DNA from: Methanosarcina sp. 2.H.T.1A.6
Lineage (GTDB): Archaea > Halobacteriota > Methanosarcinia > Methanosarcinales > Methanosarcinaceae
Reading direction: 5' to 3'
Length of the DNA: 36,482 bases
Assembly: GCF_000979455.1 (NCBI RefSeq)
Contig: NZ_JJOY01000034.1
Coordinates: forward strand, 1 to 36,482
Shown here: positions 1 to 36,482 of the stretch, one piece after another
How positions within the stretch are numbered: the first letter of the stretch is position 1
Layout of the letters: each line of letters starts with the position of its first letter
Translations under genes and position numbers: made by a program
The notes under the pieces: generated by a model
What the model was told of the DNA's origin: nothing
The model's database searches: none
The model's input: the letters and a program-made list of their open reading frames with translations, nothing else

Positions 1-54
1 CCAGGACAAGTACATTAATTCAACAGAGCAGGACGGGGAAGTTTACGCATTCCT

Positions 55-77
55 CCCCTGAGCTAAAGACTCAGGGG
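55..77. mobile_element. Probable right end of an IS200/IS605-type element (hairpin)
   Basis: A perfect 8-bp inverted repeat, CCCCTGAG and CTCAGGGG, encloses a 7-nt loop. It sits in a cattCCTCCCC...GGGGtttc context, which is characteristic of the subterminal hairpin at the right end of IS200/IS605 (IS1341-type) elements, where the tnpB stop codon lies close to the hairpin. Two reading frames run in from the left edge (stops at 58-60 and 97-99), but neither tail is recognisable as TnpB. The exact element end and target site cannot be defined because the body lies outside the window. It could instead be an ordinary terminator. Confidence 0.42.
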
Positions 78-126
78 TTTCATGCTGAGGGTTTATGAAC
101 CCGATTAAATGACTGATTTATCCTAA

Positions 127-237
127 AATGATTTATTTGATTGCTTTATTTGATTGATTGATTTGATTGATTTAATATTGTGATTAATAAGTGATGTCAA
201 TTGATGCTTCATTTTTGCAATTGATGCTTCATTTTTG
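127..237. repeat. Low-complexity gattt-rich tract and 20-bp tandem duplication
   Basis: Positions 127-172 are made of overlapping TTTGATTGATT-type units. Positions 198-217 and 218-237 are two exact adjacent copies of a 20-bp unit (CAATTGATGCTTCATTTTTG). No credible gene lies between 100 and 470; the short minus-strand frames there come from A+T-rich DNA and show no family features. The region looks like non-coding flank between the probable IS end and the tRNA-Lys promoter. Confidence 0.8.
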
Positions 238-473
238 GAGAGGTAACTGTCGGGAAAGCGGCAAGTAATTGAAAATCGGGGCAAAAGTTTCCGTCTAACC
301 CGAATATATGGAGAAATAAATAGAATTTTAACTTTACTTTTAAAAAAGTAAAAATTCTCGTACATATAACTTTCCGGAAGATGCAGAAAAATTTATGAAT
401 AAATTCGATACACATTTGAAAAATTTGAGGATTTATTTAAAAAATATGGGGAAAAAAGCAAACCAAGCGTAAA

Positions 474-483
474 CTATAAATAG
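474..483 (+). promoter_or_regulatory. TATA box of the tRNA-Lys leader transcript
   Basis: CTATAAATAG is a strong archaeal TATA box in an A-rich context. Transcription about 25 nt downstream would start near 500-503, at the 5' base of the structured RNA candidate at 503-588 and about 110 nt upstream of the mature tRNA-Lys. This spacing is the main reason to think the leader RNA is transcribed. Confidence 0.6.
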
Positions 484-500
484 TATAGCTATAATTAGAG

Positions 501-590
501 GGTTGCACTGGCGTAAGAGGTGCTCCCTGATGCAGCGGGGCAATAGGGTGGCATGCTAAAAAATTAGCCTTCCGTGGTGCAAAATACAGA
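501..590 (+). ncRNA. Candidate structured RNA upstream of tRNA-Lys
   Basis: The outer stem pairs TTGCAC (503-508) with GTGCAA (577-582), extended by two G-U pairs. It encloses a hairpin GCTCC (522-526)/GGGGC (537-541) with loop CTGATGCAGC, and a hairpin GCTAA (555-559)/TTAGC (564-568) with an AAAA loop. An ACA trinucleotide follows at 586-588. The TATA box at 474-483 predicts a 5' end at the first base of the outer stem. The ACA and the TGATG loop recall an H/ACA guide RNA, but the three-way junction and 3-nt offset of the ACA do not fit the standard form. It may be an independent small RNA or simply the pre-tRNA leader. Confidence 0.35.
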
Positions 591-610
591 GGTAGAGAGA
601 TAAGCAAAGC

Positions 611-687
611 GGGCCCGTAGCTCAGTCCGGCAGAGCGACTGGCTTTTAACCAGTCGGCCTAGGGTTCAAATCCCTACGGGCCCGCCA
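611..687 (+). tRNA. tRNA-Lys(UUU)
   Basis: A full cloverleaf can be drawn. The acceptor stem is GGGCCCG (611-617) with CGGGCCC (677-683). The D arm is GCTC/GAGC. The anticodon stem is ACTGG/CCAGT around loop CTTTTAA, giving anticodon UUU for lysine. The T arm is TAGGG/CCCTA with loop TTCAAAT. The discriminator base is G684, and CCA is encoded at 685-687. No intron is present. It lies about 110 nt downstream of the predicted transcription start and just ahead of rpoH. Confidence 0.96.
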
Positions 688-773
688 TGTTCTTAATTAT
701 AACCGGTGGATAGGCCATCCGCAGGAAATATCCAGTAAGTTTTTTGAGATGCTTTATTTTTGGAGGAAAGGAT

Positions 774-1010
774 TTGACAAAATTCAGCCTGCTTGACCAT
801 GAGTCAGTCCCAAAACATGAGATAATTGCAGAGGGCGAATTAAAGTCTGTTTTAAGCAAATTTTTAATTGAGAAGGAACAGCTTCCGAAAATTAAAGTGC
901 AGGATCCTGTTAGTAAAGAAATAGGAGCTGCCGTCGGAGATGTTGTGAAAATCACAAGAAAAAGTCAAACTGCAGGGGAAGCAGATTATTACAGACTTGT
1001 GATTGAGTAA
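774..1010 (+). CDS. rpoH: DNA-directed RNA polymerase subunit H (Rpo5/RPB5 C-terminal homologue)
   Basis: This is the small archaeal RNA polymerase subunit homologous to the C-terminal domain of eukaryotic RPB5. It binds the lower jaw near subunit A''. The 78-residue product has the family length and conserved stretches such as LLDHESVPKHEI, LPKIKVQDPV and GDVVKITR, with the characteristic YYRLV ending. The start is TTG at 774: GGAGG at 762-766 lies 7 nt upstream, whereas the in-frame ATG at 744 would put that ribosome-binding site inside the gene and lengthen the protein beyond the family norm. It heads the rpoH-B''-B'-A'-A'' order usual in Euryarchaeota, but a terminator-like hairpin separates it from rpoB''. 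A TATA-like TTAATTATAA at 692-701 or read-through from the tRNA could drive it. Confidence 0.96.
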   Translation: MTKFSLLDHESVPKHEIIAEGELKSVLSKFLIEKEQLPKIKVQDPVSKEIGAAVGDVVKITRKSQTAGEADYYRLVIE

Positions 1011-1052
1011 GCGGGGGGGAATTAAAACCGCTTGCATGATCACATTTTTTTC
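1009..1052 (+). terminator. Terminator-like hairpin plus T-run after rpoH
   Basis: AAGCGG (1009-1014, overlapping the rpoH stop) pairs with CCGCTT (1028-1033). An eight-T run follows at 1045-1052. Archaeal termination depends mainly on oligo-T, so partial termination or attenuation between rpoH and rpoB'' is likely. A separate promoter for the large subunits fits with this. Confidence 0.5.
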
Positions 1053-1123
1053 ACTGAACATCTTTTTGAATCCCATGCACCATCGTACGGAAAGATTCAA
1101 TAATTGCATAAAGATCTTAGGAT

Positions 1124-1140
1124 CATCGTTTATTTATTTT
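1124..1140 (+). promoter_or_regulatory. TATA-like promoter element ahead of rpoB''
   Basis: The A+T-rich CGTTTATTTATTTT (about 1127-1140) is the best TATA-like element in the rpoH-rpoB'' spacer. A start about 25 nt downstream would fall near 1155-1160, giving a very short leader just ahead of the GAGGGTG ribosome-binding sequence at 1158-1164. Confidence 0.35.
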
Positions 1141-1169
1141 CATTTTAACAAAGCAAAGAGGGTGCTATC

Positions 1170-2819
1170 ATCGCGTTAGAAAGCAGTATACTGTCGCAGG
1201 CTTATTTTACACGGGACAAGATAGTGCAGCACCATATAGACTCATTTAACAAGTTTATAGATTACGGGCTGCAAAAGATCATAGACGAACAGAGAATTAT
1301 AGAGACCGACATTGAAGACACCTATCTCAAACTTGGCAAGATCCGGGTAGAGCATCCGGTGGTAAAGGAGGCAGACGGGGCAATCGAGAAACTGTACCCC
1401 AACGAAGGAAGGCTCAGGAACCTTTCGTACTCAGGCCCCCTCTACCTGGAGATGAGTGTCGTAAAAGAAGGGATAGAGTCCGAAATAATAGAAGCAAAGA
1501 TCGGGCAACTTCCTATTATGGTCAAATCCAAAATCTGCAACCTTCTCGGGCTTAGTGACACCGAGAAAGTTCGCTATGGAGAAGACCCTCTGGACCCCGG
1601 GGGATATTTCATCGTCGGAGGTACGGAAAGGGTAGTCATGACCCTTGAAGACCTTGCCCCCAACAAGATCCTTGTTGAGTACGGAGAACGTTACGGTGAC
1701 TCTATAGAAGTTGCAAAGGTATTCTCCCAGAAAAGAGGATACAGGGCACTCGTAATTGTGGAAAGAGGGAGAAAGTCCCTGCTTGAAGTGTCTTTCCCTT
1801 CAATATCCGGCAGAGTGTATTTTATTACACTTATGAGGGCTCTCGGGATAGTAACTGACGAAGATATCGTAAACGCAGTTTCAAGTGACCCCGAAATTAT
1901 TAAATTCATGCTGGAAAACCTTGAAGAAGCCGAAGTAGAAACCCAGGAAGAAGCAATCGAGAAGATTGGAGCGAGGGTTGCTGCAGGGCAAGCCAAGGAA
2001 TACCAGATAAAAAGAGCAAACTACGTTATTGACAGGTATCTGTTCCCTCACCTCGGAAACGACATGAAAGAGAGGACTTCAAAAGCCCATTTCCTGGCAA
2101 GAATGGCTGAATCCTGTTTTGAGCTTGCACTTGGCAAGCGTACTGAAGATGACAAGGACCACTACGCAAACAAGAGGCTGAAACTTGCAGGTGACCTGAT
2201 GGAAGACCTCTTCAGAGTATCCTTCAACAGGCTGGCAAGAGACATAAAGTATCAGCTCGAACGTGCAAACATGAGGAACAGGGAACTTAATGTTGCCACA
2301 ATTGTAAGGGCAGATGTCCTGACTGACCGCCTGCAGCACCCCCTGGCAACAGGAAACTGGGTTGGAGGAAGGACCGGTGTTTCCCAGCTTCTTGACCGGA
2401 ACGACTACATCTCTACCCTTTCCCACCTGCGCCGCGTAATTTCGCCGCTTTCCCGTGCTCAGCCTCACTTCGAGGCTCGTGACCTGCACGCAACTCAGTG
2501 GGGACGTCTCTGCCCTTCCGAGACTCCTGAAGGTCCAAATTGTGGTCTCGTGAAAAACTTTGCCCAGATGGTAGAACTCTCTACAGGAACAGAAGAGATA
2601 GAGAGCATAAAGAAAATGCTCTACGACCTTAATGTCGAAAAAATAGTTGTAAAGGTGCCCGAAATCCCGGCAAGAATAAAAGAAATATTACTTGATGAAT
2701 TCGGGGAAGAGATCGTTGAAGAGTTTGAAGAACCTCCAGAACCCGAAAGCAAATACAAAGATGAAGACTTCTACGATTATTCAGATATGGACGACTCCGG
2801 ATCAATGTTCGGTGACTGA
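1170..2819 (+). CDS. rpoB2: DNA-directed RNA polymerase subunit B'' (N-terminal half of beta)
   Basis: B'' is the N-terminal half of the split second-largest subunit, carrying the protrusion, lobe and the start of the fork. Visible family signatures are KIGQLPIMVKSKICNL near 1490-1545, the GGTERVVM stretch near 1617, the AGDLMEDLFR helix near 2190, and the fork/Rif-like run SHLRRVISPLSRAQPH followed by QWGRLCPSETPEGPNCGLVKN near 2420-2550. The product ends in an acidic tail (2700-2816) at the natural B''/B' split. The nearest standard start is GTG 1224, but the frame is open back to 1149 and the residues before it (SQAYFTRDKIVQHHIDSFN) match the usual N-terminus. ATC 1170 lies 5 nt after GAGGGTG, giving 549 residues; from GTG 1224 it would be 531. 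The start is uncertain, the identity is not. Confidence 0.95.
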   Translation: MALESSILSQAYFTRDKIVQHHIDSFNKFIDYGLQKIIDEQRIIETDIEDTYLKLGKIRVEHPVVKEADGAIEKLYPNEGRLRNLSYSGPLYLEMSVVKEGIESEIIEAKIGQLPIMVKSKICNLLGLSDTEKVRYGEDPLDPGGYFIVGGTERVVMTLEDLAPNKILVEYGERYGDSIEVAKVFSQKRGYRALVIVERGRKSLLEVSFPSISGRVYFITLMRALGIVTDEDIVNAVSSDPEIIKFMLENLEEAEVETQEEAIEKIGARVAAGQAKEYQIKRANYVIDRYLFPHLGNDMKERTSKAHFLARMAESCFELALGKRTEDDKDHYANKRLKLAGDLMEDLFRVSFNRLARDIKYQLERANMRNRELNVATIVRADVLTDRLQHPLATGNWVGGRTGVSQLLDRNDYISTLSHLRRVISPLSRAQPHFEARDLHATQWGRLCPSETPEGPNCGLVKNFAQMVELSTGTEEIESIKKMLYDLNVEKIVVKVPEIPARIKEILLDEFGEEIVEEFEEPPEPESKYKDEDFYDYSDMDDSGSMFGD

Positions 2820-2833
2820 GGGGTTGATGTCAG

Positions 2834-4648
2834 ATGACTAAAGCAAAAGTATTCATAAACGGAGAGCTCGTCGGGACTCATGACAACCCTGCTGAACTCG
2901 CAGAAGAGCTCCGAAAGATGAGGCGGCAGGGGCTCATATCCCGGCAGGTCAACATAGCTCTTAATGATAACACCAGGGAAGTAATTATAAACTCCGATAT
3001 GGGCAGGGCAAGAAGACCTCTCGTGGTTGTAGAAAAGGGAGTCTCAAAGGTAACTGAAGAGCACATACAGAAACTGAAGAACAAAGAAATCACCTTTGAT
3101 GACCTTGTAAAAGAAGGTTGTGTGGAGTATCTGGACGCAGAAGAGGAAGAAAATGCTTACATTGCACTCTATGAGTCTGACATTACCTCCAAGCACACCC
3201 ATATGGAAATAGACCCTGAACTTATACTCGGGATCTGTACCGGAATGGTCCCCTATCCGGAACACAACGCTTCCCCACGTAACACCATGGGTGCAGCCAT
3301 GATCAAGCAGTGCATCGGAGTATCCACAGCAAACCAGAAACTCAGACCGGATACCCGTGCTCACGTCCTGCACTACCCGCAGAGGGCGATGACAAGGACA
3401 AGGACTTCCCTGTCAATCGGTTTTGATGACAGGCCTGCAGGCCAGAACTTCGTGGTTGCAATCCTGTCATACGAAGGATATAACATTGAAGATGCTCTGA
3501 TTTTCAACAAGGGTTCAATCGAGAGAGGACTTGGACGAAGCCATTTCCTCAGGACCTTTGAAGGGGAAGAAAGGAGATATCCTGGTGGGCAGGAAGACAA
3601 GTTCGAGATTCCGGACTCAGAATACCGTGGAGCGCGCAGCGCTGATGCGTATGCAAATCTTGACATAGACGGGCTTGTAAACCCTGAGACCCCCGTAGGT
3701 CCCAACGATGTGCTTATAGGAAAGACAAGTCCTCCGAGATTCCTGGAAGAGCCTTCCGACTTCGGGATTGCAGTTGAGCAGAGGAGAGAAAGCTCTGTCA
3801 CCATGCGGTCCAACGAAACAGGGATTGCAGACACGGTGATTCTTACAGAATCCATTAACGGAACCCGCCTTGCAAAAGTAAAGGTAAGGGACGAAAGGAT
3901 CCCGGACATCGGAGACAAGTTCGCTTCCAGGCACGGGCAAAAAGGTGTTATTGGCTTAAAAGTCCCGATTGCTGACATGCCGTTTACGGAATCAGGCCTT
4001 ACTCCGGACCTGATGATTAACCCGCACGCAATTCCTTCACGTATGACTGTAGGTCACGTTCTGGAAATGATTGGTGGAAAAGTAGGTTCCATGGAAGGCA
4101 GAAGAGTGAATGCAACAGCCTTCTCAGGAGAAAATGAAGACGACCTTAGAGAAGCCCTGAAAAAGCACGGCTTTGCTCACACCGGAAAAGAGATCTTCTA
4201 CGATGGAGCAACCGGCAGGATGGTTCCTGCAGATGTCTTCGTTGGTGTGATCCTTTACCAGAAACTGCACCACATGGTCACCTCCAAAATGCATGCAAGG
4301 TCCCGCGGACCTGTACAGGTGCTTACCCGCCAGCCGACCGAAGGCCGAGCAAGAGAAGGTGGTCTAAGGTTCGGTGAAATGGAGCGTGACGTACTGGTAG
4401 GGCACGGCGCTGCCATGTCCTTAAAAGAAAGATTGCTGGACGAGTCTGACAAAGTGGTGGAACTTGTCTGCTCGCACTGTGGAATGATTGCAACGTTCGA
4501 CAAGCAGCGGAAAGTCTCTTTCTGTTCAGCCTGCGGTGCTGACACGGATATATACCCCGTTGAGATGAGCTACGCGTTCAAACTATTACTTGATGAGATT
4601 AAGTCCCTCGGGGTTGCTCCCAGGCTCAATCTTGAAGATGCTGTATAA
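2834..4648 (+). CDS. rpoB1: DNA-directed RNA polymerase subunit B' (C-terminal half of beta)
   Basis: B' is the C-terminal half of the split second-largest RNA polymerase subunit, forming the hybrid-binding domain, wall and clamp anchor of the catalytic core. The 604-residue product shows the conserved [13 protein letters not shown] motif, the catalytic-site region [30 protein letters not shown], and [18 protein letters not shown]-terminal zinc ribbon has Cys546, Cys549, Cys564 and Cys567. The ATG at 2834 follows the rpoB'' stop (2817-2819) by 14 nt. GAGGGG at 2818-2823 overlaps that stop and acts as the ribosome-binding site, so translation is probably coupled to rpoB''. Confidence 0.98.
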
Positions 4649-4662
4649 GGTGAGGTGGACAT

Positions 4663-7305
4663 ATGGCAAACGTACCTCCTATTCCAAAAAGAATCGCTTC
4701 TATCAAATTCGGCTTATTGTCCCCGAAAGAGATCCGTAAGATGAGCTCAACGCCCATCATTACGGCCGACACTTACGATGACGACGGATTTCCAATTGAC
4801 ATGGGGCTTATGGACACGAAACTCGGAGTTATCGACCCCGGGCTTCGCTGCAAGACATGCTCCGGCAGGGCAGGCGAATGTCCCGGACACTTCGGGCACA
4901 TTGAACTTGTTGCCCCTGTTGTCCACGTTGGTTTTAACAAAGTAATCCGAAAACTCCTCAGGGCAACTTGCAGAAAATGCAGCAAGATTCTGCTGGACCC
5001 GACCCAGAAACAGAAGTTTCTGGATCAACTCGTTGCAGTTGAAGAAATCGGGCACATGCCTGATGACCTCATTAATGAGGCATATAAAGAAGCCAGCAAG
5101 GTAAAGACCTGCCCCTACTGTAATGAAGAACAGCTTGATATCAAATTCGAAAAGCCCACCGAATACCTGGAAAACGGAGAAAAGCTGACCCCTACCGAGA
5201 TTAGGGACCGCTTTGAAAACATCCCGGACGAGGACATAAGGGTTGTCGGGATGGACCCGAAGAATGCAAGGCCAGAGTGGATGATCCTTACAGTCCTGCC
5301 TGTGCCTCCTGTTACGGTGCGCCCTTCGATCACTCTGGAATCCGGGCAGCGCAGTGAAGACGACCTGACCCACAAGCTGGTAGACATTATCAGGATCAAC
5401 CAGAGATTCCAGGAAAACAGGGAAGCAGGAGCTCCACAGCTTATCATTGAGGACCTGTGGGAGCTTCTTCAATATCACGCTACTACATTCTTTGACAACT
5501 CGGTTTCAGGAATACCCCCTGCAAGACATAGATCAGGTAGACCTCTTAAGACTCTTTCCCAACGTTTAAAAGGTAAGGAAGGAAGGTTCAGGGGAAGCTT
5601 GTCAGGTAAGCGTGTTAACTTCTCTGCCCGTACCGTTATCTCTCCTGACCCGAACCTTAGTATAAATGAAGTCGGTGTCCCCATACCCATTGCAAGGATT
5701 CTGACAATGCCAGCAGTGGTGACCCAGAGGAACATCGAACATCTCAAGGTCTATGTAAGGAACGGCGAAGATGTTCACCCCGGAGCAAACTATGTGCTCA
5801 GGTCCGACGGCAGGCGCATAAAGGTAACCAATATGAACAAGGAAGACCTTGCCGACAAACTGGAATTCGGCTGGGTTGTGGAACGACAGTTAAAAGACGG
5901 CGACATCGTGCTCTTCAACAGGCAGCCTTCTCTGCACAAGATGAGTATCATGGCCCATTCCGTAAAGGTTCTGCCTAACAAAACCTTCAGGCTGAACCCT
6001 GCAGTCTGTCCTCCTTACAACGCTGACTTTGACGGGGACGAAATGAACATGCATGCCCTCCAGACCGAAGAATCAAGGGCCGAGGCAAAGATCCTCATGC
6101 AGGTTCAGGAAAACATCCTTTCTCCACGTTTCGGAGGTCCTATTATCGGTGGGATTCACGACCACATTTCAGGACTTTTCCTTCTGACCCGTTTTGAAAA
6201 CCATATTACCAGTTACGAGGCTTACGACCTTCTGAGGAAGAGCCGTGCACGCAACCTGCCCGGACCTGCAGGCCGCGACGAGGACGGGAAACCTTACTGG
6301 ACAGGAAAACAGATTTTCAGCCAGATCCTGCCTGAAGGCCTTAATATGGAGTTCACGGCTCAGGTATGTTCACACTGTGATACCTGTAAGAAAGGAGAAT
6401 GCCCGAACGATGCCTATGTGGTAATTCGGAACAGTGACCTTCTTGTGGGCACGATAGACGAAGCAGCCATCGGGGCATTCAAAGGAAAAGTTCAGGACCG
6501 TATTATCAAGGAAATCGGTCCCGAAGCTGGGTCCAAGTTTATAGATGATATGACCAAGCTTGCAATCCGGGCGATCATGAGGACAGGCCTGAGTTTCGGG
6601 ATAGCTGACGAAGATATTCCGAAAGAAGCCAGGATCCAGATCAATGAGGTTCTAGCTAAAGCTGAAGAAGCCGTGCAGAACCTTATCAAATCATATCAGA
6701 ATAAAGAGCTTGAACCCCTCCCCGGAAGAACCCTTGATGAAACAATTGAAATGAGCATCATGCAGAAGCTCGGAAAAGCCAGAGACGAGACCGGTGGAAT
6801 TGCAGACAGCCACATGGGGCTTGAAAATTCAGCAGTTATCATGGCGCGTTCAGGAGCAAGAGGTTCAATCCTGAACCTTACCCAGATGGCAGCCTGCGTT
6901 GGCCAGCAGGCAGTGCGTGGAGAGCGCATTCGCAGAGGGTACTCAGGCAGGACTCTGACCCACTTCCAGGAAGGTGACCTGGGATCGGATGCCCACGGGT
7001 TTGTCAAGGCAAGTTACAAGAGCGGGTTAAATCCGACGGAGTATTTCTTCCACGCAATCGGTGGTAGAGAAGGTCTTGTGGACACTGCGGTCAGGACATC
7101 ACAGTCAGGGTACCTGCAGAGGAGACTTGTCAATGCTCTCCAGGACCTTGAAGTCCAGTATGACCTCACGGTAAGGGACACAAGAGGTGTGCTTGTGCAG
7201 TTCAAGTACGGAGAAGATGGGATTAACCCAACAAAAAGCGACTTCAGCAAACCCGAGACCATCCACAGGATCGTCCGTTCCGTGATAAACAAGAAGGTGG
7301 CATGA
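4663..7305 (+). CDS. rpoA1: DNA-directed RNA polymerase subunit A' (N-terminal part of beta')
   Basis: A' is the larger part of the split largest subunit and carries the Mg-binding catalytic loop. In the 880-residue product the clamp zinc site is Cys63, Cys66, Cys72 with His75 (CKTCSGRAGECPGHFGH). Further CxxC pairs lie at 103/106 and 150/153. The invariant NADFDGD is residues 453-459, with Asp455, Asp457 and Asp459 as metal ligands. An extra four-cysteine cluster lies at 569-580 (CSHCDTCKKGEC). The trigger/bridge-side region near the C-terminus ends in GGREGLVDTAVRTSQSGYLQRRL. ATG 4663 has a strong GGTGAGGTG site 7 nt upstream, 14 nt after rpoB'. The stop overlaps the start of rpoA''. Confidence 0.98.
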   Translation: MANVPPIPKRIASIKFGLLSPKEIRKMSSTPIITADTYDDDGFPIDMGLMDTKLGVIDPGLRCKTCSGRAGECPGHFGHIELVAPVVHVGFNKVIRKLLRATCRKCSKILLDPTQKQKFLDQLVAVEEIGHMPDDLINEAYKEASKVKTCPYCNEEQLDIKFEKPTEYLENGEKLTPTEIRDRFENIPDEDIRVVGMDPKNARPEWMILTVLPVPPVTVRPSITLESGQRSEDDLTHKLVDIIRINQRFQENREAGAPQLIIEDLWELLQYHATTFFDNSVSGIPPARHRSGRPLKTLSQRLKGKEGRFRGSLSGKRVNFSARTVISPDPNLSINEVGVPIPIARILTMPAVVTQRNIEHLKVYVRNGEDVHPGANYVLRSDGRRIKVTNMNKEDLADKLEFGWVVERQLKDGDIVLFNRQPSLHKMSIMAHSVKVLPNKTFRLNPAVCPPYNADFDGDEMNMHALQTEESRAEAKILMQVQENILSPRFGGPIIGGIHDHISGLFLLTRFENHITSYEAYDLLRKSRARNLPGPAGRDEDGKPYWTGKQIFSQILPEGLNMEFTAQVCSHCDTCKKGECPNDAYVVIRNSDLLVGTIDEAAIGAFKGKVQDRIIKEIGPEAGSKFIDDMTKLAIRAIMRTGLSFGIADEDIPKEARIQINEVLAKAEEAVQNLIKSYQNKELEPLPGRTLDETIEMSIMQKLGKARDETGGIADSHMGLENSAVIMARSGARGSILNLTQMAACVGQQAVRGERIRRGYSGRTLTHFQEGDLGSDAHGFVKASYKSGLNPTEYFFHAIGGREGLVDTAVRTSQSGYLQRRLVNALQDLEVQYDLTVRDTRGVLVQFKYGEDGINPTKSDFSKPETIHRIVRSVINKKVA

Positions 7306-8504
7306 TGAGTATTAGCGAAGCTACAATCGATAGCATGATAAAAGATCTGCCTTTTCCTTCTAACATATTAAGTGCCCTGAGGGAAGATGTTCTCAAAGCC
7401 GGGGTAAGCAAGAAGGAAATGGAAGAGATCATAGAAAAGGCAATGGAAGAATATGAGGTCTCATGTATCGAACCCTGTGACGCTGCAGGTGTGGTTGCAG
7501 CCCAGTCCATAGGGGAGCCAGGTACTCAGATGACCATGCGTACCTTTCACTACGCCGGTGTGGCCGAGATTAACGTTACTCTCGGTCTGCCCCGTTTGAT
7601 CGAAATCGTGGATGCCCGGAAAATTCCGAGCACTCCAATGATGACAATCGCCCTTTCCAAAGAGAATCCTGAAGATTACGCTTACAACAGGGAAAAAACA
7701 AGAGCCCTTGCCTGGGAAATTGAAGCGACAAAAATCGATCATATCGCTGACGTGACCACTGATCTTTCCCAGATGAAGCTTATAATAGACCTGCACGAAA
7801 AAGCAATGGAAGGCAGGAATATTACAATAGACCAGGTGAAAGAGAAGTTCAACGAAGAGCTGAACGTGCTGGTCAACATCTCTCCTGATATAGATAACCA
7901 GATTGTTATCACTCCGGGAGAGCCTTCTTACAGAGAGCTGCTCCAGCTTGCAAAAAGCATCCACAATGTAACTCTCAAAGGTATAGAAGGGATCAAGCGA
8001 GTGGTGGTCAGAAAGGAGGGTGAAGAGTACACCCTCTATACAGAAGGCTCAGCTCTGCGTGACGTACTTCAGTTTGAAGGAGTGGACAGGACCAGAACCA
8101 GCACAAACAACATTAATGAAATCTACGAAGTGCTGGGAGTCGAAGCTGCAAGAAATGCAATTATCAAGGAAGCCACCGATACCCTGCGTGAACAGGGTCT
8201 TACCGTAGATATCCGGCATATTATGCTCGTAGCAGATATCATGACCTGCGACGGAGAAGTAAAACAGATCGGTAGACACGGAATTTCAGGTGAAAAAGCC
8301 AGTGTATTTGCCCGTGCAGCTTTCGAAGTTACTGTCAATCACCTTCTGGATGCAGGGATGCGGGGAGATGTGGACAAGTTAGAGGGTGTCACAGAGAATA
8401 TCATTGTCGGTCAGCCCATTCGCATGGGCACCGGAGATGTGCACCTTGTAAGCAGAAAGGCGAAAAGAATTGAAGCTGAGGAAATCGAAGCCGAAGAAGA
8501 ATGA
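7305..8504 (+). CDS. rpoA2: DNA-directed RNA polymerase subunit A'' (C-terminal part of beta')
   Basis: A'' completes the largest subunit, contributing the jaw, cleft and part of the trigger loop. Recognisable blocks in the 399-residue product are the trigger-loop side CDAAGVVAAQSIGEPGTQMTMRTFHYAG near residues 53-80, LGLPRLIEIVDARK, and the C-terminal HIMLVADIMTCDGEVKQIGRHGISG. Two adjacent ATGs overlap the rpoA' stop (ATGATGA at 7302-7308). The second, 7305, is preferred because GGTGG at 7296-7300 is only 1 nt from the first. Start/stop overlap implies translational coupling. The acidic Glu-rich tail is short and ordinary for the group. Confidence 0.97.
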   Translation: MSISEATIDSMIKDLPFPSNILSALREDVLKAGVSKKEMEEIIEKAMEEYEVSCIEPCDAAGVVAAQSIGEPGTQMTMRTFHYAGVAEINVTLGLPRLIEIVDARKIPSTPMMTIALSKENPEDYAYNREKTRALAWEIEATKIDHIADVTTDLSQMKLIIDLHEKAMEGRNITIDQVKEKFNEELNVLVNISPDIDNQIVITPGEPSYRELLQLAKSIHNVTLKGIEGIKRVVVRKEGEEYTLYTEGSALRDVLQFEGVDRTRTSTNNINEIYEVLGVEAARNAIIKEATDTLREQGLTVDIRHIMLVADIMTCDGEVKQIGRHGISGEKASVFARAAFEVTVNHLLDAGMRGDVDKLEGVTENIIVGQPIRMGTGDVHLVSRKAKRIEAEEIEAEEE

Positions 8505-8543
8505 AGTTATGACGGGAAAAACTCCGGGTTTAACCTATAATTA

Positions 8544-8555
8544 TTTAAATATATA
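8544..8555 (+). promoter_or_regulatory. TATA box upstream of rpl30e-nusA
   Basis: TTTAAATATATA is a strong archaeal TATA box 40 nt after the rpoA'' stop. The expected start near 8575-8580 would leave a leader of about 185 nt before rpl30e. The leader contains a small hairpin at 8630-8646 (TGAG/CTCA, then CC/GG around a GCGA tetraloop). The spacer 8505-8765 holds no gene that I can see. Confidence 0.55.
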
Positions 8556-8744
8556 ACCTGATAGAAGACCAAGTTCAGATCAGGTATACATTACCTTAAT
8601 AGACTTCATCAAATCCTGCTGCAGAAACTTGAGTCCGCGAGGCTCATAACCAGAAAATTGATATAAGGCATCAGGTATTTAGAGTACCATATACTCACCA
8701 CGCTTGGAATCTTTATTTAGAAAGAGATAGAGTAGATGAGCTAA

Positions 8745-9056
<312 letters not shown>

Positions 9057-9076
9057 GAAAAAGGAGTTGCAACGTC

Positions 9077-9502
9077 TTGGGTGAAATAAGACTTACTGCA
9101 GAAAGCATCCAGTACATTGCATTGTTTGAAAACATGACCCGAGCCAAAATACTTGACTGTATTCCGGAAGAGGAAAGGCTCGTTTATGTTGTAAAGCAGG
9201 GTGATATGGGGCTTGCAATAGGCAAAAACGGAGAACATATAAACCGTGTTAAAAAAGCCCTGGACAAACCTATTGAGCTTGTGGAATATTCAGAGGATCC
9301 TATAACTTTTATAAAGAATGCCTTCGGACCGGTATCCGTAAGTTCAGTAAATCTTACAACCAAAAATGGCAAGCGATTAGCTTATGTAGAGGTACCCAAT
9401 AAAGAAAAGGGGCTTGCCATCGGTCGCAACGGCAAGAACATAGAGAAAGTGAAGATGCTTGCCCGTCGTCACCACACTATAGAAGATGTGATCCTGCAGT
9501 AA
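9077..9502 (+). CDS. nusA: NusA-like KH-domain transcription factor
   Basis: Archaeal NusA is a short protein of two KH RNA-binding domains without the S1 and N-terminal regions of bacterial NusA. The 141-residue product has the two KH signatures: GDMGLAIGKNGEHINRVKKA (about residues 44-63) and KGLAIGRNGKNIEKVKMLAR (about 113-132). The frame is open further upstream through the end of rpl30e, but that part is out-of-frame L30e sequence. TTG 9077 has AAGGAG at 9061-9066 at 10 nt and gives the known family length. It sits between rpl30e and rps12 as in most Euryarchaeota, and is probably cotranscribed with rpl30e. Confidence 0.94.
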   Translation: MGEIRLTAESIQYIALFENMTRAKILDCIPEEERLVYVVKQGDMGLAIGKNGEHINRVKKALDKPIELVEYSEDPITFIKNAFGPVSVSSVNLTTKNGKRLAYVEVPNKEKGLAIGRNGKNIEKVKMLARRHHTIEDVILQ

Positions 9503-9552
9503 TATCCCATTAATTTATGTTGATCCATTAATCCGGCGTTGAAGGACAATTC

Positions 9553-9567
9553 TGGCATTTAATGCCA
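9553..9567 (+). promoter_or_regulatory. Small inverted repeat in the nusA-rps12 spacer
   Basis: TGGCATTTAATGCCA is a perfect 15-nt inverted repeat 43 nt before the rps12 start and 50 nt after nusA. It could form a short hairpin in the mRNA leader or act as a DNA site. Its location ahead of the S12-S7 pair is suggestive of a control element, but nothing else supports this. Confidence 0.3.
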
Positions 9568-9594
9568 CAATAGGAAACTGTGATCAATTTTTAA

Positions 9595-10604
<1,010 letters not shown>

Positions 10605-10626
10605 TCAATTTTGCGGGTTGCACCGA

Positions 10627-10659
10627 TTTAAAAATACATTTTATAACTAAATTATATTT
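10627..10659 (+). promoter_or_regulatory. TATA-like region upstream of fusA
   Basis: The 72-nt rps7-fusA spacer contains TTTAAAAATA (10627-10636) and a further A+T run (TTTTATAACT, 10639-10648). Either could act as a TATA box, with a start at about 10655-10672. A weak AAAAGG site at 10664-10669 precedes the fusA ATG. This suggests fusA can be transcribed independently of rps12-rps7. Confidence 0.45.
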
Positions 10660-10676
10660 TTTTAAAAGGTATCAGC

Positions 10677-12869
10677 ATGGGACGAAGGAAGAAAATGGTC
10701 GAGCGCGTAACGACGCTCATGAATGAACCAAAGAAAATCCGAAATATCGGTATCGTTGCGCACATTGACCACGGAAAAACCACATTATCGGACAACCTGT
10801 TAGCAGGCGCCGGCATGATTTCAAAGGAACTTGCCGGAAGACAGTTGTTCATGGACTCCGATGAAGAGGAACAGGCAAGAGGTATTACAATCGATGCCTC
10901 GAACGTTTCCATGGTTCACACTTACGACAATGAAGACTACCTGATCAATCTGATTGACACTCCCGGGCACGTTGACTTTGGTGGAGACGTTACCCGTGCC
11001 ATGAGAGCCGTAGACGGTGCAGTTGTGGTCGTGGACGCAGTCGAAGGTACGATGCCCCAGACCGAAACCGTGCTCAGGCAGGCCCTCAGGGAACACGTCA
11101 GGCCCGTGCTTTTCGTCAACAAGGTAGACAGATTAATCAATGAGTTGCAGGTTGATTCTCAGGAAATGCAGGTTCGCCTTGGCAAAGTAATTGACCACGT
11201 GAACAAGCTCATCAAGAACATGAATCCGGAGAAGTTCAAGGCAGGCTGGAAAGTAGATGCAGCGGCCGGAACTGTCGCATTCGGTTCAGCTCTTTATAAC
11301 TGGGCAATCAGTGTGCCTATGATGCAGAAGACCGGGATTTCATTCAAGGAAGTCTATGACTACTGTAAGGCCGAAGACATGAAGGCTCTGGCAGAAAAAT
11401 GTCCTCTTCATTCAACTGTTCTTGATATGGTCATCAGGTACCTGCCAAACCCTCTTGAAGCCCAGAAGGGAAGGGTACCTGCTATCTGGCACGGGGATGC
11501 TAACTCTGAAGTTGGCAAATCCATGGCTGCTGCAGATGCAGCCGGTCACCTTGCTTTCATGGTAACGGACATTTCCATAGACCCTCATGCAGGAGAAGTC
11601 GCAACCGGAAGGCTGTTCAGCGGATCTTTTGCTCGTGGAATGGAAGTTTATACCTCCGGGACTGCAAAAAAGAGCAGAGTCCAGCAGGTAGGCATCTTCA
11701 TGGGCCCCGAAAGGCTCGAAGTGGAGAAAATCCCTGCAGGAAACATTGCTGCAGTTACGGGCTTAAAAGATGCAATCGTGGGGTCCACTGTTACAACCCT
11801 TGAAGGTATGACACCTTTCGAAAGCATCAGGCACGTAAGCGAACCTGTGGTGACTGTGGCTGTAGAAGCCAAGCACACCAAGGACCTTCCCAAACTGGTC
11901 GAAGTCCTCAGGCAGGTCGCAAAGGAAGACCCGACTCTCCAGATCACCCTGGACGAGGAAACCGGGGAACACCTGATGGCCGGGATGGGAGAACTTCACC
12001 TGGAAGTCATTGCCCACAGGATCGAAAGGGACAAGAATGTGGAAATTACCACAAGTAAGCCTATTGTGGTCTACAGGGAAACCATCAGAAGAAAGATCGA
12101 ACCTGTGGAAGGAAAGTCCCCTAACAGGCACAACAGGTTCTATATTTATGTGGAACCCCTTGACACTGCAATTGTCGATCTGATCAAGTCCGGTGACATC
12201 AGCATGAACATGCCCGAGCTTGAGCGCAGGCAGAAACTCATGGAACTCGGCATGAGTAAAGAAGAAGCAAAAGGCATTGTGGGCATCCTCAATTCCAACA
12301 TCTTCATAGACATAACCAAGGGTATCCAGTATCTGAACGAGACAATGGAACTGGTGCTTGACGGGTTTGAAGAAGTCATGAAAGCAGGTCCTCTCACAAG
12401 AGAACCCGTGGCAAACGTGAAGTGCGTGCTTGTAGATGCAAAACTTCACGAAGACGCAATTCACAGAGGTCCGGCCCAGGTCATCCCCGCATCAAGGCAG
12501 GCCATCCAGGCAGGGATGCTTATGGCAGAAGACAGCCTTCTCGAACCTTATCAGAAGGTCTTTATCCAGGTGCCCCAGCTCACAATGGGCGGTGCAACAA
12601 AGGAAATTCAGGGCCGCCGTGGAATTATCCTTAACATGTCCACAGAAGGAGACCTGGCAATTATCGAAGCCAGAGTGCCTGTGGCCGAGATGTTTGGATT
12701 TGCAGGAGAGATCAGGTCAGCAACCGAAGGACGTGCTATGTGGAGTACTGAATTCGGAGGCTTTGATATCGTGCCAACCAGCATCCAGACTGAAGTAGTA
12801 GGTCAGATCAGAGAGAGGAAAGGCCTCAAGAAAGACCTTCCCAAAGCTGCTGACTACCTTTCAATGTAA
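10677..12869 (+). CDS. fusA: Translation elongation factor 2 (EF-2)
   Basis: This is the archaeal/eukaryotic-type GTPase that drives ribosomal translocation. The 730-residue product is of family length. The P-loop is AHIDHGKT (residues 28-35), the switch II motif DTPGH is at 94-98 and the NKVD guanine-specificity motif is at 148-151. Domains II-V follow, with [18 protein letters not shown] in domain III. His596 in DAIHRGPAQ is the residue normally converted to diphthamide. ATG 10677 is supported by EF-2 homology, although the N-terminal extension before [10 protein letters not shown] is Arg/Lys-rich. A promoter-like region precedes the gene and a perfect hairpin covers its stop codon. Confidence 0.98.
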
Positions 12870-12888
12870 GCGGAATTTATTCCGCTTA
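12867..12888 (+). terminator. Perfect hairpin overlapping the fusA stop codon
   Basis: TAAGCGGAA (12867-12875) and TTCCGCTTA (12880-12888) form a 9-bp stem around a TTTA loop. The first three bases are the fusA stop codon, and an A+T-rich tract (CTTAATATTTTAAAA) follows. It is probably a terminator or a 3'-end stabilising hairpin for the EF-2 mRNA. Confidence 0.6.
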
Positions 12889-12894
12889 TCCTTA

Positions 12895-13060
12895 ATATTT
12901 TAAAAGTAATACCTATTTCCTTTGGAACGAAGAAAAAAGATCTCGACTGACCTGGAAGGGAAAAGAATCCCTATCGGTTCGAGGATAAGGCCAATCGGAA
13001 AGCTTTAAGTCAAGGTATACCTATATTGGGGAAAAATAGTCCAGGCCGCTGGATGTTCAC
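12895..13060 (+). ncRNA. Candidate structured RNA in the fusA-tuf spacer
   Basis: The 362-nt gap between fusA and tuf has no reading frame of interest but holds strong secondary structure. A TATA-like TATTTTAAAAGTAATA (12896-12911) predicts a start near 12930. Downstream, CTCGA (12942-12946) pairs with TCGAG (12979-12983), then ACC (12950-12952) with GGT (12976-12978), then AGGGA (12957-12961) with TCCCT (12968-12972) around an AAAGAA loop. A second hairpin, TCCAG/CTGGA with a GCCG loop, lies at 13040-13053. It could be an independent small RNA or a long leader for tuf. No known family is recognised. Confidence 0.35.
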
Positions 13061-13168
13061 CTACAGTACCAGTTCAAGAAAAAAAGGCCGGGAAAGGGAA
13101 ACTTACAATATTGATTTAACAAAAGAATATAGGAAGTGGATGAATCAATATTGAGATTTGCCCTAATC

Positions 13169-13186
13169 TTAATATAGTAAATATTT
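13169..13186 (+). promoter_or_regulatory. TATA region of tuf
   Basis: The A+T-rich TTAATATAGTAAATATTT lies 46-63 nt before the tuf start. A transcript beginning about 25 nt downstream (near 13205) would carry a short leader with GGAG at 13218-13221. This fits a strong dedicated promoter for EF-1A. Confidence 0.5.
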
Positions 13187-13231
13187 GATATACGAATTAA
13201 ACTCATCCAGAATCACAGGAGAATTATAAAT

Positions 13232-14846
<1,615 letters not shown>

Positions 14847-14855
14847 ATGCAGAAA

Positions 14856-14890
14856 AAGACAGGTTACAGAAATAATCTGTATCCGGTCTT
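14856..14890 (+). terminator. Hairpin terminator after rps10
   Basis: AAGAC (14856-14860) pairs with GTCTT (14886-14890), GG (14862-14863) with CC (14883-14884) and ACAGA (14866-14870) with TCTGT (14876-14880), around an AATAA loop. T-rich DNA follows (tccttttaacttcgttattt). It lies 10 nt after the rps10 stop and closes the transcription/translation block, facing the convergent DUF4139 gene. The remainder up to 15082 is T-rich with no gene seen. Confidence 0.65.
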
Positions 14891-15082
14891 GCAAATTCCT
14901 TTTAACTTCGTTATTTCAGAATATTTACTTATCCACTTTTTGAGAATTTACCGGTAGCTGCCTGCTTCAGGGATTTTCAGTCCGCCGGAATATTCTGCAT
15001 CTGTTCTGTATTTTGTTCTGCGCTTTTACTTAAGATTTTTACTTCAGACTTTTAGACTTCAATTTATTCTGCTGAACCCTGC

Positions 15083-16573
15083 TTAAAAGCGATTCTCTGC
15101 GGTGTAGGTAATAGTTTTTGTGCCATTTGCAGGAACCGTCACTTTGAACTCAATGGTAAAAGCATCAGTTTTCCGGTACTCATCTGAAGTTTCCAGGATT
15201 TCCCATTCTCCGTAGAGATGTTCCACGACAGTCACATTCTGGGGTTCGGACTTGCTGTTGTTAATTTGTATCTCGTAGCTGACTCTCTCTACGTTATCAC
15301 TTATACGCTGGTAATCGGTCTGGTTTCGTGTGACTGTAAGGTCGAAGGCTGAACCGACAGTCAGTTTGAGTTCCTCGCCCAGAGGGGTATGCCCTATACT
15401 GTCTTCACCCAGGAACTGGAGTTCGTCTGCAGAGTCGGTATTATAAACTCTTACGACACCTGCCGGAAGAGGCATACCAGGTCCGGTTTCCTTTGAGTTT
15501 TCAAAGGTAAGGAAAATTCGGACTCTCTTACTCAGAGAACTATCATAGATGAGCTCCTTTTCCACAGGTACGGAGTCTATAGAGAAAAGTGAAATCTGCT
15601 TTTCCTGATTGTTTTTCAGAGTTGCCGGCCTGTCGAGGGTATAGAGGTGATATTCGGAAATTGACTCTTCGACAAAGGGAGCAACTGATTCTTCTTCAGC
15701 TACAGCTCCTTCGGTACGTTCTGGCAGAGGCCGTACAGGGGGAGACGCACGGTTTAGTTCTCCGGAGACAAGTTTCAGGGCTGCATTTTCATAGGTAATC
15801 CCTGCCCTGTTGTCAATATTAGCCCAGCCCCTGATATCAGCTTCGGTGTCATCGGCATTACTTTTCAGGACATAATTTGCTTTCCAGCTTAGACCTTCTG
15901 TCAGGTAGGACGTAAGGAGTTTGCGCGTTCCAGAAACAGGGGAATAAATCTGCCAGATAATAGTCGGTTTTGTTGAAAGTTCCGACGCATTCTGCAGTTC
16001 TATCCTGGAGACATCCTGAAGCACTATAGCTTCACCAGTTTCAGTTTCCAGGACGACACTCCCGCCCTCATGGCTGAGCAGCCTGCCTGTGTAGACATCA
16101 CCGTTTGTGCCCGTTACTGTAATCTCCCTGCCAAGGTACTTTTCAAGTAATCCGGAACTGCTCGCAAGGTCATATTCATAGTTCTGTTCAAGCACCGTCA
16201 CCTCCCCGCCCTCAGGGTCTTCGACCAGAACCGATGAAGGGATAATTCCGGAAGCAATGTCCGTATATTCTACCCGGTTAGTCCCCCTTTCAAGCTCCAT
16301 ATCTCGCCTTTCTTTTACAAGGGCAAGCCCCTGTTCATAAATTGTAAGCTCCATATCTCCGGCTTCAACTGCTCCTGAAGCCAGAATTTCCGGAGGATCT
16401 GCGGCTGGAATTTCCTCAGAAATTCCCGGATCTGATCCGGTTTGATTTTTGTCACTGCCAGACACATTTGCCTGAGCAACACCTTCCGGATAGTGAGGCA
16501 TATAAGCTGAAAAAAGTAATACGAATGCGATAAACACTAAAAAGAGCCATAGAATGTGTTTCTTCACTCCCAT
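15083..16573 (-). CDS. Exported/membrane-anchored DUF4139 domain protein, paralogue 1
   Basis: The product is 496 residues. A single hydrophobic segment at residues 8-24 (LWLFLVFIAFVLLFSAY) acts as signal or anchor, then a low-complexity linker, then a long beta-rich DUF4139 region from about residue 70 to the C-terminus. Blocks shared with the second copy at 25602-27101 include LALVKERR, VLEQNYEYDL, LTSYLTEGLSW, EYHLYTL-RPATLKNNQ, DSVPVEKELI and MPLPAGV. DUF4139 is also found in bacterial MuiA-type (mucoidy inhibitor) proteins, but no molecular function is established that I know of. A TATA-like CTATATAAATC on the minus strand near 16606-16596 places the start at about the ATG, so the mRNA is probably leaderless. 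It is convergent with rps10. Confidence 0.85.
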   Translation of the reverse strand: MGVKKHILWLFLVFIAFVLLFSAYMPHYPEGVAQANVSGSDKNQTGSDPGISEEIPAADPPEILASGAVEAGDMELTIYEQGLALVKERRDMELERGTNRVEYTDIASGIIPSSVLVEDPEGGEVTVLEQNYEYDLASSSGLLEKYLGREITVTGTNGDVYTGRLLSHEGGSVVLETETGEAIVLQDVSRIELQNASELSTKPTIIWQIYSPVSGTRKLLTSYLTEGLSWKANYVLKSNADDTEADIRGWANIDNRAGITYENAALKLVSGELNRASPPVRPLPERTEGAVAEEESVAPFVEESISEYHLYTLDRPATLKNNQEKQISLFSIDSVPVEKELIYDSSLSKRVRIFLTFENSKETGPGMPLPAGVVRVYNTDSADELQFLGEDSIGHTPLGEELKLTVGSAFDLTVTRNQTDYQRISDNVERVSYEIQINNSKSEPQNVTVVEHLYGEWEILETSDEYRKTDAFTIEFKVTVPANGTKTITYTAENRF

Positions 16574-16595
16574 AGTATAATCATTGGGGGTTCGG

Positions 16596-16606
16596 ATTTA
16601 TATAGA
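16596..16606 (-). promoter_or_regulatory. TATA box of DUF4139 paralogue 1
   Basis: Reading the minus strand, a TATATAAATC-type element lies 23-33 nt before the ATG at 16573. The expected start is at or within a few bases of that ATG, so little or no leader is predicted and no ribosome-binding site is visible. Confidence 0.55.
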
Positions 16607-16700
16607 TATGATTTTATAGAAATTTTCGAAAAGATGCAGTGCCAGAACTGCGATTCGAAGTTTACTGCCCTTCCAGAATTTCATCTTATGAATTATTTAC

Positions 16701-17876
16701 TTAATTTCCTACTGGATACCGGACAAACATCGCAAGAATCGGACACAATGTCGTTGGAATAATCAACAGAAACATCGCATCAAAAAGCGACCCCATCACA
16801 TCAGCAGCCAATCCGATAACCGCAACTCCTACTCCTCCAACACCCATACAAAGCCCTAGAATAAGACCTGATGCGAAAGCGACGTTTCCGGGTAGAAGTT
16901 CCTGCGTCATTGTGACCGATGTCACATAGCAGAAACAGGCAAAAAAAGAGTACATCATGATCCCAAAGTACATCAGCCAGCCGTCAGCAAGAAAAATCAG
17001 AGCAAAAAGCGGCACTGCAAATAAAAGACCCAGGACCAGCATCAATTTACGCCCGAAACGATCTGAAAAATATCCTCCTGCAATCTGACCCCCAACTCCA
17101 AAAAACAGCATAATCGTTACAATCAGGGATGTAGTCACCGTATCAAAGTCCTGAGATTCAAGAGTTAGAAGTGTCGGTAGATAGGTAATCAGTCCCACAT
17201 ATGCCCAGGCTCGAAGAGAACAGATTATAACAACCAGCCCTGCAGGAATCCACCAGAATTTTTTCCTCTCCAACGGATGACTTATAACTGTCTTTGCGGG
17301 CTTTTCAAAAACTTTTTCATCCAGATATCTGAGGTCATTTCGGTAAATCCATGCCGCCCCTATAATACCCGGAATTACCATCCATACAACTGATGAAAGA
17401 CCGGCAAATTCAATCAAAACCCCTGCAATAAAAGGTCCAATAGAGTAGCTGATGCTGCCGCTGGTTGTGAATATTGAATTGTACATCCCCCTTTTCGCCG
17501 GGGGGCTTAACCGGTAAACCAGATCCATTGCGGATGGATGAAACAACGCATGACCAATTGCAGCGCCCATTACCATCATGAGAAGGAGCAAATAATTGTT
17601 TGTGAAAACGGTAAGACAGATACCTAAACTGCCAATTGAAACACACAAAGGAACACTTGCACGCCAGCCGGTTTTATCGCTGTAGAGGCCGACAAACGGC
17701 TGGGTTACTGAGGATACCACATTAAATGCGGTGACAATAAGACCCGCAAGAAAATAGGACAAGCCCATCGTATCAATCAGGAGCGGAAGGATAATCGGAA
17801 GTATAGGAGTATAGAGGTCTATTAGAAAATGTCCGGTGATCGCTCCGGCGAGTTTTTTGCTAACAGTTGCAGTAAT
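16701..17876 (-). CDS. Major facilitator superfamily transporter (Fsr-like)
   Basis: This is a 12-helix MFS permease. The first ATG (17768) gives only 355 residues and cuts off the first helix. The frame continues upstream for 36 codons encoding KKLAGAITGHFLIDLYTPIL and more, a typical first MFS helix. Motif A appears as GLYSDKTGWR and is repeated in the second half as GGYFSDRFGRK. The GHALFHPSA stretch resembles the fosmidomycin-resistance (Fsr) group. No ATG/GTG/TTG lies in the extension. ATT at 17876-17874 follows an AGGAAGGG sequence and would give 391 residues. Substrate unknown; proximity to the methyltransferase/ABC locus suggests small-molecule export. Confidence 0.85.
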   Translation of the reverse strand: MTATVSKKLAGAITGHFLIDLYTPILPIILPLLIDTMGLSYFLAGLIVTAFNVVSSVTQPFVGLYSDKTGWRASVPLCVSIGSLGICLTVFTNNYLLLLMMVMGAAIGHALFHPSAMDLVYRLSPPAKRGMYNSIFTTSGSISYSIGPFIAGVLIEFAGLSSVVWMVIPGIIGAAWIYRNDLRYLDEKVFEKPAKTVISHPLERKKFWWIPAGLVVIICSLRAWAYVGLITYLPTLLTLESQDFDTVTTSLIVTIMLFFGVGGQIAGGYFSDRFGRKLMLVLGLLFAVPLFALIFLADGWLMYFGIMMYSFFACFCYVTSVTMTQELLPGNVAFASGLILGLCMGVGGVGVAVIGLAADVMGSLFDAMFLLIIPTTLCPILAMFVRYPVGN

Positions 17877-17949
17877 GGTAATCCCTTCCTGGGAATATTT
17901 TATTTTTTAACCCAAATTTGACAGAAGCACACATTTTATAATGTTGAAA

Positions 17950-17960
17950 TGGGCTTCATG
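17950..17960 (-). promoter_or_regulatory. TATA box of the MFS gene
   Basis: On the minus strand TATAAAATGTG lies about 75-85 nt before the proposed ATT start. A start near 17925 would leave a roughly 50-nt leader holding the AGGAAGGG sequence, which supports the extended reading frame over the internal ATG at 17768. The 233-nt gap 17877-18109 otherwise holds no gene that I can see. Confidence 0.5.
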
Positions 17961-18109
17961 CTTCTGTTTTCTTAATACAATTCAAAGTTTTGTCTTGCAT
18001 CTTATGATTTTTGGACGTTTTTTAATTTACTAAAACGTAGTGTGTCAATGCAACGTGTTTTGTGTAAGAAAATACTGTATTAATTAGCAGAATCTGTCAA
18101 ATTAGGGTT

Positions 18110-18517
18110 TTAATATGTAAGGAGAAGAAACTTATCCGGTTGAGGCAAAGTCCAGAGAAGATACTTGCTAAAAACAAAATCATACTCTCCATCTTTAAGA
18201 GGAATTTCTTCTGCATCTCCCTGCACTAACAAGATATTTGCTTCCTTTTCTCTGGCATTTGCAGCTGCTTTTTCAAGCATACATTCTGACAAATCGACAC
18301 CTGTTACATCGTGTCCCATGGCAGCAAGAGAGATGGCAAGAATCCCATGACCTGTTCCAACTTCCACTGCACGGACTTTTTTATCCGTTAGCAGAATTTC
18401 AGATAAAATGGATTTCCAGAGATCTATTTCCTCATCCATACAATGAGCATATTCTGTGTGATAATCAGAACTTCTGAAGTCCCAGTATTCCAATATTTTA
18501 TCTTTATTTTCTGTCAC
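18110..18517 (-). pseudogene. C-terminally truncated class I SAM-dependent methyltransferase
   Basis: The 135-residue product carries the N-terminal half of a class I methyltransferase: motif I VEVGTGHGILAISLA, the acidic strand-2 residue in TGVDLSECML, and the post-motif QGDAEEIPLKDGEYDFVFS. It is clearly related to the intact gene at 20974-21666 (DEEI, LLWTL--DKF). Homology stops right after PDKFL, followed by four residues and a stop, so the C-terminal ~95 residues are missing. The start is GTG 18517 within a GAGGTG sequence. Cofactor binding might survive, but catalysis of the family type is unlikely. It sits upstream of the MFS gene on the same strand, with a 233-nt gap. Confidence 0.8.
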
Positions 18518-18682
18518 CTCAATCGTTCAAGATCATTTTTTGATGTAATCTTCTGCAAAGTAAGACCATATTATCATTCAGTATTACAATTTATAAAAAT
18601 ATTGCATATATGCCACCATAATTAACAATATACAAATATATATGCATTTTATTTCATAAATAAAATTTAATAGATAACAACT

Positions 18683-18700
18683 AAGTTATATATATATTCC
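18683..18700 (+). promoter_or_regulatory. TATA region in the divergent spacer 18518-18742
   Basis: AGTTATATATATATTCC lies 43-60 nt before the ATG of the methyltransferase relic at 18743. The same 225-nt A+T-rich spacer must also hold the promoter of the truncated methyltransferase on the minus strand; candidate TATA runs there include the ATATATGCATTTTAT area near 18640-18655. The promoter appears intact although the plus-strand gene is broken. Confidence 0.4.
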
Positions 18701-18742
18701 GTATAGTATTAAAAATAGTAAAAATGAATAAAGGCGATTTAG

Positions 18743-18882
18743 ATGGAGAAAGCTGTGTTAGGAAAAGAGATTAGAAATTACTGGGATGAGGAACCTGATA
18801 TTACGACTATAGCGTAAACCATGGAATGAAAACGTACCGGGAAATCAGTCAGTCAACGGACAGATGCATGATTTTGGAATGA
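18743..18882 (+). pseudogene. Frameshifted relic of a SAM methyltransferase N-terminus
   Basis: From ATG 18743 the frame encodes 24 residues (MEKAVLGKEIRNYWDEEPD then ITTIA) and stops at 18815-18817. The IRNYWD stretch is the typical opening of this methyltransferase type (compare ILEYWDFRSSDYH and ITEHWNKISPNY in the two neighbours). A different frame from 18808 continues plausibly as YSVNHGMKTYREISQSTDR and ends at 18880-18882. A single frameshift joins the two. Nothing of the SAM-binding fold remains. This would be the third methyltransferase copy in 3 kb. Confidence 0.5.
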
Positions 18883-19002
18883 AGAGCAAATAAAAACCTT
18901 CTTATTTTTTTGTGCTTTTAGTTCAGCTCTGACGGTTAGCGCTTATATCTCCCGAATTAAACTCAGTATTTTTCAAAATAATAGTCTGATTAAACCCGGC
19001 AA

Positions 19003-19065
19003 CACAATATCTTTCAGATCAACGATGCAGCTTACTGGATAGTTCCTAATTCAAAAAAAAATTGC
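19003..19065 (+). pseudogene. Possible relic of a peptide/nickel-binding protein
   Basis: In one frame this stretch reads FQINDAAYWIVP, which resembles the conserved segment near the C-terminus of family 5 solute-binding proteins (the intact neighbour has IQIQEDAAILPVFY at the same place). Stops surround it and no other part of the family can be found. The similarity is short and may be chance. The rest of 18883-19100 shows no gene. Confidence 0.25.
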
Positions 19066-19109
19066 ATTTTATCACACTACCTATGAAGATATAGAATAAA
19101 ATCACGCAC

Positions 19110-19119
19110 TTTAAATATA
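19110..19119 (+). promoter_or_regulatory. TATA box of the ABC transporter/methyltransferase operon
   Basis: TTTAAATATA lies about 70-80 nt before the binding-protein start codon. Transcription from about 19143 would give a leader of roughly 45 nt. It is the best promoter ahead of the five or six downstream genes, which are closely spaced or overlapping. Confidence 0.5.
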
Positions 19120-19188
19120 CATTCTACATAACTTAGTAAAAGATAGTATCAAAAATATACTAGATATTTATGCACATTGGTGTTAATG

Positions 19189-20760
19189 ATGAAATTCAAC
19201 ATACAAAAAACAAAACTCTCCTTCCCTGCCATTACCTTAATTCTGATTGTTGCACTGCTCTGTGCAGGATGTGTTGAGACTGAGGGGACTGAAGAAAAAG
19301 TCCTCCACGTAGTTTTTAACGAAGGCCCCGATACAGGCGGCAGTCTTGACCCTGCTAACGGCTGGACAGGGTGGTATGTTCATCAGGCAGGCGTCTATGA
19401 AACTCTGTTCTACTATGACGCAGATATGAATCTCATGCCCAAACTTGCATCCGGCTACAAACAGTTAAACGATACAGAATGGGAAATCCAGCTTCGTGAA
19501 GATGTAGCTTTCCACGACGGAACAAAAATGGATGCGGATGCGGTACTGTTTTCAATGAACAGAGTACTTGATCCCTCAAACAGCAGATCATACGAGTACT
19601 CCTTTATCAAAGATGTACGAAAAACTGGTGAGTACACCATTGTAATCGAAACTAATGATGTTTATGCTCCGCTAATTGCATCCCTTGTAGACCCGATCAT
19701 GTCTATCATCAGTCCCAACATTGTTGACGCAGACAAACAGCCGGTTGGAACTGGGCCATTTATGTTTGTTTCCTTTGAACCAGGTACAAGCCTTGAAGTA
19801 GTAAAGAATCCGGATTACTGGGACGGTGAGGTCAAAGTTGACCGTATACTTATACAGTACAACAAAGACAGCACAGCCAGAACTCTGCTGATAAAATCAG
19901 GAGATATAGACATTGCCCGAGATCCCCTCCAGAGCGAGTATTCAGCACTTCAGACCAATCCTGAGATAAACGCCATTTCCAAAGAAACACTAAGAACGTA
20001 CTTCCTGTATATAAATGGCGGCAAAGCACCATTTGACGATTTCAGAGTCCGCCAGGCCCTCTCCTATGCAATTAACCGCCAGGAAATCGTGGATACAGCA
20101 CTTGAAGGGGTTTCCGGCCTTCCGGCAACAGGCATATTTACAAATACCATGCCATGGAACGCAAACGATCAGATCGAATCCTACGAATATAACCCTGAAA
20201 AAGCTCTGGAACTCTTCGAAGAAGCAGGAATCACGAAAGGTACAGATGGCAAACTCTACTACAACGGTGAACCGTTCACCATTGAAATCCAGACCTACAC
20301 AAAACGTGCAGCTCTTCAGCCGAGTGCAGAAATCATCGCCTCACAGCTGGAAGACATTGGCATCACCACAACTGTGACAATTCTGGACAGTGCTGCCCTT
20401 ACAGCAAATGCTGTTGCAGGAACGTATGACTTTTCACTTGCCGCGTGGAGTACGGCACCGACCGGAGATCCTGATTACTTCCTCTCGCTCCATTACCTCT
20501 CAACCGGAAACTATGCATCCAAATGGCTCCGCTATTCCAATCCTCAGGTAGATGAATGGATTCTTGAAGCAAGAACCGAACCTGACGAAGAGAAACGTGC
20601 AGAATTGTATGACAAAATCCAGATACAGATTCAAGAAGATGCAGCAATACTGCCTGTATTCTATGCCAACGAAATCTATGCACTGTCATCAGATGTTGAA
20701 GGCTTTGTGATGTATCCAAATGAGTATACAATCATCACCAAGGATATCGGATTTGTGTAA
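19189..20760 (+). CDS. Lipoprotein solute-binding protein of a nickel/peptide ABC transporter
   Basis: This is a family 5 extracellular solute-binding protein (NikA/DppA/OppA class), the extracytoplasmic receptor for the transporter encoded downstream. The 523-residue product opens with a signal peptide (LTLILIVALL-type core) ending in CAGC, a lipobox-like site with the anchor Cys at residue 28. Family landmarks follow: LDPANGWTGWYVHQAGVYETL, AFHDGTKMDADAVLFSMNR, GTGPFMF, NPDYWDGEVKVDRI, and DFRVRQALSYAINRQEIV. Starts at TTG 19177, GTG 19180, ATG 19186 and ATG 19189 are all in frame. ATG 19189 has GGTG 6 nt upstream. The ligand could be free nickel, a chelated metal, or a peptide; sequence alone does not say. 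Confidence 0.9.
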   Translation: MKFNIQKTKLSFPAITLILIVALLCAGCVETEGTEEKVLHVVFNEGPDTGGSLDPANGWTGWYVHQAGVYETLFYYDADMNLMPKLASGYKQLNDTEWEIQLREDVAFHDGTKMDADAVLFSMNRVLDPSNSRSYEYSFIKDVRKTGEYTIVIETNDVYAPLIASLVDPIMSIISPNIVDADKQPVGTGPFMFVSFEPGTSLEVVKNPDYWDGEVKVDRILIQYNKDSTARTLLIKSGDIDIARDPLQSEYSALQTNPEINAISKETLRTYFLYINGGKAPFDDFRVRQALSYAINRQEIVDTALEGVSGLPATGIFTNTMPWNANDQIESYEYNPEKALELFEEAGITKGTDGKLYYNGEPFTIEIQTYTKRAALQPSAEIIASQLEDIGITTTVTILDSAALTANAVAGTYDFSLAAWSTAPTGDPDYFLSLHYLSTGNYASKWLRYSNPQVDEWILEARTEPDEEKRAELYDKIQIQIQEDAAILPVFYANEIYALSSDVEGFVMYPNEYTIITKDIGFV

Positions 20761-20780
20761 ATTTGTTGAGAAGGCGAAGA

Positions 20781-20807
20781 AAAACTGCCGTTGCAAACAG
20801 CAGTTTT
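20781..20807 (+). promoter_or_regulatory. Intercistronic hairpin after the binding-protein gene
   Basis: AAAACTGC (20781-20788) and GCAGTTTT (20800-20807) form a perfect 8-bp stem with an 11-nt loop, 21 nt after the binding-protein stop. Such hairpins in transporter operons often terminate or protect part of the mRNA so that the binding protein is made in excess over the membrane parts. A second imperfect GGGGAAG/CTTC-CCCC structure lies near 20870-20894. Confidence 0.5.
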
Positions 20808-20897
20808 GATGTTGCTTGGAGAAAGGTATGCTTCCGAGGGAGAGATCTGCAAAGGAGATAACTTTCACGGGGAAGTTCTGGCTTCTCTCCCCCCAAT

Positions 20898-20963
20898 CTC
20901 AAAGGTTTTGAAATTTATCCAAACGAATACACGTTCATTACAAAGGAAATGGAACTTGCCTGA
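20898..20963 (+). pseudogene. C-terminal scar of a second solute-binding protein gene
   Basis: This stretch encodes LKGFEIYPNEYTFITKEMELA followed by a stop at 20961-20963. The intact binding protein ends VEGFVMYPNEYTIITKDIGFV, so it is the extreme C-terminus of a second copy, out of any start codon context. The scar ends 10 nt before the methyltransferase ATG. It suggests that two tandem binding-protein genes once stood here and one was lost by deletion or by recombination between them. Confidence 0.75.
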
Positions 20964-20973
20964 GGGTTAAAAA

Positions 20974-21666
20974 ATGAAAGACAAAATTACAGAACACTGG
21001 AATAAGATTAGTCCAAATTACCGGAAGATGTATCATGACCACCTTGATGAAGAGATTCTCCTGATGCAAAACCTTTTTTTAGAGAGGCTGCCAGCAGATA
21101 AAAAACTCAATGTCCTTGATATCGGGACAGGGCCTGGCATCCAGGCATTTGTTTTTGCCGAAATGGGGCACAATGTCACTGCTCTTGACATCTCAGAAGA
21201 GATGCTCGCACGTGCAAAAGAAGGGGCAAAGAACCGCAATTTGTCAATTAAGTTTGTTGAAGGCGACGGAGAAAAACTGTCGTTTGAAGACAATACGTTT
21301 GATGTTATCGTAAACATGCACCTCCTCTGGACGCTCACAAATCATGACAAATTCTTCAATGAATGCCAAAGAGTCCTGGTACCCGGGGGCAGGATTCTTG
21401 CAATCGACGGGCAATGGTTCCAGCCAGGATACGTTCCAGACAAAAATTACAACCCTGAAGAAAGAAATCACGATGAGTTGATTGAGTATCTTCCGCTTTA
21501 TGACAGAAACTCGCCTGAAATGATTACAGCCATCATGGAAAATAACGGGTTTTCGGAGGTCTCCTGGAAATCTCTTCCCGAGTATGCCGAGTATATGAAA
21601 AGATGCGATCCGGAAGGTTATGACTACTTATCTATCCCGTACCTTGCCACCGGAATAAAATGTTGA
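20974..21666 (+). CDS. Class I SAM-dependent methyltransferase in the transporter operon
   Basis: The 230-residue product has a complete class I (Methyltransf_11/UbiE-like) fold. Motif I is VLDIGTGPG (47-55), the acidic ribose-binding residue is Asp72 in ALDISEEML, EGDGEKLSFEDNTFDVIV holds motif II, and LVPGGRILAIDG is motif III. The N-terminal helix EHWNKISPNYRKMYHDHLDEE may shape the acceptor pocket. The substrate is unknown. GAGG at 20962-20965 precedes ATG 20974. The gene lies between the binding-protein and permease genes and ends 31 nt before the first permease, so the enzyme is very likely coexpressed with the transporter. A truncated paralogue and a relic lie upstream. Confidence 0.88.
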   Translation: MKDKITEHWNKISPNYRKMYHDHLDEEILLMQNLFLERLPADKKLNVLDIGTGPGIQAFVFAEMGHNVTALDISEEMLARAKEGAKNRNLSIKFVEGDGEKLSFEDNTFDVIVNMHLLWTLTNHDKFFNECQRVLVPGGRILAIDGQWFQPGYVPDKNYNPEERNHDELIEYLPLYDRNSPEMITAIMENNGFSEVSWKSLPEYAEYMKRCDPEGYDYLSIPYLATGIKC

Positions 21667-21697
21667 TGAAAAGCTGAAGTTTTCCAGAGGCACTGTA

Positions 21698-22648
21698 ATG
21701 CTGAAAGATTATTTCATACGCCGGGCTCTGTATCTCATCCCGGTTCTCATATTTATCTCATTTATGAGTTTCTCACTCATCTATATCGCCCCGGGCGACC
21801 CGGCAGAGATTATGATGACGAGTCCCTCGGGTGGATATGATGAGGCAGCTGTTGAAGCGTTCCGTATAGCCCACGGGCTTGACCAGCCATTTTACATCCA
21901 GTATCTGAACTGGTTCAAAGGCGCTGTTGTAGGAAACTTTGGCTACTCATATATGAGCGAACAGCCGGTGTTTGAAACTGTTCTGAACGCATTTAAAAAT
22001 ACGCTGACACTTTCCGTTCTTGCCCTTGTAATTGCTCTTGTTATTGCCATTCCGTTTGGCGTAGTTTCAGCTCTGAAACATAACACGGTTGTTGACGATG
22101 CCTGCCGATTTTGTGCTCTCTTCGGGGTATCCATTCCGAATTTCTGGCAGGCCTATATGATGATAATTCTTTTTTCGGTAATCCTTCACTGGCTACCTCC
22201 ATCCGGGTTCGGGCACGGGACAGAGATCAGCTACATGATTCTGCCTGCGACTGTCCTTGGAACAGGGTCGGCCGCTGTAATGATGCGGATGATCCGTTCA
22301 AGCATGCTGGATGTCATGGGGAAGGAGTACATCCAGACCGCACGTGGGAAAGGACTTTCGGAAAAGATCGTCATCATTAGACATGCTTTGAAAAACGCGC
22401 TTGTTCCGGTTATCACAGTGATTGGGCTGTCGATTGGTTTTCTCTTAAACGGCTCGGTTGTTGTTGAAACAATTTTTGGATGGTCGGGTATTGGAAATCT
22501 TGTTGTGGACTCAATTCTTTCCCACGATTATATGATGGTACAGGGCTCTGTGCTCTTTGTTGCCGTCATTTTCCTTTTGATCAACTTCTTTGTAGACCTG
22601 GTCTACGTTTGGGCGAACCCGGAGATACGATATGATAGAAATTCTTAA
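21698..22648 (+). CDS. ABC transporter permease, nickel/peptide class (NikB/DppB-like)
   Basis: This 316-residue inner-membrane permease has an N-terminal helix (RRALYLIPVLIFISFMSFSLIYIAPGD; residues about 9-34) typical of the B-type permease, then about five further helices. The ATPase-coupling EAA loop is KEYIQTARGKGLSEK-like, followed by HALKNALVPVITVIGLS. AGAGG-type ribosome binding (21686-21690) precedes ATG 21698 by 7 nt. The end overlaps the next permease by 17 nt. With its partner it forms the membrane channel for whatever ligand the lipoprotein binds. Confidence 0.93.
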   Translation: MLKDYFIRRALYLIPVLIFISFMSFSLIYIAPGDPAEIMMTSPSGGYDEAAVEAFRIAHGLDQPFYIQYLNWFKGAVVGNFGYSYMSEQPVFETVLNAFKNTLTLSVLALVIALVIAIPFGVVSALKHNTVVDDACRFCALFGVSIPNFWQAYMMIILFSVILHWLPPSGFGHGTEISYMILPATVLGTGSAAVMMRMIRSSMLDVMGKEYIQTARGKGLSEKIVIIRHALKNALVPVITVIGLSIGFLLNGSVVVETIFGWSGIGNLVVDSILSHDYMMVQGSVLFVAVIFLLINFFVDLVYVWANPEIRYDRNS

Positions 22649-23471
22649 AAATCGGCAGATTATTCTCTCCCTGATAATCCTTGGAGGGCTTATCTTCATG
22701 GCCGTGTTTGCCGGGGTTTTAGCCCCATACGACTACAAGGAAAAGGATCTGCAGAACCGTCAACAGCCTCCGTCTTCGGACCACCTGTTCGGGACCGATC
22801 ACCTCGGCCGTGATATCCTGACAATGGTGATGTACGGCGCACGAGCATCCCTTTTCGTCGGTTTTGCGGTTGTCAGCGTCTCGCTTGCAATCGGGGTAAC
22901 ACTTGGCGTTCTGGCAGGATATTACGGCGGGTGGCTGGATGAGATTATCATGCGGCTGACGGATAGTTTTCTTGCTTTTCCGTCGATGTTTCTGGCACTT
23001 GCAATTACAGCGTTTCTGGGACAGGGAATGGAAAACATGATGCTTGCTTTAATTGCTGTCGAGTGGACAGTGTTTGCGAGAGTTGCACGCGGTTCAACAC
23101 TTGACGTCAAGACAAAAGGCTATGTCCGGGCATCCCGCTGGGTCGGGGCTTCAAACAGTTATGTGATGATAAAGCATGTTCTTCCAAACATTATCTCTCC
23201 GGTTTTGATTATGGCATCGATTGGAATAGGAAACGTGATTCTGGCAGCGGCCGGTTTAAGTTTCCTCGGGTTTGGAGTGCAGCCGTCAACACCCGAATGG
23301 GGTTCAATGCTGAATGCAGGACGGACATATTTCTCAACTGCCCCCTGGCTGATGTTTTTCCCGGGTCTTTTGATCATGATGACCGTGCTTGCGTTCAACT
23401 ATTTCGGCGATGGGCTGCGGGATGCCCTTGACCAGAAGATGAAAAATCTTGAGCTTGAAGGGAGGTTCTGA
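22632..23471 (+). CDS. ABC transporter permease, nickel/peptide class (NikC/DppC-like)
   Basis: The second permease has 279 residues. The family's periplasmic-side opening is visible as DHLFGTDHLGRDILTMVMYGARASLFVGF (residues about 50-78, quoted in part), followed by transmembrane helices and the EAA loop near TKGYVRASRWVGASN. It ends with the NYFGDGLRDALDQKMK segment found across DppC/NikC proteins. ATG 22632 lies inside the end of the previous gene, and its stop lies 1 nt before the next start, so all are translationally coupled. Confidence 0.94.
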   Translation: MIEILKNRQIILSLIILGGLIFMAVFAGVLAPYDYKEKDLQNRQQPPSSDHLFGTDHLGRDILTMVMYGARASLFVGFAVVSVSLAIGVTLGVLAGYYGGWLDEIIMRLTDSFLAFPSMFLALAITAFLGQGMENMMLALIAVEWTVFARVARGSTLDVKTKGYVRASRWVGASNSYVMIKHVLPNIISPVLIMASIGIGNVILAAAGLSFLGFGVQPSTPEWGSMLNAGRTYFSTAPWLMFFPGLLIMMTVLAFNYFGDGLRDALDQKMKNLELEGRF

Positions 23472-23472
23472 T

Positions 23473-24411
23473 ATGTCTGATGTGTTGCTGAAAGTATCCG
23501 GGGTTTCCGTATCAATCCCAACCGGACAGGGAGCAGTTCATGCGGTTGATGATGCGGCTTTTTCGATTAACAAACATGAGGTGTTCTCACTGATAGGGGA
23601 ATCCGGGAGCGGCAAGTCAATTCTTGGCCAGGCAATAATGCGGCTGCTTCCCCCGAATGCGGTGTTTTCCGGAAAAGTGGAACTTGGCGGTATGGAAATA
23701 TCAGCTCTTTCCGAAAAGGAGATGCAGAAAGTCCGCGGCAAAACGGTTGCATCAATTGCCCAGAACCCGTATCTTGCGATGAATCCTGGAATCAGGGTGG
23801 GCACTCAGATTGCAGAGCCGATGAGGGCCCATCTTGGAATGAGTAAAGAGGAGGCAAAGGCCAGGACATGCCGGGCTCTGAAGTATTTTGATATAATCCC
23901 TCCTGAAGTGCGGGAAAGGGAATACCCGTTCCAGTACAGTGGGGGAATGCTGCAACGGGCGATGGTTGCAATGGGAACGGCTGCAGATCCTGAACTGATT
24001 ATCGCTGATGAACCGACAAAAGGCGTTGATGTGCTGAAGAAGCGCAATATTGCGGCAATTTTTCAAAAGGTTGCCTCGGACGGCTGTGCGTTTCTTTTAA
24101 TTACACATGATGTCGGTTTTGCCCGGGCGATGTCGGACAGAATCGCGGTAAATTACTGCGGGCAGATAATTGAGATTGCAGGAAGGGATGCGTTTTTCAA
24201 AGAGCCTTTGCATCCGTATTCACAGGCGCTTTTAGATGCGGTGCCGGAGCGCGGCATGCACCCGATTCCGGGCTCTTCACCTTCGATGATTGAGGTGCCC
24301 GAAGGATGCAGGTTTCATCCTCGATGTCCGTATAAAACGGACAGGTGCCTGACTAATCCGCCGGTTGTAAAGCTGGAGGGAAGATGTGTGAGGTGCTGGA
24401 TTTATGCTTAA
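23473..24411 (+). CDS. ABC transporter ATPase, nickel/peptide class (NikD/DppD-like)
   Basis: The ATP-hydrolysing subunit has 312 residues. Walker A is GESGSGKS (42-49), the Q-loop glutamine is 97, the signature YSGGMLQR begins at 155, Walker B LIIADEPTKG has Glu180, and the switch His is 212. The C-terminal oligopeptide/dipeptide extension holds GCRFHPRCPYKTDRC with Cys279, Cys285, Cys292 and a later Cys305/308, the pattern reported to bind a 4Fe-4S cluster in DppD-type ATPases. ATG 23473 is chosen over an upstream frame start because GGGAGG (23460-23465) lies 7 nt ahead. GCG/CGC codons look commoner than in the rpo genes. Confidence 0.94.
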   Translation: MSDVLLKVSGVSVSIPTGQGAVHAVDDAAFSINKHEVFSLIGESGSGKSILGQAIMRLLPPNAVFSGKVELGGMEISALSEKEMQKVRGKTVASIAQNPYLAMNPGIRVGTQIAEPMRAHLGMSKEEAKARTCRALKYFDIIPPEVREREYPFQYSGGMLQRAMVAMGTAADPELIIADEPTKGVDVLKKRNIAAIFQKVASDGCAFLLITHDVGFARAMSDRIAVNYCGQIIEIAGRDAFFKEPLHPYSQALLDAVPERGMHPIPGSSPSMIEVPEGCRFHPRCPYKTDRCLTNPPVVKLEGRCVRCWIYA

Positions 24412-25321
24412 GGCAGAGAATCTGCGTTGTGTTTACACCTCAGGCCTGATTAAAACCGTCAAAAAGACAGCAGTCTGCGGGGTTGATCTTGAGATTTGTC
24501 CGGGCGAGACAGTGGCTATTGTCGGGGAGTCGGGGTGCGGGAAGTCGACGCTTGCAAAGATGCTTGTCCAGCAACTTGAGCCTACTTCCGGGGAAGTGTT
24601 CTTCGACGGGACGAAACTGACGGGGATGAACTGGAAGAATCTCCGGAAGTTTATGGGAAAAATCCAGCTGATCCCTCAAAATCCTGATGATGTGGTTGAC
24701 CCGAGATGGACGGTTGAGCGGTCGGTTGCTGAACCGTTTGTGATTTGCGGAGGTTTTTCCAGAGAGGAGATTTCGGCAAATGTAGCTGCCCTGTTTGAAG
24801 AAGTGGGGCTTTCTGCAGAGCACAGGCCCCGATATCCGCATGAGTTGTCAGGAGGAGAACTGCAGAGGGTAGTAATTGCCAGGGCGCTTACTCTGAAACC
24901 TGAGCTGCTGGTCTGTGACGAGGCGACCTCGATGCTTGATGTGTCGGTGCAGGCGTTTATTGTGACGATGCTCAAAGAGATTCAAAAAAAACGCGGTCTA
25001 GGACTGGTGTTTATTACGCATGACCTGGAGGCAGCGAAGGCTGTTTCGGACCGGGTACTGGTGATGTATGCAGGTGAGATTGTTGAGGAGGGGAAGGATG
25101 TGTTTGATCGGCCTCTGCACCCGTATACGCGTGCTCTTATGGACGCGGTACAGTATGCGTCGCTTGAAGTTGTGCTGCCGGAGGATGTAGGACCACTGCC
25201 TGATGGTTTTTCGGGATGTTCCTACTACAAATTGTGCAGAGAGAGAACGGAAGCGTGTAAAGAGTCGCAGAAACTACGGAATGTCTCCGAGAGATTGGTG
25301 AGGTGCTGGAAAGCAAAATGA
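24404..25321 (+). CDS. ABC transporter ATPase, nickel/peptide class (NikE/DppF-like)
   Basis: The second ATPase has 305 residues. Walker A is GESGCGKST (41-49), Q-loop Gln92, signature LSGGELQR (148-155), Walker B with Glu173 in LLVCDEATSMLD, and His206 in ITHD. Its C-terminal cysteine set is looser (Cys272, Cys278, Cys285, Cys301), still compatible with an iron-sulphur site as in DppF. ATG 24404 overlaps the previous gene by 8 nt. It is the last gene of the operon. A long inverted repeat lies downstream, between it and the convergent DUF4139 gene. Confidence 0.94.
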   Translation: MLKAENLRCVYTSGLIKTVKKTAVCGVDLEICPGETVAIVGESGCGKSTLAKMLVQQLEPTSGEVFFDGTKLTGMNWKNLRKFMGKIQLIPQNPDDVVDPRWTVERSVAEPFVICGGFSREEISANVAALFEEVGLSAEHRPRYPHELSGGELQRVVIARALTLKPELLVCDEATSMLDVSVQAFIVTMLKEIQKKRGLGLVFITHDLEAAKAVSDRVLVMYAGEIVEEGKDVFDRPLHPYTRALMDAVQYASLEVVLPEDVGPLPDGFSGCSYYKLCRERTEACKESQKLRNVSERLVRCWKAK

Positions 25322-25463
25322 CTGCAATCCAGACACTGTTTTATCCATAGAACTTAAGTGTGCGATGCAGGGAAAGAAAAACTAAGGGGATTATCTTTTG
25401 GATCCCGGAATAAATCAACTAATTGATCAGAGACGACCGATTTTCAGAAAAAGGTATAAAGAG

Positions 25464-25531
25464 CCGGCTTGAAAAGTAAAGGGGTAAAAAGCCCCCCCAA
25501 ATTATTTATCTGATTTTTTCCATCAAGCCGG
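25464..25531. terminator. Long inverted repeat between convergent genes
   Basis: CCGGCTTGA (25464-25472) and TCAAGCCGG (25523-25531) form a perfect 9-bp stem. Inside lie GGGG/CCCC (near 25480 and 25492) and a T-run (tgattttttcc, 25511-25521). It lies between the transporter operon and the DUF4139 gene that run toward each other, so it may terminate both. The rest of 25322-25601 shows no gene. Confidence 0.5.
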
Positions 25532-25601
25532 AGTCCGGAAGATTTTCAGGCATTTCAGCCTAAGAACTTAACATTGTCGGGAATTAATAGCTGCCAAAAA
25601 C

Positions 25602-27101
25602 TCAATATCTGTGTCCCACTGTGAAAGAGACTTTTTTCGAACCATCTGCAGGCACGGTCACTTCCCATTCGGCAGTGTAAGCATCCGTCTTTTCATAAGT
25701 ATCGGAACTGGCGGTAATCTCCCAGTCTCCGTAGAAATGTTCCACAATCCTGATTTTCTGTGCTTCAGGCTTATGGTTATTTAATTCAATTTCATAGCTT
25801 TCCCGCCAGACATTAGTGCCCACCTTTTTGTAGTCGGTCTGAGTTCTGGTGCCGGTTACATCAAAAGCGCTTCCGACAACAACTTTGACTTCCTCATCTT
25901 TTGGGGTGTGGTCTATACTGTCTTCTCCGAGGAACTGGAGCTGCCCTTCGGAATCAGCTTTATATACCCTCAAAACTCCGGCAGGGAGAGGCATTCCAAG
26001 GCCTTTTTCTTTTGAGTTATTCAGGTTCAGGACTACCTGTACCTTATCGCTTTTTGAAACATCAAAAATAAGTTCCTTTTCCACGGGCACGGAATCTGCA
26101 GAGAGAAGGGAAAGCTGCTTGACCTGGTTATTTTTCAGAGTAGCCGGCCTTTCAAGGGTATAGAGATGATACTCAAAGAGGGATTCCTCAACAAAGCTGT
26201 CCTTTGCACCGTCATACATTACTTCCTGCTCTGCAACCTCCTCAGTATAACGAATCGGCTGCGGTACAGCTATACGGTGAACTTCACCTGCAACGAGCTT
26301 CAATTTGGCATCCTCATAGGTGGTCCCTGCCCCATTGTCGACACTGACCCAGCCCTGGATATCAGCCTTTGTATCATCTGCATTCGTCTTTACGATGTAG
26401 TCTGCCCTCCAGCTCATGCCGTCCGTAAGATAGGAAGTAAGGATATCCCGGCTGCCTGCTACAGGAGAATAGACCTGCCAGACCAGAGTGGGTTTTGTAA
26501 GCAAGTTTGCAGAGTCAGGGAATTCCACTCTTGAGACCTCGGAAAGAGTTACAACCTTCCCATCACTTAACCTGAGCACTATCCCGCCGTCATAGCTGAG
26601 AAGAATTCCTGTATATGTATTTCCTTCTTTTTCGGTTACAGTAATCTCCTTGTCCAGGAATTTTCCCAGAAGCTTCTGACTACTCACAAGATCGTACTCA
26701 TAGTTCTGTTCAAGCACAGCAGTATTTTTGTTCTTTGTGTCCTCAAACATTACAGAAGTCGGGTCAATGAGAGCAGCAACATCCGTATACTCAACCCTGT
26801 TGACCCCGATCTTTAAATCGAGTTCCCTGCGTTCTTTTACAAGGGCAAGGTTGTCGTTATAAACCGTAACCTCGGTAGCTGCATCTGTCGCCGCAGCCCC
26901 TGCCGTAAGCAACTCCAGGGGATTTGAAGGTTTGATACTGGATATTGCACTGGAAGAGGATTCAATACCATTAGCAGCGATTTCATGCTCATCAACCTGA
27001 ACCGTGACTTCAGCAGCTCCAGGGTATCCAAGCGCTGCAGCTGTGGCTACAACCCCGATAAAAGCCAGAAAAATCCATAGATAACTTGTTCTTGTTCTCA
27101 T
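25602..27101 (-). CDS. Exported/membrane-anchored DUF4139 domain protein, paralogue 2
   Basis: The 499-residue product is a close paralogue of the gene at 15083-16573 and has the same plan: a hydrophobic N-terminal segment (residues 7-25), a variable linker to about 68, and the DUF4139 region to the end. Shared blocks include LALVKERRELDL-type, VLEQNYEYDLVSS, LTSYLTDGMSWRADY, YTLERPATLKNNQ and MPLPAGVLRVY. The linker between the two beta-rich parts (about residues 275-305) differs most. Localisation outside the membrane is inferred from the N-terminus. No enzyme motif is visible and no function is proposed. A TATA box 21-35 nt before the ATG predicts a leaderless mRNA. Confidence 0.86.
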   Translation of the reverse strand: MRTRTSYLWIFLAFIGVVATAAALGYPGAAEVTVQVDEHEIAANGIESSSSAISSIKPSNPLELLTAGAAATDAATEVTVYNDNLALVKERRELDLKIGVNRVEYTDVAALIDPTSVMFEDTKNKNTAVLEQNYEYDLVSSQKLLGKFLDKEITVTEKEGNTYTGILLSYDGGIVLRLSDGKVVTLSEVSRVEFPDSANLLTKPTLVWQVYSPVAGSRDILTSYLTDGMSWRADYIVKTNADDTKADIQGWVSVDNGAGTTYEDAKLKLVAGEVHRIAVPQPIRYTEEVAEQEVMYDGAKDSFVEESLFEYHLYTLERPATLKNNQVKQLSLLSADSVPVEKELIFDVSKSDKVQVVLNLNNSKEKGLGMPLPAGVLRVYKADSEGQLQFLGEDSIDHTPKDEEVKVVVGSAFDVTGTRTQTDYKKVGTNVWRESYEIELNNHKPEAQKIRIVEHFYGDWEITASSDTYEKTDAYTAEWEVTVPADGSKKVSFTVGHRY

Positions 27102-27121
27102 AACAGTAAAATAAGCAACTG

Positions 27122-27136
27122 TATTATATATATGTG
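27122..27136 (-). promoter_or_regulatory. TATA box of DUF4139 paralogue 2
   Basis: Read on the minus strand, CACATATATATAATAC lies 21-35 nt before ATG 27101, putting the expected transcription start at the start codon or a few bases before it. This matches the arrangement of paralogue 1. Confidence 0.55.
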
Positions 27137-27275
27137 GCTTTGACTACGGATTCATTCGAAGTCATCCCTCTAAACCCCTGGCTTTTTGAAGCCATAAGGT
27201 GCGAGAAGTCCCTCAAGACACTGGAAATTAAATAATCCCTCCGGATTTAATGAAAATAAGTCTGAGAACAGTTAC

Positions 27276-27286
27276 AATAATATATA
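27276..27286 (+). promoter_or_regulatory. TATA box of the PKD/PGF-pre-PGF gene
   Basis: AATAATATATA lies 68-78 nt before ATG 27354. A start near 27308-27312 would fall after the first in-frame TTG (27306) and just before ATG 27315, so the later ATG 27354 with a short leader is favoured. Confidence 0.5.
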
Positions 27287-27353
27287 CCAGTACAGCATAT
27301 AGAATTTGAGACAGATGACCAATAAGCCCGAAAAAACTAAAGGACTTGTTTTC

Positions 27354-28844
27354 ATGAAAACTATTGAGACCCTTAAAGTAAAAAACCGGATCAAACTCTC
27401 AAATTTTATCTCCGGTCTTATACTTATCCTATTTTTTGCAGTAACTATACTTCCAGTTTCAGCTTCTGGAATCGAGGCTAACAGGGAGATTTCTGCAGGA
27501 ACGGTTTATGCAGGCGGAACTTTCACAGTAACCGTGCACATACAGACAGACCAGTATATTGAAGCCCCTACTCTTGATGAAAACCTTCCTGAGGGATTGT
27601 CCATAAGCATAGTTGAAAATGCCGGGGCTACGCTCCAGAATACCGAAACTTTCAAAGAGTCTACCCTTGAATGGATCTGGGTCGAGAGCCTTCAGGCAGG
27701 TGGGGAAAAAACTGTTGTGTACAGGGTTACAGTGCCTTCAACTGCGGAACCTGGAAATTTCACAATTTCGGGTAATGTTTCTGCGTATTCCATCTCCGCT
27801 GTTCCTGTTACAGGAGCTTCGGAAATAATAATCACATACACTCCTCCTGAAGCTAAATTTTCCGCAAACCCCCTCTCCGGCACCGCGCCTCTTACAGTCC
27901 AGTTCACGGATTTATGTACAGGCAACCCGGATTCCTGGGAGTGGGATTTTGATGGAAACGGAAGCATCGACTCTTTGGAGAAAAATCCGGCATGGAACTA
28001 TGAAACCCCGGGTACCTATACTGTCACCCTCAGGGCAGCTAACACTACCTACGGAAATGATACTGAGACAAAAGAAAGTTACATCCGGGTTATGGAGAAA
28101 ACCGCGTCTTCCGGAGGAAGCGGAGGAAGCAGTGGAGGAGGGGGCGGAGGTGGAGGTGGAGGCTCTCCGGAATCAAGCAGAAACATAGAGCTCAAGGAGC
28201 TTTCAAATGAGCAGGTCTTCAAAGGAGTCCACGCCTGCTATACCTTCAAAGGAGAGACAAACGAAATAGTTGCTGTGGAGTTTGACCCGAAAAAGAACTT
28301 CGGCAAAACAACCACAATTGTGGAGATGCTAAAGAACACGTCCGCAATAGTAAAAGAGCCTGCCCCCGGAACCGTTTATAAGAACCTGAATATCTGGGTA
28401 GGAAACAGCGGATTTTCAAGCTCTGAAAATCTTGAAAATGCCCGGATAAGCTTCAGAGTAAACCGGACCTGGCTTTCCGAAAACGACATCAGTGAAAACA
28501 CAATAACCCTTTACAGGCACAATGAAAATACGTGGAACGCGCTGCCCACAACTCTGACCGGAGAAGATGAAGATTTCTTCTACTTTACAGCAGAAACCCC
28601 GGGATTTTCGCCTTTTGCGATTGCAAGCCCTGAAAAGAATACAAAACGGATTGAAATCACCCCTATTAGAAATAAAGAAAGTAATGTCATGAGCGCGGGA
28701 GAAATATCCGGAGAAGAAAGTGAAGAAAATCTGGCTTCGGATAAAGAAAAGGAAGATGAAGATGCTCCGGGAGCTGGAGTCTCATTTACGGCAGCCGGGC
28801 TTCTGGCATCATACGCAGCCCTGAAGAAAAGGAAGATGAAATAA
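27354..28844 (+). CDS. Surface protein with PKD and PGF-pre-PGF domains
   Basis: The 496-residue secreted protein starts with a signal peptide ending near ILPVSASG (residues 31-39). A DUF11-like adhesin/beta domain follows (about 40-162), then a PKD domain (about 165-247) with the hallmarks SGTAPLTVQFTD, WEWDFDGNG and YTVTLRAAN, a Gly/Ser linker containing ten glycines (252-271), and a PGF-pre-PGF domain (about 277-425) ending PGFSPFAIA. The tail is acidic (450-470) then APGAGVSFTAAGLLASYAAL plus KKRKMK, a PGF-CTERM-like arrangement recognised by archaeosortases, with an atypical PGAG. It is probably displayed in the cell envelope. Upstream in-frame starts at TTG 27306 and ATG 27315 are less likely. 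Confidence 0.85.
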   Translation: MKTIETLKVKNRIKLSNFISGLILILFFAVTILPVSASGIEANREISAGTVYAGGTFTVTVHIQTDQYIEAPTLDENLPEGLSISIVENAGATLQNTETFKESTLEWIWVESLQAGGEKTVVYRVTVPSTAEPGNFTISGNVSAYSISAVPVTGASEIIITYTPPEAKFSANPLSGTAPLTVQFTDLCTGNPDSWEWDFDGNGSIDSLEKNPAWNYETPGTYTVTLRAANTTYGNDTETKESYIRVMEKTASSGGSGGSSGGGGGGGGGGSPESSRNIELKELSNEQVFKGVHACYTFKGETNEIVAVEFDPKKNFGKTTTIVEMLKNTSAIVKEPAPGTVYKNLNIWVGNSGFSSSENLENARISFRVNRTWLSENDISENTITLYRHNENTWNALPTTLTGEDEDFFYFTAETPGFSPFAIASPEKNTKRIEITPIRNKESNVMSAGEISGEESEENLASDKEKEDEDAPGAGVSFTAAGLLASYAALKKRKMK

Positions 28845-28857
28845 ATATCTAAAGACC

Positions 28858-28881
28858 AGGAAGGTTCGGAGAAACCTTCCT
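28858..28881 (+). terminator. Hairpin terminator after the surface-protein gene
   Basis: AGGAAGGTT (28858-28866) and AACCTTCCT (28873-28881) form a perfect 9-bp stem with a CGGAGA loop, 13 nt after the stop codon. Confidence 0.6.
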
Positions 28882-29469
28882 TCCCAAGTTTCGCCTCGCC
28901 TGAATTGCGTCTCGCCCGAATTGCACTTTGGAATCACAGTAAATCGAATATTTTTGAGGAGTTGCGATGTAATCACAACAGTACGCTGTCCGTTTCAGCA
29001 GAGTTGCGGCTCTGCAGTACGCTGCCCTTTTCGCTGCGCTCAAGAGGGCTAATCTATGGGTTTTAGCAGTGAGCTTCACTCGCTCAAGAGGACTAAGTTA
29101 CAAATATTTATGACCAATACAACGTCATTCGCTGTTTTAAGTCGTTTTTGTCACGCTCGACGCAGGAGAGCGGCCTTCAGACAAAAAAGAAGAGAAAAGA
29201 CAAAAAAGAGAAAAAAGAGAGAATCCAGAAGTAAGAGCGAACGACAAAAATGTGTTGAATACAAACAAAATAAATACTGCCTGCAAAACACTCTTTTTCA
29301 AATATCTTTTTTATTGTTTTTATATTTTTTTTCAAATTTAGTTCTTCTTTCTTTTTTTGACCGGCCGCCAGACAAGCTGGCGGAGACGTTCTATAATCTT
29401 TGAGTTGAAAACCAGCTTCCGAAACCAGGAAAAATATTTATCAGGCTGGGAGGAGGATTTCTACCAATA
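28882..29469. repeat. Gene-free, repeat-rich intergenic stretch
   Basis: Nearly 600 nt without a credible gene. It contains near-duplicate short units: TCGCCTGAATTGCG/TCGCCCGAATTGCA (near 28892 and 28908), AGTACGCTG twice (near 28980 and 29018), and CGCTCAAGAGGGCTAA/CGCTCAAGAGGACTAA (near 29036 and 29082). Perfect hairpins are GCAGAG/CTCTGC (28998-29015) and CCGCCAG/CTGGCGG (29365-29383). A purine-rich run lies at 29190-29230. The pattern is that of a degenerate dispersed repeat; whether it occurs elsewhere in the genome cannot be told from this window. Confidence 0.6.
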
Positions 29470-30411
29470 TCAAATATATCCGCACTTTTCAAGCCAGGTA
29501 AGAGACCTTATCCATTCCCCTTTTGGCTCCCTTGAAGTGCCAACGACAAGCCGCTTCTTATCCCCGAATTCTTCAACCACGCCGCGGGCTTCTATAATCT
29601 CCCCTGGGAGAGCCTGGCCTGCATAGGTGTGGGTATAGGAGAGCACATGGTCGATTTCGTCGTGTTCTACTTTGTAGTAAGAAGGGCTGTCAAAGGCAAA
29701 GTCAGCGTTTTTGACCTCGGCTTCGATTTTCATTTTGACGGTGTCTTTTCCCCGCTGGAGAGGCTCTTTAATCTGGTCCCATTCCCGCACGAAAAGGAGG
29801 TCGAAATACGTGCCCTCAACCATGCCGCGGTTACCTTTCCTGGACTCGTGAAACATGAATTCGTCAAAAGAAATCTCAGGGATTCTTTTCCTGTAGATCC
29901 TCTGCCACATTTCCTCATCGATCTCTTCTATAGGCCCTTCCTGCTGTTTAGCAGCGGTTATAGCGTCTCTTGCCCTGAACCACATAGGGCCGTAGACAAC
30001 AAAATCGACATCTGAACTTTCATTTTGCAGGCCTGCAAGCATTGAACCCGTAACTCCCATACTTGTCCTGGGAATTCCTGCCATATCAAGCACCTTTACG
30101 ATTGCCCTTACACGGCTGTCAGAATTCACAAGTTCCGGGATGCAGTCAGAGGGGCGAAGCACCTGCTTTACCTCGGACTCCGGGACAACGTGCACGTCCT
30201 GCACCCATTCAGGCCTGTTTTGTTTCATGAAATCGAAAGCCGGACCAAAATCGTATTTTTTGTACCGTTTCCCGTTTAACTCTCTCTCCCCGTTTTCATC
30301 AGGAACATAACGGAGTGTGGATCTTATTCCATCGTTACGGAAGTAGTCAGAAACCGCAAAAAGCCAGTCATCGTTTGTAAGAAGAAAATCTCTGAGGCGT
30401 GTTTTAAGCAT
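29470..30411 (-). CDS. Predicted nucleotidyltransferase-fold protein
   Basis: The 313-residue product has a polymerase-beta-type nucleotidyltransferase core: GVTGSMLAG (119-127) with Gly122-Ser123, then SSDVDFVVYG with Asp134 and Asp136 as metal ligands, and a probable third acidic residue Asp204 in GTYFDLLFVRE. The N-terminal ~100 residues (RDFLLTNDDWLFAVSDYFR, then a KYDFGPAFDF segment) are an archaea-typical extension, and the C-terminal ~60 residues look like a small beta domain. It matches my recollection of an uncharacterised archaeal family of predicted nucleotidyltransferases. The substrate is unknown: RNA, protein or a small molecule are all possible. It is a lone gene on the minus strand. 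Confidence 0.8.
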   Translation of the reverse strand: MLKTRLRDFLLTNDDWLFAVSDYFRNDGIRSTLRYVPDENGERELNGKRYKKYDFGPAFDFMKQNRPEWVQDVHVVPESEVKQVLRPSDCIPELVNSDSRVRAIVKVLDMAGIPRTSMGVTGSMLAGLQNESSDVDFVVYGPMWFRARDAITAAKQQEGPIEEIDEEMWQRIYRKRIPEISFDEFMFHESRKGNRGMVEGTYFDLLFVREWDQIKEPLQRGKDTVKMKIEAEVKNADFAFDSPSYYKVEHDEIDHVLSYTHTYAGQALPGEIIEARGVVEEFGDKKRLVVGTSREPKGEWIRSLTWLEKCGYI

Positions 30412-30488
30412 TTTATATCATCCCTGGAGCCTTTAAAGAATAATCGAATTTAACTGAACTTAACTGCCGCCGATCGACCTTCAGTTAA

Positions 30489-30543
30489 TAATGACTTAAT
30501 AATGACTTGATAATGACTTGATAATGACTTAATAATGACCTGA
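30489..30543. repeat. Five 11-bp tandem repeats (TAATGACTTGA type)
   Basis: Five consecutive 11-bp units, TAATGACTTRA with the last TAATGACCTGA, occupy 30489-30543 and decay into AAGTGGCCTTAATAACGGCC further on. TTTAACTGCCA-type units recur at about 30588-30618. The array lies between the divergent nucleotidyltransferase and amidohydrolase genes; the rest of the 409-nt gap is A+T-rich and gene-free. Confidence 0.85.
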
Positions 30544-30704
30544 AAGTGGCCTTAATAACGGCCTTAAAAATGACAGATTAATAACCCTTTAACTGCCAAT
30601 ACTTTAACTGCCATTATTTAAAAATAAACAGCATGATAAAATGTATTGTACCATTCATGTATTTAACTGTCAGTATTTAAATTCTTAATTAATGGGTAAG
30701 AAAA

Positions 30705-30736
30705 TGGAGTAATATATACCTGGAGTAATATATACT
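30705..30736 (+). promoter_or_regulatory. Duplicated TATA-containing 16-bp unit upstream of the amidohydrolase
   Basis: TGGAGTAATATATACC (30705-30720) is repeated at once as TGGAGTAATATATACT (30721-30736). Each copy carries a TATA-like TAATATATA. The second is about 90 nt before the TTG start, so either could set transcription of the M20 gene. Confidence 0.6.
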
Positions 30737-30820
30737 GAAGGAGTAAAAATAAAGGAACTGAAAATTATCGAAAAAATAAACGGAATAAGCTGCATGTGCA
30801 GAAAATCCGAGGTAATATTT

Positions 30821-32047
30821 TTGAGAAATGATCCGAGTGCAGAAGCGCTTGAAGCCTGGATTATCCGGCTAAGGCGAGAATTTCACCGATACCCCGAACT
30901 CAGTTTCAAAGAACATGAAACCCAGAAGAGAATCCTGAAAATTCTTGGAGAACTGGGAATAGAAGCCAGGAAGATTGCGGATACTGGCGTGCTTGCAAGC
31001 ATCCGGGGCACAATGCCCGGCCCCTGCATTGCCCTGAGGACGGATACTGACGGCCTGCAGGTCCAGGAAGAACTCACAGAAAGAAACAGGGACTATATTT
31101 CCGGAAACGAGGGAATAATGCATGCCTGTGGGCACGATGGTCACATGGCAATGCTTTTTGGGGCTGTGCGGCTCTTTTTAGAAAAAAGAGACTTTCCAGG
31201 GGAAGTCCGCCTGATCTTCCAGCCTGCAGAAGAGATCCCTCCAGGCGGCTCGGAGAGGGTTATTGCCGAAGGAGGGCTAAAAGGCGTGGATGCAGTTATG
31301 GGCATGCACATCTTTACCAACCATGAATCCGGAAGCGTGGGTTTTCGCCCCGGGCCTTTTATGGCAAGCACAAACCGTTTTGAAATCACCCTTAAAGGGA
31401 AAGGGGGCCATATCTCAAAACCTGCAAGCTGCATTGACCCTGTCAGGATGGCAACGGACTTCATAAGCAGCATCTACCCAGCCCTTGAAACGCGGCTTGA
31501 ACCGGATAAATATGTCCTGGGGGTCGGAAGAATCCAGGGTGGAGCCCAGTTCAACAGGACTCCTGACAGTGTAGAGATTCTGGGAAGCTATCGGACATTT
31601 GACAGCGAGACTACAGAAATTATCGACATGACAATAAGAGAGTGCCTTGATAGGGTAAAGGAAAGATACGCAAAACCCGGGGAAGAGTTCACAGGGCTTC
31701 CGGATTACGCACTTGATATCCTGCACGGTTATCCGGTCCTGGTAAATGACCCTGATTTCACAGGTGCGGTTAACTTAAAACTTCAGGAAAGTTTTCCTGA
31801 GCTTACAGTCTATCCGGAACTGGAAAAGACCTTTGCTGCCGAAGACTTTGCAAGCTATCTTCAAAAGGTGCCGGGAATCTTTATTTCACTGGGCACCCGG
31901 AACCCGGAAAAAGGGATCGTGGAGATCAACCATTCATGCACGTTCGATATTGATGAAGATATCCTGCTCACAGGTACTGAAATTTTCTACACCATTTCCC
32001 TGGACTTCCTGAAGCATCCGGAAAAATATCTCAAACCTCAAAAGTAA
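30821..32047 (+). CDS. M20-family amidohydrolase (M20D type)
   Basis: This is a metal-dependent hydrolase of the IAA-amino acid hydrolase/hippuricase/N-acyl-amino-acid group that cleaves N-acylated amino acids or similar amides. In 408 residues it shows FHRYPELSFKEHET at the N-terminus, then HACGHDGHMA (101-110) with Cys103 and His105, QPAEEIPPGG with Glu137/Glu138, HIFTNHESG with His163, a lid domain starting LKGKGGHISKP, and C-terminal INHSCTFDID with the last metal-binding His. The start is TTG 30821 rather than ATG 30794, because GAGGT at 30809-30813 lies 7 nt before the TTG and the usual family N-terminus follows. The product appears cytosolic. Its precise substrate cannot be inferred. 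Confidence 0.92.
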   Translation: MRNDPSAEALEAWIIRLRREFHRYPELSFKEHETQKRILKILGELGIEARKIADTGVLASIRGTMPGPCIALRTDTDGLQVQEELTERNRDYISGNEGIMHACGHDGHMAMLFGAVRLFLEKRDFPGEVRLIFQPAEEIPPGGSERVIAEGGLKGVDAVMGMHIFTNHESGSVGFRPGPFMASTNRFEITLKGKGGHISKPASCIDPVRMATDFISSIYPALETRLEPDKYVLGVGRIQGGAQFNRTPDSVEILGSYRTFDSETTEIIDMTIRECLDRVKERYAKPGEEFTGLPDYALDILHGYPVLVNDPDFTGAVNLKLQESFPELTVYPELEKTFAAEDFASYLQKVPGIFISLGTRNPEKGIVEINHSCTFDIDEDILLTGTEIFYTISLDFLKHPEKYLKPQK

Positions 32048-32103
32048 AAGAGGCCTCAGGAGTACCTCAAAAAACCTGAAATTAGAAAAAACCTGAAATC
32101 CTG

Positions 32104-32187
32104 AAGGAACAGGTAAGAAGGAACAGGTAAGGAGGGGCAGGCAAGGAGGGGCAGGTAAAAAGGAACAGGTAAGGAGGGGCAGATAAA
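32104..32187. repeat. Six 14-bp tandem repeats before the GNAT gene
   Basis: Six exact 14-bp periods lie at 32104, 32118, 32132, 32146, 32160 and 32174. Two sub-types occur: AAGGAACAGGTAAG (units 1, 2, 5) and GAGGGGCAGGTAAA-like (units 3, 4, 6). The array fills most of the spacer between the amidohydrolase stop (32047) and the GNAT start (32226). Every unit contains a purine-rich GGA/GAGG core that resembles a ribosome-binding site. Confidence 0.92.
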
Positions 32188-32225
32188 TACAGGAAACTGC
32201 CCATTTAAAATAAAGGAGAAAACAA

Positions 32226-32663
32226 ATGATAATCCAGAGGTACGATGAATCCAGAAAGGAAGAAGTCCGTGATGTCGTCCTGGAAGTCCTGCTTGAACAC
32301 GGCTTTGAGTACGACAGGCTTAAAGATTCTGACCTGAATGACATCAATGGCTACTATTTTGCAAAAGGAGGAACTTTTTTTGTAGGCCTGGAAGACGGCA
32401 GGGTGGTGGGCACGGCAGGAGTCCGCAGACTTAATGGAAAACACTGCGAAATCAGGCGCATCTACCTTAAAAGGGGCTTCAGGGGAAAAGGTAATGGAGA
32501 AAAACTTTTTCTGGCTGCTATGGATTTTGCCGAGAAAAACTGTTCGGGTGCCGTGCTTAAAACCGATTCAACCCTTAAAAAAGCTATAGACATGTATCTC
32601 AAGCACGGTTTTACTTTCGTAAAAGAGGAAGAAGGATACCTGTACTATGAAAAACAGTTTTAA
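32226..32663 (+). CDS. GNAT-family N-acetyltransferase
   Basis: The 145-residue product has the GNAT fold, which transfers acetyl from acetyl-CoA to an amine. Beta strands FFVGLEDGRVVGTAGVRRL lead to the acetyl-CoA-binding signature IRRIYLKRGFRGKGNGEKL (a Q/RxxGxG/A loop seen as RGFRGKGNG), and the C-terminal part ends MYLKHGFTFVKEEEGYLYYEK, typical for the family. The substrate is unknown. GGAG at 32213-32216 precedes ATG 32226 by 9 nt. It may be cotranscribed with the M20 amidohydrolase through the repeat-rich spacer. Acetyltransferase and deacylase side by side is suggestive but not proof of a shared substrate. Confidence 0.9.
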   Translation: MIIQRYDESRKEEVRDVVLEVLLEHGFEYDRLKDSDLNDINGYYFAKGGTFFVGLEDGRVVGTAGVRRLNGKHCEIRRIYLKRGFRGKGNGEKLFLAAMDFAEKNCSGAVLKTDSTLKKAIDMYLKHGFTFVKEEEGYLYYEKQF

Positions 32664-32673
32664 AAAAACTGTT

Positions 32674-34710
32674 TCATTTTCCCGGTAAGCTGCAGGTCCC
32701 TCCATCCCTTTTCTCAAGAGCCTGAAGATATTCAAGCACAGCAAGCACAAAAGCTGAGTGAGACCAGGCAAGCGGCAGGACTGAAATGGATCTGCCTTTA
32801 TCGTCCACCTGTTCTGACATAAGGCCTGTCGGGTGGGTATGAGCTGCGCACCACTCCAGAAGCTCAAGGGCTCTTTCCAGGTTTCCGGTTGCAGAGTGCC
32901 ACTGGGACAGCCAGAGGGTACAGATAATCCAGCTGTTCATGTAGCCGTAGTAACTGTCATGGAGATATCGGGCGATTCCTCCTGAGGGGCGCAGAAGTTC
33001 ACGTTCGATGGCTTCCATTGTCCGGACAACCTTCGGGTCATCTGGCGGGAGGAGCCCGAAATACCAGACCGCAAACACCGAGGAATCAAGAGTAGGGTCG
33101 TCGAGGGAACGCCGGAACCGCTTGAGTTTATCATCATAAAGCCTCTCGAGGATTGCCTGTTTAATGCGGTTTGCTGCTTTCCCCCAGACTTCTGCATTGT
33201 CATAATCTCCAAGGGAACGAGAGAGTTCACATGCCCCGTAGAGGCCGGCATAGACGGTGCATGCGCTGTAAGTATGCACGCCTTTTCGCTCTTCCCAGAG
33301 GTCAAAGCTCGAAATGGGAAGCCCGGTTTCTCTGTCCAGGGCTTTTGTAAGGTAATTGGCTGCGGGAAGGACAAGCCCTCTGTAATACCTGCCTGTAGTC
33401 CAGACACTCCTTGCAAGCTCCCAGTTGTTGTAGAGGGCATAGAGGGGAAGCCCTGTTTCATCAATCTGGACCATGGGCACGGGATGCCAGGTACTCCCGA
33501 AATCTCCTGCGGGGGTATACTTGTGAAGGAAGTTGCCTCTATGTGTGATGGTCCTTGAGAAAAACTCAAATATCTCCGTACTCAGGTGGTGGTACCGCGC
33601 CCGATCAAGCGCCAGGCAGACCCAGGCTGCGTCTCTGGGCCAGCAGTAGGAATAAAGGTCTGCCCCAAACTGCTTGATATCCGAATCACATGACGCTATC
33701 ACCGAACCCGTAATATCCATATGGGCGACAACTGCAAGGAGGCTGCGGTAAAAGCACTTTGAGACTCTTTCCGGAAGCTGCGGCATCCAGGCAAACTCCG
33801 GAAGGACGGAAGCCCTCTCGACAAAAGAGTTCCAGAAATTGAAGCTGTGGTGGAAAAGAGAGCTTCTTCCGGCTGCCTTTACTCTTTTATGAATCTTGAG
33901 CACATTGCAGTACTTTTTTCCAAAAACGACCCAGAAATGAACCCTTGTTGACTCTCCGGCTTTCAGTTCAGGCAGGGTCCAGCCAAGAGTTGAATCTACC
34001 GAGCCGTGGGCTACGGGGTTTCCACTGAGACTTGCATCATCTTCCATGTCTTTCCAGGTGCCTTCAAGCCCTTTCCACTCCGCAGTCCCTACCGCATGCT
34101 GGTCAAAGGGAGGGTCACTCGCATGCAGGAAATAACGATCGCGCTTGTAATGGATAAGGGTCTGTTTATCAATTACAGCGGTTTCTCCGATCTTGTTTTC
34201 AAGGATCCGGTAGTTCTGGTTGGAAAAAATACGCAGGTGCTTGGGAGAATTCGAGATATTTTTTATTTCATAGGTCCTGTAAAAAATGTTCACAGACGGA
34301 TGGACAGCCTCCCAGACCGTAACCTGGAGCCCGAGCTCAGGGTTTTCGAATACTGTTTCCCCTATATTTGAAACAATTTCCATGAAGATTTCAGGAGTTT
34401 TTTCATTAGCCGCCTCTTCTTTTTCTACCCCGGTCTCCTCCCGCGTTCCAGACATTTCAAGAACCCGGCTACAGAAATTTTCTTTGAAATCTGATTTGTA
34501 CCGCTGCCGGATCTTCCAGTTTTCAAGCCAGCTACAGTAAAGGGAGTCGAGGTCACATACGCCGACCCTTATAGAGTTCCCGTGATTCTCAAGCCCTACA
34601 TATGGGAAATAGACATCCCTTATAGTCCCTTTCTCATCTTCACAAATCAGGATTTTTCCATTTCCGAAAATCAGCGGCCTAATTACGGACACCTCCGACT
34701 CTATATTCAA
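32674..34710 (-). CDS. Glycoside hydrolase family 15 (glucoamylase-type)
   Basis: This enzyme is expected to release glucose from the non-reducing ends of alpha-glucans such as the cell's own glycogen, or to act on a trehalose-like substrate. In 678 residues an N-terminal beta-sandwich domain (about 1-275) is followed by the (alpha/alpha)6 barrel. SYCWPRDAAW (354-363), QIDETGLPLYAL (415-426), LWEERKGVHTYS (471-482) with the probable general acid Glu473 or Glu474, and MSEQVD with Glu633 as probable base. No signal peptide is present, so it is cytosolic. It is convergent with GNAT, only 10 nt apart at the stop codons, with no obvious sugar-metabolism neighbours. Confidence 0.92.
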   Translation of the reverse strand: MNIESEVSVIRPLIFGNGKILICEDEKGTIRDVYFPYVGLENHGNSIRVGVCDLDSLYCSWLENWKIRQRYKSDFKENFCSRVLEMSGTREETGVEKEEAANEKTPEIFMEIVSNIGETVFENPELGLQVTVWEAVHPSVNIFYRTYEIKNISNSPKHLRIFSNQNYRILENKIGETAVIDKQTLIHYKRDRYFLHASDPPFDQHAVGTAEWKGLEGTWKDMEDDASLSGNPVAHGSVDSTLGWTLPELKAGESTRVHFWVVFGKKYCNVLKIHKRVKAAGRSSLFHHSFNFWNSFVERASVLPEFAWMPQLPERVSKCFYRSLLAVVAHMDITGSVIASCDSDIKQFGADLYSYCWPRDAAWVCLALDRARYHHLSTEIFEFFSRTITHRGNFLHKYTPAGDFGSTWHPVPMVQIDETGLPLYALYNNWELARSVWTTGRYYRGLVLPAANYLTKALDRETGLPISSFDLWEERKGVHTYSACTVYAGLYGACELSRSLGDYDNAEVWGKAANRIKQAILERLYDDKLKRFRRSLDDPTLDSSVFAVWYFGLLPPDDPKVVRTMEAIERELLRPSGGIARYLHDSYYGYMNSWIICTLWLSQWHSATGNLERALELLEWCAAHTHPTGLMSEQVDDKGRSISVLPLAWSHSAFVLAVLEYLQALEKRDGGTCSLPGK

Positions 34711-35242
34711 TTATTTTGAATTATATTCTGTGCTCTTCTTAGATCAGATTCTATCATGAGGAATCAAAGCAAAAATGAAAAATCAAAGCAAACCGGTTGA
34801 ACCGCTTTTTAAATTCTGCTGGTGTGCTGAGCATGCTCTGGGTTTAAGTTCGAAAATTGCAGGATGTGCCTCAGATGACCAGAGAAATCGAATCTATTAT
34901 TGAATTTAAGTCCTTATCAGAATTGAATATATCGCTGAAATATTTAAGGGAAAGGAAAAATCTGTGAAAATTACAACTTTAGCCTTAAAATCTATCATCC
35001 TCATGAGCGACAGTGTAAAATAGTTTAGATGCATACTATGAAGATAGAAATTACATGCATTTGCTGCACACGATTTTTATCGATATAGCGTGATCAGCCT
35101 GTTGAGATAAATTTAATTTCTTGTTAAAGATATATATAAAATTCATACGAAAGTTTATATTTAGTTGTGTTCTTGATAGTATGGCTTATAAAAACGAAGT
35201 CTTTAAAGAAAGTATCCACATACAAAAATGTGCGTGTCTACT
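34711..35242. other. Gene-free A+T-rich region
   Basis: No credible gene lies here. It should contain the minus-strand promoter of the GH15 gene (A+T-rich ATTATTTTGAATTATATTC near 34708-34730) and the plus-strand promoter of the small zinc-ribbon gene: AGATATATATAAAATTC (35126-35142) or GTTTATATTTAG (35153-35164). AATCAAAGCAAA is directly repeated at 34762-34773 and 34781-34792, and GAGCATGCTC near 34828 is a perfect palindrome. Confidence 0.6.
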
Positions 35243-35398
35243 ATGGTTTACGTAAAAAAAATATGTCCCGTTTGTGGGAAAGAATTCTTTGTCCTCAAGA
35301 GTGCCGAGGAAAAGGCAATATACTGTACTCTGGCGTGCCTGACAACAGCTCAGGATAAGTTTGAACGCCGGGGCAAAGCCTTCCCAGGCTTTAGCTAA
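35243..35398 (+). CDS. Small zinc-ribbon protein
   Basis: This short open frame encodes 51 residues with a CPVCGKEFFV knuckle (Cys8, Cys11) and a second pair in IYCTLACL (Cys28, Cys32), a compact treble-clef or ribbon-type zinc site, followed by a basic tail (KFERRGKAFPGFS). Cysteine spacing and third-position bias look like a real gene, although no ribosome-binding site is visible ahead of ATG 35243 and an in-frame GTG lies 9 nt upstream. Two TATA-like elements 80-115 nt upstream could drive it. It is probably a nucleic-acid-binding or protein-binding small regulator, but no family could be named. It stands alone between the GH15 and wrbA genes. Confidence 0.6.
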   Translation: MVYVKKICPVCGKEFFVLKSAEEKAIYCTLACLTTAQDKFERRGKAFPGFS

Positions 35399-35494
35399 GC
35401 ATTCTTATTTAAGACAAAAGAAGCAAAGAAGCTGAAAGGGAAAACACCCGCAAGAAGGGAACGTTTTTCCGTCCTTATTTATTTTTAAAATATT

Positions 35495-36124
35495 TTATTT
35501 TCCAGCGACTTTTCTTGCGATCTGAGTTACATGTCTGCCCTGATAACGGGCCATTGCAAGTTCATTTTCTGAAGGCTGGCGGCTTCCGCCATGTCCGGCA
35601 ATTGTTGAAGCTCCATATGGGCTGCCACCTGTAATTTCATCCATTCGTGTCTGCCTTTTTTCAGCATATGGAAGCCCTACAATTATCATTCCAAGGTGAA
35701 GCAAGGTAACATGAAATGTGAGGATTGTGGATTCCTGCCCCCCATGCTGAGTTCCGCTGGAAGTAAAAACACTTCCTACCTTTCCCACAAAAGCATCCCG
35801 GCTCCACAGCCCTCCGACACCGTCAAGGACTGCACGCATCTGGGCAGTCATATTTCCGTAGCGCGTAGGAGTTCCGAATATCAATGCATCGGCTCCAGCC
35901 AGTATATCTTCATGCATTTCCCGGGTCAGGACAGGGATATGGGCAAAAAGCTTTTTCGTTTCTATTGCCCCCATCTTTTCCAGGACTTCATCCGGAAGGG
36001 TTTCAGGCACCTGGTAAATTCCTACCTCAGCCCCTTCAACTTCCCTTGCTCCAGCAGCAACAGCTTCTGCCATCCTGTAGACATGCCCGTACATACTGTA
36101 AAAAATTATATTTACCTTAACCAT
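35495..36124 (-). CDS. wrbA: NAD(P)H:quinone oxidoreductase, WrbA-type flavoprotein
   Basis: WrbA is an FMN-binding flavodoxin-fold enzyme that reduces quinones by two electrons and is linked to oxidative stress. The 209-residue product shows the FMN phosphate loop YSMYGHVYRMAEAVAAG (residues 9-25), the isoalloxazine-contacting FGTPTRYGNMTAQMR, the SSGTQHGGQESTI stretch and the C-terminal GASTIAGHGG-RQPSENEL. These are diagnostic WrbA features. GAGGG on the minus strand (36134-36130) precedes the ATG by about 5 nt. A TATA-like CTATATAATC (36280-36271) further upstream could be its promoter, inside duplicated DNA. The gene is convergent with the zinc-ribbon gene. Confidence 0.95.
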   Translation of the reverse strand: MVKVNIIFYSMYGHVYRMAEAVAAGAREVEGAEVGIYQVPETLPDEVLEKMGAIETKKLFAHIPVLTREMHEDILAGADALIFGTPTRYGNMTAQMRAVLDGVGGLWSRDAFVGKVGSVFTSSGTQHGGQESTILTFHVTLLHLGMIIVGLPYAEKRQTRMDEITGGSPYGASTIAGHGGSRQPSENELAMARYQGRHVTQIARKVAGK

Positions 36125-36270
36125 TCAATCCCTCTATCAAAACCAGTTACAGATATCACCAGGCTGTTTGAATTCCAGATATCAAGCGTTTTTGTATTCC
36201 AAAATGTACTGATATGATCCGTTAGTTCGGGAAAATTCCAAACTCCCCCCTTAAAAAGAGTTTTCTGATA

Positions 36271-36315
36271 GATTATATAGCTTGTTAACAGAAGCTATAG
36301 CTTGTTAACAGATGT
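36271..36315. repeat. 20-bp direct duplication next to the wrbA promoter
   Basis: TATAGCTTGTTAACAGAAGC (36276-36295) is followed by TATAGCTTGTTAACAGATGT (36296-36315). The first 17 bases are identical, and each copy holds the palindrome GTTAAC. The first copy overlaps the minus-strand TATA element (36271-36280) proposed for wrbA, and the 20-bp spacing equals about two helical turns. The rest of 36125-36482 contains no gene that I can see; a gene beyond the right edge cannot be excluded. Confidence 0.7.
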
Positions 36316-36482
36316 CCGGATCCTTTTCTTTGCTTTATGTTCCAGGTTCTCCGATCTCCCTGCTTCAAACGGCACTGCAGGAAATATGCGGGGCTCCTCT
36401 CCTCCTTATAGCCGGGAAGTATCAAAATAGTTATTAGGAGATATGGTGTATTAGCTGGGCATGCCCTCTCTTTCTATCGTAA

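Follow-up and report, generated by a model that had tools for sequence, protein, structure and literature searches.

The window, a 36,482-nucleotide stretch of Methanosarcina DNA, was annotated by ORF calling and by comparison with Pfam and NCBIfam. Its plus strand carries an operon for an Opp/Nik-type importer (SBP5, PepT/NikABCDE class), in which an SBP_bac_5 solute-binding protein, two BPD_transp_1 permeases and two oligo_HPY ATPases are encoded together with a SAM-dependent methyltransferase. The genes for an MFS transporter and a second methyltransferase are divergent from this operon.

16701-17876, minus strand: MFS transporter, possible exporter (PF07690, E 1.8e-46)
18110-18517, minus strand: MT2, truncated second methyltransferase (tblastn against the intact MT2 of L025)
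19094-19118, plus strand: conserved promoter element GAATAAAATCACNCANTTTAAATAT upstream of the SBP1 gene (alignment of 13 orthologous upstream regions)
19177-20760, plus strand: SBP1, SBP_bac_5 (family 5) solute-binding protein (PF00496, E 2.2e-94)
20892-20951, plus strand: remnant of SBP2, last 20 codons (E 3.5e-9 against SBP2 of L026)
20974-21666, plus strand: MT1, SAM-dependent small-molecule methyltransferase, intact (PF08241, E 1.3e-27; Methyltransf_11/25)
21698-22648, plus strand: ABC permease B, Opp2B/NikB type, BPD_transp_1 (NF045470, 351.4 bits, cut-off 350)
22632-23471, plus strand: ABC permease C, Opp2C/NikC type, BPD_transp_1 (NF045474, 311.5 bits, cut-off 300)
23449-24411, plus strand: ABC ATPase D, oligo_HPY (PF00005 and PF08352)
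24404-25321, plus strand: ABC ATPase F, oligo_HPY (PF00005 and PF08352)

The sequence-only reading had placed a methyltransferase gene between the binding-protein and permease genes of a complete operon, all on the same strand, and ORFs, Pfam and NCBIfam agree with this. The short spacing it described holds for MT1 and the first permease gene (31 nt, with overlapping genes 3' of there) and does not hold for SBP1 and MT1, which are 213 nt apart. The neighbouring MFS gene and truncated paralogous methyltransferase that it reported were both seen on the minus strand. Homology of the MFS transporter reaches to about 17876, past the ATG at 17768 annotated as the start, and the protein is 90% identical over 391 aa to the MFS transporter of the corresponding Methanosarcina UBA402 locus (L025). 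SBP1 has a lipoprotein-type N-terminus, and its true start is probably the ATG at 19186 or 19189 rather than the TTG at 19177. The window has one copy of the element GAATAAAATCACNCANTTTAAATAT, 83 nt ahead of the SBP1 ORF, and some relatives have it in tandem repeats. As a candidate operator common to the methyltransferase operons of this genome it was rejected, since a search at the chosen stringency did not recover it at the remaining loci. No riboswitch was found in the window.

Comparison with seven close relatives, whose MT1 proteins are 89-93% identical to that of the window, revealed partial degradation of the window copy. MT2 is full length in six of the seven, and in the window it keeps residues 1-128 of 238, having lost its C-terminal half; the tblastn match to the full-length L025 orthologue (87% identity over residues 2-128) ends at 18125, and the window MT2 is probably non-functional. 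Two binding-protein genes precede MT1 in five of the seven relatives (L024, L026, L027, L029 and L030). The second of these, SBP2, is intact in several relatives and survives in the window as its last 20 codons within the gap between SBP1 and MT1, 100% identical to the Methanosarcina spelaei protein (L026 SBP2, residues 495-514). The third binding-protein gene of L025 is gone from the window. MT1, SBP1, the permeases and the ATPases appear intact. With MT2 and one or more binding proteins lost, a complete pathway may fail in this strain.

By family, SBP1 is NikA-like without being a canonical NikA. It matches 3t66, a crystallised protein named as nickel-binding (E 4.9e-65), and Escherichia coli NikA (2noo, E 1.7e-44). 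Its best NCBIfam match, Opp5A_nikA, reaches 324 bits against a cut-off of 600, and another reaches 207 against 393 bits; SBP1 lies under all NCBIfam cut-offs, the curated NikA and Opp5A ones included. His416 is a nickel ligand of E. coli NikA and aligns with Thr443 of SBP1. The NikABCDE label of the sequence-only reading is therefore unsupported in so far as it implies a canonical NikA, because the nickel-coordinating His is replaced by Thr.

MT1 has the fold and the SAM-binding motif of a class I SAM-dependent methyltransferase, with a conserved D49-x-G51-x-G53-x-G55. In an AlphaFold2 model built from 25 sequences (pLDDT 85), the best structural matches were small-molecule methyltransferases, led by that for phosphoethanolamine (N-methyltransferase; VIA-align Z 22.1, 2.9 A, 218 residues), and many other structures lie within one or two Z units of it. 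The best matches mix N-, O- and C-methyltransferases, so that the substrate of MT1 is not readable from the fold, and assignment by this route was abandoned. MT1 is below every NCBIfam cut-off, and the nicotianamine synthase (NAS) family PF03059 is not among its Pfam matches.

Distribution of the methyltransferase family and its importers

We built a family profile from 15 members and searched a sample of 247 Halobacteriota genomes, in which 97 members were found in 58 genomes. The E-values show a gap from about 1e-40 to 1e-33, and two of the 58 genomes have members on the weak side only, which leaves 56 firm family-bearing genomes. The family was also identified in 18 of 291 Clostridia genomes and in 6 of 297 Desulfobacterota genomes. 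One genome (G247) has 15 members.

Neighbouring genes were labelled at 60 archaeal loci and then in the samples of Clostridia and Desulfobacterota. An Opp, Fec or NAS/Cbi importer lies no more than four genes away from 81 of the 87 archaeal members examined and from 27 of the 39 members in the sampled Clostridia and Desulfobacterota; none was detected within four genes of the remaining 6 archaeal and 12 bacterial members. For generic methyltransferases the figure is 1 of 60, a comparison that marks the family boundary and is no matched control, since the family was chosen for its resemblance to the window gene, whereas these 60 are lower-similarity matches from the scan of genome contigs and come partly from different taxa. 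The order SBP5-methyltransferase-oppB occurs 21 times in archaea. Conservation of the binding protein, methyltransferase and permease order across archaeal genomes, suggested as a check from the single locus, is thus borne out. Rare adjacency in other genomes had been set beforehand as the outcome that would count against tying the methyltransferase to a metal or metal-chelate importer, and the opposite was observed, which lends this tie strong support. The arrangement is beyond local accident or chance.

In a family tree of 163 domains, built by a quick method, the window MT1 falls in a set of 18 rows, all 18 of which are at Opp loci. Within this set the MT1-type and MT2-type sequences form two groups, each with rows from G121 and G213, genomes of other families of the phylum, and therefore the MT1/MT2 pair predates the genus. 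Members with the same importer context (Opp, Fec, NAS) cluster in the tree, although the context has switched on repeated occasions. Trp119 is kept in 162 of the 163 domains. In Clostridia the methyltransferases are paired or fused with each other or with an AstE/AspA-like hydrolase domain, the fusions being found in Blautia. We found no description of the association between this methyltransferase and importers in the literature covered (open-licence papers only), which is weak evidence of novelty.

Metal-linked neighbours and expression of related loci

The genome of the window itself has one methyltransferase family beside mechanistically different importers: Opp at the window locus and at L104, where two paralogues flank a second Opp operon; BP2/FecCD at L106, where a paralogue and a DUF4198 gene overlap, with Peripla_BP_2 and FecCD genes alongside; and CbiMNQO at L105. 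At L105 a paralogous methyltransferase adjoins two PF03059 nicotianamine synthase proteins (E 1.4e-31 and 8.6e-20) together with CbiM, CbiN-like, CbiQ and CbiO genes. Structure matches of one of the two proteins are to thermonicotianamine synthase (3e-31) and, at a weak level, to CntL. A similar set is present in a member of Desulfobacteraceae (L037), with a methyltransferase, two NAS-like genes and a CbiO-like gene.

Further metal-linked neighbours were identified across the family. A CooC-like protein is encoded at seven archaeal loci; its sole PDB match at E 1e-10 or better is 3kje (E 7e-24), the CO dehydrogenase accessory protein CooC. L215 and L221 have repressors of the CsoR/RcnR family, and L220 has one of the DtxR type. 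Cobalamin riboswitches lie about 108-237 nt before the first gene of four methyltransferase-containing clostridial operons (L223, L226, L039 and L242), with further ones at L215, L216 and L220; none was found in a small control of ten 14-kb regions (140 kb) from five sampled clostridial genomes. The metal link proposed from the window alone is supported at related loci by CooC, by CbiMNQO with nicotianamine synthases, by DUF4198, by CsoR/RcnR-type regulators and by cobalamin riboswitches. Judged by these neighbours, the metal is nickel in some cases and cobalt in others, and at the window locus it may be either.

Nicotianamine synthase and the methyltransferase family tend to co-occur, as 13 of the 18 genomes with a firm NAS match carry the family (p 4e-6, with genome kinship ignored). 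A firm NAS match is missing in 43 of the 56 firm family-bearing archaeal genomes and in the family-bearing sampled Clostridia. Nicotianamine as a general scaffold was rejected for this reason, since most family-bearing genomes have no firm NAS match and the family thus has no requirement for it.

Published proteomics offers a view of expression. In Methanosarcina barkeri MS, OppA binding proteins were much scarcer when cells had Fe(II)/cysteine than when they had pyrite or Fe(II)/sulfide; they include two adjacent pairs, MSBRM_0219/0220 and MSBRM_0900/0901, the fold changes not being broken down for the latter, and the authors interpret the change in terms of cell-cell recognition (PMC10846266). 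Their abstract, however, holds that the binding of trace metals by sulfide probably plays a major part (PMC10846266). In genome G249 SBP5 genes form exactly two adjacent pairs, matching the number in the paper, and the second pair, about 73 kb away from CobD, belongs to a locus of the window type. This distance, with a crude ORF count of 64, compares with 59 gene numbers from MSBRM_0841 to MSBRM_0900, so that by gene position MSBRM_0900/0901 would correspond to the window-type pair. This mapping suggests that sulfide, by sequestering metals, alters the level of the orthologous binding proteins.

Possible roles of the methyltransferase

The family has a conserved gene context in archaea and bacteria, metal-related neighbours and a small-molecule methyltransferase fold; from these we infer a metal ligand as the substrate, as well as the order of steps. 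The binding protein would capture a metal-ligand complex, the OppBCDF-type ABC transporter would import it, and the cytoplasmic methyltransferase would methylate the ligand. The ligand would be a chelator made by the cell, with methylation as a tailoring step before export through the adjoining MFS transporter here and, at certain other loci, through exporters of the MFS or ABC kind. We place about even confidence in this reading, by which the family is dedicated to the uptake of nickel or cobalt bound to a small organic molecule that the cell makes, methylates and then exports. Chelator biosynthesis is favoured because of the NAS neighbours, the co-occurrence of NAS with the family, and the MFS or paired ABC exporter-fold genes. 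An MFS gene is present at nine loci and paired ABC exporter-fold proteins at nine, so exporters accompany a minority of loci only. Most family-bearing genomes have no firm NAS match, and the enzyme that would build the scaffold is therefore usually not in sight.

This same absence, from the loci and from the genomes with the family, speaks for a close second, by which the ligand would be picked up from the surroundings or supplied by other cells and methylation after import would block a donor atom and free the metal, the MFS transporter exporting the spent ligand. Such a step could be likened to the action of siderophore esterases or reductases, and we know of no precedent for metal release by methylation. 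In its favour are the close embedding of the methyltransferase gene in importer operons, where it separates the binding-protein and permease genes, and the pairing or fusion of methyltransferases with each other or with AstE/AspA-like hydrolase domains in Clostridia, the Blautia fusions being compatible with chelator biosynthesis and with release alike. The NAS-associated members, however, imply a ligand made by the cell, and MFS or ABC exporters go with a subset of loci. We regard release as somewhat unlikely in itself, ranking it after chelator biosynthesis.

A corrinoid or another tetrapyrrole as the cargo, remodelled by the methyltransferase after uptake, is improbable. In its favour, vitamin B12 importers belong to the BP2/FecCD type, several operons in Clostridia are preceded by a cobalamin riboswitch, heme-binding proteins occur among SBP5 relatives, and a CobQ-like gene was identified by eye near some NAS loci. 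Against this, the CooC, CbiMNQO, CsoR/RcnR-type repressors and nicotianamine synthases found elsewhere indicate metal ions, and Zhang et al. (2009, PMC2667541) regard most NikA relatives as nickel-specific, the exceptions being those preceded by a riboswitch. Least probable of all is an ordinary peptide transporter with the methyltransferase as a bystander or part of unrelated metabolism: SBP5/Opp families are mostly peptide importers with over-specific names and SBP1 is below every NCBIfam cut-off, but the association is kept across phyla and importer types and in the company of metal-linked neighbours.

With slightly less than even confidence, we propose that methanogenic archaea, Clostridia and sulfate reducers hold either undescribed, widespread methylated nickel or cobalt chelators or a release of metal by SAM-dependent methylation, with one family serving Opp, Fec and ECF importers. 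A conserved methyltransferase with several importer types is a concrete and genetically tractable entry point. If the enzyme yields a methylated chelator, metal sharing in anaerobic communities, including those with gut Clostridia, could be affected.

Comparison with known systems

The NikABCDE system (E. coli type; Opp2/Opp5A in NCBIfam) has the same transporter architecture as the window, whose permeases exceed the Opp2B and Opp2C cut-offs. It differs from the window in that the latter has a methyltransferase gene within the operon, Thr443 in place of His416, and a binding-protein score below the cut-off. Phosphoethanolamine N-methyltransferase, UbiG and glycine sarcosine N-methyltransferase share the class I fold with MT1 (Z 20-22 over about 190-220 residues), whereas identity is about 20% and the MT1 family has its own conserved Trp119 in an LLWTL-type motif. 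Archaeal nicotianamine and thermonicotianamine synthases come close in the same genome, where the PF03059 pair adjoins a paralogue and CbiMNQO at L105; however, no such gene lies in the window and most family members do without one.

The opine metallophore (Cnt) loci offer the broadest comparison. Like them, the window has an SBP5-type binding protein, an importer of the OppBCDF type and an MFS transporter at a single locus, the export role of the last being putative. CntL and the window methyltransferase are each SAM-using, class-I-fold enzymes encoded near the importer, and the two NAS/CntL relatives beside a paralogous methyltransferase at L105 are a further Cnt-like point. In contrast to Cnt, the window has neither an NAS/CntL-like gene nor an opine dehydrogenase, and methyltransferases stand in their place. 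As the sequence-only reading had noted, no opine synthase or nicotianamine-synthase-like gene is visible: there is no NAS match, and hence no CntL-like aminobutanoyltransferase, among the scanned window proteins; no CntM-like opine dehydrogenase was found among the main ORFs of 15083-29470; and the only PF03059 matches of the genome are two, both on contig C22. The methyltransferase family, unlike Cnt, also goes with Fec and ECF importers. The partial analogy to staphylopine drawn earlier thus stands for the Opp importer with an MFS transporter and falls short in that most family genomes have no firm NAS match. By analogy, the window locus resembles metallophore loci in which methyltransferases would replace the known scaffold enzymes.

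Flanks of the window locus

The locus comprising the MFS transporter, the truncated methyltransferase MT2 and the Opp operon is bordered on each side by a DUF4139 protein:

15083-16573, minus strand, DUF4139 protein
25602-27101, minus strand, DUF4139 protein

The two proteins are 53% identical, and the locus appears as if it were set between two copies of a duplicated DUF4139 gene.

Divergent, tandem and fused methyltransferases

The window's own genome encodes another, more divergent SAM methyltransferase (positions 1375-2274 of locus L014, contig C53), which is part of a separate Opp operon and is placed in the order binding protein, methyltransferase, permease. Divergent methyltransferases akin to this one also occur at three other compared loci (L160, L036, L193). 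Two Methanosarcina genomes (G265, contig C14; G252, contig C1) each have a tandem of three methyltransferase-family members, one of which has an internal stop in G252. Fused forms, either methyltransferase tandems or methyltransferases joined to an AstE/AspA-like hydrolase domain, were found in Clostridia and one Pseudogracilibacillus (L033, L035, L036, L039, L040, L041).

Other neighbours of the methyltransferase

At L032 and L242, genes near the methyltransferase encode proteins that have a dinitrogenase iron-molybdenum cofactor domain and contain His-rich stretches. At nine loci (L208, L219, L224, L226, L228, L231, L233, L234, L236), the methyltransferase has, 1-2 genes away, a pair of half transporters with the ABC exporter fold, 564-627 aa in length. 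In the subset of these half transporters that was checked, the likeness is to MsbA-type models, and one also resembles YbtQ.
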